DNA from: Gemmatimonas aurantiaca T-27
GTDB taxonomy: Bacteria; Gemmatimonadota; Gemmatimonadetes; Gemmatimonadales; Gemmatimonadaceae
Length of the DNA: 64,000 nucleotides
Direction of reading: 5' to 3'
Assembly: GCF_000010305.1 (NCBI RefSeq)
Contig: NC_012489.1
Coordinates: forward strand, 4,161,646-4,225,645
The notes beneath the pieces were generated by a model. It was not told the DNA's origin. It saw only the letters and a program-made list of their open reading frames with translations, and searched no databases. How positions within the stretch are numbered: the stretch's first letter is position 1; every line of letters starts with the position of its first letter. Positions 1 to 64,000 of this stretch are shown piece by piece. Made by a program: the position numbers and the translations under genes.

Positions 1-540
1 CAACTGCGCCGCCGGTTGGCCCGTCTTGGCGCCGAGTACGAGTCCCATGCGTGTACAGAGGACCATGCGGGCAGCCTGTTCGACGTCCAGCGTATCCGGC
101 AGCGAGCCGTCGGTCTTGGCGTCGGCGAGTCGTCGAATCACAGCGTCCTGCAGAATGGCGGCGTCGGCCTGGAGAATCGCGCCGACCTCTTCATCCGTCG
201 CGCCAAACTCCACGGCGGCATTCATCGCCAGGCAACCGGCGCCCTTTCGTTCGGGCGTGCAGGTGATGGCCGACTGCAGCAGCAGACGCAGTGCCGCCAA
301 TGGCGGCGAGGTGCGACACAGCAGTGCCACCTGCTCACCGATTTCATGTCGGCTATACGCGCGCAGCGCGTCGAGAAAACACTGCCGCTTGTCGCCGAAG
401 GTGTCGTAGAAGCTCTGGCGACCGATACCCATCGCACGCGTGAGGTCCTCCGTGGTGGTCGGGGCAAACCCCTTCCGCCAGAAAACCTCCACCCCCGCCC
501 GCAGGGCATCGTCGCGCTCGAACTCCTTGGGCCGTGCCAT
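1..540 (-). CDS. TetR-family transcriptional regulator, cut by the window edge
   Basis: The minus-strand reading frame starts at the ATG complementary to 538-540 and stays open for 180 codons to the window edge, so the C-terminus is missing. The N-terminus (MARPKEFERDDALRAGVEVF) is followed by a TetR helix-turn-helix at about residues 28-50 (TTTEDLTRAMGIGRQSFYDTFGDK), in the order expected for TetR_N. The middle (about 95-150) holds an AGCLAMNAAVEFG segment like the C-terminal domains of AcrR/YcdC-type repressors. Family members are usually 190-210 residues, so only a few codons are lost. Its target is unknown: the gene it would regulate lies either beyond the left edge or is autoregulated. 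The family call is secure; the ligand is not inferable. Confidence 0.85.
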   Translation of the reverse strand, partial: MARPKEFERDDALRAGVEVFWRKGFAPTTTEDLTRAMGIGRQSFYDTFGDKRQCFLDALRAYSRHEIGEQVALLCRTSPPLAALRLLLQSAITCTPERKGAGCLAMNAAVEFGATDEEVGAILQADAAILQDAVIRRLADAKTDGSLPDTLDVEQAARMVLCTRMGLVLGAKTGQPAAQL

Positions 541-598
541 ATCCTGCAATCTGGCTGTTTTGGACAGACGTGTCAATAACACTGGTCCGCAACAGCGC

Positions 599-749
599 AC
601 AGCGGGGGGAACACAGAGGACACAAAAACAAAAAACTACCGCCACAGATGCAAAGACATGTCAATCAAACACTTAGCTGATTGAATGATTTTTTGGTGGT
701 ATCTGTGCCTTCCGCTCGGTTTCTGTGCAATCTGTGTTCCCCCCGCTGT
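599..749. repeat. Long imperfect palindromic repeat, copy 1
   Basis: The ends form a perfect 19-base inverted repeat (599-617 pairing with 731-749, core AGCGGGGGGAACACAGA). Inside them, ACAGA-type motifs continue to pair imperfectly, giving a roughly 150-base palindrome. The right half (695-753) matches 4955-5013 of the second copy in 56 of 59 positions by eye. The element is non-coding, AT-richer in its centre, and ends 12 bases before the stop codon of the metallophosphoesterase. It looks like a dispersed MITE/REP-type element and may also act as a transcript end. Confidence 0.75.
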
Positions 750-760
750 ACCCAACCCAA

Positions 761-1978
761 CTATCGAAGCAGGATCGTCGCCTGCGGCCCCCACCGCGAT
801 GCGGCAGAGACATGGTCCCATCGGTACTCACGCACCGTCAGCCGCTGACGAGCGGCATCGAGGGTGACGACCAGAAACGAAAGCTTGGTGTCGTCGGTGG
901 CCGAGTCGCGGCCTTTGAGCGGAGAGTCCACACGGAAGGCAGGAAGCAATGCAGTGCCGTCGGCCTCACGCAGCGCGTGGAACTCGGTCCAGTTCTGATG
1001 TCCGTGGAAATAAGCCCGCACATTGCGATGACGGCGCACCAGCTCACGAAAGCCTTCCAATGTGGGCGATCCTTCGAAACGGGCTCCTGGCAACGGCGCG
1101 CCCTGCCACTGCTCGGTGAGCAACGCCTGGAAGCCTCCAGTACCCGGCGGTCCACCACCCGGTGCGGTGAAATGACTGATATCCACCATCGGCGGATCGT
1201 GTGCGAACAACAGCACCGGCACCGAATCGGGGATGCTCGACAGCTCCTGCTCCATCCACGCTCGCTCGGCGGAGTCGGGCCAGATGTGCAGCACCATCAG
1301 CGCCACCCCATCGAGGCGGCGCACATAGTGGATGCGGTCGCGTGTGTAGTCGAATGGTGGTCGCTGCGCATACTGCACGGGATCGATCAACCGCAGCAGA
1401 CCCGCCATCGCCGCCGTGTCGGTGCGCGGCGTGAGCGCGGGCACATAGCCGATCGCATTCGAGGCATCGTGATTGCCGGTCGCCACGATCATGGGCAATG
1501 GCGCCGCACGTCCGGCATTCAGCGGCGCGACAAATGTATCGAGGAACTCCTGCCATGATGCGGCCGCCGATTGCACACCGGGTTCGGCGCGGTTGGCGAT
1601 ATCCCCTGTGACAGCCACAAATCCGAGTTCGCCGATGGGTTGTCCCGCATGCACACCCGTGTCATCGGGCAGGCGGGTACCCGGCAGGGCCCGCACGGCC
1701 GCCGCCAGCGCGGCATTCACCTTGGCTGCGGAGACAGCGGAGTCACCCCGAAAGCGCGCACGCGCCAAGCCGTAGTGTAGATCGGACACCAACACGAAGT
1801 GGATCGCCGCCGCAGACTCGCTGCGCTGCGCGGTCGCGGTCTGCCAAGGCACCCCCATGATCACGACGAGGCTCAGCACAGCGGCGCGCAGTATCCACAC
1901 GCAGACGGCGTCCGGGGAAATCCCCGGACGCCGCTGGACAGCACGCACACACGTTCTCACCAAGTCCTTACATGCCAT
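761..1978 (-). CDS. Exported calcineurin-like metallophosphoesterase
   Basis: This is a 405-residue protein with the metallophosphatase motif series: SDLHYG (D66/H68), VTGDIAN (D126), ATGNHD (N169-D171), a later LLFAHDPP, and FHGHQN where most family members have GHTH. The hydrophobic stretch at about residues 28-50 (ILRAAVLSLVVIMGV) ending in ATAQ suggests a signal peptide or anchor, so the enzyme probably acts in the periplasm on phosphoesters. I chose the ATG at 1976-1978 because it overlaps the last codons and stop (1968-1970) of the TonB receptor gene, which suggests translational coupling; an in-frame ATG 23 codons upstream is possible but adds an unlikely N-terminus. The pairing suggests import and dephosphorylation of the same substrate class (inference). 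Confidence 0.82.
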   Translation of the reverse strand: MACKDLVRTCVRAVQRRPGISPDAVCVWILRAAVLSLVVIMGVPWQTATAQRSESAAAIHFVLVSDLHYGLARARFRGDSAVSAAKVNAALAAAVRALPGTRLPDDTGVHAGQPIGELGFVAVTGDIANRAEPGVQSAAASWQEFLDTFVAPLNAGRAAPLPMIVATGNHDASNAIGYVPALTPRTDTAAMAGLLRLIDPVQYAQRPPFDYTRDRIHYVRRLDGVALMVLHIWPDSAERAWMEQELSSIPDSVPVLLFAHDPPMVDISHFTAPGGGPPGTGGFQALLTEQWQGAPLPGARFEGSPTLEGFRELVRRHRNVRAYFHGHQNWTEFHALREADGTALLPAFRVDSPLKGRDSATDDTKLSFLVVTLDAARQRLTVREYRWDHVSAASRWGPQATILLR

Positions 1979-4727
1979 GACGGACGCCGAAGTTGAGCTG
2001 GCGGCCGTAGTACGTGGTGGACACCGGATGGCTGCGGTCACCCACATACTCCACCGTGGGTGTGTTGGTCACGTTTCGCACGTTCAGGAAGATCGAACCG
2101 AGCCGCTGTGTGCCGTAGCTGAACGTCAGATCCACCAGCTTATCGGGCGCGAAGTAGCGATCCTGCGCGAGCGCCGCACCGACGGCGGACAGACGCGCGG
2201 AACGCTGCACGTACGACGCCCGCAGCTCAAAGCCACGAAGGTTGTAGAACCCGATGAGGTTGAGCACATCACGGGCCGGGCCGGTCAGCGGCAACGATTC
2301 CGTGCGGCCCGGATAGCGAGCGTCGCTGCTGATGAAGCTGTAGTTGCTCTCGATGCCCAGTCCACTGAGCAATCCCGGCAACATGTTGAAGCGCTGTACC
2401 CACGACAGCTCCACGCCCTGCGAGCTGCCCCCTTCCGAGTTCACACGACGCTGTTCGTCGTATCCGGCAAAGTCGCCCGTGGTGAGACGCGTGCGCTGGC
2501 TGAAGACGAACGACTCGATGTCCTTGCGGAACACCGACACCGAGAATGCTCCGAGCTCACCCAGCGCGTACTCGGCGCTGGCATCCCAGTTGCGCGCCGT
2601 GGCCGGCTTGAGGTCAGGATTGCCCACAACGATAGTGGGTGGGTTGAGCTGGGCATTCACCTGCGCGCTCGGAATAAGGTCGCCAGGCGCAGGACGTGAC
2701 ATGCCCGTGGTGAATGAGGCGCGCATCACGAGCGGCACCACCGGCTGATATCGCACATGCAGGCTGGGCAGCACGTTGCTGTACGACGCGCTCGACTTCT
2801 GCTCCACGATGCCCGTCACGCTGGTCACACCGTTGACCGTGGTGGTACGAACCAGATTGGCACGACCGCTGTTGTTGGTGTGTTCGAAGCGCGCACCACC
2901 GATCAGGCGTACGTTGCCGATATCGAGCGTACCCATGGCAAAGGCGGCCGTGATCGATTCATCGATACCGAAGTCGCTGTTCGCGCGGCCCTGTGTGGAA
3001 AACGGCTCGTTCACCAGGAAAGTGCCGGCACCGTTCTGCACCGACTGCAACCAGCGGTCGTAGTCTGGGAAGTACGGCAGCAGGCGCGAGCGTCCATTCG
3101 ACGCCGGCATGAAGTCCGGTGTGGCCACGTCGCGAATCAGCGTCGGCGTGATGCTGGCCGAATTGGCGGCATTCAGCGTGTAACGCGCATAGATCGGCTG
3201 CGACTGGGCCGACTGCTTGGTCGAGTTGCGGGCACCGAACTTGAGCGAGAACGGCAATCCATCGAGGGAGAACGTGCGGCGGGTGCTCAGGTCGATGGTC
3301 GTTTCGTTTTCATCACGTGGTGCCTGCGTCTGGTCCACATTCACCAGCCGCTGCAGCGTCTTGTTGCCGAGGTCCACGCCGTTCGTGACCGTGAAGCGCG
3401 GAAAGCGCGGCTCGGCCATGTCGGGGGTCATCGCCACATTGGCGATGCGCGTGGTGATCTGCATGGTGGCCGGATAGGTCTTGTCGGCGCGGGAGTGCGA
3501 AGCGCGCAGGTCGGTGTTCCAGGCCCCCCACTGCGTGGTGCCACCGGCGATGTACATCTGGAAGACGTTGTGCGGCTCACGATAGAACGTGATGTTGTCG
3601 ACCTGCGAAGTGGTGGGACGCCATGTCGTGCCCTTCTGGTCGAGCCAACGATAGTCGTCGCTCCAGACGGCCTTGGCATACAGCGTGGTACTGGTGTTCG
3701 GTCGATAGCCGACATTGAAGCCCAGGCCGATACGGCGCTTCTCTTCGCCACGATCGTACACATTGTTGCTGGCCAGCACGAACGGATTGGTTCCCACGGT
3801 GCTGTAGGCGTTGTCCGAACCATCATAGCCACGGTAGTCGTGAAAGTACGAACCCGTGAACAGGTAGCCGAAGTTCTTTTTTGCGCCGAGCCGGTCGCCA
3901 ATCACCAGCTCGAGCTGCTGATTGATCGTGTTGCCACGCTGGTTGTTGGTGCCACCGAGATTGAACGCGAACGTGCGGTCGGGTGAATCAAATGCCGTGC
4001 GGGTCACGAGATTGAGCGAACCGCCGATGCCATCACCCGGCAAGTCTGGCGTGAGCGCCTTCGTGACTTCCACGCGCGAGAGCGTGGCGTAGGGGAACTG
4101 ATCGAGTGCCACATCGCGGTTGCCATCGACGTTCGTGATGGGCAGTCCGTCCACCGTCACCGAGTTGTACTGGGGTGCGAGACCACGAATGGTGGCGGTA
4201 CGATTCACGCCGGCGCGTGTCTCCACGATGATGCCGGGCAGACGCAGCAGCGCGTCGCCGATATTGCCTTCCTGCACGAGACCGAGGGCTTCGCGCGACA
4301 CCACCGTTTTGAGGTTGTCGGCGGAGCGCTGAATGTTGATGGCGGTCGCCTGCCCGGCCACCTGACCAATGGTGGTGACGGTTTCGAGATTGGGCGTGAG
4401 CGCAATTTCCACGTCGGCCCGCGCACCGGCGGCCACCGTCACGGGCGTACGCGATGCGCCGTAGCCGATGTAACGCACCACCAGGGTGTGCGTACCAACC
4501 GGAACGCCACGAAAGACAAACTGCCCTTCGCGTCCCGTGGCGGCTTCGAGTGACGTGCCTTCGACACGCACGATCGCGCCTTCGAGGTAGGCACCGGTCT
4601 GGCTGCGGACCCGCCCACCCACTTCACCAGTGGAGGACTGCGCGGGGAGCATAGCTGGTGCGAGCGCCAGCAACAGAATGCGAAGCGCCCCCGCGAGGCG
4701 GGAGCGCAAGCGAACAGACAAAGACAT
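1968..4727 (-). CDS. TonB-dependent receptor with carboxypeptidase-regulatory N-terminal domain
   Basis: This 919-residue outer-membrane protein starts with a signal peptide (LRILLLALAPAMLPAQ). A carboxypeptidase-regulatory-like domain follows (about 33-115, GEVGGRVRSQTGAYLEGAIV), then a plug domain (about 130-250, with LLRLPGIIVETRAG, TIRGLAPQYNSVTVDG and LSRVEVTKALTPDLPGDGIGG), and then about 650 residues of beta-barrel. The layout and length match the large TonB receptors that import carbohydrates, siderophores or other bulky ligands. The final residues (LNFGVRHGM) end in Met rather than the common terminal aromatic. The next gene, a phosphoesterase, overlaps its stop codon. The substrate cannot be told from sequence; an organophosphate is suggested only by the neighbour. 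Confidence 0.9.
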   Translation of the reverse strand: MSLSVRLRSRLAGALRILLLALAPAMLPAQSSTGEVGGRVRSQTGAYLEGAIVRVEGTSLEAATGREGQFVFRGVPVGTHTLVVRYIGYGASRTPVTVAAGARADVEIALTPNLETVTTIGQVAGQATAINIQRSADNLKTVVSREALGLVQEGNIGDALLRLPGIIVETRAGVNRTATIRGLAPQYNSVTVDGLPITNVDGNRDVALDQFPYATLSRVEVTKALTPDLPGDGIGGSLNLVTRTAFDSPDRTFAFNLGGTNNQRGNTINQQLELVIGDRLGAKKNFGYLFTGSYFHDYRGYDGSDNAYSTVGTNPFVLASNNVYDRGEEKRRIGLGFNVGYRPNTSTTLYAKAVWSDDYRWLDQKGTTWRPTTSQVDNITFYREPHNVFQMYIAGGTTQWGAWNTDLRASHSRADKTYPATMQITTRIANVAMTPDMAEPRFPRFTVTNGVDLGNKTLQRLVNVDQTQAPRDENETTIDLSTRRTFSLDGLPFSLKFGARNSTKQSAQSQPIYARYTLNAANSASITPTLIRDVATPDFMPASNGRSRLLPYFPDYDRWLQSVQNGAGTFLVNEPFSTQGRANSDFGIDESITAAFAMGTLDIGNVRLIGGARFEHTNNSGRANLVRTTTVNGVTSVTGIVEQKSSASYSNVLPSLHVRYQPVVPLVMRASFTTGMSRPAPGDLIPSAQVNAQLNPPTIVVGNPDLKPATARNWDASAEYALGELGAFSVSVFRKDIESFVFSQRTRLTTGDFAGYDEQRRVNSEGGSSQGVELSWVQRFNMLPGLLSGLGIESNYSFISSDARYPGRTESLPLTGPARDVLNLIGFYNLRGFELRASYVQRSARLSAVGAALAQDRYFAPDKLVDLTFSYGTQRLGSIFLNVRNVTNTPTVEYVGDRSHPVSTTYYGRQLNFGVRHGM

Positions 4728-4842
4728 GAGATGAGGCCGGTTGAAGGTGTGTAGCCGGCATCACAATCCCCAATCTTCGTCACGGCGCCGTGACCTGCAC
4801 GTCACGACTCAAGCCAATGGGCATACCTGAATTCGGAACTGC

Positions 4843-5011
4843 GTACAGCGGGGGGAACACAGAGCACACAGAAACAAACCGCCACGACCACAGACACAAC
4901 GAGCAACTTCGTGCTCCATCACTTGAAAAATGATTGAACGATTCTCTTTGTGATGGTGGTATCTGTGCCTTCTGCTCCGTTTCTGTGCGATCTGTGTTCC
5001 CCCCGCTGTAC
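4843..5011. repeat. Long imperfect palindromic repeat, copy 2
   Basis: The ends form a perfect 21-base inverted repeat (4843-4863 with 4991-5011; left arm GTACAGCGGGGGGAACACAG plus one base). The right half is nearly identical to copy 1 at 599-749, while the left half and centre are more diverged. The element stops 2 bases before the stop codon of the aminotransferase gene. It has no coding content. Confidence 0.78.
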
Positions 5012-5013
5012 CC

Positions 5014-6351
5014 CTACGCCGTCGCTTCGAGCGCGCGCCGCACCTTGCCCACGAGCTCGTGGATCTGTTCTTCGTTGATGATCAGCGGCGGCGAGAGCGC
5101 AATGATGTCGCCCGTGACACGAATGAGCGCATCCTGCTCATGGAACGCATTGGTGAACACATCGAAGCCACGCGCGCCAGCCACCCCATCGCGGGGACTG
5201 AGCTCGATGCCACCCACCAGACCAATGTTGCGCACGTCGATCACATGCGGCGCATCACGCAGGCCGTGCAGTGCCGCCTCCCACACCGGGCCCATGGTGG
5301 CCGCACGGGTGAGCAGCCCCTCGCTCTGATACACCTGCAACGTGGCCAATGCCGCGGCGGCCGACAGGGGATGTCCGCTGTAGGTATAGCCGTGGAACAG
5401 CTCGATGCCACGCGGCGTGGACTGCACCACCTCGTCGTAGATCTTCGTGTGCACGCAGGTGGCCCCCATCGGGACCGCCGCGTTGGTGAGTCCCTTGGCC
5501 ACCGTGAGGATATCGGGCGTGACACCAAACGCCTGCGCCGCAAACGGCGCGCCCACACGACCAAAGCCGGTGATGACTTCGTCGAAGATGAGCAAAATGC
5601 CGTGTTTCGTGCAAAGCTCACGCAGCCGCTGCAGATACCCCACAGGCGGAATGAGCACACCCGTCGAACCGGCCAGCGGCTCGACGATCACCGCCGCGAT
5701 GCGCTCCGCGCCATGTTTGGCCACCATCTCCTCGAGCGCATCGGCCAGATGCCCACCCCATTCCGGCTGCCCCTTCGAGAAGGCCTGCCTGGAAAGGTCG
5801 TGCGTGTGCGGCAGATGATCGATGTGGGGCAACAACTGCTTCGCGAACGTCTTGCGGTTGGTTTCGATACCGCCCACGGAAATACCGCCAAAACCCACGC
5901 CATGATAGCCGCGCTGCCGCCCCACGAAGAGGCAGCGATCGGGCTCCCCACGCGCCTGGTGATACGCCAGCGCGATCTTGAGTGCGCTGTCCACCGACTC
6001 ACTGCCTGAGCCGGAGAAGAACACACGGTCCATGCCTTCCGGCAACACCTCGGCCAGACGTTCGGCCAATGCGAACATGAGCGGATGGCCCATCTGGAAC
6101 GCCGGCGCATAATCGAGCGTGCTGGCGGCCTGCATCATCGCATCGATGATGGGTTGCCGGCAGTGTCCGGCATTCACACACCACAACCCCGCCGTGCCGT
6201 CGAGAATCTCGCGCCCGTCGTCGGAGCGGTAGTGCATATCCTTGGCGCTCACCAGCAACCGGGGGCGCGCCTTGTACGCCTTGTTGGCCGTGAAAGGCAT
6301 CCAGAGTGCATCGAGCGAGGGCGTGGCAGCGGTGCGTGAGGCTGCGGTCAT
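5014..6351 (-). CDS. Class III aminotransferase, omega-amino acid (beta-alanine):pyruvate type
   Basis: This 445-residue fold-type I PLP enzyme has the class III signature: LLIFDEVITGFGR with D257 for the pyridine nitrogen, and VAKGLTNAAVPMGA with K286 as Schiff-base lysine. The N-terminal text (LDALWMPFTANKAYKARPRL and LDGTAGLWCVNAGHCRQPI) is typical of omega-amino acid:pyruvate aminotransferases, which convert beta-alanine plus pyruvate to malonate semialdehyde plus alanine. It is the last gene of the minus-strand run containing M20 peptidase, SusC, SusD and P1 peptidase. The methylmalonate-semialdehyde dehydrogenase at 17057 could take its product to acetyl-CoA. Substrate specificity is inferred from family resemblance; other omega-amines (for example 4-aminobutyrate) remain possible. 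Confidence 0.88.
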   Translation of the reverse strand: MTAASRTAATPSLDALWMPFTANKAYKARPRLLVSAKDMHYRSDDGREILDGTAGLWCVNAGHCRQPIIDAMMQAASTLDYAPAFQMGHPLMFALAERLAEVLPEGMDRVFFSGSGSESVDSALKIALAYHQARGEPDRCLFVGRQRGYHGVGFGGISVGGIETNRKTFAKQLLPHIDHLPHTHDLSRQAFSKGQPEWGGHLADALEEMVAKHGAERIAAVIVEPLAGSTGVLIPPVGYLQRLRELCTKHGILLIFDEVITGFGRVGAPFAAQAFGVTPDILTVAKGLTNAAVPMGATCVHTKIYDEVVQSTPRGIELFHGYTYSGHPLSAAAALATLQVYQSEGLLTRAATMGPVWEAALHGLRDAPHVIDVRNIGLVGGIELSPRDGVAGARGFDVFTNAFHEQDALIRVTGDIIALSPPLIINEEQIHELVGKVRRALEATA

Positions 6352-6375
6352 CGGAATGTCCTGAGAAATGACGAC

Positions 6376-6405
6376 GCGGATGGACGCACCAAGTCGTCCA
6401 TCCGC
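6376..6405 (-). promoter_or_regulatory. Intercistronic hairpin between P1 peptidase and aminotransferase genes
   Basis: A perfect 11-base stem (GCGGATGGACG, 6376-6386, with 6395-6405) encloses an 8-base loop in the gap between the two minus-strand genes. No T-run follows it in the direction of transcription, so it looks more like an mRNA-stabilising or partial attenuation hairpin than a full terminator. Confidence 0.5.
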
Positions 6406-6429
6406 GCCACGGGTGATGAGTTCGGTGAC

Positions 6430-7620
6430 TTACCGGCCTGCAGCCTTGCGCTTCACGCAGGCGCTCGGATACGTCTCGCAGTATCCGAGGCGGCTATTGC
6501 CCACCTGCTTCGAATCGAGCACGGCATGCACGACGGCCCGTCCGAGCACATCGGCGGCCGCATTGAAGATAGCCTGCAGATCGGCGTTGCCGAGTTGCGT
6601 GGTGAACGGCGTGGTGGCAATGCCGAACACCGTATCACCGTCACCGATGTTGTGGATCGGGCGAATGGAACGGGCGAGGCCGGCGTTGGCGATCTGCGCC
6701 ATGCGCTCGGCTTCCAGATCGATCAACGGCGCGTCGGTGGCCACCAGGGCGATGGTGGTGTTGCGCGGCGCCCCATCCGAGCCATCGTTCGGGCCACCAC
6801 GACCGGCCTGCGCCGTCTGGCACTCCTCGGCCTTGGGCTGCACGATGTTGAATTCGTCGGCCAGTTCGAGGAAGTACCCGTACGGCAGACATGTGCGCGG
6901 ATCGACCGGCGAACCGGCCGGGTTGAGACCCACGATGGCCGCCACCGTGTAGCCGTTGGACAGCTTCACGCTGGCCGTGCCCATGCCCCAGCCGGCACCC
7001 ATACCCATACCAGTCCGGCCGCTCTTCACCGGCTGCGTGCTGGCCGCTTCGGTGGCCTTGTAGCCGAACATGGCGTTGGGGCGCTTCTTGAAGTCACCAC
7101 CACGACCCAGGTCCATGAGAATGGCCGCCGGCACGATGGGCACCACACCGCCGCCCACCGGCACGCCGAACTTGTGCTCTTCCATCCACTGCATCACGCC
7201 CGTGGCTGCGTCGAGTCCGTAGGCACTGCCACCGCTCAGCACGATGGCCTGCACTCCACGTACCTGACCGCCCGGCTTGAGCAGGTCGGTTTCTTTGGTG
7301 CCCGGCGCGCCACCCATCTGCGAGTAGCCGGCAGTGGCACCTGTTTCCGTACGAATCACCGTGGTGCCCGAGCGATAGCCGCTGTCGCTGCGGGTGTAGT
7401 TGCCCACCTTCACGCCCGGCACGTCGGTGATGGAATTGTTCGGGCCGGGCCCGATCACCGTGACACGGGCCATCGGTGGACGCGCCGGCTGCCCACCGGG
7501 TGCTGCAGGCGGCTGCTGGGCCGCGAGCATGGCCGGGACGAGGGCGGCCATGGAAGCCGCGATGCCCATGCTGACGCGCCATCCGGCGCGCCAGCTCACA
7601 ACCTGATACGACTGGTCCAT
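6430..7620 (-). CDS. P1 family (DmpA/BapA-type, MEROPS S58) periplasmic peptidase
   Basis: This is a 396-residue self-processing N-terminal-nucleophile peptidase. A signal peptide (about 18-36, MGIAASMAALVPAMLAAQ) implies export. Family landmarks are NNSITDVPGVKVGNYT (about 61-75), AIVLSGGSAYGLDAA (about 125-139), the glycine-rich GMGMGAGWGMGTASVKL, and RNTTIALVATDAPL, where cleavage before T288 or T289 would create the new N-terminal nucleophile. Known relatives are aminopeptidases that release N-terminal D- or beta-amino acids, including beta-alanine, from short peptides. Its place between SusD and a beta-alanine-type aminotransferase supports a role in peptide breakdown after uptake. The 17-residue polar stretch before the hydrophobic segment leaves the exact start slightly uncertain. 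Confidence 0.88.
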   Translation of the reverse strand: MDQSYQVVSWRAGWRVSMGIAASMAALVPAMLAAQQPPAAPGGQPARPPMARVTVIGPGPNNSITDVPGVKVGNYTRSDSGYRSGTTVIRTETGATAGYSQMGGAPGTKETDLLKPGGQVRGVQAIVLSGGSAYGLDAATGVMQWMEEHKFGVPVGGGVVPIVPAAILMDLGRGGDFKKRPNAMFGYKATEAASTQPVKSGRTGMGMGAGWGMGTASVKLSNGYTVAAIVGLNPAGSPVDPRTCLPYGYFLELADEFNIVQPKAEECQTAQAGRGGPNDGSDGAPRNTTIALVATDAPLIDLEAERMAQIANAGLARSIRPIHNIGDGDTVFGIATTPFTTQLGNADLQAIFNAAADVLGRAVVHAVLDSKQVGNSRLGYCETYPSACVKRKAAGR

Positions 7621-7633
7621 CGTGTGGCTCCGA

Positions 7634-9088
7634 TCAGTGGAAGGGAAGCACGTCGGTCGACGCCTTGTTCTGCACGAGCACGCGGTTCATGTCGGCCTTG
7701 ATCACCACCGTCTTCGCCGCCTGATCGTACGTGAAACCATCCATACCGAGTGACGGCGGGATGAACGACGGGATGATGGCCTTCGTGTAGGGCTCGCCAT
7801 CCTTGGTCTTCGAGTTCGCGATGATTTCCGTGCGGGCGACCGGCATGCGGATGCCAAGGTCGGCCATGCGACGGCCTTCTGCGATGAAAATCTCCTGACG
7901 CATCAAATACACGACGTACAACCCGTCATCAACCGTTGTGATCGCGTCGATACGCGCCGTGGTCACCGAGGTGCCGGAGACCGTGAACGCCTTCACCGTG
8001 GGCAGCGAACGCGTGAGCACGAGACCGTCGACAAACGGCTCACCCGGCGCGAACGCCACGCGCGTGTCGGCGGTGTTGGGGTAGATGATCTTGCCACCCG
8101 CCCGACCACGCTGCTGGATGCGGCTGTCGATCTGCTCCGTGGGACGCGCGTTCACCAGCGTCAGCAACAGCTTGAGCCGGTCCTTGGCCCCCGTGATGTT
8201 GTTCTCCGCCAGCAACGCTTCGGCCAGAATGAGATGCGCTTCCTCGGCCTTGGCAAACGCGATCGGGCTCTGCGTGGTGGCACTGCGATTCGGGTACTTC
8301 GGATCGAGGAAGTCGAGACGCGGCAACGGCTGGAAGTTGTTGACGGAGCTCGTCAGCACACCCTGCATGGCGTTGTTCGGACCGTTGACCGGATCGAAGG
8401 TGGCGTTGCGCAGGAACTGCGGGCTGGCCGTGAGCAGTGCCGTGGCTTCTTCGACTGCCTTGGCCCGGTTCCCCAACCGGTAGTACGCACGAGCCAGCTC
8501 CAGCGTGTAGCTGTTGCGCGCCGCGGCATCGGTGCTGAGGGTGCGGGCCTGCGTGAAGTCGGCGATGGCGTTGTTCAGGTGTGCCTGCCAGGTGATGACT
8601 TCACCGTTGGCCACACCGGGCAGGCCGACATAGGCCTCACCGGCGAACAGATTGGCCATACCGCGGTTGAAATACAGATCGGCCTTGTCGTTGGCCGTCA
8701 CCTGCGGATCGCGCGGGAATACGCTGTCCAGTCCGAAGGTGGCCATGTAGCGCAGGCGCGCGATGGCATTCTGAATGGACGTGACCTCGGGATCGAGATA
8801 CGTGATGACCGGCTGATCAAACTGCTGGTTGTTCGTCGTGTAGTTGTTGAAATAGTTGTCGGAGATGATTTCGCCGTTCTGCACCACGGTGTTGAGCGTG
8901 AGCAGGAACTGGCGCTGCGTACCACGCAGCCACGACGCACCGGCAGCCGGTGTGGCGAGGAACTGTTCGTCCGTCAGGTTGGGATTGCGCACTTCGGTGG
9001 GCGAGAACGCATTGCAGGCACCTGCAGCGATCACGGCCAGCGTCGGCGCGAGCAGGCGCGTGGCCCGCATCAGAGTCGGTCGGCGCAT
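7634..9088 (-). CDS. SusD/RagB-family nutrient-binding outer-membrane lipoprotein
   Basis: This is a 484-residue lipoprotein. The signal peptide ends in the lipobox AAGAC with C25 as the lipidated cysteine, followed by NAFSPTEVRNPNL. The alpha-helical body carries tetratricopeptide-like helices (about 150-230, DFTQARTLSTDAAARNSYTL), and the later segment resembles SusD C-terminal regions (SPIAFAKAEEAHLILAEALL; MRQEIFIAEGRRMADLG). SusD proteins cap a SusC transporter and deliver ligand. The gene starts 2 bases after the SusC stop, as expected for a SusC/SusD pair. The neighbouring peptidases argue for peptide rather than glycan ligands (inference). Confidence 0.88.
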   Translation of the reverse strand: MRRPTLMRATRLLAPTLAVIAAGACNAFSPTEVRNPNLTDEQFLATPAAGASWLRGTQRQFLLTLNTVVQNGEIISDNYFNNYTTNNQQFDQPVITYLDPEVTSIQNAIARLRYMATFGLDSVFPRDPQVTANDKADLYFNRGMANLFAGEAYVGLPGVANGEVITWQAHLNNAIADFTQARTLSTDAAARNSYTLELARAYYRLGNRAKAVEEATALLTASPQFLRNATFDPVNGPNNAMQGVLTSSVNNFQPLPRLDFLDPKYPNRSATTQSPIAFAKAEEAHLILAEALLAENNITGAKDRLKLLLTLVNARPTEQIDSRIQQRGRAGGKIIYPNTADTRVAFAPGEPFVDGLVLTRSLPTVKAFTVSGTSVTTARIDAITTVDDGLYVVYLMRQEIFIAEGRRMADLGIRMPVARTEIIANSKTKDGEPYTKAIIPSFIPPSLGMDGFTYDQAAKTVVIKADMNRVLVQNKASTDVLPFH

Positions 9089-9090
9089 CG

Positions 9091-12051
9091 TCAGAACCCG
9101 AAGCGAAGGGTGAGGAGGAAGCTGCGCGGGTTGCCGTCAGTGGCGTAGTTGAATCCGCCCACTGCGGCCGCACCCTGCGACGTGGCCGACGACAGGTCGG
9201 TTTCCGGATCGAACGAAGACGACGCCCAGCGCCACGGATTCACGATGGAGAACGAGGCGCGCGCGTCCTTCGTGCCACGCGGCAGCAGATTCGCAGGCAG
9301 GCGGTAGTCCACCGACAGGGTGCGAATGGCCACGTAGTCGGTGTTCTCCACCCACAGGTTCATCGTGCGCTGCCAGATGGAGGCACGATTGCCGTTGTAT
9401 GGCGCCTGCGCCAGCGCGGCGGCGGGCACATAGGTCTCTGTGCCGTTCACGCCGTACAGGTAACGGAACGCCTTGTCGAACGACTGCGCCTGGGCACCGA
9501 ACTGGTAGTCGGCACTCGCGCTGATGTTGAGGCGCGAACCGATGCCGAGCTGCGCACCGAAGCTGCCAAACGCATCCGGCGTGGGCTTGCCAAGGAACGC
9601 CAATTCCTGGATTTCCTTGATGGTGCCATCGGCATTGAAGATGGCCTTGGCACCCTGCAGGAAGCCCACGGGATAGCCTTCCTGCACCATACCCTGCACC
9701 GTGCTGGCTCCGTAGCCGCTGATGGGGAATGGCGGTGTGCCACCCAGCTTCTCGACCTTGTTGTTGAGCGTGTTGTATGCGCCATTCAGCGTGAGGCGCC
9801 ACATGGCGTTGCTCACCGGCGTGACCGTCGCACGCAGTTCCATGCCACGATTGGAGATCTCACCGACATTGGCGATCTGGCTCACTTCACCCGTCGATGG
9901 CGCGGGCGGCGCCGTGATGAGGGCGTCCACCGTGCGGGCGGTGTAGTAGCCAAGACCCAGCGTGGCGCGGCTCTGGAAGAACGCCAGGTCGGCGCCCATT
10001 TCGAGCGTGCCGGTGCGCTCCGGCTTGAGGAAGCGATTGCCCGGCTGACCGAACGTGGCGGCCTGCTGCCCGTTGAACGAGTTGATCGTGACGGTGCGGT
10101 CGTTGGCAAACGGACGCGGGAACTGGCCCGCCACACCGTACGCCGCGCGCAAACGGAAGTCGGAGAGCACGTCCTCGGAGATGAGGCTGCGCATCCACTC
10201 TTCGGCGCCGATGGCGTACACCAGGCCGACCTTGGGATAGACCTGTGCACCGGTGTTGGCACCGAACGCCGTGTTCTTGTCGGCGCGCAGACCCAGCTCC
10301 ATGGTGTAGCGCTCTTTGTAGCTGATGTTGCTCTGTCCGAAGAGGCCGTAGTTGGCCACCCGGAAGGCCACGTCCTGCGACTGCGTCACGCCGGCACCGG
10401 TCACCGTCTGTGCACCATCGCGCACGTTGGTGGCGGTGTAGGCCACCTGCACATCGTCGTTGCGGAAGAGCTGCGCACCGACCGAGGTGATCACCGACAG
10501 GTCACTGCCGATCGCCGCGCTGTGCTGGCCACCCACATCGAACGTGAAGCCCGTGTAGTTGCGCTCGAAGTTGGAGATCGTGCCGCGGTCCACCGTACCG
10601 ACCGGGAACGCGCGGGTCGCGATCTGGAACTCGTTGGTGACGATCGCCCGCTCTCTGCTGAAGCGGTTGTTGAGACCAAACGTCGCGTGGGTCTTCACCG
10701 ACTTGAACGGATCGAAGTCGATGCGGTGCGAGGTCTGGAACGCGCGCGTGAATACGCGGTTGTCCTGCAGGCGTTCGCCGTTGTTCACGAACGTCTTGAG
10801 GCTGTCCGCGCCGGCGGGCGTGAGGTTGTCGATGTTGTTGTTGAAACCAAAGGCCGACGAGCGGCCGGCTTCGAGCACCCACAGCGACGTGTAGCCACCG
10901 GCATTGCCGTTACGGAAGCGCGGCGAGTCGGTCTCGTTGTACGAGAGCGAGCCCTGGTACTTGCCCTTGGTGCCGATGTTGGCGCCCACCGCATTGCGGA
11001 AACCGAAGGCGCTGTTGTCGCCGTACACGCGGTGACTCTGGCTGGCGCGCAGGTTGCCCGAGAGGCTGTACGTGATGGCGTTGTTGCCGCCTTCGATGCC
11101 GGCCGAGTACTGCTGCGAGAAGCCGTTGCGATACAACAGGTCCCGCGTGGCCTTGAAGAAGTGGAACTGGGTCTGCGGGGTGTCGTATCCCGAGCGCACT
11201 TCGAAGAAGCCCTTCGTACCGCCCTGGCTGCCACGCTTGGTGAAGATCTGAATGACGCCGTTGGCGGCGTCCGATCCGTACAACGTGGTGGCCGCACCGC
11301 CGGGGATGAACTCGATGCGCTCGATGTTGTCCATCGGCAGGTCGGCGATGGCGCTGGTGGCGGCACCCTGTGCCCGATTGCCGGACGTGTTCATGCCCAG
11401 CGCGGCCTGCGTGTTCAGGTTGTCCATGCGCACACCATCTACATAGATGACGGGCGTGGAGTTGTTGCTCACCGACGTCACGCCACGCGTGCGCATGATG
11501 GACGTCGTGCCGGGCTGGCCCGACGTGAGGCGGATCTGCGCGCTGGGCAGATTGGTCTGCAGCAGTTCGTCGAGGCGCTTGGCCGGTGAGGCCTCGATCT
11601 TTTCGGCGCTGACGACGTCCACCGTGGTGGCGATGCGTCGCTTGGAGATTTCACCGCCCTGACCCGTCACGACGACCGCGTCGAGATCGAGCGGCTGCAC
11701 ATCGAGCGCGACATTCACCGTGGCCGTCTGTCCGGCCGTGATGGTGATGGGTGCACCCTTGTTGGCGTACCCGATCATGCGCACGCTGATCATGCGCTGG
11801 CCGGGCTGCACTTCGGTCAAACGATAGCGACCATCATTGTCGGTGCGCACGACGCGGTCACGATTGTTGTCGGCAAACACTTGCGCGCCGGGCAGTGGCA
11901 CGCCGGATCGCCCATCCGTTACCCGTCCCGTGACTATGCCATTGGCGCTGGAGGGGGCACTACCTGGAGCCTGGGCTCGAAGCGGAGAGGTCCCCAGCAC
12001 GCACAACAGCGTGCCAAGGAGAACGCCGGACCATCGAGAACGTCGCGTCAT
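9091..12051 (-). CDS. SusC/RagA-family TonB-linked outer-membrane transporter
   Basis: This 986-residue protein has a signal peptide ending in LRAQ, a carboxypeptidase-regulatory-like domain (about 40-120, GIVTGRVTDGRSGVPLPGAQ), and a plug domain with LDAVVVTGQGGEISKRRIAT and IERIEFIPGGAATTLYGSDAANG. A long barrel ends in LLTLRFGF with the usual terminal aromatic. It is the transporter partner of the SusD lipoprotein encoded immediately downstream, and is preceded by the M20 peptidase gene about 200 bases upstream on the same strand. It should import oligomers across the outer membrane using TonB energy. A secreted or imported peptide substrate is suggested by its neighbours, not by its own sequence. 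Confidence 0.9.
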   Translation of the reverse strand: MTRRSRWSGVLLGTLLCVLGTSPLRAQAPGSAPSSANGIVTGRVTDGRSGVPLPGAQVFADNNRDRVVRTDNDGRYRLTEVQPGQRMISVRMIGYANKGAPITITAGQTATVNVALDVQPLDLDAVVVTGQGGEISKRRIATTVDVVSAEKIEASPAKRLDELLQTNLPSAQIRLTSGQPGTTSIMRTRGVTSVSNNSTPVIYVDGVRMDNLNTQAALGMNTSGNRAQGAATSAIADLPMDNIERIEFIPGGAATTLYGSDAANGVIQIFTKRGSQGGTKGFFEVRSGYDTPQTQFHFFKATRDLLYRNGFSQQYSAGIEGGNNAITYSLSGNLRASQSHRVYGDNSAFGFRNAVGANIGTKGKYQGSLSYNETDSPRFRNGNAGGYTSLWVLEAGRSSAFGFNNNIDNLTPAGADSLKTFVNNGERLQDNRVFTRAFQTSHRIDFDPFKSVKTHATFGLNNRFSRERAIVTNEFQIATRAFPVGTVDRGTISNFERNYTGFTFDVGGQHSAAIGSDLSVITSVGAQLFRNDDVQVAYTATNVRDGAQTVTGAGVTQSQDVAFRVANYGLFGQSNISYKERYTMELGLRADKNTAFGANTGAQVYPKVGLVYAIGAEEWMRSLISEDVLSDFRLRAAYGVAGQFPRPFANDRTVTINSFNGQQAATFGQPGNRFLKPERTGTLEMGADLAFFQSRATLGLGYYTARTVDALITAPPAPSTGEVSQIANVGEISNRGMELRATVTPVSNAMWRLTLNGAYNTLNNKVEKLGGTPPFPISGYGASTVQGMVQEGYPVGFLQGAKAIFNADGTIKEIQELAFLGKPTPDAFGSFGAQLGIGSRLNISASADYQFGAQAQSFDKAFRYLYGVNGTETYVPAAALAQAPYNGNRASIWQRTMNLWVENTDYVAIRTLSVDYRLPANLLPRGTKDARASFSIVNPWRWASSSFDPETDLSSATSQGAAAVGGFNYATDGNPRSFLLTLRFGF

Positions 12052-12249
12052 CGAATGTTCCTCGGTGGAAACTGCGTACCACGTGGCACACGCAGATGGC
12101 GTGGGTCGGTGGCGGTGGGCTGAACGCGCTGGAGGGGAGCACTGCGGTGACGGCGTTCACGTCACGGGTACGACGACAACAGGCGCGCACGCGGGTAGCG
12201 GGATCGACAAACCACCCGCGACACGCGCGGGTTCGTTCCGACACCTACG

Positions 12250-13533
12250 TCAAACGGCGGTGGTACCAGTCAGCTCGAGCAGGGACAGGGCGAGCACCTT
12301 CGTGGAGTGCATCAGGTCGGCGATATCGCAGTACTCGTCCGGCTGGTGCGCCAGGTCGAGGATGCCTGGCCCATAGGCCACACAATTGGGGACACCCGCG
12401 ATGCGATCGACGTGCTTGTGGTCGTACGTGCCCGGGCTTGCCGCGAGCAACACAGGACGTCCAAGCACCTGTTGCACTGAACGTTCGAGCGACGCCACCA
12501 CCGATGCGCCGTCCGGGGTCTTCACCGGATGCACGATCATGAGGTCACGCAACTCGAAGAGCAGCTCGGGGGTTTCCCGAGCCGCCGTTTCCAGCAGATC
12601 CACGATCTCGGCGCGTGTGGCGTCGAAGCCTTCTTCCGCGAGGAAGCGGCGATCGAAAATGGCGCGGCAGATATCCGCCACACACGGCGTCTGTATACCA
12701 TCGACCGGCTGGCCGCCGGCTATACCATTGATATTGAGCGTGGCGTGCCGAGCCCCATCGGGCTTCACCGGCACCGCCGTTGTGCGAGACTGCAGCACCG
12801 GCATGAGCACGCGCCGGATGCGATCGAGAATTACGCCCATATGCTCGATCGCGTTGGCGCCCAGAAACGGCATGGAACCGTGTGCGATGCGGCCGCGCGT
12901 GATCACCTCGAACCAATACACACCACGGTGACCGATGTAGATGCGGTCGGTGTTGGTCGGCTCCGTGATGATGACCGCATCGGTACGATCGGCACTGACA
13001 CGCCCCTGCTGCGCGAGGTACGCCATACCGGCGAACCCCCCGCTCTCTTCATCCACCGTGCCGCTGATTTCCACCGATCCATGAAGTGGAACTCCTGCAC
13101 GGCGAATGGCTTCCGCCGCATAGATGGCCGCCGTGATGCCGGCTTTCATATCGCAGGTGCCACGTCCATAGATGCGGCCGTTCTTTACTTCGCCACCGAA
13201 CGGATCGACTGTCCATCCGTTGCCGGCAGGTACGACATCGAAGTGCCCGTTGAGATGCACCAGCGGCCTGTCGGAACGACCACGCCGCAGACCCACGACA
13301 TTCATGCGCGGATGCTGCGGCGTGTGTTCCGGCCGTCCTTCGGCCACCGGATAGTCGACGGCGAAGTCGCATTCGACCAGCCGCCGTCCGATGAACTCCG
13401 CACACTCTACATATGCGTCGCCAGGGGGATTCACCGTCGGGATGCGAATCATCTCCGACGTGAATGACACCATCTCGTCCTCAGCCGCATCAATGGCGGC
13501 GAACACTCGATCGATCGCATGCGGGTTCGACAT
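12250..13533 (-). CDS. M20-family metallopeptidase (ArgE/DapE type)
   Basis: This 427-residue cytoplasmic-looking protein has M20 signatures: VHLNGHFDVVPAG (first metal His and Asp), YGRGTCDMKAG, GTVDEESGG (catalytic and metal Glu pair), and a late TYDHKHVD region. M20 enzymes include acetylornithine deacetylase, carnosinase-like dipeptidases and aminoacylases. I start it at the ATG complementary to 13531-13533 (MSNPHAIDRVFAAIDAAEDE), because an ATG 47 codons upstream adds an Arg-rich, non-family N-terminus running through the divergent promoter region. It heads the minus-strand run toward SusC/SusD, so a role in cleaving imported dipeptides is likely (inference). Exact specificity is unknown. 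Confidence 0.85.
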   Translation of the reverse strand: MSNPHAIDRVFAAIDAAEDEMVSFTSEMIRIPTVNPPGDAYVECAEFIGRRLVECDFAVDYPVAEGRPEHTPQHPRMNVVGLRRGRSDRPLVHLNGHFDVVPAGNGWTVDPFGGEVKNGRIYGRGTCDMKAGITAAIYAAEAIRRAGVPLHGSVEISGTVDEESGGFAGMAYLAQQGRVSADRTDAVIITEPTNTDRIYIGHRGVYWFEVITRGRIAHGSMPFLGANAIEHMGVILDRIRRVLMPVLQSRTTAVPVKPDGARHATLNINGIAGGQPVDGIQTPCVADICRAIFDRRFLAEEGFDATRAEIVDLLETAARETPELLFELRDLMIVHPVKTPDGASVVASLERSVQQVLGRPVLLAASPGTYDHKHVDRIAGVPNCVAYGPGILDLAHQPDEYCDIADLMHSTKVLALSLLELTGTTAV

Positions 13534-13664
13534 GGGCGCGAACGTCGCGCGGAATATTTCACTTGTCAAGCATCTGTTTTCGCCGTATGTCTCCTGCCGC
13601 TCCCCCCTTCGTTTCTGGTGCCGCAGCGAAACGCCGGCGCCACCGCCCCACGCGCTCAGAGGCC

Positions 13665-15098
13665 ATGCATACACACCTCATCTGGCTGATCGGATATTCC
13701 ATTGCGCAGCTCGCGCTGGGTGCGTGGATTTCCCGCCGCGTGAAGACATCCAGTGATTTTTTCGTGGCAGGCCGTGCGCTGGGACCTGGATTGCTGTTCA
13801 GCACCATGCTCGCCGCCAACATCGGCGCCGGGTCCACCGTAGGAGCGACAGGCCTCGGATACCGGGACGGTTTTTCCGCCATCTGGTGGGTGCTGTCGGC
13901 CGGCATCGGGTCCTTGCTGCTGGCATTCTGGATCGGTCCGGCCATTCGGCGTGTTGCGGCCGAACACGATCTGCGCACGGTGGGCGACTACCTCGAACTC
14001 CGGTACGGCGTCACGGTGCGCACGCTGATCTCCGGACTGCTGTGGGTGGGATCGGTCTTCATTCTGGCCGGACAGCTCATCGCCGTATCGTGGATCCTCA
14101 ACGTGATCGCCGGCGTGCCCAAGACGCTGGGCTGCATCCTCGCGGGTGTGCTCATCACGGTGTACTTCGCATCGGGCGGGTTGCTCACGTCGGCGTACGT
14201 GAACGTGGTACAACTGATCGTGAAGCTGGTGGGGTTTGCGATTGCCATTCCGTTCGCGCTCAGCGCGTCCGGCGGATGGGATGCGTTGCGTGCGTTCACC
14301 CCCACGGAGACGTACTGGAATCCATGGCAGGGCGGTGAATCGGGACTGGTGTACCTCGCCATGCTTGGCCCCGCGTTTGTCGTTTCGCCTGGTCTGTTGC
14401 AGAAGGTGTACGGGGCCCGCGACGATCGCACGGTACGCATCGGCGTCGGCTTCAATGCACTCGCGCTGATCCTGTATGCGGCAGTGCCGGTGTTGCTGGG
14501 CATGATGGCGCGTGTGCAGTTCCCCGATCTGCCACAGTCCGAACTCGCCCTGCCCACGCTGCTGGTGCAAGGCGTGCCGGCCGCGGTGGGGGCACTGGGT
14601 CTGGCGGCTGTGTTTTCCGCGGAGCTCAGCGCGGCCGACGCCGTGTTGTTCATTCTCACGACATCGTTGTCGCAGGATTTTTACAAGCGCTTCCGCAATC
14701 CCGGCGCCAGTGATGCGCAGTTGTTGCGCGTGACGCGTTTCACGGCGGTGATTGCTGGTGCGGCGGGTGTGGGCATCGCCCTGGTGGCCGCGGGTGTGGT
14801 GAGCGCGCTGAGTATCTTCTATACCATCATGGGTGTGAGCCTGTTCGTACCCATCCTCGCAGGGTTGTACAGCACACGTACCAGATCGGCCGACGCCCTC
14901 GCGGCCATCATTGCCGGTATCGCGGTGGTGGGCGGATGGCGCCTGCTGCTGGATGGCAAGCCGATCAACGGCATCACGGCGCCGATGGGTGGGCTGATTG
15001 CCGCCATCGTCGCCTTCCTTGTGGTCCACCTCGTCGGCCGCGCGCGCGGCGGCGACATCAATAGTGGTGGACGTCCTCCTCACACCGAACGGAACTAG
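13665..15098 (+). CDS. Sodium:solute symporter (SSS family)
   Basis: This 477-residue polytopic membrane protein starts MHTHLIWLIGYSIAQLALGA. The SSS motif VKTSSDFFVAGRALGPGLLFSTMLAANIGAGSTVG appears over residues about 25-60, followed by roughly twelve more hydrophobic segments. I use the ATG at 13665 because an 'agagg' motif lies just upstream and the preceding in-frame sequence is Arg-rich and unrelated to the family. Family members take up amino acids, carboxylates, sugars or nucleosides with sodium. The gene is divergent from the M20 peptidase (131-base gap) and leads the SDR and dehydrogenase genes, so it probably imports the monomer released by the peptidases (inference). Confidence 0.87.
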   Translation: MHTHLIWLIGYSIAQLALGAWISRRVKTSSDFFVAGRALGPGLLFSTMLAANIGAGSTVGATGLGYRDGFSAIWWVLSAGIGSLLLAFWIGPAIRRVAAEHDLRTVGDYLELRYGVTVRTLISGLLWVGSVFILAGQLIAVSWILNVIAGVPKTLGCILAGVLITVYFASGGLLTSAYVNVVQLIVKLVGFAIAIPFALSASGGWDALRAFTPTETYWNPWQGGESGLVYLAMLGPAFVVSPGLLQKVYGARDDRTVRIGVGFNALALILYAAVPVLLGMMARVQFPDLPQSELALPTLLVQGVPAAVGALGLAAVFSAELSAADAVLFILTTSLSQDFYKRFRNPGASDAQLLRVTRFTAVIAGAAGVGIALVAAGVVSALSIFYTIMGVSLFVPILAGLYSTRTRSADALAAIIAGIAVVGGWRLLLDGKPINGITAPMGGLIAAIVAFLVVHLVGRARGGDINSGGRPPHTERN

Positions 15099-15105
15099 TC
15101 GTCCC

Positions 15106-15891
15106 ATGTCCAAGTCCCACATGTTCGACCTCACCGGCAAAGTCGCCGCTGTCATCGGCGGTGCGTCCGGCATCGGCGAAGCCGTCACGCTCGGTGCCGT
15201 AAGCATGGGCGCCACCACGGTCTGCCTCGATGTGAAGGCGGAGGCGGCCGCCGCCACCGCCGCCAAGGCGGGCGGCAGCACGGAATCGGGTGCCATCGAT
15301 ATCACGGACGCGGCGTCCGTGAACAGCGCGCTCGACGCCATCGTCGCCAGACATGGTCAGCTCGATATCCTCATCTGCACGCCCAGCATCAACGTGCGCA
15401 AGAAGATTCTCGACTACCAGGACGAAGAGCTGCAGCGCGTGCTGAAGGTGAACATCACCGGCAACTTCAACGTGCTGCAGGCCGCTGGCCGCATCATGGT
15501 GCCGCAGAAGCGAGGCAGCATCGTGCTCTTCTCGTCCATCCGTTCGCTGGTGGTGGAACCGGGTCAGGCGCTGTATTCGGCCACCAAGGCCGGCATTCTG
15601 CAGCTCGCGCGTGGCGCGGCCTGTGAGTTCGGTCCGTCCGGCGTGCGTGTGAACTGCGTGGGCCCCGGTGTGGTGGAGACGCCGCTCACGGCTCCCATCA
15701 AGGCCAACCCCGACTGGTACAACGCCTACGCATCCAAGAATGCGTTCAATCGCTGGGCACAGCCGGAAGAGATGGTCGGCCCCACGCTGTTCCTCGCCTC
15801 CGATGCCGCCAGCTATGTGAACGGCACCATCATCTATGCCGACGGCGGTTGGCTGGCCCAGGATGGCCGCTTCACGCCGCCGGGCATGTGA
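15106..15891 (+). CDS. Short-chain dehydrogenase/reductase (classical SDR)
   Basis: This 261-residue protein has the NAD(P)-binding GGASGIGEA motif (about residue 17), a Tyr-Lys active site YSATK with the upstream serine in LFSSIRSLVVEPG, and the PGVVETPL segment after it. The C-terminus has the typical FLASDAASYVNGTIIYADGGW. It starts 7 bases after the symporter stop, so the two are cotranscribed. An ATG five codons further in is also possible. It is a cytoplasmic alcohol or hydroxy-acid oxidoreductase of unknown substrate. Its position between a symporter and the tartrate/malate-type dehydrogenase suggests a hydroxy acid or the reduced form of a semialdehyde. Confidence 0.86.
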   Translation: MSKSHMFDLTGKVAAVIGGASGIGEAVTLGAVSMGATTVCLDVKAEAAAATAAKAGGSTESGAIDITDAASVNSALDAIVARHGQLDILICTPSINVRKKILDYQDEELQRVLKVNITGNFNVLQAAGRIMVPQKRGSIVLFSSIRSLVVEPGQALYSATKAGILQLARGAACEFGPSGVRVNCVGPGVVETPLTAPIKANPDWYNAYASKNAFNRWAQPEEMVGPTLFLASDAASYVNGTIIYADGGWLAQDGRFTPPGM

Positions 15892-15904
15892 GCACACAGC
15901 CAAC

Positions 15905-16981
15905 GTGACCGCTTCTCTTCCGCGCACGGCGCGCATTGCCGTCATCGCCGGCGACGGCATCGGCACCGAGGTCATTCCGGCCGGCATCGATGTCATGCAT
16001 CGTGCCGCGGGAATGGATGGCTGCACGCTGGAGTTCACGGAGTTTCCGTGGGGATGTGAGTACTACCAGCGCACCGGCACCATGATGAGTGCCGACGCGC
16101 TGGACATTCTCTCCGACTTCGACGCGATCTATCTGGGCGCGGTCGGCGCGCCCGGTGTACCCGACCACGTGTCGGTGTGGGAGCTCATTCTCCCCATCCG
16201 CCAGCGTTTCGATCAGTACGTGAACCTGCGCCCCATGCGCCTGTTGCAGGGCGTGCCGGGACCGCTGGCTGGTCGCTCGCCAGCGGATATCGACATGGTG
16301 TGCATCCGCGAAAACTCCGAAGGGGAATACTCGGGGCTCGGTGGGCGCATGCACCGCGGCACAAAACACGAGGTGGCAGAACAGACGGGATTGTTCACCT
16401 GGCGCGGCATCGATCGTATTGCGCGGTACGCGTTCGAGCTCGCACAGCGCCGTCCGCGCAAGCTGCTGGCCAGTGCCACCAAGTCGAACGCGCTGCAACA
16501 CTCCATGGTGCTGTGGGATGAGGTGGTGGAGTCGGTGGCCGCCGATTATACCGATGTCACCTGCCGCAAATATCATGTGGATGCGTTGGCCGCCCGTATG
16601 GTCACGCACCCGCAGACGATCGACGTGATCGTGTCGTCGAATCTGTTTGGCGACATTCTTACCGATCTCGGTGCCGCCATTTCGGGCAGCCTTGGGGTAG
16701 CTCCTGGTGCGAACATCAATCCGGAGCGTACGCACCCATCGATGTTCGAGCCCATTCATGGCTCGGCGCCGGACATTGCCGGCAAGGGGATCGCCAATCC
16801 CATCGCGTCCATCTGGGCGGGAGCCCTGCTGCTCGATCATCTTGGTATGACGGCGGCACACGATCGTATGGTGCGCGCCATCGAGCGGGTGGTGGGCGAA
16901 GGTGGACCACGCACTCCCGATCTTGGCGGTACGGCCAACACCCGCGACGTGGCAGCGGCTGTCACCGACGCGTTGTCCTGA
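15905..16981 (+). CDS. Tartrate/D-malate-type beta-decarboxylating dehydrogenase
   Basis: This is a 358-residue member of the isocitrate/isopropylmalate dehydrogenase family: GDGIGTEVIP at the N-terminus, ENSEGEYSGLGGRMH for the substrate/metal site, SNLFGDILTDLGAAI with metal-binding aspartates, and EPIHGSAPDIAGKGIANP. The segment EFPWGCEYYQRTG is characteristic of the TtuC/YeaU (tartrate and D-malate dehydrogenase) branch rather than LeuB. I chose the GTG at 15905, 13 bases after the SDR stop, because the upstream in-frame ATG lies inside the SDR gene and adds an arginine-rich tail. The reaction is NAD-dependent oxidative decarboxylation of a 2-hydroxy acid. Its link to the amino-acid pathway is not obvious. 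Confidence 0.84.
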   Translation: MTASLPRTARIAVIAGDGIGTEVIPAGIDVMHRAAGMDGCTLEFTEFPWGCEYYQRTGTMMSADALDILSDFDAIYLGAVGAPGVPDHVSVWELILPIRQRFDQYVNLRPMRLLQGVPGPLAGRSPADIDMVCIRENSEGEYSGLGGRMHRGTKHEVAEQTGLFTWRGIDRIARYAFELAQRRPRKLLASATKSNALQHSMVLWDEVVESVAADYTDVTCRKYHVDALAARMVTHPQTIDVIVSSNLFGDILTDLGAAISGSLGVAPGANINPERTHPSMFEPIHGSAPDIAGKGIANPIASIWAGALLLDHLGMTAAHDRMVRAIERVVGEGGPRTPDLGGTANTRDVAAAVTDALS

Positions 16982-17056
16982 GCCTTTGCAGTCTCCGAGT
17001 ATCCGGCGCGGGATCTGCCCGCGTATCTCCCTTTTGCTTTTGCGGTCGAGCCAGTC

Positions 17057-18553
<1,497 letters not shown>

Positions 18554-18593
18554 TTGTTACGCTAGCCGGATGGACGGGCAGACTGAATGATAG

Positions 18594-18622
18594 AGGGGCG
18601 TGCCAATGGCGCGCCCCTTTTT
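18594..18622 (+). terminator. Rho-independent terminator after mmsA
   Basis: The arms AGGGGCG (18594-18600) and CGCCCCT (18612-18618), with further near-complementary GCC/GGC pairing inside, are followed by a T-run. It closes the symporter-to-mmsA unit. Confidence 0.7.
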
Positions 18623-18655
18623 CATGACCACCAGGATCCTCCGGGAGACGTGCGG

Positions 18656-21067
<2,412 letters not shown>

Positions 21068-21080
21068 TACCTGCGGCGTG

Positions 21081-21449
21081 TTATCTGGTGAGCAGCGCAG
21101 CCACGATCATCGCGCACAGCACCACCGCGTTCGCCTTGGGTTGCCAGTACTCCATGAACCCCATGGCAATCGCCAACCACCCCAGTGCCACGACACCACT
21201 CATGAGCAAGAGGCGACGTTCATCCATGACGGGTGTAGCGCGCGTCACGAGGTAGAGGCCCAAGGCTCCGAACGCGATGTGTCCCCATGCATAGGCCGTG
21301 TGAAGGCCATAGTACAGCGTGGTTTCGGGACCAGGCACACGGATGCGCCGGATGTACTGCGATGCGACATCCGCGAGGAAATGCAACGCGCCGCTGAGTG
21401 CCATCCAGCCGAACACCGCGCGCACCAGAAAGACATGCAAGCGATCCAT
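21081..21449 (-). CDS. Small integral membrane protein of unknown function
   Basis: This 122-residue protein has four predicted hydrophobic segments (about 8-28, 46-66, 78-98 and 104-121). Charged residues lie mostly between the first two (SQYIRRIRVPGPETTLYY). I do not recognise a family. It starts 7 bases after the stop of the SDR gene on the same strand, so it is probably cotranscribed with that oxidoreductase from the TetR-controlled intergenic region at 22372-22449. Its 3' end faces the S9 peptidase gene across a short GC-rich hairpin (21058-21080). A role as a small membrane partner of the SDR is only a guess. Confidence 0.7.
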   Translation of the reverse strand: MDRLHVFLVRAVFGWMALSGALHFLADVASQYIRRIRVPGPETTLYYGLHTAYAWGHIAFGALGLYLVTRATPVMDERRLLLMSGVVALGWLAIAMGFMEYWQPKANAVVLCAMIVAALLTR

Positions 21450-21456
21450 GGGTCTC

Positions 21457-22371
21457 CTAGTCGAGTGTGATGTTGGTCAGCCGCTCCGACGCCTGCCACA
21501 ATCGTGTTGCCGCGCTGGCATCGAGCGCCTGCGCTGGCACACGCGCCGGTGCCGGAGATCCGCGCATCTCACTCAGCCGGTTGGGACCGTAGTATTGCCC
21601 GCCCTTGGCAGCCGGATCGGTGGCCGCAAAGAGAGTGGGCCATGCCCCCTGCGCCGCGGGCTGAAACAGAAACCACAGGTACTTCCGCGCACGACCTGCG
21701 GCGCTCGCAGTACCCGAACCGTTCAAAATCAAATCCGTGCGTGAGATGCCGGGGTGCGCACCGATGCTGGCGATGTTCCACCCCCGCGCTTCGCTGTGGC
21801 GCTGCAATTCCAGCGCGAACATCAGACAGGCCAGCTTCGATTGGCCATACGCCACCATCGGCCGATACGCACGTTCGGATTGCAGGTCGTCGAACGCGAT
21901 GCGCCCATCCCGCGCCGCGACACTCGACAACGTCACCACGCGTGACCCGGGCACCAGCCGAAGCAGCGGCAACAACGGCAGTGTCAGGGCAAAATGGCCC
22001 AGATAGTTGGTGCCGAACTGGATCTCGTACCCATCCACCGTGGTACGCCGGTCGGGCGGCGCCATCACTGCCGCGTTGTTCACCAGGATGTCGAGACGGG
22101 ACAACTGCGTGAGCATGCGATCGGTGAACCGCGCGACCGACTGCAGGCTGGCCAGGTCGACCACTTCGAAGCGCACCGAGGCCTGTGGTACCACCCGCCG
22201 CACATGGGCCACTGCGTCCGCGCCCTTCTGCGGAGATCGCCCGGCGATGATCACCTGCGCGTCGGCGCGGGCCAACGCGATCGCCGTTTCGAGCCCCAGC
22301 CCGCCCGTGCCCGTCACGATTGCCGTGCGTCCGCGCTGCGAGGATATGTTGGAAGCAGTCCAGCCAGCCAT
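21457..22371 (-). CDS. Short-chain dehydrogenase, retinol-dehydrogenase-like
   Basis: This is a 304-residue SDR. The nucleotide-binding loop reads VTGTGGLGLETA, one residue shorter than the usual TGxxxGxG. NNAAVM, a serine in VVTLSSVAARDG, and YGQSK supply the remaining active-site motifs, and SIGAHPGISRTDL follows. This is the layout of the WW-oxidoreductase/retinol-dehydrogenase-like group, which acts on lipophilic alcohols or aldehydes. It is transcribed away from the TetR gene at 22450. The 78-base gap between them holds two identical palindromes that are the obvious operators, so expression is probably induced by the ligand of that repressor. Substrate unknown. Confidence 0.85.
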   Translation of the reverse strand: MAGWTASNISSQRGRTAIVTGTGGLGLETAIALARADAQVIIAGRSPQKGADAVAHVRRVVPQASVRFEVVDLASLQSVARFTDRMLTQLSRLDILVNNAAVMAPPDRRTTVDGYEIQFGTNYLGHFALTLPLLPLLRLVPGSRVVTLSSVAARDGRIAFDDLQSERAYRPMVAYGQSKLACLMFALELQRHSEARGWNIASIGAHPGISRTDLILNGSGTASAAGRARKYLWFLFQPAAQGAWPTLFAATDPAAKGGQYYGPNRLSEMRGSPAPARVPAQALDASAATRLWQASERLTNITLD

Positions 22372-22398
22372 CGTTTACCTCATGAAGTTCATGATTTT

Positions 22399-22411
22399 TG
22401 CACTCAGTGCA
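22399..22411. promoter_or_regulatory. Probable TetR operator, copy 1
   Basis: TGCACTCAGTGCA is a 13-base palindrome with one central base. An identical copy starts 21 bases later, two helical turns away on the same DNA face. Both lie between a divergent SDR and TetR gene, the classic place for autoregulatory TetR operators. Confidence 0.7.
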
Positions 22412-22419
22412 GATAATAT

Positions 22420-22432
22420 TGCACTCAGTGCA
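22420..22432. promoter_or_regulatory. Probable TetR operator, copy 2
   Basis: This is the second identical TGCACTCAGTGCA palindrome. It is separated from the first by an AT-rich GATAATAT segment that could carry a promoter -10 element for either divergent gene. It ends 17 bases before the GTG start of the TetR gene. Confidence 0.7.
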
Positions 22433-22449
22433 ACTTCACAAGGACCCCA

Positions 22450-23070
22450 GTGACTGATCGTGCCCGAGGCACCCCCCCGGAAACCGAAGGGCTTCGCGAA
22501 CGCAAACAGCGCGAAACCCGGGCTCGGATTGCGGCCAAGGGCTTCGCGCTGTTTCTCGAGCGTGGCTACGACCAGACCACGCTGGACGACATCGCCGATG
22601 CGGCGGGCATTTCCCGACGGACGTTCTTTTCGTACTACAAGTCGAAAGACGACATCATCATTGCCTGGCAGCTCGATGGCTGGCAGGCGATGCTCGCGCA
22701 ATTGCGCACGGTCTCGCCGGACCTGACGCCACTCGACGCGGTGCGCGACATGCTGGTGCAGAACACGGCCGGCTTCGAGTCTGAGCAGATGAAGACCATC
22801 GACGCGATGATGCGGTCCAGTGACACACTCATGGCCCGCAAACCGGCCGTGTATTTGCTCCAGGAAGCGTCGCTGTATGAGGCATTGTGCGATGTCTGGC
22901 GACAGCCTGAGCGCCGCACGGCGTTGCGCATGGTGGCCATGGTCGCCATCGGCACCATGCGCATTGCCATCGAGACCTGGCGCGCCGAGCAGAACACACG
23001 CTCGGCGGCTGACGTACTGCAGGACGCGTTCAGCAACCTGCGTACGGAACTGCGGGCCGAATCGGTCTAG
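22450..23070 (+). CDS. TetR-family repressor divergent from an SDR gene
   Basis: This is a 206-residue regulator. The DNA-binding domain at about residues 22-68 carries the helix-turn-helix TTLDDIADAAGISRRTFFSYYKSKDDII, a strong TetR_N match. The C-terminal part (about 80-200) is the ligand-binding/dimerisation domain and has no assignable ligand. The start is a GTG at 22450 with AAGGA about 6 bases upstream. The double palindrome immediately upstream (22399-22432) probably lets it repress itself and the divergent SDR/membrane-protein unit. Confidence 0.88.
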   Translation: MTDRARGTPPETEGLRERKQRETRARIAAKGFALFLERGYDQTTLDDIADAAGISRRTFFSYYKSKDDIIIAWQLDGWQAMLAQLRTVSPDLTPLDAVRDMLVQNTAGFESEQMKTIDAMMRSSDTLMARKPAVYLLQEASLYEALCDVWRQPERRTALRMVAMVAIGTMRIAIETWRAEQNTRSAADVLQDAFSNLRTELRAESV

Positions 23071-23969
23071 CCCACCGGTTGAGTTGTCGCGCGTCGCCTG
23101 AAGTCGGGCAGCATGTCTCCCAGTGAACTGCCCGCCGACGCCACCACGATGCACAGCACGGCGAGCCACTGCATCTGCGTGAGGCGTTCGCCGAGCACCA
23201 GAAGGCCCGCGAGCACCGCCACGGCCGGCGCGGCACTGAGCAGCAGACTGAATACCGCCACCGGCAAACGTCGCATGGCTTCCATCTCCAGCGTGTACGG
23301 CAAGGCACTGGAGAGAATGGCCACGCCGACACCAATCAGCAGCACGTGCGGTGTGAACAGCTCAGAGCCCGACGCGCCAATACCCAGCGGCAGCGCGACT
23401 ACAGCCGCCGCGGTCATGCCCCAGGCCACCGCATCACCACCCAATGCGTGCGACACCCGCTTGCCGGTGATGATGTACAGCGCCCAACACACGGCCGCCC
23501 CGCAGGCAAACGCCACACCGATCGGATCGAGAGCACTGTCGGTACGCCATGGCAACAACAGCAGCAGTCCGCCGGCGGCCAGTGAGAGCCATACAAAATC
23601 TCGCGGACGTCGCGACCCACTCAGGGCGACCACCAGTGGCCCGGTCACCTCGATGCTGGTGGCAATGCCGATGGGGATGCGAGCGAATGCCTGGTAGATG
23701 AGCAGGTTCATCGTGCCAAGCATCAGCCCGTAGATCACGACCGGACCTCGCAGATCGGCTGGCAGACCACGGCGCCACGGCCGGCGGAGCATCATGAGGA
23801 GCGCGGCGGCCAGCGAGATCCGCAACGCGGTCACGCCCAGCGCCCCGACCAGCGGAAACAACTGCTTGCCGAAGGCGGCGCCCAGGTTCATCGCAACCAG
23901 CGATCCCAGCACAGCGGCGGTGCCGGTCAGATCGGTCTGACGGGGCGATGAATGAGTCAAAGTCTCCAT
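23067..23969 (-). CDS. EamA/RhtA-like inner-membrane exporter
   Basis: This is a 300-residue protein with ten hydrophobic segments in two EamA repeats, the second containing PIGVAFACGAAVCWALYIITGKRV. The text MNLGAAFGKQLFPLVGALGVTALRI and MNLLIYQAFARIPIGIATSIEVTGPL is typical of RhtA-type threonine/homoserine exporters. I start at the ATG complementary to 23967-23969 (METLTHSSPRQTDL), since upstream in-frame codons overlap the divergent regulator and add a basic, Cys-containing tail. It is divergent from an Lrp/AsnC gene 70 bases away, which suggests amino-acid-responsive control. The last codons overlap the end of the TetR gene on the other strand by 4 bases. Confidence 0.85.
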   Translation of the reverse strand: METLTHSSPRQTDLTGTAAVLGSLVAMNLGAAFGKQLFPLVGALGVTALRISLAAALLMMLRRPWRRGLPADLRGPVVIYGLMLGTMNLLIYQAFARIPIGIATSIEVTGPLVVALSGSRRPRDFVWLSLAAGGLLLLLPWRTDSALDPIGVAFACGAAVCWALYIITGKRVSHALGGDAVAWGMTAAAVVALPLGIGASGSELFTPHVLLIGVGVAILSSALPYTLEMEAMRRLPVAVFSLLLSAAPAVAVLAGLLVLGERLTQMQWLAVLCIVVASAGSSLGDMLPDFRRRATTQPVG

Positions 23970-24017
23970 GGCGCGCACATTCGCACACTTTGTATGAGTT
24001 TTCAGCGACATTTTTCG

Positions 24018-24048
24018 GCATTTCGTGCAATGTTCACGCATGAAATAT
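24018..24048. promoter_or_regulatory. Possible Lrp/AsnC operator
   Basis: GCATTTCGTGC (24018-24028) and GCATGAAATAT (24038-24048) form an imperfect inverted repeat (8 of 11 positions pair) across the start codon of the Lrp gene, facing the exporter promoter. The placement suits autoregulation, but the match is imperfect. Confidence 0.35.
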
Positions 24049-24549
24049 CCGAGAAATGCAGCTTCCACTCGTGGCGCGCGCCATCTCGACAATTTTGACC
24101 GCGCCATCCTCCGCATCCTGCAGGAGAACAATCAGACGCCGCAGCGACAGATCGCCGAACGGGTGCATCTATCGGCGGCGGCCGTGCAGCGACGCATCGC
24201 GGCCATGGAAGACAGCGGCGTGATCGCCGCCAATGTGGCCATCGTGTCGCCCGATGTTTTTCATCCGGCCATCACGATCGTGGTGGAGGTGCACCTCACC
24301 AGTGACCGGTCCACGGTGGTTGAACCGGCGAAGGCGCTCTTTCGCGGCACGAAGGAGATCCAGCAGTGTTATTTCGTGACCGGCGCCGGCGGGTTCATCA
24401 TGGTCATCGTGGTGCCGAGCATGACACACTATGAAGCGTTGGCCCGGCGGCTGTTTGCCGACAATGAATCGGTGACCACGTATCGCAGCCTCGTGGTGCT
24501 GGATCGCGTGAAGTCCGGCACGGCCATCGAGATTCCGATGGATGAATAG
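24040..24549 (+). CDS. Lrp/AsnC-family transcriptional regulator
   Basis: This is a 169-residue protein. An N-terminal winged HTH (about 15-65, LDNFDRAILRILQENNQTPQ then IAERVHLSAAAVQRRIAAME) is followed by a RAM/AsnC ligand-binding domain (about 80-155, including CYFVTGAGGFIMVIVV). This is the standard Lrp size and order. The divergent RhtA-like exporter is the likely target, an arrangement common for amino-acid exporters controlled by a local Lrp protein. I prefer the ATG at 24040; one five codons upstream is possible. Confidence 0.88.
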   Translation: MKYPRNAASTRGARHLDNFDRAILRILQENNQTPQRQIAERVHLSAAAVQRRIAAMEDSGVIAANVAIVSPDVFHPAITIVVEVHLTSDRSTVVEPAKALFRGTKEIQQCYFVTGAGGFIMVIVVPSMTHYEALARRLFADNESVTTYRSLVVLDRVKSGTAIEIPMDE

Positions 24550-24653
24550 CTGAGCAAGAACCGGCGCTCGTCCCGGAAATCTGATCGCGTGATCTTGCCG
24601 CTTTATGGTGTTTCCGCGATCTGTTATGGCATCACCTATTCGGAGGTCCCGCC

Positions 24654-25298
24654 ATGCGATTGCAGTCAATTCCAGTGCTGGCGCTGCTGGCCGGTGCGGT
24701 CACCATGACCACGCGTTCTCTCAGCGCACAGACCTGCTTCGGCGGGCTGTCCAGTGTGCGCACCATGCATGCCGTTGGAGCCACGGCCGCCGGCACCGGT
24801 GACCGACGTATCATGGCGGGCAGCTATGACCTGCTCACCGATCACCTCATGCTCGGCGCCAAGGTCGGCTACTCGGGCAATTCGTTTGGACAAAGCCGGT
24901 CTGGTGTCTTCGACGGTACGATCGCGGTGTCGCCATCGGGATCGCGAGCGCGACAGATGCAGTGGTGCCCCTATGCGCAGGTGAGCCAGCAAAGCCTGAT
25001 GTATGGCAACCGCACGCTCAGGACGTCGGCGGGGCTCGCGATCGGACGGGACTTTCCGGTGAGCCGCAATCTCACGCTGGTGCCTTTTGCGCAATCGGCG
25101 CTGCTGCACATGAACGCCAACACCACGCTGGATGGCCCCTACAGCCGCATGTTGGGCGAGTTTGGTGCCGGGGTGGGTATCCGTGTGGGTGATCGTCTGG
25201 CCATCACACCATCCATGCGGGCGCCGCTGGGCAAGACCGTGACGCCGCTTGGAGAACCGGTCTACTCGCTCGGCTTCCGGTTCGGCGTTCCGCGCTGA
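24654..25298 (+). CDS. Exported outer-membrane beta-barrel-like protein, function unknown
   Basis: This is a 214-residue protein with a clear signal peptide (LALLAGAVTMTTRSLSAQ) followed by TCFGG. The mature part alternates short strands rich in Gly and aromatic or hydrophobic residues (LMLGAKVGYSGNSFG; GEFGAGVGIRVGDRLAITPS) and ends in YSLGFRFGVPR, like small outer-membrane barrels. No family was recognised. A good GGAGG ribosome-binding motif lies just upstream (24642-24646). Its last bases run into the antitoxin remnant on the other strand. Confidence 0.65.
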   Translation: MRLQSIPVLALLAGAVTMTTRSLSAQTCFGGLSSVRTMHAVGATAAGTGDRRIMAGSYDLLTDHLMLGAKVGYSGNSFGQSRSGVFDGTIAVSPSGSRARQMQWCPYAQVSQQSLMYGNRTLRTSAGLAIGRDFPVSRNLTLVPFAQSALLHMNANTTLDGPYSRMLGEFGAGVGIRVGDRLAITPSMRAPLGKTVTPLGEPVYSLGFRFGVPR

Positions 25299-25427
25299 GC
25301 GCGGCCTGCGGCACCGCGCTCCGCGGAGCAATTCAGAGACCACCTGCCCAGCCGTTTTGGACTCACGACGCGCACGTTCTTTTGCCGCCTCGAGTACATC
25401 CTCGTCGATATCCAGCGTGGTGCGCAT
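25299..25427 (-). pseudogene. VapB-like ribbon-helix-helix antitoxin remnant
   Basis: The ATG complementary to 25425-25427 opens MRTTLDIDEDVLEAAKERAR followed by RESKTAGQVVSELLRG, a very close match to VapB-type antitoxin N-termini (about 40 residues). After that the frame turns into Arg-rich sequence with no family resemblance and runs into the antisense strand of the neighbouring gene. No VapC toxin is present on either side. I read it as the leftover of a toxin-antitoxin pair that lost the antitoxin C-terminus and the toxin. Confidence 0.5.
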
Positions 25428-25455
25428 CAGATGCACTGATTCCAGCCGCCCGTCG

Positions 25456-25845
25456 TCACAGGGCGATGGACTGCAGGCGCACTTCGAGACGTACTGACTC
25501 GGGGCCACAATCCCCTCGGCGTACGCGCACGCCGCTTCGCTCCCAACGCCGGTAGCCGCCAAGATGATCCACGGTTACTGCGTAGGTGCCCGCGCGACCC
25601 AGCGCGGCACCATAGATCGTCGAATCGCCAGAATACACGCCAGCGGTGTCGACATAGGCGCCATCCCGCACGATCGCGAGGGGCGACTTCAGCGCGGCGC
25701 CAGACGCCGAGTCGGACACCACGAGCGTCACGGCCGGATAGAGCTCGTCAAGGCATATGGGAGATTCGGGCAATAATCCGCACCCGCCCACCAGCGGCAG
25801 GGTGGAGGCCAGCACCAACAACGCACGACGTTCAACGCCAATCAT
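25456..25845 (-). CDS. Small lipoprotein with carboxypeptidase-regulatory-like fold
   Basis: This is a 129-residue protein whose signal peptide ends in the lipobox LVGGC. The mature part (about 35-125) contains TLVVSDSASGAALKSPLAIV and YAVTVDHLGGYRRWERSGVRVRRGDC, which resemble carboxypeptidase-regulatory/transthyretin-like beta sandwiches. It lies 28 bases after the VF530 gene on the same strand. I chose the ATG complementary to 25843-25845 because the signal peptide begins directly there. Function unknown. Confidence 0.65.
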   Translation of the reverse strand: MIGVERRALLVLASTLPLVGGCGLLPESPICLDELYPAVTLVVSDSASGAALKSPLAIVRDGAYVDTAGVYSGDSTIYGAALGRAGTYAVTVDHLGGYRRWERSGVRVRRGDCGPESVRLEVRLQSIAL

Positions 25846-25873
25846 CACAGACGTCCATTTCTTGAGAGGACCA

Positions 25874-26137
25874 TCAGGACGAAGCCGCACCCCCCGGTGC
25901 TGCCGACTTCCGGGGATGCGCCACCGAATGGAGGTACAATGACTCGACCTTATCGCGTGCCCAAGGGGTTTTGCGCAGGAACTTGAGCGAGGATGTCACA
26001 CTGGGATCGTGCGTGAAACACCGAATGGTGATCCGCTCCCCCAGGCCGTCCCATCCATACCGTTCCACGAGATGTTCGACCATGGCCTTGAGGGTGACGC
26101 CATGCAGGGGGTCGGGCTTGCGGGCAGGCTCGTGCAT
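25874..26137 (-). CDS. VF530 (DUF2132) family DNA-binding-type small protein
   Basis: This is an 87-residue protein almost entirely covered by the VF530/DUF2132 signature: [40 protein letters not shown] and [12 protein letters not shown]. Structures of this family show a compact fold proposed to bind DNA, but the cellular role is not established. The tail ([13 protein letters not shown]) is low complexity. It is divergent from the DUF305 gene. Confidence 0.88.
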
Positions 26138-26329
26138 TTGTCGAACGGTCTGAGGGGATCGGGAGTTCTATACAGTAGTCGGTTCGACGCCGGCCGGACC
26201 TCGGGCCACCCGGTTCCGGGGCGTCTGGTTTCCCCGACCCCGCTGCAGTATCGTCCTAGGGTTATCCCCTCTAAGGCCCCAGTACGCCGGCGCTCCCTCC
26301 TGGCCGGCATCCTTCCGGAGTACCCCGTC

Positions 26330-26953
26330 ATGATGGCCAGACGTTCGATCCTCGCCCTCGCGGTCCTTTCCCTGCTGGCCGGCGCCTCGTCGCAGGCGGC
26401 GGCGCAAGGCAGCATGGGCGGCATGGATCACAGCATGCACAAGATGGGCCCCGAGATCGTGATCCCGAAGGGCGCGATCTACACCAAGGCCGATGTGGAA
26501 TTCATGCAGGGCATGATCGCTCATCACGCGCAGGCCATCGTGATGGCGAAGCTCGCCGAGACCAACAGCACGAACGCCCAACTGCTCAAGCTCTCGCGCA
26601 AGATCGACCAGTCGCAGATCCCGGAAATCGAGATCATGCAGGACTGGCTCCGCCGCCACAATCAGTTCGCGCCCGACACGGCTTCGTGGCACGGCATGCA
26701 GATGGATGGCATGCTCACCGAAGCCGAAATCAAGGCGCTCGGTGCGGCCAAGGGTACCGAGTTTGACCGGCTCTTCCTCGATGGCATGATCAAGCACCAT
26801 GCCGGGGCCATCAAGATGGTCGACGATCTGTTCAAGTCGCCCGGCGCTGGTCAGGAAGTCGACGCCAACGTCTTCGCCAACGATGTCGTTACTGCCCAGA
26901 CATCCGAAATCGGCATCATGCGGCGTCTGTTGACCCAGCTCCCCTCGAAGTGA
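26330..26953 (+). CDS. Exported DUF305 (ferritin-like four-helix) protein
   Basis: This 207-residue protein has a signal peptide (ILALAVLSLLAGASSQAAAQ), then a His/Met-rich linker (GSMGGMDHSMHKMG). Two DUF305 repeats follow, each with the FMQGMIAHHAQAIVMAK / FLDGMIKHHAGAIKMVDD pattern of paired histidines. DUF305 proteins are periplasmic, helical, and often linked with metal (copper or silver) handling. The ATG at 26330 follows a GGAG motif. The LVIVD protein starts 55 bases downstream and is probably cotranscribed. Confidence 0.87.
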   Translation: MMARRSILALAVLSLLAGASSQAAAQGSMGGMDHSMHKMGPEIVIPKGAIYTKADVEFMQGMIAHHAQAIVMAKLAETNSTNAQLLKLSRKIDQSQIPEIEIMQDWLRRHNQFAPDTASWHGMQMDGMLTEAEIKALGAAKGTEFDRLFLDGMIKHHAGAIKMVDDLFKSPGAGQEVDANVFANDVVTAQTSEIGIMRRLLTQLPSK

Positions 26954-27008
26954 CCCTGCAGCACCGGTTTTGTACGTCCCCCCCTTCCCACCACTGGAGT
27001 ATCACCTG

Positions 27009-28838
27009 ATGCGCGTCATGCGTGGCGTGGCCCTTCTTCTGGCGACGTGCGTCGTTCCGACGGTTTTGTCGGCACAGACGTACCCGTCCGGCAAGGACCC
27101 CCGTAGCACCCTCAAGCCCGGCCGCTATGATGCCGGCATTTCGACGAGCAACATGAAGCTCGTCTCCACCACGCCGAAGGCGGCCCAGTTCGATACGGTG
27201 CGCGGCCTCACGTTCGTGAACTCGGACATGGCGTTCGGTGGCAAGTACGTGTACCAGGCGAACTTCGCCGGCTTCACCATCCTCGACATCAGCAACCCGG
27301 CCAAGCCGGAAGTCGTGTCGGTGACGCGCTGCATCACGTCGCAGGGTGACCCGTCGATCTACGGCAACCTGCTGTTCATCTCGGCGGAAGGCGCGGGCAA
27401 CCGCAACGATTGCGGCGACGGTGGTGTGCAGGACCCGAAGGATCACATGGCCGGCGTGCGCATCTTCGACGTGTCCAACCCGAAGGCGCCGAAGCTCGTG
27501 AAGAACGTGCAGACCTGCAAGGGCTCGCACACGCACACGATCGTGCCGCACCCGACGGACAAGAAGACCATCTACATCTACGTGTCTGGCCAGCAAGCGG
27601 CGCGTCCGGAAACCGAATTGGCCGGCTGCAAGAACGGCAATGATCCGGCCGATGCGAGCAACTCGCTGTACCAGCTCGACATCATCAAGGTACCGCTCAA
27701 TGCTCCCGAGCAGGCCAAGGTGATCCCGGGCGCGCGCATCTTCACCGGCCTCGATGGCGGCGGTGAGTGCAAGATCTACTGCGCGCCGAGCTCGGGCCGG
27801 CCGGCCGGTCCCGGCCGCCCGCAGCCTGCCGCGAACATGCCCGACGGTCCGCGCAACTGCCACGACGTGACGTCGTACCCGGCCATGAACCTGCTGCTGG
27901 CCTCGTGCACGACGCACTCGATCCTGGTCGACATCAAGAACCCGGAGAAGCCGTTCCGGATCGATGCGATCATGGACACGAACAACTTCCAGGGTCGCCA
28001 CACCGCCGCGTTCAGCAACGACGGCAAGAAGCTGATCCAGACGGACGAATGGGGCGGCGGCACGGGCCCGATGTGTCAGGCTTCGAGCATGATCGAACTC
28101 GGTGGCAACACCATCCTCACGCTCGACGCGAAGAACAAGCAGACGCAGCGCGCCTACTTCAAGCTGCCGGCTGCACAGTCGGCCGAAGAGAACTGCGTCG
28201 CGCACAACGGTGGCATCATCCCGGTGCCGGGTCGTGACCTGTACGTGCAGGGCTGGTACCAGGGCGGCGTGAACATCATGGACTTCACGGATGCCGACAA
28301 GGCGTTCGAGATCGGCCACTTCGATCGCGGTGCGATCAACCCGCCGCGTCCGGTGGACGTGCCGTCGGCGGCGGCTCCGGCTGGCCCGCCGGTGCGTGGC
28401 AACGGCAACACGATCGGTGGATCGTGGGGTGCGTACTACTGGAACGGCCACGTCTACTCGTCCGAAATGGACCGTGGCCTGGATATCCTCGAGCTGACGC
28501 CGAGCGATCTGCTGTCGGCCAACGAAATCGCCGCCGCGAAGCTGGTCGTCTACAGCGAGTTCAATCCGCAGAGCCAGCCGAAGTACTCGTGGCCGGCGGC
28601 GTTCGTGGTGGTGCGTTCGTACCTCGACCAGTTGGTGCGTGGCAACGGTCTCGACGCGGCCCGCACGACGGCGATCTCCAGCGCGCTCACCGACGCCGAA
28701 GCCAAGACCGGCGCGGCGCGTGCGACGGCGCTGCGCACCCTGGCCACGCAGGTGGACAAGGATGCGGTGGGTGCGAAGGACAGCGCCCGCGTGAAGACGA
28801 TGGCGTCTGAAATCCGTCGCCTGGCGGCCGCGAAGTAA
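27009..28838 (+). CDS. Exported LVIVD-repeat beta-propeller protein
   Basis: This 609-residue protein begins with a signal peptide (MRGVALLLATCVVPTVLSAQ). The body has LVIVD-type propeller blades: FTILDISNPAKPEVVSVTRC, VRIFDVSNPKAPKLVKNVQ and ILVDIKNPEKPFRIDAI. Several Cys pairs (for example CKGSHTHT, CKIYCAP) suit an oxidising periplasm. The last 90 residues are helical and Ala-rich (a tail of unknown role). It follows the DUF305 gene and ends before a strong terminator. LVIVD proteins have no defined enzymatic activity; a surface or periplasmic scaffold is likely. Confidence 0.83.
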   Translation: MRVMRGVALLLATCVVPTVLSAQTYPSGKDPRSTLKPGRYDAGISTSNMKLVSTTPKAAQFDTVRGLTFVNSDMAFGGKYVYQANFAGFTILDISNPAKPEVVSVTRCITSQGDPSIYGNLLFISAEGAGNRNDCGDGGVQDPKDHMAGVRIFDVSNPKAPKLVKNVQTCKGSHTHTIVPHPTDKKTIYIYVSGQQAARPETELAGCKNGNDPADASNSLYQLDIIKVPLNAPEQAKVIPGARIFTGLDGGGECKIYCAPSSGRPAGPGRPQPAANMPDGPRNCHDVTSYPAMNLLLASCTTHSILVDIKNPEKPFRIDAIMDTNNFQGRHTAAFSNDGKKLIQTDEWGGGTGPMCQASSMIELGGNTILTLDAKNKQTQRAYFKLPAAQSAEENCVAHNGGIIPVPGRDLYVQGWYQGGVNIMDFTDADKAFEIGHFDRGAINPPRPVDVPSAAAPAGPPVRGNGNTIGGSWGAYYWNGHVYSSEMDRGLDILELTPSDLLSANEIAAAKLVVYSEFNPQSQPKYSWPAAFVVVRSYLDQLVRGNGLDAARTTAISSALTDAEAKTGAARATALRTLATQVDKDAVGAKDSARVKTMASEIRRLAAAK

Positions 28839-28866
28839 GCGACTGCTGCACGGTACTCCGATGTGA

Positions 28867-28903
28867 AACAAAGGGCGTCCCGATGCGGGGCGCCCTTTGT
28901 TGT
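28867..28903 (+). terminator. Rho-independent terminator after the LVIVD gene
   Basis: A perfect 11-base stem (AACAAAGGGCG, 28867-28877, with 28891-28901) is flanked by A-rich and T-rich sequence. Its arms are the same as those of the terminator at 30104-30147. Confidence 0.8.
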
Positions 28904-28935
28904 TGTATGTGGTTTTTCCCCCACTCCCCACCGAC

Positions 28936-30072
28936 ATGCGATTTCTATTCGCCTCCCTCGCCGCGGCATCACTCGTCGCGCAGACCAGCGGTGCTCAGCC
29001 GGCGTCGATCGTCTACCGCCTTGGCAAAGACACCAGCGCCGTGGAGCAGTACACGCGCACGGCCACGTCCATCACGGGCGACATGGTGCAGCGCAACGGT
29101 CCCGCCATTGCGCGTTATCACTACGCCATCACGCTCGGCAAGGATGGCCGGCCCACTGCGGCCACGCTCACGCGCCACAATCAGGATGGCAGCGCCGCCC
29201 CCGCGCCGAACACGTGGCGCTACACGGTGACCACCGACTCCATCGTGCGCGAAACGGTGTTTGCCGACAGCACCGCGCGGCGCGTCTTTGCGGCCAAGGG
29301 TGGTTTCGTGAACTGGCCCACGTTCATCTATGGCCCCACGGAACTGCTCGCGGCCGCACGCGCGAAGAAGCAGCCAGTGGACTCACTGCCCGCCGTGGGC
29401 AACGCCGGCAATCTGGGCTTCACCGGGTTGATCGCCCTCTCGGGTGATTCCACGCGCCTGCGTGGTGGTGCCTACGCCATGGTCCTGCGGCACGATGCGC
29501 AGCAGCGTCTGATCTCGGTAGACGGCAGTGGCACCACCAACAAGATCACCGCCACACGCGGCGGCGCGGTCAACTTCGATGCGGTCGCCAAGGCGATGAA
29601 GCCCACGGGTGTGTTGAGTCTTCGTGAAGACGCCCGCGGTGCCTTTGGTCAGGGCGGCATGGTGATCGTGGACTACGGACGCCCGCAGGTACGCGATCGC
29701 AGCGTGTGGGGCGGCGTGCTCGTGCCCTTCGACAGTGTGTGGCGCATGGGCGCCAACGATGCCACACATCTGTTCACCACGCGTCCGCTGGTGATGGGTA
29801 GCCTCGCCATCGCACCGGGCATGTATACGCTGTGGGTGCAGCATACACGCAGTGGCACCTATCTGATCGTGAACAAGCAGACCGGCCAGTGGGGCACGGT
29901 GTACTCCGCCGCTCAGGATCTGGGCCGGGTGGCCATGACGCTGAGCGATGCGCCGGGCTTCACGGAGACGATGACGATTGTCGTCAAGTCGGCGAATGCC
30001 ACGAGCGGTGCGCTGGAACTCGCATGGGGCGACAAGGTGGCGAGTGTGCCCTTCACGATCGGGGCGCGATAG
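28936..30072 (+). CDS. Exported DUF2911-domain protein
   Basis: This 378-residue protein begins with a signal peptide (MRFLFASLAAASLVAQTSGAQ). The C-terminal 160 residues match DUF2911: IVDYGRPQVRDRSVWGGVLV then WRMGANDATHLFTTRPLVMG, and GTYLIVNKQTGQWGT. The N-terminal half (about 25-220) has beta-rich sequence with no recognised family. DUF2911 proteins are common in Bacteroidota and Gemmatimonadota and have no proven function. Near-identical terminator hairpins bracket the gene. Confidence 0.82.
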   Translation: MRFLFASLAAASLVAQTSGAQPASIVYRLGKDTSAVEQYTRTATSITGDMVQRNGPAIARYHYAITLGKDGRPTAATLTRHNQDGSAAPAPNTWRYTVTTDSIVRETVFADSTARRVFAAKGGFVNWPTFIYGPTELLAAARAKKQPVDSLPAVGNAGNLGFTGLIALSGDSTRLRGGAYAMVLRHDAQQRLISVDGSGTTNKITATRGGAVNFDAVAKAMKPTGVLSLREDARGAFGQGGMVIVDYGRPQVRDRSVWGGVLVPFDSVWRMGANDATHLFTTRPLVMGSLAIAPGMYTLWVQHTRSGTYLIVNKQTGQWGTVYSAAQDLGRVAMTLSDAPGFTETMTIVVKSANATSGALELAWGDKVASVPFTIGAR

Positions 30073-30103
30073 CGCGTGCGGCGTGATGTGACACGACGTG
30101 CGA

Positions 30104-30147
30104 AACAACAAAGGGCGCCCCGGATAGGGACGCCCTTTGTTGTTTTC
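30104..30147. terminator. Bidirectional terminator between DUF2911 and the carboxypeptidase-regulatory gene
   Basis: A perfect 14-base stem (30104-30117 with 30131-30144, arm AACAACAAAGGGCG) lies between convergent genes, with A-run on one side and T-run on the other, so it can serve both. Confidence 0.8.
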
Positions 30148-30171
30148 ACCGTGTACGCGACGCCTTGCAGA

Positions 30172-30906
30172 CTACTTCTGGAACCAGATGTAGAGGGCGC
30201 CGCAGGTGCCCGCGTCCTTGAGATCAGCCGGCGTGGTGGGGTAGAACTCGACGCCCGCCAGGTAGTCGGTGAAGATCTTGTCGAGATCGGGCGGCAGCGC
30301 GCTTTCGTAGGGGTACACGCGCAGGCCATCGCGCACGACGGCTGCATGACAGCTCGGCTTGCCCGTGGCCGCAAGGAAGGACTCCGCGTTCGGGCCGGCG
30401 ACGATGTTCGCCTTGCCTTCCACCTTGAGCAGGTTGGAGAGCGGACGACCATCCGCGGCCTTGAGCTGCGCCGCCGTGAAGAACTTGCCCTGCGCCTTGG
30501 CGCGGCGGGCATCGAACCCAGCCTGCGTGAGCTCGGTGGCCACACCCTTCGGCTTGGGAGCCTCGACAAAGGCCAGAATCTCGAACTCGAGCGGCATCGG
30601 CGTGTTCGGGGTGACCGTGAAGTTGTCGAAGAAGGCTTGATAGCCCTTGGCGACCGCTTCGACGATGTGCCCACCGTCTTCGAGATACGGGATGGTCACC
30701 ATGCCCAGCGAATCGGTGGTGCCGGCTTCGATGGTGTGGTCGATGCTGATGACCGCGCCCTTGATGACCGTCGTGTCACCGGCCTTGCGGAAGCGGAGCT
30801 TGACCGGGCGGGGAGCGGCATCCTGGGCCTGCACTTCATGCGCCGGCGTCGCCAGGACCATGCCGGCGGCGACCAGTGCGAGGGAGAGAGCGTTTCGGAG
30901 TTTCAT
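30172..30906 (-). CDS. Exported carboxypeptidase-regulatory/plug-like protein
   Basis: This is a 244-residue protein with a signal peptide ending near VQAQ. Residues about 35-120 resemble a carboxypeptidase-regulatory domain (AVISIDHTIEAGTTDSLGMV, GHIVEAVAKGYQAFF). The C-terminal third (GFDARRAKAQGKFFTAAQLK, plus LSNLLKVEGKANIV and CGALYIWFQ) looks like an isolated TonB-plug fragment. Stand-alone proteins of this kind, without a barrel, occur alongside TonB receptors in related genomes; their role is unknown. It is the last chromosomal gene before the AT-rich left edge of the defence island. Confidence 0.7.
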   Translation of the reverse strand: MKLRNALSLALVAAGMVLATPAHEVQAQDAAPRPVKLRFRKAGDTTVIKGAVISIDHTIEAGTTDSLGMVTIPYLEDGGHIVEAVAKGYQAFFDNFTVTPNTPMPLEFEILAFVEAPKPKGVATELTQAGFDARRAKAQGKFFTAAQLKAADGRPLSNLLKVEGKANIVAGPNAESFLAATGKPSCHAAVVRDGLRVYPYESALPPDLDKIFTDYLAGVEFYPTTPADLKDAGTCGALYIWFQK

Positions 30907-31126
30907 GGGGGAACGATAGCGTGAATGCGCGCGGCGCCGAAGGTGGGAGAGCGCCGGCGCGGGCCTCGTTCTGTTTACGTACGACGGGGGGAAATCATTC
31001 TTGGGGAATGCTCAAATGGGTGAATTTTTGAACATTTACATTTCGGTCATTTTTTTACCTTTGTGTACAACTGTCTACGAAGAGGGCGAGCTGAAGTCGA
31101 CCGGCTTCGGGCGCATTGCTCGTTTT

Positions 31127-31141
31127 ATAACAGTGTGTTAT
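31127..31141. promoter_or_regulatory. AbiEi-type operator, inverted repeat 1
   Basis: ATAAC-AGTGT-GTTAT is a perfect 5-base inverted repeat with a 5-base spacer, sitting just upstream of the -35 box of the abiE promoter. A second site of the same form follows at 31169-31185. Confidence 0.6.
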
Positions 31142-31144
31142 GTT

Positions 31145-31173
31145 TTGAGCTATTTCGCTCGCATATTCTATAA
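31145..31173 (+). promoter_or_regulatory. Probable sigma-70 promoter of the abiE-led operon
   Basis: A -35-like TTGAGC (31145-31150), a 17-base spacer and CTATAA (31168-31173; TATAAC with an 18-base spacer) lie in an AT-rich stretch. Transcription would start near 31181, leaving a leader of about 14 bases before the abiEi ATG. Confidence 0.5.
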
Positions 31174-31185
31174 CGTTCCGTTATA
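31169..31185. promoter_or_regulatory. AbiEi-type operator, inverted repeat 2
   Basis: TATAAC-GTTCC-GTTATA is a perfect 6-base inverted repeat overlapping the -10 element. Its centre lies 43 bases (about four turns) from that of repeat 1. AbiEi antitoxins are known to repress their own promoter by binding two such repeats. Confidence 0.65.
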
Positions 31186-31194
31186 TTTTAAGGA

Positions 31195-31779
31195 ATGCCG
31201 ACCGCCACGTACCGCGCGCTTTACGACATAGCAGAAGACCAAATGGGGTACGTGACGACGGGACAAGCAGGGACCGTCGGCGTGAGTGCCATGGCGCTCG
31301 TGATGATGACCCGGCGCGGCACGCTAGAGCGCGTGAGCCGCGGCGTCTACCGCCTAATCGACTTTCCTGTACAGCCGCTCGCGCAGTACATGCAGGCCAC
31401 CCTCTGGCCACATGGGCGCCGGGGCGTGCTCTCGCACGAGACGGCGTTGTCGCTCCACGAGCTCTCGGGCGTGGACCCCGCCAAGGTACATATCACCGTG
31501 CCGGCGGACTTCCGCGTCCAGCGAGCGGTGCCAAGCTATCTCATCGTGCACCGAGGGGACCTGACATCAGAGGATGTGACGCGGATCGACGGAATGCCGA
31601 TCACTACACCGGCCCGCACGATCCGCGACTGCATCCAGGTGCACCTAGGACCGGCACTCATCACCGAAGCAATCAAACAGGCCCGCACGAGCGGCCTCGT
31701 GAACGCCCCTACTGCGAGCGTGCTCGAGCGTGAACTCCGCATTGCTTCTGGCGCTCTCGGTGCGGGGGCGCGCCGGTGA
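31195..31779 (+). CDS. abiEi: AbiEi-type antitoxin / transcriptional repressor
   Basis: This is a 194-residue protein with an N-terminal winged HTH (about 5-60, YDIAEDQMGYVTTGQAGTVG and LERVSRGVYRLIDFP) and a C-terminal domain with VLSHETALSLHELSGVDPAK, VTRIDGMPITTPARTIRDCI and ITEAIKQARTSGLV, the AbiEi layout. In type IV AbiE systems the antitoxin represses the operon and counters the nucleotidyltransferase toxin. Two inverted repeats overlap the promoter just upstream. A GTGA overlap links it to the toxin gene. It is the first gene of the defence island and of the long same-strand run behind it. Confidence 0.88.
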   Translation: MPTATYRALYDIAEDQMGYVTTGQAGTVGVSAMALVMMTRRGTLERVSRGVYRLIDFPVQPLAQYMQATLWPHGRRGVLSHETALSLHELSGVDPAKVHITVPADFRVQRAVPSYLIVHRGDLTSEDVTRIDGMPITTPARTIRDCIQVHLGPALITEAIKQARTSGLVNAPTASVLERELRIASGALGAGARR

Positions 31780-32639
31780 GCGAGTCCTCGCGTGACGAGC
31801 AGGCGCGACCGACTCCGCCCTCCGTTGGGAAGCTCGAGAAGTACGTCCTCGCGCACGCGAACCGCGAGGGGCTCGCCGTTGGGCGCGTGCGGCACTGGAT
31901 CTCATTTATGATGCTCAGCGGCGCCCTCGACCGCGCCGCCGGACGACCGGCAGGTCCCCGCTTCATCGTGAAAGGAGGCGTAGCGCTCGAACTCCGCCTC
32001 CCGACGCGCGCCCGCGCGACGGAGGACTTGGACATCGTGGCAGTGTGCGACAAGGACGACCTTATCGCCGCACTCGACGAGGCACTGCGCGAGCCGTATC
32101 ACGACTGCACGTTCAGCCGCAGAGCCGAGACGCGCCCGCTCGGCGACCGAGCGCTCCGGGTGTGGGTGCAGATTGCCTATCGGTCCCAGCGGTGGGCGAC
32201 TATCCAAGTCGATCTCGCACGACCGGACGGTGCCGACGCCGAGACAGAGCGGCTGCCTAGCATCCCGCTGAGCAGCTTCGGGCTGATCGGGCCGGCTGAC
32301 GTCGCGTGTCTCTCGATGCGCTATCACGTCGCGCAGAAGTTCCACGGCATGACCAAGGTGCCGCGCCACGGCGGCGAGAACGATCGGTTTCGCGACGCCG
32401 TGGACCTGCTGCTGCTCCGCGAGCTCCTGCACGGCACCAGTCTCCAGGCAATCCGAGAGGCCTGCGAGGACACGTTCCGGATTCGAGCCGAGCACCCGTG
32501 GCCGCCGGCGATCGTCTTGCCGCCGAGTTGGCGAGAGCCCTACGCCGCGATGGCTCGGGCGCTCGGAATCCAGGAGACCAACCTAGACGCTGCCGAGCGC
32601 GCCCTTCGCGAGTTCCTCGCGGCGATCGAGGCAGCATGA
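31776..32639 (+). CDS. abiEii: AbiEii/AbiGii-family nucleotidyltransferase toxin
   Basis: This is a 287-residue toxin. The catalytic core FIVKGGVALELRL then ATEDLDIVA holds the G[GS] and DxD motifs of DNA-polymerase-beta-like nucleotidyltransferases. The later QKFHGMTKVP and DRFRDAVDLLLLREL segments are AbiEii hallmarks. Family members arrest growth, some by modifying tRNA, during phage infection. The start is the GTG at 31776, overlapping the antitoxin stop (GTGA). Its own stop overlaps the vsr start as ATGA, so the toxin-antitoxin pair is translationally coupled to the restriction-type genes behind it. Confidence 0.88.
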   Translation: MSESSRDEQARPTPPSVGKLEKYVLAHANREGLAVGRVRHWISFMMLSGALDRAAGRPAGPRFIVKGGVALELRLPTRARATEDLDIVAVCDKDDLIAALDEALREPYHDCTFSRRAETRPLGDRALRVWVQIAYRSQRWATIQVDLARPDGADAETERLPSIPLSSFGLIGPADVACLSMRYHVAQKFHGMTKVPRHGGENDRFRDAVDLLLLRELLHGTSLQAIREACEDTFRIRAEHPWPPAIVLPPSWREPYAAMARALGIQETNLDAAERALREFLAAIEAA

Positions 32640-33097
32640 CACACCAGCGATCGACGAAGCGAGCGAGCTGTCCGAGCCGCCCGAAGGCCACGCCAGAGCG
32701 GTCGGCACTCCTTGGCCGTGTCAGGCAGAGAGGGACGGCTCCCGAGATGGTCGTGCAGGAGATGTTGAGGCGTTTGAGCCACGCTCACTCGACCAACGTG
32801 CGAGGTATTCCGGGTTCGCCGGACATCGTCGCAGCTGATCACTCGCGGGCCGTCTTCGTCCACGGCTGCTACTGGCACCGCCATCCCGGATGCCCAGCGA
32901 GCAGCACACCGAGGAACAACGCGCAGTTCTGGAAGGAGAAGTTCGAGGCGAACGTGCGACGCGACCAGCGGAAAGCGAGGGAGCTCCGAAAGCTCGGATA
33001 TCGGGTGATGACCGTGTGGGAGTGTCAGACCAAGTCGCGGGAGAAGCGCGCACGACTCGAGCGTCGTCTCGACCGATTCTTCCGAGAGGAGAAGTAG
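32636..33097 (+). CDS. vsr: Very-short-patch repair endonuclease (Vsr family)
   Basis: This is a 153-residue endonuclease. Vsr signatures are IPGSPDIVAADHSRAVFVHG continuing CYWHRHPGC, then NNAQFWKEKFEANVRRDQRK and GYRVMTVWECQ. Vsr enzymes nick T:G mismatches that arise by deamination of 5-methylcytosine and are usually encoded beside C5 methyltransferases, as here. The Asp in SPDIV and the H/C metal ligands are present. The ATG at 32636 overlaps the AbiEii stop, and the TAG stop overlaps the GTG of the methyltransferase gene by one base. An Arg/Lys-rich N-terminal 30 residues precede the core. Confidence 0.9.
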   Translation: MTHQRSTKRASCPSRPKATPERSALLGRVRQRGTAPEMVVQEMLRRLSHAHSTNVRGIPGSPDIVAADHSRAVFVHGCYWHRHPGCPASSTPRNNAQFWKEKFEANVRRDQRKARELRKLGYRVMTVWECQTKSREKRARLERRLDRFFREEK

Positions 33098-34428
33098 TGT
33101 CACGCACAATCGCAAAACGGTTATCTGAGTCGCCAGACGGTGGACGGAAGCTGTCGGCCGGTCGCGATACACTGATTACAGCGCGTACACTGGAGTCGTA
33201 CAGGGTGTCATCGGACGGCCGTGCGATCGAGCGCGTCATCGCGCTGCGAGCCGGCGGCACGGCCTGCACACGAATCGCCATAAATCCCGACGAATCGCTC
33301 GAAGGATCCCAGGACGCGCTCGCCGATCGCTTCGATCGAGCATTCCTTTGCACGACATCACGCCCACGAATCGGGGCGCGCCAGCGAGAGGTTCGAGTCG
33401 TCGACCTGTTCTCGGGATGTGGTGCGATGTCCCTGGGTATTTGGGAGGCGAGTCGGGCCATTGGCGCGCGCATGGTGCCGGTTATGGCTCTCGACTTCAA
33501 CGACAAGGCCCTGCGCGTCTACGAAGACAATTTCCCGAATGTCTGGGCCATTTCGAAGCCGGTCGAGTCGATCCTCGACGGCGCGCTTGGAGCCCCTGCG
33601 TCGCCGGCAGAACGTGACCTGGTCGCTCGATTGGGACATGTGGATGTGCTGATAGGCGGCCCCCCCTGCCAAGGGCACAGCAATCTCAATAACCACACGC
33701 GGCGAGAGGATCCGAAGAACAAGCTCTACGACCGGATGGCGCGGTTCGCGGAACTTGTCGAGCCGACGCACGTCATAATCGAGAACGTGTCAGCGGTATT
33801 GCACGACAAGGGTAGGGTCGTTGATCGCACTATCGCACATCTCAAAAAGTTGAAGTACTCGATCGACAGCAAGGTGGTGGAGGCGGTCGCGATCGGAGTT
33901 CCACAGCGTCGGCGGCGCCACTTCGTCGTGGCGTCGCGGGAGATCCAACCCGATATCGACGCGACGATCGATGCGTTCACCCGAGGCGAGCGGAGCGTCT
34001 TCTGGGCGATCGGCGACCTCGCATGCGTGTCCCGAGACGACCTTTTCGATCAGACGGGCACACCTTCGTCAGTCAACCGAGGGCGAATCAAGTACCTCTT
34101 CGACAACAAGCTGTACGAGTTGCCCGACGAGGAGCGGCCGGACTGCCACCGACTCGAAGAACACAGCTACAAGTCGGTGTACGGCCGGCTCCGCCCGAAT
34201 AAGCCCGCACAGACCATCACGAGCGGATTCCTCAGCATGGGGCAGGGGCGGTACGTGCACCCCACGAAGCGGCGGACCATCACCCCCCACGAAGCTGCCC
34301 GTCTGCAGTTCATCCCCGATTTCTTCGATTTCGGTAGCGTCTCGAAGCGAACGGCGCTCGCGGAGATGATCGGGAACGCAGTGCCCTCCAAACTGGCGTA
34401 CGTCCTCGGAGTAGAGCTACTCCGGTGA
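33097..34428 (+). CDS. DNA (cytosine-5) methyltransferase, DruM-like
   Basis: This is a 443-residue enzyme with the ordered C5-methyltransferase motifs: VVDLFSGCGAMSLG (I), ALDFN (II), IGGPPCQGHS with catalytic Cys191 (IV), IIENVSAV (VI), QRRRRHFVVAS (VIII), and IGNAVPSKLA (X). About 85 residues precede motif I. I start at the GTG at 33097, because AGGAG lies about 8 bases upstream and an earlier ATG would run inside vsr. The target site is unknown. In type II Druantia the first gene is such a methylase, and the three genes that follow fit that order. It could equally protect host DNA for the nuclease downstream. Confidence 0.9.
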   Translation: MSRTIAKRLSESPDGGRKLSAGRDTLITARTLESYRVSSDGRAIERVIALRAGGTACTRIAINPDESLEGSQDALADRFDRAFLCTTSRPRIGARQREVRVVDLFSGCGAMSLGIWEASRAIGARMVPVMALDFNDKALRVYEDNFPNVWAISKPVESILDGALGAPASPAERDLVARLGHVDVLIGGPPCQGHSNLNNHTRREDPKNKLYDRMARFAELVEPTHVIIENVSAVLHDKGRVVDRTIAHLKKLKYSIDSKVVEAVAIGVPQRRRRHFVVASREIQPDIDATIDAFTRGERSVFWAIGDLACVSRDDLFDQTGTPSSVNRGRIKYLFDNKLYELPDEERPDCHRLEEHSYKSVYGRLRPNKPAQTITSGFLSMGQGRYVHPTKRRTITPHEAARLQFIPDFFDFGSVSKRTALAEMIGNAVPSKLAYVLGVELLR

Positions 34429-34602
34429 TGCTAGACGACCTCGGGCCAGACTGCCCTCCAGATGGAACGGCGCCAATCTGGGCTCGGTGTGTCTGGGCCA
34501 CGGCAGTCAGACCCCCGTCGTACCTTATTCGGTAGCAACGCTCGCCGACTATCTCCACCGGAACCCTCCACTCACGACTGACTGCCCGCGCCTCCTCGGC
34601 GC

Positions 34603-37590
34603 GTGCCAATGAGGAGCCCCACCTTGGCGATTCCTACAATGCAACCCGGCGTTTGGAAGGATTGGGATGCGGCCGCGTGGGGACAGGCGCTGCTCCGCCA
34701 TTACTTTGTGGGTCACGATGCAAGACCGGTCTCTCGACTCTCGATCAGCCCGGAGGAACTCGCGAAGGCGGCAGGCGCCTCTGATGGTGAGGCCGCCCCG
34801 GCGCGAGACGCCTTTCTGACGGCAGTCCGGTGCTCGGCAGCGGCCTTCCGCCGCCACCTCTCCATCGCCAGTCTCGAGCGCCACGCGTGGAATCGGCACG
34901 GGCCGCCTCCGTTCCTCGCCTACCTCTTCTTCACATGCTTCGCGGCGGCGTCCCTCGATGCCGATACGGCTGATGAGGGGGTGTTTCGCGAGCGGTTGCG
35001 TCAGTTGCTCGGCCACCACGAGGGGACGAGCTATGCGCTGGGCGATCTCTCTCGGCTCTGGGAGGCCTTCGCGGCGTGGCTGGAGGGTCGCCACGATGCC
35101 GGGGAACCATACCGAACGCTGAGCCTCCCAGATCGCGGCCGGGCGACTCTGATTGGGTATTCCGTTCGGCTCGCATTTCCTCGGCGCGAGGATCGCCTGA
35201 AGCTCAGAGCCCTCTTGGCCGCCTCGAGCGCGGGACCAGCGCCGACCGTACCGGAGGCCTTCCAAGCAATCGCGCGCGCGAGAGATCGCTTCTCGACCGA
35301 CTTCCGCCACGTGTTCGACCGTGCGCGCGCCGCGCTGGCGAGTGGGCGTGATGTGCCGGAGCTGCAGGCGCTATGGTCCGCGATCCTCGAAGCGGCTGCG
35401 CTCGCCGATCGGCGGGACAGCGGAGACGTGCGAATCCGCTACCGGCTCCTTGCCCAAGAGGACGAATTGGGGCGCCTCGAGCCGTTCGTCGTCACGGCGG
35501 GTGTCCCATCGGGCACTCGCCACAGTGCGCAATTCTCGCCGCTCGACGAACCGTTCGACCAATTCGACCACCTCGTCTGCGCCACGGACGGAAGCACGGG
35601 CTTGATTGCGAATCTCTTGCTGATGGACGCGCTGGCGGACAAGGTCCCTGGTCTCGGCGCGTCTCCTATCTCGCGCGCGGTACGAGATGGCGTGCTTCTC
35701 TTCCGGCAGGTGGACAGCGCTACCTGGGAACTAGCAGTGACGCGACCGACCGAGGGCAAGGTGCGTGCGCTGGTACAAAGCCGCCTGTCTGATGCCTTCA
35801 TGCGCTTGGTAAGCGGCCCGCAGCGTCACCCGCGCGAAGCTCGATTCGAAAGTTGGTGCGAGGTCGCTGCCTTTGACGTCACGGAACTGGCGGAAGCGCG
35901 TGAAAGCACCGCCCCCGAGCTGGCTTCCGTGCGCTGTCTACAGCGAATCGAGATCGGCCCTCAACTGCAGCTTGTCGGCGGCGTTCGCGTAGACGGCGGC
36001 TACCTCGGTCTGAGCGGGCTACTGCCCGAAGTGTATTGTGCCGAAGCAGAACACGCCTCGATGTTCCGTCTCTCGGAGGAATCGGGGAAGCGGCGCTCGA
36101 CTCACATCGCGACACTAGAACCCGTAGGCGAGCGTCCCGGAGTCTTCGGGTGGTCTCCGGGTCACGGCGATCTGGAAGGTCCTTACGTCTTCGCAGGGAC
36201 CCGGGACGGCCGTGTCGTTGCACCGCGCGAGGTCCTCTTCCACTCCCGCGGGCTGAGTCATGATTACGAGTATCCCACCGATCCCGCGCGCTGGCTCGTC
36301 GAAGACTGCAGCACTGACGTCGCGCCGGCTGGTCTGGCGTCGGAGATCTTCCTCGCTACCGGAATCGGCAGCCCCACACGGTTGCCGGCGGTCGATGCAC
36401 TTGCGTTGGAGAGTGTCCATGTACTGAGGAACCGCTCGGTTGACGACAATAACGAGCACGATCGACTAGTCGAGGCATTGGCGGCGATCTTGATGGCTAG
36501 AAAGGGAATCGCCGAATCCGAGCTGATCGAAATTCTCGGAAAGATCGTCCGGCAGGCTACTGGTTTCGCCGTGTGGGGGATCATCCGTGGGTGGGTAGAG
36601 GCCGGGTACCTCGACTGCCTCACGAGGCGGCAGTGGCGCGGCCGTGTCTACTTCGCGCGCCGCCCGCAGCTAGTACTGATTCCCGACGCCGACCTTGGGT
36701 CGATCCGCGTCGTGCTGCACGGACTAGCGCCCTACCGTCTGCGTTCTGCGGCGCGGGAGGCGTTCTCGCGCGCGGGGGCGACGCCATTGTCCGCCTCGAG
36801 CCTGTCGCCGTACGTACCGGCTCCGCAGGCGTGGCGGTTCACGTCGGTCGAACATGTCAACGCGTCGATCGCGGAGTATCGCGAGCTAGGCACGGTGGGG
36901 ATGCGCGAGCCCGAGGAGCTCGTCGGAGACTTCGACTCCGCGGTTTCTGACGAGGCGCCGCTGCCGCCTGGCTACGAGTGCCAGCGCGTCTGGGATTGGG
37001 CAGCGGGCGGATTCCGCCGCGCGCATGGGAGTGCCGCTCCGGACGAGGTGCGCATCGAGTGCCATACGCGCAGCAACGGGCCGGATCGATACACCATTGT
37101 GGCGGGCTGTCGACGGCGTACAACACTCTCGCGCTCCTGGGCGCTGTTGGATGGCTTCCGGCTCGCGGGACGGCGTGCCTTCACCCCCGTCGGCTCCGTC
37201 GCGATTGTGCGTTCGGGAGACGATGGTCCTCAAGTGCCCCTTCCCATCGCGCGAGTCATCGGCCTCCGCGCGGGCATCGTCGGCGGCCCGGCGGAGACTG
37301 CGACGCTCGGCCAGCACTACGCGAACGCCACGGACGGCCCGAGCGCGCGACGCTGGCTTCTCGCATGGCTGAGCGGCTCGAGGGCAGACGAGCAAGTGGC
37401 GCGGCGCTTCGCGTGGCTACGTGCTGCTACCGACGCGCGCGGCCTGGACACCGTTCCCATTCCAGCCGACCTTCGGCGGCGTCTGCGCGGACTCCACGCC
37501 CTCCCGGACGCGCTTTCCATCGCGGAGCGACGTATTCCCCGACACCTGCTCGCTCACGTGCGACGCGCCGTCGCGCTGACGGAGTCCTGA
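34603..37590 (+). CDS. Large accessory protein of the Druantia-like locus (DruF position), function unknown
   Basis: This is a 995-residue protein without a recognised enzymatic motif. The N-terminal 300 residues are helical. The middle (about 320-620) is mixed and beta-rich. Residues about 620-690 (LVEALAAILMARKGIAESEL; WVEAGYLDCLTRRQWRGRVY) look like a winged helix. The C-terminal 250 residues carry RWLLAWLSGSRADEQVARRF. It lies 174 bases after the methylase and 3 bases before the next large protein. Position between methylase and the coiled-coil/AAA-like protein matches the DruF slot of type II Druantia (inference from order, not homology). The start is ambiguous: GTG 34603, ATG 34609 or ATG 34639. 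Confidence 0.75.
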   Translation: MPMRSPTLAIPTMQPGVWKDWDAAAWGQALLRHYFVGHDARPVSRLSISPEELAKAAGASDGEAAPARDAFLTAVRCSAAAFRRHLSIASLERHAWNRHGPPPFLAYLFFTCFAAASLDADTADEGVFRERLRQLLGHHEGTSYALGDLSRLWEAFAAWLEGRHDAGEPYRTLSLPDRGRATLIGYSVRLAFPRREDRLKLRALLAASSAGPAPTVPEAFQAIARARDRFSTDFRHVFDRARAALASGRDVPELQALWSAILEAAALADRRDSGDVRIRYRLLAQEDELGRLEPFVVTAGVPSGTRHSAQFSPLDEPFDQFDHLVCATDGSTGLIANLLLMDALADKVPGLGASPISRAVRDGVLLFRQVDSATWELAVTRPTEGKVRALVQSRLSDAFMRLVSGPQRHPREARFESWCEVAAFDVTELAEARESTAPELASVRCLQRIEIGPQLQLVGGVRVDGGYLGLSGLLPEVYCAEAEHASMFRLSEESGKRRSTHIATLEPVGERPGVFGWSPGHGDLEGPYVFAGTRDGRVVAPREVLFHSRGLSHDYEYPTDPARWLVEDCSTDVAPAGLASEIFLATGIGSPTRLPAVDALALESVHVLRNRSVDDNNEHDRLVEALAAILMARKGIAESELIEILGKIVRQATGFAVWGIIRGWVEAGYLDCLTRRQWRGRVYFARRPQLVLIPDADLGSIRVVLHGLAPYRLRSAAREAFSRAGATPLSASSLSPYVPAPQAWRFTSVEHVNASIAEYRELGTVGMREPEELVGDFDSAVSDEAPLPPGYECQRVWDWAAGGFRRAHGSAAPDEVRIECHTRSNGPDRYTIVAGCRRRTTLSRSWALLDGFRLAGRRAFTPVGSVAIVRSGDDGPQVPLPIARVIGLRAGIVGGPAETATLGQHYANATDGPSARRWLLAWLSGSRADEQVARRFAWLRAATDARGLDTVPIPADLRRRLRGLHALPDALSIAERRIPRHLLAHVRRAVALTES

Positions 37591-37593
37591 CGC

Positions 37594-39858
37594 ATGCCGA
37601 CGACGAATCGTTCGTACTACATCGGACGTGTGAAGCGCGCGCCGCACCGCGGTGACGCGTACCTCTATGCGAGCATTGAGCCGCTCGTCGAATCCGATCC
37701 GACCGGCAGCCAGTGGCTTGGCCCTCTTCGCAATTCGGTGTCCAGCTTCCCCAAGCGCGGTCTCGTGCACTGGAACAAGGCGCCCTTCCAACTTCAGTTA
37801 GGGAGCCTGTGGCAGTTCACCATCGACGAGCACCCATCGGCCGTACGCAGTGATCAGTTGGAGCATTTCCAGCTGGAAGATCCGCAGGAGCCGATCGAGG
37901 TGTTGGACCTCCGCGGATGGAGCGACGAGGAGAGGCTGCGGAGCGCCATTACCAGCGACGGAATTCCTCTCTCACCGCCGCCACTCGCACGGCGCGTGCT
38001 CCTCTGGCTCGCGAGCGACGTCTACGTCGGACCCCTGCTGCTCAAGCCCGCGACGGCTCCAGGCTTCTGGGTACTCGACAGGCCCGACGCGCATATCGAC
38101 GCCGCCCGCATGCCTGTCTGCCGTCTCTCGGCGTCCGACATCAATCGCGTCCCGCTCGAGGGCGAGCGCTGGTTCGTCTCGCCCCGCCTGGAACTCGGCC
38201 GGAGCGCGGGCATCCAGAATTGGACGTCGGACGCGCAGGTCACACGAAGCATTCTCACCAGGCTGCGCAAGATGGACCCCGACTTGGTCAGGGCGATCGG
38301 CGTGACGGAGAGTGTGTTCCGCGAATATCTCGACCACGTCGAGGGTGGTCGGATGGGTAGCGCCGACCCGGCAGTTGAGCGAGCGCGGGCCGACCGCCTT
38401 CGCGGCGTGCGTGACGCGATCCAACGCGATGAGGTGTTGCTGACGGAGGCGGTGGAGGCTCTACTCGGGACCGAGGCGGTACGGACAGAGGTCCAGAGTC
38501 AGGCGCATGCCAAGATCGATGGGGAGGTGCACTCGCGGAGGGCCGAGATCGACGCGGCACTCTCGGACTCGACAAAAGAGCTGGCGCGAGTACAGGACAT
38601 TCTGAATGCGAAACGCACCGAAGTCGCTGCGTTGGATGCGGCGCTCCTCGAGAAGCGCGGAGAGCTCGAAGCGAAGGTCGCCTCTTTCGATCAGGAGGTC
38701 TCGGCTAGGCTGGAGGAGATTGCCCGCCGGCCCGAGGCCATCTTCGCGGAGACAGCGGTTATGAGGGCCGTGCTAACGCCTGGTTTTGCGAGGCCAGTCG
38801 GTGGCGGGAACGGTGGGGTGCCCGCGTATCCACCCGCGCGTGCGGTCTCCAGACAGGTGCGGGATTTCGGAGAGTCGACGCTAGAGTTGGGTGATGAGAC
38901 TGACGTCAGGCGGGCCCTCGCGGTACACGCCGGCGCCAGCGCGCTGAGCCTGCAGGCGATGTTGAGCCTGCACGCGATGTTCGTCTCGGGTGCGGCTCCA
39001 GTAGTGGTGGGGTCGTACGCATACGATCTCCTGCGCGCCTACGCGTCCGCCGTGGCGGGCGGGCGACTTCACTGGATCCCCATCGGAAGCTCCACGATGG
39101 AGCCGTACGACCTGCTGGGCCGTTTCGACGGGGCGTCCGGCCGAATTATTCCGAGCCCGTCCGGTCTTCTCGATGTCGCGCGCGACGCGACGCAGTCGGG
39201 TCGCCTTCATGTCGTGGTGCTCGAAGGGTTCAACAGGGCACCCTGTGAGGCGTATCTGTCGCCGATCCTGGAGGCTGCGCAAGCAGGCCGACTGGGTGAC
39301 GCGTTGCGCGTGATCCCTCTGGCGAATCCTGAGCTGATCTCGGGCGACGACCCCTATCGCGAAGTGGCCCGTCTGGTATGGCCTTCTAACGTGCTGATCG
39401 CGTGCCTCCCGAGCGACGGCAGCGTGACGTTGCCGGTGCCACCGTCTGTCTGGCGTTTCGTTGCGCTGGTCGATGCCGACGACCGCGATCGCACGCAGCT
39501 TCCATCTGTGCCGGCAGAAAACGGCGTCGCGCCGCGCACAGAGATCCCGCCGACGCTCTGGAAGGAGAGCGTGGCCACCGCCCAAGCCCACGCTGCCCAT
39601 GACCGGGACGAGGTGACAACGGTCGCCCGTGCTCTGTCGCTCTCCGCTCGTGACGCAAGAGACGCGGTCCGTGTGCGGGAGGTGTTGTGCGCCAATGGGC
39701 TGCCTCACGGAGACGCAACCAGCGTCGCTCTCGTCGCCACGTTGATCGCGCGGTCTGGGTCAGATGCGAAGGCGATCGACGAGGGCCTACGCACGGCCGG
39801 CGTCGCGGTGCCCAGCTGGCAAACCATTCGTGCCGAGGCGCAACGCCTCCGCAGCTAA
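37594..39858 (+). CDS. Coiled-coil protein with a degenerate AAA-like domain (DruG position)
   Basis: This is a 754-residue protein. Residues 1-250 are an unrecognised mixed domain. A coiled coil follows (about 255-375, Glu/Ala/Leu heptads such as SDSTKELARVQDILNAKRTE). Residues about 440-610 resemble a McrB/MoxR-type AAA module (APVVVGSYAYDLLRAYA; MEPYDLLGRFDG; VVVLEGFNRAPCEAYLSPIL). The Walker A lysine is absent (GSYAYD instead of GxxGxGKS), and Walker B reads LEGFN rather than DEMN, so ATP hydrolysis is unlikely. It starts 3 bases after the preceding gene and 35 bases before the giant helicase, matching the DruG slot of type II Druantia. It probably acts as a structural or sensor subunit. 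Confidence 0.8.
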   Translation: MPTTNRSYYIGRVKRAPHRGDAYLYASIEPLVESDPTGSQWLGPLRNSVSSFPKRGLVHWNKAPFQLQLGSLWQFTIDEHPSAVRSDQLEHFQLEDPQEPIEVLDLRGWSDEERLRSAITSDGIPLSPPPLARRVLLWLASDVYVGPLLLKPATAPGFWVLDRPDAHIDAARMPVCRLSASDINRVPLEGERWFVSPRLELGRSAGIQNWTSDAQVTRSILTRLRKMDPDLVRAIGVTESVFREYLDHVEGGRMGSADPAVERARADRLRGVRDAIQRDEVLLTEAVEALLGTEAVRTEVQSQAHAKIDGEVHSRRAEIDAALSDSTKELARVQDILNAKRTEVAALDAALLEKRGELEAKVASFDQEVSARLEEIARRPEAIFAETAVMRAVLTPGFARPVGGGNGGVPAYPPARAVSRQVRDFGESTLELGDETDVRRALAVHAGASALSLQAMLSLHAMFVSGAAPVVVGSYAYDLLRAYASAVAGGRLHWIPIGSSTMEPYDLLGRFDGASGRIIPSPSGLLDVARDATQSGRLHVVVLEGFNRAPCEAYLSPILEAAQAGRLGDALRVIPLANPELISGDDPYREVARLVWPSNVLIACLPSDGSVTLPVPPSVWRFVALVDADDRDRTQLPSVPAENGVAPRTEIPPTLWKESVATAQAHAAHDRDEVTTVARALSLSARDARDAVRVREVLCANGLPHGDATSVALVATLIARSGSDAKAIDEGLRTAGVAVPSWQTIRAEAQRLRS

Positions 39859-39893
39859 CGGCGCGGTACACATCACATTCCGGGAGGGCACCC

Positions 39894-42800
39894 TTGCAGG
39901 ACCCCATCGGCGGTTTCCAGCGCATCCGCGATCTTTACATCACATACCTCGAGACGGCATTCCGCATCCGCGACCCCGGCGTGTCGCGGGAACGGCGCGC
40001 GCTCCTGGAGCGGCCGAATACGTTCTGTACCGAGCCACTGATCGAGCCGTTGCCGCGCTACAGGAGCGTCGACTGGCTGCTCCACGAGCTGGCTAAGGCC
40101 GATCCCAAGGATTCACGGCTGCCTGGCTTCGACGTGCGTGAGCGTGCCGCATTCGCCGACCTGGCACTCGCGGGCCTCCTTGACTCGAAGCCCGCCAGGG
40201 AAGACAACGAATCCCGACTCGCTGAGTACGAGCTATACGAGCACCAGGCGCAGATGCTCTGGCGCGGAGTGCAACCCGGGCACCCCGGCATCGTCACATC
40301 GGGGACGGGCTCGGGAAAGACAGAATCATTCCTTTTGCCTGTGCTCGCCATGCTGGCGAAGGAGGCGGTGCGGTGGCCGGCACCGAGCGCGGACTACCTC
40401 AAGCGGCGCTGGTGGCAAACGGCGTCTGGCGAGCCCTATCCTAAGTACGACGGTGATGACGGCGTGCCGGATCGACCGACGGCCCGTTCGAAGAGCGCAT
40501 CTCCCTTCAAACTGCAGCGCGTGGGTGAGGCCGCCGGGCGCCCGGCCGCGGTGCGCGCGTTGATCCTCTACCCGATGAACGCGCTCGTCGAGGACCAGCT
40601 CGCGCGGATCCGTCGTGCGCTCGATTCCGATCTCGCGCGGCGGGTCATGGACCGCCACTTCGCCGGCAATCGCATCTTCTTCGGCCGCTACACCAGCGAC
40701 ACCCCCGTCACGGGCTACCATAAGCACCCACGCGCGGGCACCAAGGAGCACGAACGTCGTAACCGAAAGCTCGCCGAGCTGTTCCGCGCGTCAACCGCAA
40801 TTCAGCACGCGCAGGAGCGCGCGCGGATGATGGATAGAGAGCGAGGCGCCTCATCAGAGGACGTGCGCTTTCTCTTTCCGACTGTCGATGGCGGGGAGCT
40901 GACGTCGCGGTGGGACATGCAGGAGACGCCGCCCGATCTGCTGATCACAAACGTGAGCATGCTGAACGCCATTCTCGCGCGCGAGGTGGACTCTCCAATC
41001 CTCGACCGCACGCGAGATTGGCTGACGAGCGACGACGACGCTTACTTTTTCCTGGTTCTCGACGAGCTCCACCTGCAGCGCGGCTCGGCCGGCACCGAGA
41101 CGTCGTACCTGCTGCGCCTGCTTTTCGAGCGCCTAGGACTGACCGACCCGGCGCATCGTCATAAGCTGCGCATCCTCGCCTCCAGCGCCTCGCTGCCGAC
41201 GGAGGGTGAGGCCGGGCAGAGCAGTCTCGCGTATCTCTGGGACATGTTCGGCCGCCATGGCCTTCAGGCTGGGCCGCGTCGTGAGGTCGAGAATCCCCGA
41301 GAACGCTGGCACCACGCCGTCGTGCCTGGTGTGACGGTGGACGTTGAGCCATCGTCGCTCCAGCCGCTGGACCCGGCGCCCTTTTTCGCCCTGCTCGAGG
41401 CAGCGGGCGGCGACCTCCAGGACGAAGCCACGGCGCCCGCACCAGCCGAGGCCGAGGTCGAATGGCGAGGGGTTGCACGGGCACTCGGCGGTGAGAGGAT
41501 GGAAGCAGGCGATCTGGACGGAGTCGTGGCCGCCTGCGTACGTGAGGCCGGCGCACGCATCGCACACGCCTGTTGGAGCGAGGAGGAGAGGCGCGCTCGC
41601 GCGATGCCGCTGTCGAACATCGCGCGGCGCGTGTTCGGGCGTTCGGATGCTGATACGCTCTGCGCCGCGCGCGCGCTTCTGCTGGTCCGGGGCGCTGGAG
41701 ATGCGTGGGGCCGTTGGTGGGCCACCGAGCCCCCGACGGCGCCTTCGTTTCGCATCCACACCTTCTTCCGAAGCATCGAAGGTCTCTTCGCACCGGTCGG
41801 CGACCTCAGCGGTGTGCCTCCCCAGTGGCGATCGGCGAGCCGCCTTGTCGGGGAGCTCTCCGTCGAGCGTGGACAACGCTTTGCTCGCGTCGGGAGCGGG
41901 GATCCTGGGAGCCGCCTTGTCGAGCTGGTCTACTGCGAGTCGTGTGGCGAGCTGTTTCTCGGCGGCCGACGGGGAGGGCGCGAGACCGCAATCGAGCTCC
42001 TGCCGGCGGAACCCAACGTCGACAACCTCCCCGAGTCGGCCGGGCAGGATTTCTTCGAGACACTCTCCGCAGATGAATACGCGGTCTTCTGGCCTGTCGA
42101 GTCTTGGCCGGGCGTTCTGCCGAGCCCGAGGGATGACGTCCACGTTGGGGAGTGGAAGCGCGCCTACCTCGACCCCATCTCGGCCACGATCCAGTTTCCG
42201 CGAATCGGTAACGGAGTGCCCGAGGGACGCATCACCGGCTATGTCTGGGAGCGTGGCGATAGCCAGGATCGCCACAAGCGCCGAAAGGAATCGCCGGGGA
42301 CAGCGGTGCCTTACGAGTGTCCCGCCTGCGGCTCCGACTATTACTGGCGAAACGCGCCGCTGCGCCTCTCACCAATCCGGAACTTCCGAGCGGGTTTTGC
42401 TAAGACGACGCAGCTGCTCGCGACCGAGCTGTTCGATCTGCTAAGACTGCGCCAGCGTGAGCCGAAGCTGGTGGCCTTCTCGGACAGTCGTCAGGACGCC
42501 GCGAAGGCGGCACTCGATATCGAGCGCCGACATCATGAGGACCTCCGTCGCGAAGTGGTCGTGGAGAGCTTGCGCGCCGTTGCGGGAGCGCGCCCGGACG
42601 GGACGGCTCTGCAAGCGGAAAAGGAACGCCTGACGAAGGAGGCGCAGGCCCACGCCGTCGCGGGCAATCTTGCCGCGGCCTTCGCACTTAAGCCGCGGCT
42701 CGACGAACTCGAGACCGCCCTGGCCAACGGTGCGGATGGAGCCGATCTGCCGGTGGCGGTGGTCCTCGAGAGCACGCGAGAGAACCCGCGCTTCTTCGGC

Positions 42801-45800
42801 TCGCGCGCGACGCGCGAGCCACTGCGGCCACTTCTCGCGGAGTTCGTCAAGCTCGGTATTCACCCAACGGACCCGACGGGTACGAGGCGAATCAAGCTGC
42901 CCACCGGCGAGAGCGTTACGTGGGACTCGTTGTTCGTGATCGGCGAGGACGGCACGCCGGACTGGAAGGATGACGCCGTCGAGCAGGACAAGCTCAATGC
43001 CGCGCGCCAAGCGCTCGTTGGGGAAATGCAGCGGCTCGTGACCGGCGTGATCTTCAGCAAAACGTACTTCGCGCTAGAGGAGACGGGCGTTGCGTATCCT
43101 TCCGTCGGTCCGAGCGTCGCGAGCGAAGACCGAGAGTTGGCGGACGCCTTCCTGAGGGTATTCGCCGATTCCTATCGGCTCGTCGACAGTCAATACGAGG
43201 ACGCAGGGCAGAAAGACCCTTGGCGCAGTGCATTGGACATCCGCACCAATCAGCGGGCGCGTCGCTTGGCGTCGAACATCTGGGCACCCGACCAGGTGAA
43301 CGCGGGGCTCGAACGGGTGCTGAAGCTCCTCGCAAAGGCGGGACACCCGGAGGGCCTCGTCCTGACCTCCTCGCTCAGAATTCGCCTCGTGGAGGAGTCG
43401 GACCCCTACTGGCGGTGCGGGCGGTGCTCGCGCGTGCACCTTCACCGTGGAGTAAAGGTGTGCACGCGATGCTTCCAGCCGTTGCCGGAGGAGCAGAGCG
43501 GTGTGAGCGGCGACCTGCACGGTGAGAGCTACTTGGCAAAGCGTATCGAGCGCGACAACGCGACGTTCCGACTCCGCTGCGAGGAGCTCACCGGACAGAC
43601 GGAGGACCCGGCGGACCGGCAGCGTCGCTTCAAGAACATCGTGCTCGACAGCGACGGACGTGTGGACCGGCGGCTGCGCGAGGCAGCACGCGTGATCGAC
43701 ATGCTCGCCGTGACCACGACGATGGAGGTTGGCATCGACATCGGGCCCTTGCAGGCCGTCTTCCAGGCGAACATGCCACCCCAGCGGTTCAACTACCAAC
43801 AGCGCGTTGGCCGGGCTGGCCGCCGCCGTCAGGCGTTCTCCATGGCGCTGACCGTATGCCGATCCAAGAGCCACGATCTGCATTACTTCTGGCACCCTGA
43901 GGCCATCACGGGCGACCCGCCGCCGCCGCCATTTCTCACGAAGCGGCAGCCGACGGCGGCGAAGCGATTTCTGCGCAAAGCGTGGCTGTGGGCTGCGTTT
44001 CACAAGATCCGGTCAGACCAGGGCGTTGGGTACGCCGGCGACGATCTGTCGGACATCCACGGCGAGTACGTGCCCGCGGGCGACTACTTCGACGCAGCCA
44101 ACGGCTGGAGAGCACGTTTGGCGGGAGCACTTGACGCGACGCGCGACTACCGCGCGCGCGCGCTGGCGGTGCTGGTTGAGGATTCGGACCTTGGCAGAAG
44201 CCCAGAGCTCGAAGGGCTCGAGAGCGATTGCCTACTCCTCGAGATCGACAAGGTGAGCTCAAGTGGTGTGAGACAGGAGGGCCTCGCACACACACTCGCC
44301 GAGGCGGGTCTACTCCCGATGTATGGAATGCCGACGCGTGTGAGGAATCTCTACTTGGGGGACACGACGCGACCTGACGACCAGTTCTGGCGGACGTGGC
44401 GGAAGGTGGATCGCGATCTCGACCTGGCAGTGTTCGAGTTCGCCCCCGGCTCGGTGTTGACCAAGGACAAGCAGGAACACCTGTGCGTGGGCTTCACCGG
44501 CGCGCTTCCCGACTACATCTCGCGGAGCGGCCCGGTGCCGGAGATCAAACCCAGAGAGGATGCTTTCGCCGATCCCTTCTGGATGGTGCAGTGCGGGTAC
44601 TGCGGCGCGTGGCATCGGTTCGATGAGGATCCAAGCGCCACGGGGGCGGAATGCGGCTCGTGCGAACGAGTTCTCGACGTGACGACTGCCGGCGAGTGTC
44701 GCACACCCAACGGGTTCCGGACGGACTTCTGGCCACGCGAGGTCGAGGAGCAGCTCCTCACAGCGGGGCGACACCGCCTGAACACCGCGGAGGGCAAGGC
44801 AGTGCGGCTTGAGGCCGAGAAGAAGTCGAACCTGAGCTATGCCTATCAGTCGCAGTCGAGGCTTTACCGTCTGAATCGCGGACGTCTGGACGCGGCGGGC
44901 GGAGGTCGATGGCTCGGCTTCGACGTCACCGCAGGGGCACAGCGCTATGGGCGTGGCGGACGTGCGCGGCTCCTCGACCAGTGGATCGCCACCAACGACA
45001 AGCTCCCTGTACCAGTGGGCTTCGACCCAAACCCGGGTGTGGCGCCGCTGCAGAGTATCTGGCTGGCCGCTCCGAAAACGACGGACGCACTCTTCGTCGC
45101 ACCGAGTTCGGTGGCGCGAGGCCTCCGTTCGCACATGGTAGGCGCCGGTCAACAGCGCATCACGTCAGTGCGTGCCGCCGCGATCTCGGCCGCCTACATG
45201 CTGGCCAATCGTGCGGCGCTGGAGCTCGACATCGATCCCGAGGAGTTCGACGTCCTCGAGCCTCGTATATACCGGGCCTGGAACGGTCAGGCGGTACCGC
45301 TGCTTCAGATCGCCGACCACCTCGTGAACGGCGCAGGATTCGTGGAGCGTCTGGCGGCTCAGGGGAGTGGTGGCCGACCGCTGGTCGCGGAGCTCGTCTC
45401 ATCCATCGTTCGCGACGAAAGCCGGTACCCGCTTTCGGAGCTGTTGCGGAAGGACGCACACCAGAACCACCCGACCGAGTGCGATCAGGCCTGCTACCGC
45501 TGCCTGCAGCGGTACAGCAACCAGTCGTACCACGGTCTGTTGGACTGGCGGCTCGGCCTCGCCTTCCTGCAGCTGCTCGACGACCCGGAGTGGAGGTGCG
45601 GCCTCGATGGCGACTTCTCGAGCCCCGCACTGCGTGATTGGACCGCGCTCGCGCGCCGGTACGTCGAGGATCTCGCGCGGTTCTCCCCTGTGGAGCAGCG
45701 CGACGCTGCCGGGCTCGTCGCGTTCCGGATTCAGGGCGTGGGGGACTGGGCGGTGGTCGTGCACCCGCTCTGGGATACCGACGCGCTCGAGGGCATTGTC

Positions 45801-45923
45801 GGGAAGGCGGTCGACGAGATCGAACGCACCAGCGGGAGCGTGCCCGTGTTCGTCGACACCTTCGAACTCGCCCGCCGGCTGGTCTCGGTGCGCCAGGACC
45901 TGCTCAACCCCAGGCCGGCGTGA
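39894..45923 (+). CDS. Giant DEAH-type helicase with DUF1998-like C-terminus (DruE-like)
   Basis: This is a 2009-residue helicase. SGTGSGKTESF (about residue 140) is the Walker A, LYPMNALVEDQLARIRR motif Ia, FFLVLDELHLQRGS (about 389) the DEAH-type box, ILASSASLP motif III, TTTMEVGIDIG motif V, and QQRVGRAGRRRQAF (about 1304) motif VI. Four Zn-ribbon-like Cys clusters occur (CPACG; CGRCSRVH with CTRC; CGYCGAWHRF with CGSC; ECDQACYRC). The last belongs to a DUF1998-type end. Size and order match Druantia DruE. A TTG at 39894, six bases after GGGAGGG, is the best start. Helicase-driven DNA handling during phage defence is expected; the mechanism is unknown. Confidence 0.85.
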   Translation: MQDPIGGFQRIRDLYITYLETAFRIRDPGVSRERRALLERPNTFCTEPLIEPLPRYRSVDWLLHELAKADPKDSRLPGFDVRERAAFADLALAGLLDSKPAREDNESRLAEYELYEHQAQMLWRGVQPGHPGIVTSGTGSGKTESFLLPVLAMLAKEAVRWPAPSADYLKRRWWQTASGEPYPKYDGDDGVPDRPTARSKSASPFKLQRVGEAAGRPAAVRALILYPMNALVEDQLARIRRALDSDLARRVMDRHFAGNRIFFGRYTSDTPVTGYHKHPRAGTKEHERRNRKLAELFRASTAIQHAQERARMMDRERGASSEDVRFLFPTVDGGELTSRWDMQETPPDLLITNVSMLNAILAREVDSPILDRTRDWLTSDDDAYFFLVLDELHLQRGSAGTETSYLLRLLFERLGLTDPAHRHKLRILASSASLPTEGEAGQSSLAYLWDMFGRHGLQAGPRREVENPRERWHHAVVPGVTVDVEPSSLQPLDPAPFFALLEAAGGDLQDEATAPAPAEAEVEWRGVARALGGERMEAGDLDGVVAACVREAGARIAHACWSEEERRARAMPLSNIARRVFGRSDADTLCAARALLLVRGAGDAWGRWWATEPPTAPSFRIHTFFRSIEGLFAPVGDLSGVPPQWRSASRLVGELSVERGQRFARVGSGDPGSRLVELVYCESCGELFLGGRRGGRETAIELLPAEPNVDNLPESAGQDFFETLSADEYAVFWPVESWPGVLPSPRDDVHVGEWKRAYLDPISATIQFPRIGNGVPEGRITGYVWERGDSQDRHKRRKESPGTAVPYECPACGSDYYWRNAPLRLSPIRNFRAGFAKTTQLLATELFDLLRLRQREPKLVAFSDSRQDAAKAALDIERRHHEDLRREVVVESLRAVAGARPDGTALQAEKERLTKEAQAHAVAGNLAAAFALKPRLDELETALANGADGADLPVAVVLESTRENPRFFGSRATREPLRPLLAEFVKLGIHPTDPTGTRRIKLPTGESVTWDSLFVIGEDGTPDWKDDAVEQDKLNAARQALVGEMQRLVTGVIFSKTYFALEETGVAYPSVGPSVASEDRELADAFLRVFADSYRLVDSQYEDAGQKDPWRSALDIRTNQRARRLASNIWAPDQVNAGLERVLKLLAKAGHPEGLVLTSSLRIRLVEESDPYWRCGRCSRVHLHRGVKVCTRCFQPLPEEQSGVSGDLHGESYLAKRIERDNATFRLRCEELTGQTEDPADRQRRFKNIVLDSDGRVDRRLREAARVIDMLAVTTTMEVGIDIGPLQAVFQANMPPQRFNYQQRVGRAGRRRQAFSMALTVCRSKSHDLHYFWHPEAITGDPPPPPFLTKRQPTAAKRFLRKAWLWAAFHKIRSDQGVGYAGDDLSDIHGEYVPAGDYFDAANGWRARLAGALDATRDYRARALAVLVEDSDLGRSPELEGLESDCLLLEIDKVSSSGVRQEGLAHTLAEAGLLPMYGMPTRVRNLYLGDTTRPDDQFWRTWRKVDRDLDLAVFEFAPGSVLTKDKQEHLCVGFTGALPDYISRSGPVPEIKPREDAFADPFWMVQCGYCGAWHRFDEDPSATGAECGSCERVLDVTTAGECRTPNGFRTDFWPREVEEQLLTAGRHRLNTAEGKAVRLEAEKKSNLSYAYQSQSRLYRLNRGRLDAAGGGRWLGFDVTAGAQRYGRGGRARLLDQWIATNDKLPVPVGFDPNPGVAPLQSIWLAAPKTTDALFVAPSSVARGLRSHMVGAGQQRITSVRAAAISAAYMLANRAALELDIDPEEFDVLEPRIYRAWNGQAVPLLQIADHLVNGAGFVERLAAQGSGGRPLVAELVSSIVRDESRYPLSELLRKDAHQNHPTECDQACYRCLQRYSNQSYHGLLDWRLGLAFLQLLDDPEWRCGLDGDFSSPALRDWTALARRYVEDLARFSPVEQRDAAGLVAFRIQGVGDWAVVVHPLWDTDALEGIVGKAVDEIERTSGSVPVFVDTFELARRLVSVRQDLLNPRPA

Positions 45924-47131
45924 CGCCTCTGCCCGAGCCGCTCGTACAGTGCCGAGTGCCTGCGACGTTCTCCCCATCGCAGCTCGCGTTCGGGGAGCAG
46001 TGTCTGCTGCGAGCCGTGCTAGGATCCACGCGCGACCTTCCGACTCTAACGGCACACCCGGCAGCCGCCCTCGGTAGCGTCTTTCACAAGCTGCTAGAAT
46101 TGGCGGTGCGCGGAGAGATCCCGCGGACCGGGACGCCCGGCGAGGACGCCGAGCGCACTCTCGACCGCCTGCTCGATGCGGAGGACGCACGCCTCGCCGC
46201 CATGCGGCCGGGCGATCCACCGCGGCTCCGGGAGGTGTTTCCGCCGCTCATGTGGCGCCGGAAACGTCGCGTCGTGCTCGACCTCGCGGAGAAGTACCTC
46301 TCGGGGGCTGTGCCCAGAGCCGCCACCAGCTCCGGGGGCGGGGCTCGGAACGCGAGGGACCTTCACCAGAACGGCGGCTGGGCCGAGGTGCAGATCGAGG
46401 TGCCCGCGCTGCGGTTGTGGGGGAGGGCGGACATGATTCAGCGGACCGCCGGCGACGTCGTGATACGCGATCTGAAGACAGGGCGCGTGGTCACCAACGA
46501 CGGGGACGTGCTGCCACACATCGAACGCCAGATGCGACTGTACGGTGCGATGGCGCACGCGGTCTGGCCCTCGGCACAGGTCTCGCTGCTCGTGGACCAC
46601 GGTGTCGAGCGCGAGGTCGGGTTCGCGCGTGAGCACGAGGCGGACGTCCTGAAGTGGCTCAGCGATGTCCTCGCGCGGCTGCCCGCGGAGAGCGATGTCA
46701 ATGCGGAGGATCTCGCGACACCCGGGGAGGCATGCGACGGATGCGCGCACCGCCACATCTGTCCCGCGTACAGGAAGTTGGCATTCGGCTTCTGGCGTGG
46801 TGAGGCGCCGATGCGCATGCCACTGGACACGTGGGGCGAGGTGATGGCGATTAACCCGCGTGGCGCACTCGCCGACCTCACCTTGCACGACGCTGCGGGC
46901 CGTACCGTGAAAGTATTCGGTTTGGCTGCGTTCCGCGTCTCGTCGATGCAGCCCGGCGATCCGGTCTGGCTCTTCGGGCTGCGCACCCGAGACAAACGTG
47001 GCGGCCCCGCGTCGTGGCGCCACCCGCACAACTTCTTCGAAGTGGCGGACGACGATCCATTCGCGCGGGCTTGGACACTGGAGGTCTTCGCGAGCAACTC
47101 CCCGATGTCCGCCACTCGATCACCCGGTTAG
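45920..47131 (+). CDS. Cas4/AddB-like Fe-S PD-(D/E)XK nuclease with C-terminal OB-like domain
   Basis: This is a 403-residue nuclease. FSPSQLAFGEQC opens a RecB-type fold. LGSVFHKLLE gives the conserved His56, GRADMI (Asp171) and VIRDLKTGR (D184, K186) the metal/catalytic core, and QMRLYGAM the QxxxY motif. CDGCAHRHIC (C272, C275, C281), with C28, can hold a 4Fe-4S cluster as in Cas4/AddB. Residues about 303-375 look like an OB-fold (WGEVMAINPRGALADLTLHD). The start is GTG 45920, overlapping the helicase stop as GTGA, so it is coupled to DruE. It probably supplies nuclease activity to the system; the canonical Druantia gene sets I know of do not name this gene. Confidence 0.83.
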   Translation: MTPLPEPLVQCRVPATFSPSQLAFGEQCLLRAVLGSTRDLPTLTAHPAAALGSVFHKLLELAVRGEIPRTGTPGEDAERTLDRLLDAEDARLAAMRPGDPPRLREVFPPLMWRRKRRVVLDLAEKYLSGAVPRAATSSGGGARNARDLHQNGGWAEVQIEVPALRLWGRADMIQRTAGDVVIRDLKTGRVVTNDGDVLPHIERQMRLYGAMAHAVWPSAQVSLLVDHGVEREVGFAREHEADVLKWLSDVLARLPAESDVNAEDLATPGEACDGCAHRHICPAYRKLAFGFWRGEAPMRMPLDTWGEVMAINPRGALADLTLHDAAGRTVKVFGLAAFRVSSMQPGDPVWLFGLRTRDKRGGPASWRHPHNFFEVADDDPFARAWTLEVFASNSPMSATRSPG

Positions 47132-47245
47132 CGGCGCGAGCTACCGAGGCGCTCGCCTAGGGTAAATGGCGCATGCGCTGCGCCACAGTAGATGGACCGG
47201 TGGAGAAGCGATGCGAGTCGGCTTACACGACCAACACTACAGAGC

Positions 47246-49336
47246 ATGAAGGCAACCGAAGCGAAGCTGCTCACATTCTTGAAGAAGTCACCGCAGTTCG
47301 TCATTCCCATTTACCAGCGTACGTACTCATGGACCATCACCGAGTGCCAGCAGCTCTGGGATGACATCGTGCGGGCCGGTGCTAGAGACGACGTGAGCGT
47401 GCACTTCATCGGCTCGATCGTCTATGTCGAGGAAGGGCTTTCGCAGGTCACCAGCCACGCCCCGCTGCTGGTAATCGATGGTCAGCAGCGCCTCACCACG
47501 CTCACCATCGTGTTGGCGAACCTCGCGAGAGCAGTTGGCGATGACGAGCCGGTCGACGGCTTCAGCGGTCGAAAGATCACCAACTACTACTTGCTCAATC
47601 CTGAAGAACGAGGCGACCGCAGGTACAAGCTGCTCCTGACGCAAACAGACCGCCCGTCGCTGATCGCGCTCGTGGACGGAGCGCCAGCACCGAGCGACGC
47701 GTCGCTTCGTGTGATGGAAAACAGTGAGTTCTTCAGAAAGCGCATCGAGGAGTGCGCGGGCGACTTCGGGCCTGTGTGCAAGGGCCTCGCGAAGCTCGTG
47801 ATCGTTGACATCGCTCTGAGTCGAGATCACGACAATCCGCAACTGATCTTCGAAAGCATGAACTCGACTGGCAAAGAGCTCAGTCAAGCGGATCTGATTC
47901 GCAACTTCGTCCTCATGGGACTGGAGCCGCGGCTTCAGACCGAACTTTACGAACAGTACTGGCACCCGATGGAACGGGCGTTTGGCCAGCGAGCCTACAG
48001 TAGCATGTTCGACGGGTTCATGCGTCACTATCTCACGGTCAAGACAGGGGAGATTCCGAACCTCGGAGACGTGTATGCCGCATTCAAGGCGTATGCGATG
48101 TCGGCACCGGTTGCTCACGAGAAGGTCGAAGTACTCGTCGCGGATCTCAACAGATGGGCACTGCGGTTCTGCCGCATCGCTCTCGGGCAGGAGCCGGACC
48201 GCGATCTCCGTGAGGCGTTCCACGATCTGCGGGAACTCAAGGTGGATGTCGCCTATCCGTTTCTGCTAGAGCTGTACGCAGATTACGACGCAGGGCGTCT
48301 CACGCGTCACGACTTCTTGCAAGCAATCCGCCTACTCGAGGCGTACGTCTTCAGGCGTGCTATCTGTGCCATTCCCACCAACTCGCTGAACAAGACATTC
48401 GCCAACCTTGCGCGCGGAGTCCGTAAGGAGCGTTATCTGGAGAGTATCAAGGCGCACCTGCTGCTATTGCGCTCGTATCGGCGCTTTCCGGACGATGTCG
48501 AGTTCCGCCGCTGCTTCTTGACCCGAGAGCTCTATCTCCAGAAGGTGCGCAGCTACACGCTCCGAAAACTCGAGAACCACCAGAGGAAGGAGCGTGTCGG
48601 GCCGGAAGAGTACACCATAGAACATATCCTACCGCAAAACGAGAACCTGTCCGTGGCGTGGAGAGAGTCTTTGGGCCAGGACTGGCAGGTGATTCATCAG
48701 AAGTGGCTGCACACGATCGGCAATCTGACCCTCACAGGATACAACACCGAGTACAGCGACAGGCCCTTCCCGGAAAAGCGCGACATGCCCGGTGGTTTCC
48801 GAGAAAGCCCCCTGCGCCTGAATGCGGGCCTGGGACAGGTGGAGGTCTGGAACGAGGACGCGATCACCCATCGAGGGGAGCAACTCGTAGAGAAGGGGGT
48901 ATTGGTATGGGCAGCACCGCACCTGAGTCCCGAGGTCCTCGAGGAGTATCGAGCCACGAGAACACGCGAGGTGACGTATACGATCGACGATCACCACTCG
49001 CTCGTAAGCGGTAAGGCGGCAGCCCTATTCGAAGCCTTCCGGCGCGAGGTGCTCGAGCTCGGCTCGTGCGTGTCCGAGGAGTTCCTGAAGTACTATGTCG
49101 CCTACAAGGCCGAAACGAACTTCGTCGATGTGTATCCTCAGGCGTCACGTCTACGACTGATTCTCAATCTTCCCTTTGAGGAACTCGATGACCCCGAGAA
49201 TCGATGTGCAAACGTCGCCGGGTACCGGCTGAACGGAGAGGTCAAGGTACACATTGCCGAATTGAACGAATTGCCGTATGTGATGGGTCTGATTAGGCAG
49301 TCGTTCGAACGGCAGGTCGGTGGCATGGAAGCCTAG
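47246..49336 (+). CDS. GmrSD-type (DUF262/DUF1524/DUF5655) restriction endonuclease
   Basis: This is a 696-residue protein. IPIYQRTYSWT (residues 20-30) and IDGQQRLTTLTIVL (about 77-90) are the DUF262 (GmrS-like, nucleotide-handling) signatures. YTIEHILPQN (about 455-464) followed by WLHTIGNLTLTGYNTEYSDR is the DUF1524 HNH-type nuclease (GmrD-like) with its His and Asn. The last 115 residues (AAALFEAFRREVLELGSC; FVDVYPQASRLRLILNLPFE) match DUF5655. Single-chain GmrSD enzymes cut modified (for example glucosylated hydroxymethylcytosine) phage DNA. A 114-base gap separates it from the nuclease gene, so it probably has its own promoter. GC appears lower here than in the neighbours. Confidence 0.87.
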   Translation: MKATEAKLLTFLKKSPQFVIPIYQRTYSWTITECQQLWDDIVRAGARDDVSVHFIGSIVYVEEGLSQVTSHAPLLVIDGQQRLTTLTIVLANLARAVGDDEPVDGFSGRKITNYYLLNPEERGDRRYKLLLTQTDRPSLIALVDGAPAPSDASLRVMENSEFFRKRIEECAGDFGPVCKGLAKLVIVDIALSRDHDNPQLIFESMNSTGKELSQADLIRNFVLMGLEPRLQTELYEQYWHPMERAFGQRAYSSMFDGFMRHYLTVKTGEIPNLGDVYAAFKAYAMSAPVAHEKVEVLVADLNRWALRFCRIALGQEPDRDLREAFHDLRELKVDVAYPFLLELYADYDAGRLTRHDFLQAIRLLEAYVFRRAICAIPTNSLNKTFANLARGVRKERYLESIKAHLLLLRSYRRFPDDVEFRRCFLTRELYLQKVRSYTLRKLENHQRKERVGPEEYTIEHILPQNENLSVAWRESLGQDWQVIHQKWLHTIGNLTLTGYNTEYSDRPFPEKRDMPGGFRESPLRLNAGLGQVEVWNEDAITHRGEQLVEKGVLVWAAPHLSPEVLEEYRATRTREVTYTIDDHHSLVSGKAAALFEAFRREVLELGSCVSEEFLKYYVAYKAETNFVDVYPQASRLRLILNLPFEELDDPENRCANVAGYRLNGEVKVHIAELNELPYVMGLIRQSFERQVGGMEA

Positions 49337-49700
49337 GGGCGGTTCGCTGCTGCCGATCTCACAGGGCTGCTCGATCCGCACGAAAGTATCGTGAAACGAC
49401 AGATCCGGGCAGGTTCACCATGGGGCGCACCACCGCGCGCGGCGTGAAGTGCTCAACGGCCGTCTCGTTCGACAGTTCGACGAACTTCCGGATCAGCTCC
49501 TCGCCCCCCAACCGCGCGTTGCTGACCTTCTCCGGGTGCAGGTCGATGCCGACGATCTACTCGACGTGCTGTTCAATCAGGCGGGGCTGTTCGAGCCATT
49601 GCGGGCGCGGGCGGCGTCCTAGGTCGACCTCGGAGGTTCGCGGCGAGAGCTGATTCGGCCCGCAACGTCGATCTGCGTACGTGCTGAGGGTGCTTTCCCG
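49337..49700. other. Gene-poor stretch with a possible decayed coding fragment
   Basis: No intact gene is visible. One plus-strand frame ending at a TAG (49620-49622) reads REVLNGRLVRQFDELPDQLL then VADLLRVQVDADDLLDVLFN from about 49443, which looks like the C-terminus of a real protein cut off upstream by a TGA at 49392-49394. I could not assign a family. It probably represents debris at the right end of the island. Confidence 0.3.
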
Positions 49701-50151
49701 TTACATCGGTCGCCTCCAGTCGTGTTTCGCATATCGGTACCTGGGATCTTCGGTGCGCACGCTAGCCACACGTTTTGTCGCGTCGACCACGACAGCGGCC
49801 CCGAGGATGTCGCGCAGATACCCAAGCCTGAGGAAGTTCGCGAGATCTGCATTGATGTCGCGGTAAAGCGCGCCTATCCCCTGTTGCCGCCACTCACCTA
49901 GGCCAACAGGCAGCCGAACGCGCTCACCAAGTTCAGGAATGTTCATACCGGTGATCGAATTGAACACCTTGAGCACTGTGGTGAGGCTGATCCCCGTTGT
50001 CGTGGGCAGTCCGAAACGCCGCTGAACGGTCTGGAGCGCAGCGTCGAGCTCGCCCTCCGACATTTTTTGCAGCGTCGGCAATCTCTCCTGTGTCGTGCAG
50101 CAAGCGGATCTCCTTGAGCTGCTCACGCGCCTGCACCACTGGGTGGATCAT
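49701..50151 (-). pseudogene. Small gene of unknown function split by an apparent frameshift
   Basis: On the minus strand an ATG at 50149-50151 opens MIHPVVQAREQLKEIRLLHD then TGEIADAA. Immediately after, the protein-like sequence continues only in another frame (MSEGELDAALQTVQRRFGL... NADLANFLRLGYLRDILGAA ... YRYAKHDWRRP) to the stop at 49701. The frame change falls on a run of six A on the coding strand (plus-strand Ts 50063-50068); removing one A would join the two parts into a protein of about 150 residues. It is either a recent pseudogene or a sequencing indel. No family recognised; it is transcribed toward the island. Confidence 0.45.
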
Positions 50152-50376
50152 CTCGCACCTGAAGCGCCACGTCGAGGATGTGGCGCACATCGCCGGTTGC
50201 TGCACGAGCCACGCGCTGGCGCGAGTTGCATGGGCGGGGTGTGTCGAGGACGCGGTTGAACGATCCCTGCGATTGGCGTCACCGTAGCGGAGGTGCCGCG
50301 GCGTCACGACTGACACCAGCTGCTTCCGGCAGGGTGGGTTCAACCCCTATCGCTGTGTGGAGAAAGCGGGACTCGC
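50152..50376. other. Intergenic stretch without recognisable gene
   Basis: This is GC-rich sequence between the frameshifted gene and the terminator at 50377. Short open frames here have Arg/His-rich shadows only. A GGGTTCAACCCC motif (50335-50346) resembles a tRNA T-arm, but the arms do not pair as a T-stem. Confidence 0.4.
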
Positions 50377-50421
50377 CGACCGAGGTGTCGGCGAACGACC
50401 ACACCTCGGTCGGGCTTTTTC
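50377..50421 (+). terminator. Strong hairpin terminator at the island's right edge
   Basis: A perfect 12-base stem (CGACCGAGGTGT, 50377-50388, with 50401-50412) is followed by GGCTTTTTCG. It points in the plus direction, although no intact plus-strand gene lies directly upstream. It may be left from a lost gene or small RNA. Confidence 0.65.
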
Positions 50422-50542
50422 GATCGACAAGAGGCGGCGGCAGGCGAATTCGCCGGGCTCACCGCTCGGGCCCTCAGAAGGTCATTTCCCCTCCTGGTCA
50501 GCGTGTCGCCGGCCTTTCCGGATGCAAGTCCCGATGCAAAAC

Positions 50543-50576
50543 ATGGCCGACCCACCGTTTGCGGTGGACCGGCCAT
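50543..50576 (-). terminator. Terminator of the ettA-like gene
   Basis: A 15-base stem with two mismatches (50543-50557 with 50562-50576, ATGGCCG...CGGCCAT) is followed on the minus strand by GTTTTGC. It is placed 54 bases after the ettA stop. Confidence 0.65.
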
Positions 50577-50630
50577 GCATCCCAAGTGTCGCCTCCAGCG
50601 CGTCGAATCGTACGCGCTGAAGGGGGCTAA

Positions 50631-52301
50631 CTAGTTGCGCACCAACTTCTTGTACTTGATCCGATGCGGCTGGTCCGCGTCCGGGCCCTTCCGGCGCTTG
50701 AGGTCCTCGATGTACGCGCCGTAGTTCCCCTCGAACCACACCGTTTCCGAATCGCCTTCGAACGCCAGAATGTGCGTGGCCACACGATCCAGGAACCAGC
50801 GATCGTGGGAAATGATCACCGCGCAGCCGGAGAAATCGAGCACGGCTTCTTCCAGCGCGCGCAACGTATCGACGTCGAGATCGTTCGTCGGTTCGTCGAG
50901 CAGCAGCAGGTTGCCACCCTGCATCACGGTCTTCGCGAGATGCAACCGGTTGCGCTCACCACCCGAGAGATTCGCCACCAGCTTCTGCTGGTCGGCGCCC
51001 TTGAAGTTGAAGCTCGCCGCGTACGCGCGTGAATTGAGCTCACGCTTGCCCACCGGAATGGTTTCGCGACCACCAGAGATCTCTTCCCACAACGTGCGCT
51101 TGCCTTCGAGCGTGCGATGCTGATCCTGATAGCTGATCTGCACCGTTTCACCAACCACGAGCTCGCCCGACTCCGGCTGTTCGAGCCCGTTGATCATGCG
51201 GAACAGCGTGGTCTTACCCGCACCGTTGGGGCCGATGATGCCCACGATGCCGGCACGCGGCAGATCGAAGTTGAGATTGTCGAACAGCAGCTTGTCACCG
51301 AACGACTTGCGCAGCCCCTTGGCGCGCACGACGTCGTTACCGAGACGCGGAGCCGGCGGAATCACGATTTCGTTCTGCATCACGCGGTCGTTCTGCGCTT
51401 CGCTGGCCAGATCCTCATAGGCCTGCAGACGGGCCTTGTTCTTGGCCTGACGCGCGCGCGGTGACATGCGTACCCACTCGAGTTCCTTCTGCAGCGTCTT
51501 CTGACGCGCACTGGCCTGCTTCTCTTCCTGCGACAGGCGCTGCTGCTTCTGCTCGAGCCAACCCGAGTAGTTGCCTTCGTACGGCACGCCCTTGCCACGA
51601 TCGAGCTCGAGGATCCACTTGGCCACGTTGTCCAGGAAGTAGCGATCGTGGGTGATGGCCACGACCGTGCCCGGGAACCGCTCGAGGTGATGCTCCAGCC
51701 ACGCGACGCTTTCCGCATCGAGGTGGTTGGTGGGTTCGTCGAGCAACAGCATGTCCGGCTCTTCCAGCAGGATCTTGCAGAGCGCCACACGGCGCTTCTC
51801 ACCACCCGACAAGTGCGTCACCGCGGCATCACCCGGCGGCAGACGCAACGCGTCCATCGCCACGTCGATCTTGTTGTCGAGATTCCAGAGATCGTGCTGG
51901 TCGATGTACTCCTGCAGCTTGCCCTGCCGTTCCATGAGCTTGTCGAAGTCCGCATCGGGCTCGGCGAACTGCAACGAGATCGCATTGAACTCGTTGAGCG
52001 CATCGCGCTGCGCCTTCACGGCAAGCTCCACATTGCCGCGCACATCGAGCGACGCGTCGAGTTCGGGCTCCTGTGACAGATAGCCGATGCGCGTGCCCTT
52101 GTGCGCCCAGGCTTCACCCTGAAACTCGGTGTCCACGCCGGCCATGATGCGCAGCAACGACGACTTACCGGCGCCGTTCGGGCCGAGCACGCCGATCTTC
52201 GCGCCGGGATAGAAGGAGAGCCAGATATCGTCGAGGATGATGCGCGAAGGGGGAACCACCTTGCGCAGCGCCTTCATGACGTAGATGAACTGCGGAGCCA
52301 T
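50631..52301 (-). CDS. ettA: ABC-F ATPase, energy-dependent translational throttle EttA
   Basis: This 556-residue protein has two ABC modules: GPNGAGKSSLLRIMAG and later GPNGAGKTTLFRMING for Walker A; LSGGEKRRVALCKILL and LSGGERNRLHLAKTVM signatures; LLLDEPTNHLD and LLLDEPTNDLD Walker B. An arm insertion in the first module (ALNEFNAISLQFAEPDADFD) and the linker of about 80 residues with EWVRMSPRARQAKNKARLQA are those of EttA. EttA binds the ribosomal E site and gates elongation by ADP/ATP ratio. No membrane segments are present. I use the ATG complementary to 52299-52301 (MAPQFIYVMKALRKVVPP), the family's usual start. It lies to the right of the island edge and is likely a core gene. Confidence 0.93.
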   Translation of the reverse strand: MAPQFIYVMKALRKVVPPSRIILDDIWLSFYPGAKIGVLGPNGAGKSSLLRIMAGVDTEFQGEAWAHKGTRIGYLSQEPELDASLDVRGNVELAVKAQRDALNEFNAISLQFAEPDADFDKLMERQGKLQEYIDQHDLWNLDNKIDVAMDALRLPPGDAAVTHLSGGEKRRVALCKILLEEPDMLLLDEPTNHLDAESVAWLEHHLERFPGTVVAITHDRYFLDNVAKWILELDRGKGVPYEGNYSGWLEQKQQRLSQEEKQASARQKTLQKELEWVRMSPRARQAKNKARLQAYEDLASEAQNDRVMQNEIVIPPAPRLGNDVVRAKGLRKSFGDKLLFDNLNFDLPRAGIVGIIGPNGAGKTTLFRMINGLEQPESGELVVGETVQISYQDQHRTLEGKRTLWEEISGGRETIPVGKRELNSRAYAASFNFKGADQQKLVANLSGGERNRLHLAKTVMQGGNLLLLDEPTNDLDVDTLRALEEAVLDFSGCAVIISHDRWFLDRVATHILAFEGDSETVWFEGNYGAYIEDLKRRKGPDADQPHRIKYKKLVRN

Positions 52302-52491
52302 GGATTCTTGGAATGGTCGTCTAAGGCCCGGGCGCTGACAGAGGCGAACGTCCTCTTGCCCGGGCTCGGGAAGATACACCTTCCGTCAGGGCCTCAGCAT
52401 TGCCATTACGGATGAGCTCGCTTGCACTGGGAGCCTGTATCGGAAGAATAGGCTTCACGTTCCGGTTTCCACCTTTTGCACGAGATCTTCA

Positions 52492-53160
52492 ATGAGAAGA
52501 CTGGCCTGTGCTTTGGCTCTCAGTGCGGGGCTGTCCGCGCCCACGAGCATGCTCGGCGCGCAGACGCTGACCTTCGAAGGGTTCGCCCAGGGCACCTTCT
52601 TTGCCGAGAATCAGTTCGAGGCCTCGCACGGAGTCCGGTTTTTTGCCGGCTCGAATGAGGCCTTCGCCACGGTGTCGGCCGAACGCGTGTGTGATGGAGA
52701 CAGCATGTGGGCCAACGCCCCCTCGGGCTGTGGGGCATTGGCCTTCGCGACGGGGTCCGCCAACGGCTTCGATGTGCCCGCGGGATTCACCGACATGTTC
52801 TCCCTGCACTACCTCTCGCCGAACGGAGGCGGGTGGTTCGTGGTCATGGATGGCTTCGGGGGCTCCGGCAATGTGCTGGCGTCCGCCTCGCTCACCTCAA
52901 CGGGTGCCTCGCCCTGCCAGGGCGGCCTGTTCTGTTCCTGGCGCGAAGTGGGCGTCACGTTCTCGGGAACGGCCAAATCGGTGCGCTTCTGGAGCGCGTA
53001 TTCTCTGAGCACTGGAGAGGCGGTGTTCGACGACATCACCTTCGGACGGGCATCGCAGACGACCGTTCCGGAACCCTCCACCGGCGTGCTGATGTTGTCA
53101 GGGATTGCGCTGCTCGGCGGCTGGGCGTGCCGACGTCGGCGCCGGCCGGACACTCCCTGA
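52492..53160 (+). CDS. PEP-CTERM-anchored exported protein
   Basis: This is a 222-residue protein with a signal peptide (MRRLACALALSAGLSAPTSM) and a mature domain with LTFEGFAQGTFFAE and WFVVMDGFGGSGN, resembling PEP-CTERM sorting-domain proteins. The C-terminus TVPEPSTGVLMLSGIALLGG followed by WACRRRR is a textbook PEP-CTERM signal (VPEP, membrane helix, Arg cluster) for exosortase cleavage. The exosortase is not in this window. Probably an extracellular-matrix or surface protein. The tail call is stronger than any function. Confidence 0.85.
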   Translation: MRRLACALALSAGLSAPTSMLGAQTLTFEGFAQGTFFAENQFEASHGVRFFAGSNEAFATVSAERVCDGDSMWANAPSGCGALAFATGSANGFDVPAGFTDMFSLHYLSPNGGGWFVVMDGFGGSGNVLASASLTSTGASPCQGGLFCSWREVGVTFSGTAKSVRFWSAYSLSTGEAVFDDITFGRASQTTVPEPSTGVLMLSGIALLGGWACRRRRRPDTP

Positions 53161-53196
53161 CCTCGCCAACCCGCGCGTTGGGACCATGACGGCATA

Positions 53197-53235
53197 CACA
53201 AGAGCGGCCCGCTTTGCGACGGCCGCTCTTTGTGT
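53197..53235 (+). terminator. Terminator after the PEP-CTERM gene
   Basis: The arms ACACAAGAGCGGCC (53197-53210) and GGCCGCTCTTTGTGT (53221-53235) pair around a 10-base loop and lie 36 bases after the stop. Confidence 0.65.
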
Positions 53236-53293
53236 CTCGGCCCGCGCCACCGAGCCCACAACGTCCGGGCCGGTCGGCCAGTAGATTGGAGAC

Positions 53294-54019
53294 ATGCAGA
53301 TCGACGTGGCCGCCCAGCTCTCCGGCAATCCCGCCGCGGTGCTCCCGCTTCTCTTTGGCGCGGGGGTGCTGACCAGCCTGACCCCCTGTGTCTATCCGAT
53401 GATCCCGATCACGGCGGCCATCGTGGGCGGGCAGTCATCATCAGAACTGTCAGGCGCCACAAAGGCGTCACGCTGGCGTCCACTTGGGCTTTCGCTAGCC
53501 TATGTGATGGGGCTAGCGTTGGTGTATGCGGGCCTCGGACTGATCGCCGGCCTCACCGGCACCATGTTCGGCACCATCTCGTCCAACCCGTGGGCGTTCT
53601 TCGTCATGGCCAACCTGCTGCTCATCGCGGCGCTGTCCATGCTGGATGTCATCCCGGTCCGAGTGCCCGCCGCGATCATGCAGCGGGCCGCAAACGCCGG
53701 AACTGGTGGCCGCGCGGCCGGGGCCTTTGTCATGGGCGCCGCGTCGGGGCTGGTAGCGGCTCCTTGCTCGGCGCCGGTCATGGCGGCGGTTCTCACCTGG
53801 GTCGCCACGACCAAATCGGCCGCCCTCGGCTTCACCTACCTCTTCACGTTCTCCCTGGGCATGTGCACGCTGCTGGTGATCGTCGGCCTGTCGGCCGGCA
53901 CCCTCAGCCGCCTCCCCCGCGCCGGCGCGTGGATGCTCACCGTGAAGAAGGGCTTCGCGTTTGTCATGCTGGGGATGGCCGAGTACTACCTGGTCAAGAT
54001 GGGTCAGGTGTACTTCTGA
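53294..54019 (+). CDS. CcdA/DsbD-type transmembrane thiol-disulfide transporter
   Basis: This is a 241-residue protein with about six transmembrane helices. The redox pair sits in SLTPCVYPMIPIT (about 28-40) and VAAPCSAPVMAAV (about 150-165), the CcdA/DsbD-beta signature; other hallmarks are GLALVYAGLGLIAG and TFSLGMCTLLVIVGL. It carries reducing equivalents from cytoplasmic thioredoxin to periplasmic partners, for example for cytochrome c maturation. The TlpA-like protein 165 bases downstream is the likely recipient. It lacks the N- and C-terminal domains of full-length DsbD. Confidence 0.88.
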   Translation: MQIDVAAQLSGNPAAVLPLLFGAGVLTSLTPCVYPMIPITAAIVGGQSSSELSGATKASRWRPLGLSLAYVMGLALVYAGLGLIAGLTGTMFGTISSNPWAFFVMANLLLIAALSMLDVIPVRVPAAIMQRAANAGTGGRAAGAFVMGAASGLVAAPCSAPVMAAVLTWVATTKSAALGFTYLFTFSLGMCTLLVIVGLSAGTLSRLPRAGAWMLTVKKGFAFVMLGMAEYYLVKMGQVYF

Positions 54020-54184
54020 GGATGGTGTGATGGTCGTCGGCCAGACCACGTACCGGTGACTTGAGCAATCTGATGGACAGGGCGGGGACAGCCGGAGCAT
54101 TCGGTCCCGCTCCGGTGTAACAGTTGTGTGCGCCAGCCGCGGCTGCGCGCGTTCCCTACCTGCGGTTCTCCCACCTCGCCTGAC

Positions 54185-54733
54185 ATGCCTGCCTTTTTTG
54201 CCGCCGCGCGCCGCGCGGCTGTAGCGACGACGCTCGCGTCCGCCGCGGCCTTGGCCGCCCTCGCCATTTCGCCGGTCCTTCCCATTGCCGCCCCACTCGC
54301 CGCCCAGGATCTGGGTATTGCCGTGGGCGAAAAGGCGCCCGGGGGTCCGCTCGAAACGATGGCCGGCCAGACCGTCGATCTGTCGTCGTACATGGGCAAG
54401 CAGCCGGTGGTGATCGAGTTCTGGGCCACCTGGTGTGGCAACTGCAAGCAGCTCGAGCCGGCCATGCGCGCCGCGATGACCAAACACGGGGCCAAGGTGA
54501 AGTTCGTCACGGTGGCCGTGTCGGTGAATCAATCGTACGACCGCGTGAAAGCCTGGCAGGCCGCCAACAAACTGCCCGGTGATCTGCTGTACGATCGCAA
54601 GGGCACCGTGAGTGGTGAGTACGATGTACCGGCCACCAGTTACGTGGTGGTGGTCGATCGCGCCGGTAAGATCGTGTACACGGGCGTGGGCGGCACGCAG
54701 GATCTCGAGGCGGCCATCAAGAAGGCGCTGTGA
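54185..54733 (+). CDS. TlpA-like exported thioredoxin
   Basis: This 182-residue protein has a signal peptide (about 1-40, TTLASAAALAALAISPVLPI ... PLAAQ), then an AhpC/TSA-Redoxin fold with the redox site FWATWCGNCKQLEPAM (CGNC) and the cis-Pro region VPATSYVVVVDRAGKI. TlpA proteins reduce disulfides in the periplasm. It is encoded behind the CcdA-type gene and would be recharged by it. The stop (TGA) overlaps the ATG of the LacI gene, so the regulator is probably cotranscribed. Confidence 0.88.
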   Translation: MPAFFAAARRAAVATTLASAAALAALAISPVLPIAAPLAAQDLGIAVGEKAPGGPLETMAGQTVDLSSYMGKQPVVIEFWATWCGNCKQLEPAMRAAMTKHGAKVKFVTVAVSVNQSYDRVKAWQAANKLPGDLLYDRKGTVSGEYDVPATSYVVVVDRAGKIVYTGVGGTQDLEAAIKKAL

Positions 54734-55791
54734 TGTCCGATCCGACCGAACACAACGAACGCACCTCCACGGTCACCATCCGCGATGTTGCCCGCGCCGC
54801 GGGGGTATCCATCGCCACGGTATCGCGCGTGCTGAACGACGCCGCGCGTGTCACGGACGACACCCGTGATCGGGTGCGTACGGTGGTAGCGCGCATGGGT
54901 TATGCCCCGCACGGGGGCACCCGCACCCAGTTGCTGCGCCGCACCCGCACACTGGGTGTGTTGCTGCCCGATCTCTACGGCGAGTTCTTTTCGGAGTTCA
55001 TCCGCGGCATCGATGAAACGGCCAAGAAACACGGCTTCCTGACACTGGTCACATCGGCGCGACGTGACGCACACGAAGTCTCGGCGGCAGTGAGCAACAT
55101 GCGCGGACGTGTGGACGGCTTTCTGGCGCTGTCACCGACCGTGTCAGCTCGCGCGACGCTGGCCGAAGTCGCCGAACGGTATCCCACCGTTCTCGTGGGC
55201 GCGGGCAGCGACGCGGGCGATATCGCAGCGCTGTCGGTGAACAACTTTCAGGGCGCCGCCGCGATGATGAAGCACCTGCTCTCGCTCGGCCACCGGAAGA
55301 TCGTGTTCCTGCGTGGCCCTTCAGGGCAGGCGGACGCCAGCGAGCGACTCCATGCGGTGCGTGAGGTGGCCAACTGGTACGAAGACTGTGAACTGCGTGA
55401 GCTGCACGGGGAGTTCCGCATGGACACCGCCTTCGACGTGGTCACGCAGTTGCTGCAAAGCGATGCACACCCCGACGCCATCTTTGCGGCCAACGACAGC
55501 ATGGCCATCGGCGCGATCGCGGCCATCAAGGACGCCGACCTGCGCGTGCCGGAAGACATCGCGGTCACGGGATTCGATGACATTCCCATGACCCGCTATC
55601 TCTCGCCTTCACTGACGACCGTGCGCATGCCCATCTATGCCATGGGCGAACGGGCCGTGCTGCGGCTGATCGAAACGGTGCGCAGCGGTGAGACATCGGT
55701 ACCGGTGAAACACGAAGTGTTGCCGGTGGAGCTGGTCATCCGGGCAAGCTGCGGCGCCGCCGAGCAGATGATCGCGCAATCGACGCGCTGA
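54733..55791 (+). CDS. LacI/GalR-family transcriptional regulator
   Basis: This is a 352-residue regulator. Residues about 15-60 are the LacI HTH (TIRDVARAAGVSIATVSRVL) with the hinge helix, followed by LGVLLPDLYGEFFSEFIRGI and the periplasmic-binding-protein-like domain (GFDDIPMTRYLSPSLTTV near the end). Ligand unknown; members usually respond to sugars. The ATG at 54733 overlaps the TlpA stop as TGATG; a GTG one codon earlier is also possible. No operator could be assigned. Confidence 0.88.
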   Translation: MSDPTEHNERTSTVTIRDVARAAGVSIATVSRVLNDAARVTDDTRDRVRTVVARMGYAPHGGTRTQLLRRTRTLGVLLPDLYGEFFSEFIRGIDETAKKHGFLTLVTSARRDAHEVSAAVSNMRGRVDGFLALSPTVSARATLAEVAERYPTVLVGAGSDAGDIAALSVNNFQGAAAMMKHLLSLGHRKIVFLRGPSGQADASERLHAVREVANWYEDCELRELHGEFRMDTAFDVVTQLLQSDAHPDAIFAANDSMAIGAIAAIKDADLRVPEDIAVTGFDDIPMTRYLSPSLTTVRMPIYAMGERAVLRLIETVRSGETSVPVKHEVLPVELVIRASCGAAEQMIAQSTR

Positions 55792-55800
55792 TCGATCGGG

Positions 55801-55830
55801 CAACATCGGCCAACATCGGCCAACATCGAC
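55801..55830. repeat. Three tandem 10-base repeats
   Basis: CAACATCGGC CAACATCGGC CAACATCGAC follows the LacI stop and lies just before the terminator at 55838. Purpose unknown. Confidence 0.6.
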
Positions 55831-55837
55831 AAAAAGA

Positions 55838-55870
55838 CGAGGGGCGCGACCATCACGGTCGCGCCCCTCG
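55838..55870. terminator. Bidirectional terminator between LacI and lipoprotein genes
   Basis: A perfect 14-base stem (CGAGGGGCGCGACC, 55838-55851, with 55857-55870) has an A-run on its left side, so it fits best as terminator of the minus-strand lipoprotein gene and may also stop lacI. Confidence 0.7.
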
Positions 55871-55889
55871 TGTGTGTTGGAACGTCCGC

Positions 55890-56471
55890 CTACTTCGAGA
55901 GGTTTTTTGTCACCTGGTCGAGGAACAGTTGATCGACAATGCCGGTGCTGCCACACGGCAAACGATCCGCACTGTGACCGCCACTCATATCGCGGGCCGA
56001 AGCCACGAAGGTCACACCGGCCTTCGACTTGCCGGCTCCGTCGGGCGCCACACTCACCATGAGTGACATGAAGATTCGGAACGTGGCCGCGTTGGGGCCG
56101 GTCATGCTGCTGCCGCAGGAGACCAGTTCGGTCATGTTCCGCCCCATGAACTGCCGCGTACGAAAGAAATCGGGATTGCCGATCTGTCGTGCGTCGGGCT
56201 TGTCCACGGTGACCGGAATGCTGTAGTCGGCAAACGTCTGCTTCACCGCAGCCCAGACCTTGGTCGGATCGGCCGCGAAGGCCCGCTCCGCAGCGCGCGG
56301 GGCGTCACCGTACATGGTGACGCGATCTGTGCCCTGGAAGATGGTCGCCGGCGTGGCGGCCGTTGACGTCGCGGTGGACGACTTCGGGGCGCTTGTGCCA
56401 CCTGAACTCGCGCAGCCGCCCAAGGTGAGCGTCACACCGGCAATAGCCAGCAACCCAATACGTGTCGACAT
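55890..56471 (-). CDS. Small lipoprotein of unknown function
   Basis: This 193-residue protein has a signal peptide ending in the lipobox LGGC, then a Ser/Thr/Ala-rich linker of about 25 residues. The mature domain (about 45-190) has RAAERAFAADPTKVWAAVKQ and MGRNMTELVSCGSSMTGPNA, and two or three Cys that could form disulfides. I know no family. The ATG complementary to 56469-56471 places the lipobox correctly; a further 18 codons upstream are open but add a non-signal segment. Confidence 0.7.
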   Translation of the reverse strand: MSTRIGLLAIAGVTLTLGGCASSGGTSAPKSSTATSTAATPATIFQGTDRVTMYGDAPRAAERAFAADPTKVWAAVKQTFADYSIPVTVDKPDARQIGNPDFFRTRQFMGRNMTELVSCGSSMTGPNAATFRIFMSLMVSVAPDGAGKSKAGVTFVASARDMSGGHSADRLPCGSTGIVDQLFLDQVTKNLSK

Positions 56472-56543
56472 CGGTGGACGTCCTCGGTGATTCGTGACGG
56501 TGTTCGCGACATGCGGGAGTCGCATCCCGTTTTCAACAGGGGG

Positions 56544-58046
56544 TCATGCCGGGTGCTTCAGAACCTGCTGGGCTTCTGCTTCGAGTCCACGCACCAGCGC
56601 CTCGATGTGCATGACATCGGTGCGCGCATTCATCACCGTGATGCGCAATACCCGCCGCCCATTGAGCGTGGTGGCCGTGATCCAACCGCGACCCGACCTA
56701 TTGTACCGCTCGCGCAGGCGATTGGTGAGATCGTCCCGGTCGGCATCGGCCACTCCATCCGGATACCACGCGAAACAGAGGATGTTCGATTCGGGTTCGT
56801 GCAAGGCACGAAAACTCGGATGGCCATCGAGTTGGTCGTACAATGCACGCGCCATGCGGCACAGTCGGTCATACAACGCCCCCAGGGCGTTCGCGCCGTA
56901 CCGCTGGAACACCACCCAGAGTTTGAGTACATCAGACCGGCGTGAGCACTGGAACGAGCGCGGTCCCATGTCCCACCCTCGCGCGTCACCGGTCGGCGTG
57001 AACAGGTATGGCGCCTGCTGCGCGAAAGCCGTCTCGAGCACCCGTTCGTCCTTCACGAGCAGCATGCCTGCCGCGAGTGGCAGCAGGAGCGTCTTGTGCG
57101 GATCCCAGGCCAGTGATTGGGCACGGGCCAGCCCGTCGAGCCGGTGCCGATGCGTGGGCGACAGCAGTGCCCCGCCGCCGTGTGCCGCATCCACATGCAG
57201 CCATAGCGGCCCGCGTTCGTCGGCGAACTCGTCGCACAGATCGGCCACCGCGTTCAGGTCATCGAAAGCGCCGGTGGCGGTGCACCCGGCCGTCGCCACC
57301 ACCGCCATGACGGAGATCCCGCGCTCGCGCAGCGACTGCAGTTGTTCGCGCAATGCGGGCACACTCATGCGAAACCCGTCACTCGGTATCGCCAACACAC
57401 GCGACAGCCCCAGTCCCATTTCTCCGGCGGCCCGTGACACCGCATAGTGCGCGTGCTCGCCACACAACAGGACGGGCGGCGATGCACCAACACCATTGGT
57501 CCACACATCCGGGATCGCACGACTGCGCGCGGCCAGCAGCGCCGTCAACGTGGCCTCGGTACCCCCAGAGGTCATGGTGCCACCGGCACGGTCATCCCAC
57601 CCCACGAGGTCCGTCATCCATTCGATGACCTGATGCTCGAGCGGTGTGAAAGACGGCGACATCTCGCGCACGGCCTGCGACTGATTCAGTGCACTGATCA
57701 GGGCGTCGGTCCAGACGGCGGCGGGCAGTGGCGCTGAAACCTGGTGCCCGATGTACATCGGATGGGCCAGACGATTCACATCCTGCAGCAACTGCGACGA
57801 CAACCGGCGGGCCACATCGGCGAGCGGGCGCGAACGGCGCGGCAGTGGCTCGACCAGGCGATCGGCAATCACCTCGGCGCTGTGCCAGGTGCTCACGGGA
57901 CCGTCGCCGGCGCGTGTGTCGGCGAAGTACTGCGCGACCAACGCCAGGATCGGCTCCGCGGCGGCCAGTGTGGTATCGGCTTCCAGCAGTGCCAGTGGAT
58001 CCGGCGCTGTCTCTTCCGGCATCCCGGTGAGGTGCGTGGTTGACAT
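56544..58046 (-). CDS. Group II PLP-dependent amino-acid decarboxylase
   Basis: This is a 500-residue enzyme. TSGGTEATLTALLAARSRA and LWLHVDAAHGGG supply PLP-phosphate and pyridine contacts, and AWDPHKTLLLPLAAG carries the Schiff-base lysine. The N-terminal DVNRLAHPMYIGHQVSAPLP is typical of glutamate/tyrosine/diaminobutyrate/aromatic-L-amino-acid decarboxylases. The exact amino acid is unknown; it resembles the L-2,4-diaminobutyrate/aspartate decarboxylase group. It stands alone, with a gap to the next divergent gene (58146). Cytoplasmic. Confidence 0.87.
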   Translation of the reverse strand: MSTTHLTGMPEETAPDPLALLEADTTLAAAEPILALVAQYFADTRAGDGPVSTWHSAEVIADRLVEPLPRRSRPLADVARRLSSQLLQDVNRLAHPMYIGHQVSAPLPAAVWTDALISALNQSQAVREMSPSFTPLEHQVIEWMTDLVGWDDRAGGTMTSGGTEATLTALLAARSRAIPDVWTNGVGASPPVLLCGEHAHYAVSRAAGEMGLGLSRVLAIPSDGFRMSVPALREQLQSLRERGISVMAVVATAGCTATGAFDDLNAVADLCDEFADERGPLWLHVDAAHGGGALLSPTHRHRLDGLARAQSLAWDPHKTLLLPLAAGMLLVKDERVLETAFAQQAPYLFTPTGDARGWDMGPRSFQCSRRSDVLKLWVVFQRYGANALGALYDRLCRMARALYDQLDGHPSFRALHEPESNILCFAWYPDGVADADRDDLTNRLRERYNRSGRGWITATTLNGRRVLRITVMNARTDVMHIEALVRGLEAEAQQVLKHPA

Positions 58047-58145
58047 GCGTCGACGTATGTTGTCGGAGTCGATGACGATGCGCCAGCCGAAGGGGCGGTC
58101 GTCTCACGGGATACGCCTGACTTCCACATCCTTCGTCCGCTCCTG

Positions 58146-59351
58146 ATGTCCGAGCCACACGCGGCCAGCCCCCATCTCGTGCCGTCGGTCACCCCCGAAA
58201 CGGCCGCCGTGATCGACGAGCCCGCGACGCCCGATGCCAGCACGCTCGAAGACTTCGAGCCGGAGCCGCTGCTCGATACACGCACGGCGATGTGGGCCGT
58301 GATCTTCGCCGGCGGCATCGGCACGCGTTTCTGGCCGCTCAGCACGCCACGCCGCCCAAAGCAGTTGCTGGCCCTGGTGAATGAGCGGCCGTTGATCGCC
58401 GATACCGTGGCCCGGCTCTCGCCGCTGGTGCCCGCCGAACGGGTGCTGGTGGTCACCAGTGCCGATATCGCGGACGCGCTGCACGAAGCCATTCCCGAGA
58501 TTCCGCGCGCCAATATGCTGGTGGAGCCGCGTCCACTGGGCACAGCCGCCGCACTGGCGTGGGGCGCCCAGGAAGTCGCTCGTCGCGCGGGTCCGGATAC
58601 GATTTTTGCGGCCCTGCACGCCGATCTCGCTGTGGGACACCCCGACGTCTTCCGCGACTCGCTGCGCCGGGCGGCCTCCATCGCCAGCAACGACGCACAT
58701 CTCGTCGTGCTCGGCGCCACACCCACCCGCCCCGAAACTGGCTTTGGTTACCTGCAGCCGGGCAGCATGGTGGACCCGCTCGTCTCGCGGGCCGAGGGGG
58801 GCGCATGTCATGTGGAGCACTTCGTCGAGAAGCCGAGCGCTGCGCTGGCGGATGTCCTCATCGACAAGGGCGCGCTGTGGAACACGGGCATCTTCGTGTG
58901 GCGCGCCAAGGTGGTGCTGGACGAACTGGCGGCCCACACCCACGAACTGCAGCATGGTTTGCCACGGCTCGCGGCCGGCGAACTCGAAGCATTTGCCGAG
59001 TTGGTGACATCGGTGTCGATCGATCGCGGATTGCTGGAGCGCAGCCGTCGCGTGGTGGTCCTGCCGTCGGCTTTCGAGTGGGACGACGTCGGCACCTGGG
59101 CATCATTGCGTCGCGTGCGTGAACTCGATGACACGGGGAACGGTGTCATGGGATCGGTGCACTGCGTGGAAAGCTCCGGCAACGTCATTCACGCGGATGA
59201 CTGCTGCGTGGTGGTGTACGGCGTTTCCGGAATGATCGTGGTGAGCATCCAGGGGCTGACGTTCGTGACCACGCAGGAGCGGGCAACGGAACTTGGACCG
59301 CTGTTGAATGCGTTGCCGGGAAGCCTGCGGTTCAATCCGGGGCGATCGTAG
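58146..59351 (+). CDS. manC: Mannose-1-phosphate guanylyltransferase
   Basis: This is a 401-residue nucleotidyltransferase. The signature VIFAGGIGTRFWPLSTPRRP followed by KQLLAL begins only at about residue 51, followed by VEPRPLGTAAALAWGA, HADLAVGHPD, FVEKPSAALADVL and GALWNTGIFVW. It makes GDP-mannose for polysaccharides and glycoconjugates. The first 48 residues (Glu/Pro/Thr-rich, EPHAASPHLVPSVTPETAAV) have no counterpart in typical ManC, and translation may instead start at the ATG giving MWAVIFAGG (58290). Confidence 0.85.
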   Translation: MSEPHAASPHLVPSVTPETAAVIDEPATPDASTLEDFEPEPLLDTRTAMWAVIFAGGIGTRFWPLSTPRRPKQLLALVNERPLIADTVARLSPLVPAERVLVVTSADIADALHEAIPEIPRANMLVEPRPLGTAAALAWGAQEVARRAGPDTIFAALHADLAVGHPDVFRDSLRRAASIASNDAHLVVLGATPTRPETGFGYLQPGSMVDPLVSRAEGGACHVEHFVEKPSAALADVLIDKGALWNTGIFVWRAKVVLDELAAHTHELQHGLPRLAAGELEAFAELVTSVSIDRGLLERSRRVVVLPSAFEWDDVGTWASLRRVRELDDTGNGVMGSVHCVESSGNVIHADDCCVVVYGVSGMIVVSIQGLTFVTTQERATELGPLLNALPGSLRFNPGRS

Positions 59352-59407
59352 GCGAGATCACCCCGGCGAGGCGCGGGCGTTGTGTGATGGTCTGTCGAAC
59401 CGCTGGA

Positions 59408-60223
59408 TCAGGATCCGCGGAAGACCGGAGCCCGCTTCTCACGAAAGGCCTGCAACGCTTCCCGCACGTCGGCGCTGGCAAAACAGTGTTTGATGTGAAC
59501 GAGTTCTTCGCGCAACTGTGCATCGAGTGACGCGTCGCTGCTGCCCAGCAGGAGGCGCTTGCTGAGCGCCAGCGCCACTGGCGGACCGGCGGCCAGTGCG
59601 GCGGCGTATTGCGCGACGGTCGCACTGAAGTCCGCATCGGGAATGACCGATGACACGAGGCCGATGCGTTCCGCCTCTTGGGACGTGATGTCACGGCCTG
59701 TGAGGACGATGTCCATGGCCCGCGCCTGGCCAATGAGCCGCGGCAGGAACCACGTCACCCCGGCATCCGGCGACAATCCCCGGCGCACGTATCCAGCGGT
59801 GCACGTGGCACTGGCGCTGAGCAGGCGCAGATCGCAGGCCAATGCGAGCCCAAATCCAGCGCCCGCTGCGGCCCCATTGATGGCGGCAATCACGGGCTTG
59901 TCGCACTGCGTGATGCTCTGCACCCACCGACCGACCCAGTAGTAGGCATCGAGCCGTTCGGCGCGTGTGTCGCCGAGACCGACCGGTTCGGACAGATCGA
60001 GGCCCGCGCAAAAGCCTCGACCGGCGCCGGTGATCACCACCACACGCACGGCATCATCCTGCGCCGCGTCGTGCATGGCACGCGGCAACGACTCGGCCAG
60101 CGCCGGATTCACGGCATTCAGCCGCTCCGGGCGATGCAACTGGATCGTGCGCACGCCGGCATCCGTCGTCGTGACCTGCAGATGGGAATAGCGCGTGTCG
60201 GCGGTGTCTGTCGCGTTGGTCAT
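59408..60223 (-). CDS. Enoyl-CoA hydratase/isomerase family protein
   Basis: This is a 271-residue crotonase-fold enzyme. Oxyanion-hole segments GAGRGFCAGLDLSEP and INGAAAGAGFGLALACDLRL bind the acyl-CoA thioester carbonyl. The later RRGLSPDAGVTWFLPRLIG has the position of the catalytic-acid region, with Asp in place of the second Glu. Start at the ATG complementary to 60221-60223. Its substrate is unknown; such single hydratases serve fatty-acid or aromatic breakdown. It stands alone. Confidence 0.85.
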   Translation of the reverse strand: MTNATDTADTRYSHLQVTTTDAGVRTIQLHRPERLNAVNPALAESLPRAMHDAAQDDAVRVVVITGAGRGFCAGLDLSEPVGLGDTRAERLDAYYWVGRWVQSITQCDKPVIAAINGAAAGAGFGLALACDLRLLSASATCTAGYVRRGLSPDAGVTWFLPRLIGQARAMDIVLTGRDITSQEAERIGLVSSVIPDADFSATVAQYAAALAAGPPVALALSKRLLLGSSDASLDAQLREELVHIKHCFASADVREALQAFREKRAPVFRGS

Positions 60224-60384
60224 GTCGTCTGCTCGCAGCAAGAGGTTGGCCTGGACTCACGAACTTACTGCATGCCCCCCACTACCACCTGCGTGGGTCG
60301 TTCCGCTAGATCACTAGGACGGGACGTCGTCCGCGATGTTCCCGACGCGGTGTTCCTGCCTGTTCCCTGCCCGTTTCCGGTCTC

Positions 60385-60867
60385 ATGGCTCCCTCGCGCT
60401 CCTCTGCAGCTGCCCGTACTGACGAACCGTCTGCCGCCGACCAGGGGCCGCTGGTATTCAGCGACACCCTCGCGCGCACGGCGGCCGAAACGTGCAGGCA
60501 GCACGAGCGGCTTTCAAAGCTGATGGCGCTGGCCGTGTCCACGAACGAATTGCAGGCGGCACATGCCATGGTCGACACGATCGATCTGGCACTGGCGGAA
60601 GCCGTGAAAGACTTCGAGAAGAAGTGCGCCAAGGTGCCGGTGGCTGAAGCCGGTGACGTGCGCACGACGGCCAATGCCATGTGGCTGGCCGCTCGCGAAT
60701 ACCTGCGCCGTCACAGCATCGCCGAACGTGCCTCGCGATTGATTACGCAGGGTGACGATACGCTCGGCGACCTGCACTTCGAATACGAGCTCGAGGCCTC
60801 GGCGTTGCTGGGGCTCAAGCAGGCGACCAACAACTACCAGAAATTGCGCCCCGATACTCGGAGCTGA
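60385..60867 (+). CDS. Hypothetical helical protein
   Basis: This is a 160-residue protein with no recognised family. A Ser/Ala-rich N-terminus (about 25 residues) precedes an all-helical part (LARTAAETCRQHERLSKLMA, plus AHAMVDTIDLALAEAVKDFEKK) and a final segment ending NNYQKLRPDTRS. No signal peptide or membrane segment. Its own terminator lies about 80 bases downstream. Confidence 0.6.
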   Translation: MAPSRSSAAARTDEPSAADQGPLVFSDTLARTAAETCRQHERLSKLMALAVSTNELQAAHAMVDTIDLALAEAVKDFEKKCAKVPVAEAGDVRTTANAMWLAAREYLRRHSIAERASRLITQGDDTLGDLHFEYELEASALLGLKQATNNYQKLRPDTRS

Positions 60868-60950
60868 AGGGACGGGGAAGGGAGTGAAGGGTTCCTGATG
60901 GCCGCTGCGCGGCGAATCAAGGGACAGAAGGGAAAGGGGCAGGTTTGTCG

Positions 60951-61001
60951 GACCAGCGATCGTTCACACATTCAGCCTGTGAACCGTTGCTGGTCTTTTT
61001 T
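60951..61001 (+). terminator. Terminator after the hypothetical helical protein gene
   Basis: The arms 60951-60967 and 60979-60995 (GACCAGC...GCTGGTC) pair with three mismatches around an 11-base loop and are followed by six Ts. Confidence 0.65.
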
Positions 61002-61098
61002 GTGTGATCGTGGCGCCCTGCAGTTTTCCATTTCTCATGCGGCTTTCGCGTCGCGCAGCGACGCCGCTGTTCTCCCTTCCAATCCTTCCCAATTCCCT

Positions 61099-61629
61099 TC
61101 AGCCGAGCAACGGCAACTCGAACAACAACTTGCTGGGCTGAGGATCGCGGGTCAGGTACACCTGCAGGCGGTCGATGATGGCCGGTGCTGTGACACGCAG
61201 TGCCAGCAGCTCGCGCTCCCGCTGCGGCGTGAGCGTCGGATAGAAGCTCAGCGTGCAGTGCGGGGTGAACCGGAAGCGTGCCGCCTTGAAAGGCAGTCCG
61301 CTCTTGCCGATGCGTTCATGCATCGTGCGCAGGGGGCCGTGCGGATCGAGTGGCAATGACACGATGTCCGTCTGCATGAACCGATGCGGAGGCTCGAGAC
61401 GCAATGACATCGGGGCCGTCGTCGCCGCAATCGGCGCGAGTGCGTCCCGAATGCGCTCCACTGGGGTATCGGTGGGTATGGAACCGAGCCCGGACGAACC
61501 CACCACCGTGATGTGCGGCGGCGTCAACCGTGCGAGCTTCGGATCGAACCGCTGCTGAATCTCACGTACGGCTGCGCCAGCTTCGCCGGCCAGTTCCGTG
61601 AGCACAAAGATGCCAAATGCCGCTGCCAT
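61099..61629 (-). CDS. 2'-5' RNA ligase / cyclic phosphodiesterase-like protein (2H family)
   Basis: This is a 176-residue protein with the two HxT motifs that define the 2H phosphoesterase superfamily: PPHITVVG and PHCTLSFYP, spaced about 90 residues apart. It starts MAAAFGIFVLTELAGEAG with the ATG complementary to 61627-61629. Family members act on 2',3'-cyclic phosphates or 2'-5' RNA bonds. It is divergent from the DUF2007 gene 59 bases away. Confidence 0.82.
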   Translation of the reverse strand: MAAAFGIFVLTELAGEAGAAVREIQQRFDPKLARLTPPHITVVGSSGLGSIPTDTPVERIRDALAPIAATTAPMSLRLEPPHRFMQTDIVSLPLDPHGPLRTMHERIGKSGLPFKAARFRFTPHCTLSFYPTLTPQRERELLALRVTAPAIIDRLQVYLTRDPQPSKLLFELPLLG

Positions 61630-61688
61630 GCTCGCAATGTAACAAACGAGCACTCACGGCGGTTCTGCTGACGCGCTATTTTCGCGCC

Positions 61689-61958
61689 ATGGGAGAAGCT
61701 ATGGTGGTCATTCGCGAATACGTGAACGAGATGGAAGCACTCGTTGCACGCAGTGTGCTCGAGGCACACGAGATCCCCGCGGTCGTGCTGCGTGACGATG
61801 CCGGCGGCATGCTCCCCTCCATGCACCTGCTGTATCCGGTGCGCCTCGCGGTACGCACTGTCGACAGCGCGCAGGCGCTGCGCATTCTCGACGCACCATT
61901 CGAGATGGACGCATCGGACGACTTCGTGCCGGGTGACGACGCCCCACGAGGCCTGTGA
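61689..61958 (+). CDS. DUF2007-domain protein
   Basis: This is an 89-residue protein: VVIREYVNEMEALVARSVLE then AHEIPAVVLRDDAGGM and YPVRLAVRTVDSAQALRIL match the DUF2007 (putative prokaryotic signal-transducing) fold, a small ferredoxin-like domain. Asp-rich tail. Its stop overlaps the GTG of the SDR gene (GTGA), so the two are cotranscribed and coupled. Confidence 0.82.
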   Translation: MGEAMVVIREYVNEMEALVARSVLEAHEIPAVVLRDDAGGMLPSMHLLYPVRLAVRTVDSAQALRILDAPFEMDASDDFVPGDDAPRGL

Positions 61959-62767
61959 GCGGTCCGTTTGCCGGTCAGGTCGTCCTGATCACCGGCGCTT
62001 CGAGCGGTATCGGCGCCGAGTTGGCACGACAGTTTGCGGCAAGTGGTGCACGGGTGGCCTTGGCCGCGCGTGATGGTGCCCGTCTCGAGCAGGTGGCAGC
62101 GGCATGTCGGGCCCAGGGCGGTGACGCGCTGGTGGTGGTGGGCGACGTGAGTGTGGAAACCGACTGCGCGTCGATCATCGCGCGCACGGTGGCTGCATTC
62201 GGCCGTCTTGATGTCCTGGTGAACAATGCCGGTCTTGGCTCCAGCGCCCCATTCGAGAGCATCACCGACCTGTCCATCTTCGAAACGCTGATGCGGGTGA
62301 ACTATCTCGGTAGTGTGTGGTGCACCGCCCATGCCTTGCCACACCTGCGCGCGACATCAGGACGCATCGTGGCCATCTCGAGCCTCACCGGGCTCACGGG
62401 TGTACCCAAACGCACGGCCTATGCCGCCACAAAACACGCGATGGCCGGCTTTTTCGATTCGCTGCGCATCGAACTCGATGGCAGTGGTGTGTCGGTGACG
62501 GTGATCTATCCCGGTTTTGTCTTCTCCGAAATCAATCAACGGGCGTTGTCGTCCGACGGGACGCCATACGGAGAGCGCGGTTACAAGCGTCAGCCCGGGG
62601 AGACGATGCCCACGGACGAATGCTGCCGTCTCATCCTGCAAGCCACGGCGCGCCGGGATCGTGATCTCGTCATGACCTGGCGTGGAAAGATCGGACGTCT
62701 GCTGAAGCTGATCTCGCCGCGCCTCGTCGACGGCATCGCCAAACGGGCCATCGAGACGCGGCAGTAG
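61955..62767 (+). CDS. Short-chain dehydrogenase/reductase
   Basis: This is a 270-residue SDR: LITGASSGIGAELARQFA (NAD(P) site), NNAGLGS, SLTGLTGVPKRTAYAATKHA (Ser-Tyr-Lys), then VIYPGFVFSEIN. The C-terminal RRDRDLVMTWRGKIGRLLKL resembles DHRS7-like dehydrogenases. Start is GTG 61955, overlapping the DUF2007 stop. Substrate unknown; cytoplasmic. Confidence 0.87.
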   Translation: MSGPFAGQVVLITGASSGIGAELARQFAASGARVALAARDGARLEQVAAACRAQGGDALVVVGDVSVETDCASIIARTVAAFGRLDVLVNNAGLGSSAPFESITDLSIFETLMRVNYLGSVWCTAHALPHLRATSGRIVAISSLTGLTGVPKRTAYAATKHAMAGFFDSLRIELDGSGVSVTVIYPGFVFSEINQRALSSDGTPYGERGYKRQPGETMPTDECCRLILQATARRDRDLVMTWRGKIGRLLKLISPRLVDGIAKRAIETRQ

Positions 62768-62832
62768 CGCTGGACGAGGCGGTCGGCACACCGCCCCCTG
62801 CACCGGCGCACGATTGTCGATAGAGTATCGGG

Positions 62833-63924
62833 ATGCGTGTTGTTGCCGTGGACGCCGTCCACCCCGATCCCGATGTGCTGGCTGATGCCGCACAGATCCT
62901 TCGTGCTGGTGGGCTGGTGGCCTTTCCGACGGAGACGGTCTACGGGCTGGGGGCCAACGCGCTCGACCCCGATGCGGTGGCACGCATTTACGCCGCGAAG
63001 GGCCGGCCGGCGTGGAATCCCGTGATCATGCACGTGGCCAGCGCCGATATGGCGGCCGGATTTGCATCGCACTGGCCGATCAGTGCGGCACGACTGGCGG
63101 AGCGCTGCTGGCCCGGGCCGCTCACGCTGGTGGTACCTCGAGCGGATCATGTGCCGGACATCGTGTCCGCCGGCGGCGATACCGTGGCCCTGCGTGTGCC
63201 GTCGCATCCGGTGGCACTGGCGCTGATCACCGCCGCGGGGTGTCCTATCGCCGCTCCGAGTGCGAACCGGTTCACCCAGGTGAGCCCGACCACCGCGCAA
63301 CATGTGGTGGCCTCGCTGGGGGATCGGGTGGGTTTGGTGCTCGATGGTGGCCCCAGTACCGTGGGCATTGAAAGCACCGTGGTGGATTGCACCGGTGACA
63401 CGGTCACGATCCTGCGCCCCGGCATGCTGGGTCGGGAGACGCTCGAAGCGGCGCTCGACGGATTGGGCGTGGCCGTTCGCCATGCGGCGCCACGTGCCGT
63501 TCCACATGCCGCCTCACAGGCCTTGGCAGAGGCTTCCACGCATGCCGATGATGGCACACCAGCGGCCCCCCGTTCGCCTGGCATGGCAGACCGGCACTAT
63601 GCCCCGCGTGCCGATGTGTGGTTGTTTGCGCCGGAGCAACAGGCCGAGGTGAGCACAGCGTTGATCGCGCGCCAGGAAGGGTCAGCGGACTCCGGGCCGA
63701 CCATGGCGCTGCTCCGTGGCACGGTGTTCGGTCCTTCCTCGGGCAATGGGCCGGAGATGATGACGCTGACCATGCCGCAGGCGCCCGATGCGTACGCGCG
63801 AGCCCTCTACGCGGCGTTGCATGAGGTGGACGCGCGGCGTGCGTCGCTCGTGCTGATCGAGATGCCTCCCGACGAGCCGGGATGGGAAGGCGTGCGGGAC
63901 CGGCTCACGAGGGCGTCCCGGTAG
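62833..63924 (+). CDS. L-threonylcarbamoyladenylate synthase (Sua5/YwlC type)
   Basis: This 363-residue protein has a YrdC-like domain (about 10-205): AFPTETVYGLGANALDPDAV, AKGRPAWNPVI (KxR), PSANR (SxN) and VGIESTVVDCTG. The C-terminal Sua5 domain is marked by SPGMADRHYAPRADV. It forms threonylcarbamoyl-AMP, the precursor for the t6A37 modification of ANN-decoding tRNAs, an essential step. The two-domain size identifies Sua5 rather than short TsaC. Confidence 0.92.
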   Translation: MRVVAVDAVHPDPDVLADAAQILRAGGLVAFPTETVYGLGANALDPDAVARIYAAKGRPAWNPVIMHVASADMAAGFASHWPISAARLAERCWPGPLTLVVPRADHVPDIVSAGGDTVALRVPSHPVALALITAAGCPIAAPSANRFTQVSPTTAQHVVASLGDRVGLVLDGGPSTVGIESTVVDCTGDTVTILRPGMLGRETLEAALDGLGVAVRHAAPRAVPHAASQALAEASTHADDGTPAAPRSPGMADRHYAPRADVWLFAPEQQAEVSTALIARQEGSADSGPTMALLRGTVFGPSSGNGPEMMTLTMPQAPDAYARALYAALHEVDARRASLVLIEMPPDEPGWEGVRDRLTRASR

Positions 63925-63938
63925 AGTATCTTTCGGGC

Positions 63939-64000
63939 ATGCTACCTATCGATCTGACTGGAAAGCGCGCCCTCGTGGCGGGCGTTGCGGATGACAATGG
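63939..64000 (+). CDS. N-terminus of a probable enoyl-ACP reductase (FabI-like), cut by the window edge
   Basis: Only 20 codons are visible: MLPIDLTGKRALVAGVADDN. The sequence LTGKRALVAGVADDNG is characteristic of FabI-type NADH-dependent enoyl-ACP reductases, whose glycine-rich loop differs from classical SDRs. The rest lies beyond the window. The gene starts 14 bases after the Sua5 stop. Confidence 0.6.
   Translation, partial: MLPIDLTGKRALVAGVADDN

What the first reader, a model, noticed from the sequence alone, without database searches (positions are those of the whole stretch)
31127..47131. AbiE toxin-antitoxin genes lead a 16-kb composite operon: Vsr, C5 methylase, Druantia-like core and a coupled nuclease
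Eight same-strand genes run from abiEi to the Fe-S nuclease. abiEi/abiEii (GTGA), abiEii/vsr (ATGA), vsr/methylase (one base) and helicase/nuclease (GTGA) overlap, and the next gaps are 174, 3 and 35 bases. Methylase, two accessory proteins and a 2009-residue DUF1998 helicase match type II Druantia by order. A toxin-antitoxin pair translationally coupled to the methylase, under a two-repeat AbiEi-like operator, would make the antitoxin a candidate repressor of the whole defence operon. I do not know this full arrangement as a described system.
Basis: partly seen in the sequence, partly recalled or inferred. Interest (0 to 1): 0.85.

Follow-up and report, generated by a model that had tools for sequence, protein, structure and literature searches.

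The report
AbiE toxin-antitoxin heading a Druantia operon
A bacterium carries a known multi-gene anti-phage system (type II Druantia) with an unrelated toxin-antitoxin pair joined in front of it in one gene string, so the antitoxin, which normally switches off only its own gene, may also set the dose of the whole defence system; the parts are known, this particular coupling is unusual and untested.

Summary
Eight same-strand genes run from abiEi (31195) to a PD-(D/E)XK nuclease (47131), with the stated overlaps. PADLOC models identify AbiEi, AbiEii, Vsr, DruM, DruF, DruE (2149 bits) and DruK. The 754-aa protein is a DruG homologue: its predicted structure matches the McrB AAA+ domain and it lacks a Walker A motif. 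So this is a type II Druantia (also called type IV CoCoNuT) plus DruK and Vsr. A GmrSD gene follows and was missed.

The composite is not a conserved system. Among 84 full-length DruE2-type loci, a C5-methylase occurs in 71 and Vsr in 44, but abiE only in the window. A more distant relative has abiE nearby, but frameshifted and split off by a transposase remnant.

The operator claim holds well: ATAAC-N5-GTTAT occurs exactly twice in the 4.64-Mb genome, both at the abiE promoter. It recurs before homologous stand-alone abiEi genes, so it came with abiE.

Co-directional genes just behind abiEii in other genomes are enriched for defence genes (13/20 versus 6/30 controls; exploratory), so the window may be one case of abiE heading a defence operon. 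That AbiEi represses Druantia is plausible but not shown.

The parts
31127..31141 (.). AbiEi operator copy 1, ATAACAGTGTGTTAT
   Evidence: perfect ATAAC-N5-GTTAT palindrome; only two copies in the genome; same palindrome before homologous abiEi in L134 and L138, variant in L137
31170..31184 (.). AbiEi operator copy 2, ATAACGTTCCGTTAT, overlapping the presumed -10
   Evidence: 43 bp centre to centre from copy 1
31145..31174 (+). presumed abiE promoter: TTGAGC (31145-31150), 18 nt, TATAAC (31169-31174)
   Evidence: read from sequence; below the cut of the simple promoter scan; inferred
31195..31779 (+). abiEi: antitoxin and autorepressor (wHTH, AbiEi_4)
   Evidence: PADLOC 6.4e-66, Pfam PF13338 3.5e-13
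31776..32639 (+). abiEii: nucleotidyltransferase toxin, GTGA overlap with abiEi
   Evidence: PADLOC 1.2e-58, PF08843 1.2e-21; GG...DLD motif present; only AbiEii match in the genome
32636..33097 (+). vsr: very short patch repair endonuclease, ATGA overlap with abiEii
   Evidence: PADLOC 1.2e-22, PF03852 2.5e-15; FVHGCYWHRH motif present
33097..34428 (+). druM: C5-cytosine methyltransferase, one-base overlap with vsr
   Evidence: DruM2 8.7e-159, PF00145; PCQ and ENV motifs present
   Evidence: DruF2 1.5e-57; homologues in 79 of 84 DruE2 loci; AF2 model pLDDT 76 without a PDB match at E<=0.001
37594..39858 (+). druG: inactivated McrB/CnuB-like AAA+ protein with long coiled coil
   Evidence: no PADLOC hit; iterative HMM links it to druG of other loci; AF2 model matches McrB and MoxR-clade AAA+, E about 1e-6; no GK[ST]
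39894..45923 (+). druE: YprA-family helicase with DUF1998-type Cys cluster
   Evidence: DruE2 2149 bits over the full length; DEAD and Helicase_C
45920..47131 (+). druK: RecB/Cas4-like PD-(D/E)XK nuclease with Cys cluster, GTGA overlap with druE
   Evidence: DruK 6.4e-20, PF12705 2.9e-28; DruK in 34 of 84 loci
47246..49336 (+). GmrSD-type restriction enzyme with C-terminal DUF5655 (ORF from 47192), likely last gene of the unit
   Evidence: GmrSD_N 1.4e-33, GmrSD_C 3.4e-24, DUF5655 9.6e-12; same strand, no terminator-like site between

Best explanation
The locus is a type II Druantia system (type IV CoCoNuT) of the Vsr-DruM-DruF-DruG-DruE-DruK form that has acquired a complete AbiE type IV toxin-antitoxin module, with its own promoter and operator, at its 5' end. 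The start codon of vsr now overlaps the stop codon of abiEii. Inferred working: DruM marks host cytosines as self; Vsr repairs the T:G mismatches that arise when those 5-methylcytosines deaminate; DruE, with the inactive AAA+ scaffold DruG, DruF and the nuclease DruK, attacks unmarked phage DNA. AbiEi binds the two palindromes over the promoter and represses transcription of abiE and, by read-through and translational coupling, of at least vsr and druM and probably the rest. Loss of AbiEi in infection or stress would raise the Druantia dose and free the AbiEii toxin as an abortive back-up. Shown here: gene identities, overlaps, operator uniqueness and its conservation with abiE, rarity of the coupling. 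Not shown: a single transcript, repression of Druantia by AbiEi, phage protection.
For: Family hits for all components except DruG. DruG by iterative HMM and by McrB-like fold without Walker A, matching the inactivated CnuB described for Druantia I/II (PMC12458937). Same vsr-druM-druF-druG-druE-druK order without abiE in L022/L073 and L081. Operator unique in the genome and conserved before homologous abiEi genes at about 45% protein identity. AbiEi-family antitoxins repress through such repeats (PMC7319586). No terminator-like site on the + strand between genes from 31195 to 49336. AbiE precedes other defence genes within 60 nt in several genomes, more often than controls.
Against: The 195-nt gap before druF could hold its own promoter. 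In many relatives druF begins its own unit, with vsr and druM elsewhere or on the other strand. No expression data. Within Druantia loci the coupling is one of a kind, so there is no evolutionary conservation to show that it matters.
Confidence: 0.6

Rival explanations
1. Plain defence-island accretion: abiE landed in front of a Druantia operon, the overlap is a by-product, and the two systems work and are regulated independently (druF-druK from a promoter in the 195-nt gap).
For: abiE absent from the other 83 DruE2 loci; abiE relatives in the phylum are mostly stand-alone bicistrons; vsr/druM position is fluid between loci.
Against: The GTGA and ATGA overlaps leave no separate leader for vsr; no terminator-like site; the operator lies ahead of the whole string.
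Confidence: 0.3
2. AbiE serves as an addiction module that stabilises the island: losing the operon would free the toxin. Any regulation of Druantia is incidental.
For: Complete AbiE pair; DruE2 is absent from the other sampled genomes of the genus and the island sits at a variable site beside an ABC-F gene.
Against: Addiction does not need translational coupling to vsr; no loss-rate data.
Confidence: 0.25
3. The eight genes form a distinct conserved composite defence system.
For: Tight linkage in the window; a second Gemmatimonadota genome (G238, L015) has abiE upstream of druM.
Against: abiE only in the window among 84 DruE2 loci; the PF08843 scan of 53 DruE genomes found abiE next to the Druantia genes only in G000 and G238; in G238 abiEii is frameshifted and a DDE transposase remnant lies before druM.
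Confidence: 0.04

Closest known systems
Druantia type II / type IV CoCoNuT (Payne 2021 PMC8565338; Bell 2025 PMC12458937)
   Same: DruM, DruF, DruG, DruE present in order; DruG is an inactivated McrB/CnuB homologue with coiled coil
   Different: abiE at the 5' end with overlap; Vsr and DruK added; outside Proteobacteria, to which the 2021 PADLOC paper confined type II
AbiE type IV toxin-antitoxin (Streptococcus agalactiae AbiE; M. tuberculosis Rv2827c-Rv2826c, PMC7319586)
   Same: AbiEi wHTH repressor and AbiEii nucleotidyltransferase in an overlapping pair; inverted repeats over the promoter, two sets as for Rv2827c
   Different: shorter palindromes (15 bp); the pair continues by overlap into vsr-druM instead of ending the operon
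BrxR (PMC9122601) and RptR (PMC12255303) defence-island repressors
   Same: repressor encoded in the island acting at repeats over an island promoter; RptR is the first gene and its island also contains a toxin-antitoxin pair
   Different: here the candidate repressor is the antitoxin itself, not a dedicated regulator
Dcm-Vsr pairs (general knowledge)
   Same: vsr overlaps the C5-methylase gene
   Different: the methylase is DruM of Druantia, not an orphan or type II RM methylase

Membership tests
Druantia type II | DruE helicase of type II | tested here: met
   DruE2 2149 bits, residues 1-2003 of 2009
Druantia type II | DruM cytosine methylase | tested here: met
   DruM2 8.7e-159
Druantia type II | DruF | tested here: met
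   DruF2 1.5e-57
Druantia type II | DruG | tested here: met
   no PADLOC DruG hit at E<=0.01, but homologous to druG-position proteins of 45 other loci by iterative HMM, one of which (L024) weakly hits DruG2; so met by homology, not by the PADLOC model
Druantia type II | protects against phage | not testable with these tools
   -
Type IV CoCoNuT | inactivated McrB-like (CnuB) AAA+ with coiled coil | tested here: met
   AF2 model matches McrB 6hz4 and NorQ at about 1e-6; long helix 294-378; no GK[ST] in the family alignment; model pLDDT 73, pTM 0.39
Druantia type IV | DruE and DruF with DruL, lacking DruM and DruG | tested here: not met
   DruM and a DruG homologue present, no DruL hit
AbiE type IV toxin-antitoxin | AbiEi wHTH antitoxin directly before AbiEii nucleotidyltransferase | tested here: met
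   GTGA overlap
AbiE type IV toxin-antitoxin | inverted repeats over its promoter | tested here: met
   searches show the repeats; binding and autoregulation themselves not tested
AbiE type IV toxin-antitoxin | toxin growth inhibition neutralised by AbiEi | not testable with these tools
   1 of 84 DruE2 loci; 53-genome AbiEii scan

The most novel reading that the evidence does not exclude
AbiE modules act as portable, self-regulated heads of defence operons: by landing just upstream of unrelated systems (Druantia II here; Gabija GajA, a HamA-HamB fusion, TmtA, TOTE-type primase-helicases, YprA helicases and Mrr elsewhere), they place those systems under the AbiEi antitoxin, so an event that removes AbiEi both raises the defence dose and releases the toxin.
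Probability: 0.22. Interest if true: 0.7.

Novelty: new variant of a known kind. Interest (0 to 1): 0.45.

Why it matters
How defence systems are switched on is poorly known; dedicated repressors of defence islands (BrxR, RptR) were described only recently. An antitoxin in that role would join dose control and abortive back-up in one protein. The operator here is unique in a 4.6-Mb genome, so the claim is directly testable with one reporter and one binding assay. The survey also shows that a separate vsr gene accompanies about half of DruE2 loci, which I did not find described in the papers searched.

Tried and rejected
Close plasmid relatives of AbiEii: none. G238 as a second instance of coupling: rejected on closer reading (abiEii split over two frames, DDE_5 remnant before druM). 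AbiEii matches sharing a contig with Druantia in other genomes: contig lengths and coordinates exclude all of them as operon neighbours; G314/L045 is on the same contig, but several kb and an unrelated transporter-like gene lie between. First operator-pair pattern used the wrong spacing and found nothing; repeated with the single palindrome. DruF fold: no PDB match. Promoter scan uninformative: it also misses the presumed abiE promoter.

Full report
What is there. The window is G000:C1:4161646-4225645 of a single 4,636,964-bp contig; the size suggests Gemmatimonas aurantiaca T-27 (from memory, not tested). Translation confirms every ORF, overlap and gap named in the finding. Two refinements: druF more likely starts at TTG 34624, seven bases after GAGGAG, so the gap after the methylase is 195 nt; and a ninth same-strand gene, a GmrSD restriction enzyme with DUF5655, follows the nuclease with no terminator-like site between.

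Identity. PADLOC and Pfam give AbiEi, AbiEii, Vsr, DruM, DruF, DruE and DruK. The 754-aa protein has no model hit, but an iterative HMM joins it to the protein in the druG position of 45 other loci. An AlphaFold2 model from 22 of these sequences (mean pLDDT 73, pTM 0.39) has an N-terminal beta-rich part, a coiled coil and a C-terminal domain that Foldseek matches to McrB (6hz4) and the MoxR-clade NorQ at about 1e-6. The family alignment shows no Walker A GK[ST]. That fits the inactivated CnuB-like protein which Bell and colleagues describe for Druantia I/II, regrouped by them as type IV CoCoNuT (PMC12458937). The DruF model has no PDB match.

Comparative survey. A DruE alignment pulled 80 loci from 84,980 species genomes, to which plasmid and phylum loci were added. 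Local HMMs gave gene order. Of 84 loci with a full-length DruE2-type gene, druF is in 79, a C5-methylase in 71, druG in 46, vsr in 44, druK in 34, and abiE in one, the window. Order and strand vsr-druM-druF-druG-druE-druK also occur in a Binatia MAG (L081) and, with druF in pieces, on a Rubrobacter plasmid. These counts rest on local HMMs seeded with window proteins, so divergent vsr, druG or druK are undercounted, and 17 of the 84 loci have less than 9 kb upstream of druE. AbiEii absence was checked independently with PF08843 over 53 DruE-bearing genomes and a broader AbiEii HMM. The one other case, G238, has abiEi and abiEii upstream of druM, but abiEii is split over two frames and a DDE transposase remnant intervenes. 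So abiE is an add-on to an otherwise known system.

Operator. Two perfect copies of ATAAC-N5-GTTAT lie at 31127 and 31170; the second overlaps a TATAAC that would be the -10 of the abiE promoter. The whole genome holds no other copy. Homologous abiEi genes elsewhere in the phylum (44-49% identity), which belong to stand-alone abiE pairs, carry the same palindrome at -24 (L134) and -8 (L138), and a variant at -78 (L137); L132 instead carries two GAC-N5-GTC sites. The operator therefore belongs to the abiE module. AbiEi proteins studied so far repress through inverted repeats over their promoter (PMC7319586). The step from there to control of Druantia is inference, resting on the overlaps and the absence of a visible terminator.

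A wider pattern, exploratory. In 111 AbiEii loci from Druantia-bearing genomes and Gemmatimonadota, 31 have a same-strand ORF within 60 nt downstream. Of the 20 of these with at least 230 aa or so, 13 have a PADLOC hit at E<=1e-6, a second AbiEi not counted: GajA, a HamA-HamB fusion, TmtA, YprA/DruE3-type helicases, TOTE-type primase-helicases, Mrr, HsdS, GmrSD-like, HNH, PDC-S64. Controls: 6 of 20 genes upstream of abiEi (13/20 against 6/20 gives Fisher two-sided p 0.056) and 0 of 10 opposite-strand downstream genes; p about 0.0025 for 13/20 against the pooled 6/30. Caveats: the sample is partly drawn from Druantia-bearing genomes, ORF calling is simple, the last control was added after the first comparison was seen, several loci come from related species, and PADLOC hits such as cysteine desulfurase or HNH are weak evidence of defence. 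The pattern was found while looking at these loci and needs an independent count.

Surroundings. DruE2 is absent from the other sampled genomes of the genus. The island lies between a DUF2911 gene and an ABC-F gene; the ABC-F gene is present in 15 of 17 genus genomes, similarity ends sharply at 50638, and two relatives carry degenerate copies of the ABC-F 3' end next to it, which suggests a hotspot for integration. No such second copy is in the window.

Known regulators for comparison. BrxR represses a BREX island through inverted repeats (PMC9122601), and RptR, first gene of an E. coli island that holds a DarTG pair inside a type I restriction system, represses the island promoter through palindromes (PMC12255303). 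An operon-head repressor is thus a known principle; an antitoxin in that place before Druantia was not found in the papers searched.

Verdict. A type II Druantia operon with Vsr and DruK, joined at its 5' end by an intact AbiE module with its own operator. Parts known, coupling rare and real, regulatory consequence plausible and easy to test.

Noticed in passing
window 47192-49336: GmrSD restriction enzyme with C-terminal DUF5655, same strand, directly after druK; probably part of the same unit.
   Followed up: partly
L125, L148, L152, L153, L155, L158, L228, L239 (AbiEii loci): abiEii is followed within 60 nt on the same strand by diverse defence genes (GajA, HamA-HamB fusion, TmtA, TOTE primase-helicase, YprA helicase, Mrr, PDC-S64); enriched over controls in a small exploratory count.
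   Followed up: partly
84 DruE2-type loci (L022-L107 and window): A separate vsr gene is found in 44 of 84 Druantia II-like loci, often near the methylase but in varying order and strand.
   Followed up: partly
window 50638; L266 13597-13702; L263 14716-14766: Similarity to relatives ends exactly at the 3' end of an ABC-F gene, and relatives carry degenerate partial copies of that end: a probable integration hotspot.
   Followed up: partly
L155:437-2572 (-): A single 711-aa protein matches HamA (7-199) and the C-terminal part of HamB (190-707): a fused, shortened Hachiman behind abiE.
   Followed up: no
L181 (IMGVR_UViG_3300037046_000297): A contig classed as viral carries dcm-vsr-druF-druG-druE with 54% identity in DruE.
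   Followed up: no
L015 (G238:C165): abiE with split abiEii, a DDE transposase remnant and a tRNA-like sequence upstream of another, more distant Druantia locus.
   Followed up: partly

Follow-up and report, generated by a model that had tools for sequence, protein, structure and literature searches.

Published papers describe DruE, an SF2 helicase of the YprA family, as the common core of Druantia. In Druantia III, DruE engages 3′-tailed DNA and is described as a helicase–nuclease effector (PMC13192584). A preprint assigns a dead Vsr nuclease to the C-terminal domain of DruE; this assignment was not confirmed by sequence, as hhalign comparison of the C-terminal 126–130 residues of DruE with Vsr proteins from the collected loci returned a probability of 2%. 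A related arrangement is seen in MrfAB (YprA–YprB), where a YprA-family helicase is adjoined by a separately encoded nuclease (PMC12458937). The YprA-family paper makes no mention of Cas4, RecB or AddB, and a literature search found no explanation of how type II Druantia damages phage DNA.

A DruE2-like helicase is present in PDB entry 9wae and six more entries. DruF, DruG and DruK chains were not detected by sequence in these entries, and a literature search for them found no paper text. PADLOC-DB v2.0.0 holds three DruK profiles, PDLC00058–PDLC00060, whose name, in contrast to DruE2 or DruL4, lacks a type number. DruK is listed there as a profile only, with no description of the family, and a literature search found no paper naming DruK together with Druantia.

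The window analysed here is a 64,000-nucleotide stretch of Gemmatimonas aurantiaca T-27 (contig NC_012489.1, positions 4,161,646–4,225,645), and it carries the forward-strand genes druM-druF-druG-druE-druK in that order. The druM homologue (32890–34428) encodes a 512-residue C5-cytosine DNA methyltransferase (DruM2, 1.4e-158; Pfam DNA_methylase, 1.5e-42), and the druF homologue (34603–37590) a 995-residue protein (PADLOC DruF2, 1.5e-57); a druF homologue lies 5′ of druE at nearly all DruE loci. The 754-residue product of the druG homologue (37594–39858) gave no direct match to PADLOC DruG and was assigned through an intermediate homologue, an iterative profile tying it to proteins at the same position elsewhere, such as that of locus L048 (DruG2, 1.1e-258). 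The druE gene (39894–45923) encodes a type II-like YprA-family SF2 helicase of 2009 residues, which matches PADLOC DruE2 at E = 0 and, by phmmer, PDB 9wae at E = 0 over residues 2–1996. Its start is most likely the TTG at 39894, preceded by a gggagg ribosome-binding site, rather than the longest-ORF start at 39687, because DruE profiles begin at 39894 within the longest ORF. With DruM, DruF, DruG (through the intermediate) and DruE all present, the locus is by its gene content Druantia type II plus DruK. At several other loci (L009, L010, L070, L072, L074, L080 and others), two genes upstream of druE occupy the positions of type IV DruF4 and DruL, and both match a profile grown from the window's full-length DruF, which suggests that DruF4–DruL is a split form of DruF.

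The operon lies in a variable part of the genome. The flanks at 26421–28897 and 50638–52301 are conserved in a genome of the same genus (G144, locus L143), where they stand 7.7 kb apart, versus 21.8 kb in the window (28898–50637); the locus is considered variable since G144 has unrelated genes between the shared flanks. For the genus, at least 22 genomes were listed, and the nuclease occurs only in the window genome and in G363/L012; the nearest relative, L012, is a Gemmatimonadaceae contig that is apparently the same as one in the congeneric G363. Near the left edge of the variable region, two terminator-like palindromes that are 84% similar, at 28867–28904 and 30107–30144 (AACAAAGGGCG...CGCCCTTTGTT), flank a DUF2911 gene. 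The same region holds an AbiEi/AbiEii toxin–antitoxin pair (31195–32639, forward strand) just 5′ of druM. A GmrSD/DUF262-type restriction protein with an extra DUF5655 domain is encoded directly 3′ of druK (47192–49336, forward strand); it was rejected as a component of the system because no homologue turned up at any other DruE locus.

The druK gene (45920–47131, forward strand) encodes 403 residues from a GTG start and is present as a single copy in the source genome, a single 4.64-Mb contig. Its GTG (45920–45922) and the druE TGA (45921–45923) overlap by 4 bases, GTGA being common to both genes, in keeping with the overlap described in the original prediction. The protein matches PDLC00060 (6.4e-20) and PDLC00058 (5.6e-19) and adjoins DruE, which by membership makes it the PADLOC-DB DruK of a Druantia type II operon. 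The single profiles cover the window protein in part (E about 1e-19). All six relatives tested also match DruK profiles; for the L045 protein, the match to PDLC00058 (2.1e-62) spans almost the full length, tail included.

The nuclease core of DruK (residues 10–290; 45947–46789) is matched by Pfam PDDEXK_1 over residues 16–282 (2.9e-28). Among 21 aligned DruE-linked copies (the window protein and others 20–47% identical to it), residues C28, G52, H56, E156, G168, D171, K186, G188, Q204, Y208, C272, C275, R278, C281, Y284, D303 and G306 are invariant. Residue 184 is Asp in 19 copies and Glu in two, so that the (D/E)xK motif is intact in all 21. The RecB-type motifs originally read from the single sequence (H56, D171 of GxxD, D184-x-K186 and Q204xxxY208) are therefore kept in the aligned copies, as are the four cysteines, one N-terminal (C28) and three C-terminal (C272-x2-C275-x5-C281), with a constant CxxCx5CxxY spacing.

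The AlphaFold2 model of DruK (mean pLDDT 91.7, pTM 0.89) contains the PD-(D/E)XK core that the original prediction called for. Its closest structural matches are Cas4 (Z 14.0 over 207 residues, rmsd 4.0; a Cas4–Cas1 fusion), AdnA (Z 13.5), Dna2 (Z 12.2), AddB (Z 11.5) and Exo5 (Z 10.6). A profile search of PDB sequences placed AdnA top (1.5e-15), followed by Dna2 (8.7e-8) and 4ic1, an archaeal Cas4-type protein (1.4e-4); outside Druantia, the sequences nearest to the core are those of AdnA, Dna2 and 1050-residue AddB-like proteins. Of the profiles proposed for checking the family, PDDEXK_1 was positive and Cas4 was not, TIGR00372 (NCBIfam) scoring 16.5 bits against a curated cutoff of 65. By its motifs and predicted fold, DruK is an Fe-S-type RecB-family PD-(D/E)XK nuclease, and would be expected to cut DNA and to bind iron.

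The C-terminal tail of DruK (residues 300–395; 46817–47104) had been described as OB-like, and structure prediction and structure search bear this out. Residues 288–403 were modelled as a separate domain, using 20 relatives (pLDDT 78.6). The top 50 structural matches of this domain are all OB proteins, mostly binders of single-stranded DNA, including SSB, CST and, as the best match, a telomere end-binding protein (Z 8.2 over 87 residues, rmsd 3.2). A Z of 7–8 is weak by itself; the OB call is made because the match list is uniform and Z is still 6.8 at rank 50. The DruK tail probably grips single-stranded DNA, judging from the modelled fold. Across all ORFs of the collected loci, a profile of the tail matches only DruE-linked nucleases and gives no match to AddB-like or orphan RecB-type proteins; as the profile was built from DruE-linked copies, this specificity holds at the level of sequence.

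The distribution of DruK was surveyed from an alignment scan for DruE with one genome per species, of which the best 80 of 527 confirmed places were used. Adding eight plasmid loci and the window gave 86 DruE proteins in the tree, 81 of them with enough downstream sequence to be assessed. A nuclease lies directly 3′ of druE at 24 of these 81 loci and is missing from 57; the DruE sample is not random, so 24/81 is not a prevalence, and the 24 include two copies cut by contig ends (L053, L090) and a broken Paenibacillus copy (L071). The latter (14582–15629 of L071) is spread over several frames, that of a close relative (L073) being intact, and reflects either gene disruption or faulty assembly. 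The gap between druE and druK is nearly always −113 to +12 bases, and often exactly the 4-base overlap seen in the window. Hosts come from about ten phyla and include Gemmatimonadota, Acidobacteriota, Planctomycetota, Myxococcota, Actinomycetota, Pseudomonadota, Bacteroidota, Bacillota, Omnitrophota, Binatia and archaea. None of the 44 assessable loci of the classical proteobacterial type II clade has DruK, which is also missing from the cyanobacterial type IV-like loci in the sample. The proposed tight coupling to a DruE-type helicase, and its recurrence among DruE relatives, are thus upheld outside the proteobacterial clade, and the gene indeed stands outside the textbook type II set.

A nuclease-first profile search of about 1,630 genomes from five phyla gave a matching picture. 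All matches at E ≤ 1e-28 adjoin DruE, including five loci outside the profile set (G266, G477, G795, G742 and the contig-end-cut G313); G402 and G225 have more distant nucleases that again adjoin DruE-like helicases. Each of 12 genomes or records carrying the nuclease has one full-length copy, and phage records gave no match to it. Four RecB-like nucleases with weaker matches (G037, G064, G085 and G862; E about 1e-18 to 1e-25) were set aside as other family members, because they have no DruE nearby and no match to the OB tail. In the window's own phylum, two further loci (L124, L125) carry distant DruE-like helicases with divergent PD-(D/E)XK nucleases downstream; one of the helicases is apparently split into two genes.

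DruE and DruK appear to have been inherited together. Their pairwise distances are correlated (Mantel r 0.90, n = 21; none of 5000 permutations as high), and the value is still 0.88 when only the type II-like set is considered. The main groups of the DruE tree reappear in the DruK tree (the window with L012; L013 with L014; L043 with L054 and L065), which also sets the type IV-like copies apart. Some nodes of these trees are weak, the deep ones included, and the roots were placed by midpoint; a single early DruE–DruK association followed by losses is the simplest reading, but DruK may have been gained several times. DruK is probably ancient in type II/IV Druantia, with losses in the proteobacterial type II lineage and in several more.

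It is proposed, with a probability of about 0.7, that DruK is the nuclease subunit of the Druantia type II operon and that DruE and DruK form a split helicase–nuclease effector. DruE would load on single-strand-containing DNA arising in phage infection and then translocate, with DruK as its partner and the OB tail either holding single-stranded DNA or docking on DruE. The Fe-S-stapled RecB-type core would cut the strand freed by DruE, leading to degradation of phage DNA, while DruF and DruG may sense or regulate and DruM may mark host DNA. The physical DruE–DruK complex, its polarity and its role in defence are what we infer for the pair. DruK most likely supplies the cut that DruE lacks, because the published picture of DruE is of an SF2 helicase whose own nuclease domain is reportedly dead. 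Being co-inherited with DruE and having an intact predicted active site and an OB tail, DruK is a ready candidate for the missing cutting step.

With the nuclease missing from 57 of the 81 loci, DruE must be able to work on its own in many systems. DruK could be an optional accessory, a separate nuclease that adds range or clears fragments, with DruE and DruF/DruG sufficient for defence; its absence from all 44 proteobacterial type II loci and from the cyanobacterial type IV-like loci fits such a role, as does a PADLOC name that carries no type number. The tight gene coupling, often a 4-base overlap, and the matching trees across about ten phyla point instead to a subunit, and an accessory role is considered unlikely. 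A replacement nuclease was sought in DruK-less loci, where the families recurring 3′ of druE are Vsr (eight loci) and a methyltransferase (three loci), both separated by gaps, and no clear candidate emerged. By eye, the DruE C-terminal region does not differ between loci with and without DruK. A more specific history, in which DruK was the effector nuclease of the type II/IV ancestor and was lost in the reference proteobacterial type II lineage, is put forward tentatively, at somewhat less than even odds; if true, that lineage would have to rely on another nuclease, or on helicase action alone, to destroy or block phage DNA. A caution follows for the proteobacterial systems used as reference, which may be without an ancestral effector.

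Two further readings were weighed. DruE–DruK might be a helicase–nuclease of repair or recombination, like MrfAB or AddAB, lying by chance beside defence genes, since the YprA helicases include the MrfA–MrfB repair pair (PMC12458937) and the core's closest outside relatives are AdnA, Dna2 and AddB-like proteins. That is very improbable for a DruE that matches Druantia DruE2 at E = 0 and is accompanied by DruM, DruF, DruG, AbiE and GmrSD, at a locus that is patchy in the genus and whose place between the same flanks is taken by unrelated genes in a relative. Recruitment of a CRISPR-type Cas4 for DNA uptake or spacer-like processing is scarcely credible: the OB tail, the constant DruE partner and a TIGR00372 score far below its cutoff oppose it, whatever weight is given to the Cas4–Cas1 fusion as best structural match and to the weak Cas4 profile matches. 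The split-effector reading is therefore preferred. What was known already is DruK as a PADLOC profile; added here are the intact active site, the OB tail, the fixed coupling, the matched trees and the absence from the reference proteobacterial lineage.

Compared with described systems, the locus shares DruM, DruF, DruG and DruE, in that order, with Druantia type II, and differs from the proteobacterial loci in having a nuclease 3′ of druE. Many loci in the clade of Druantia type IV (DruE4, DruF4, DruL) likewise have an OB-tailed nuclease directly 3′ of druE; in that type DruL replaces DruM and DruG, whereas the window encodes DruM and DruG, along with one full-length DruF, and has no DruL. Cas4, the Dna2 nuclease domain and Exo5 have the same core with Fe-S-type cysteines, but have other partners, and the OB-tail sequence was found, among the collected loci, only in DruE-linked proteins.

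AddAB and AdnAB also combine a four-cysteine RecB-family nuclease with a helicase, and the original prediction accordingly pictured a resection machine like AddAB. This does not hold beyond analogy: in the 403 residues of DruK the nuclease begins at residue 10 with no long N-terminal helicase-like part, the OB tail is extra, and the partner DruE is an SF2 YprA-family helicase, not an SF1 AddA. For that reason MrfAB is nearer than AddAB, but MrfB is a 3′–5′ exonuclease of another fold, where DruE is partnered by a PD-(D/E)XK nuclease, and MrfAB serves repair. DruK may work like the AddAB or MrfAB pairs but belongs to neither.
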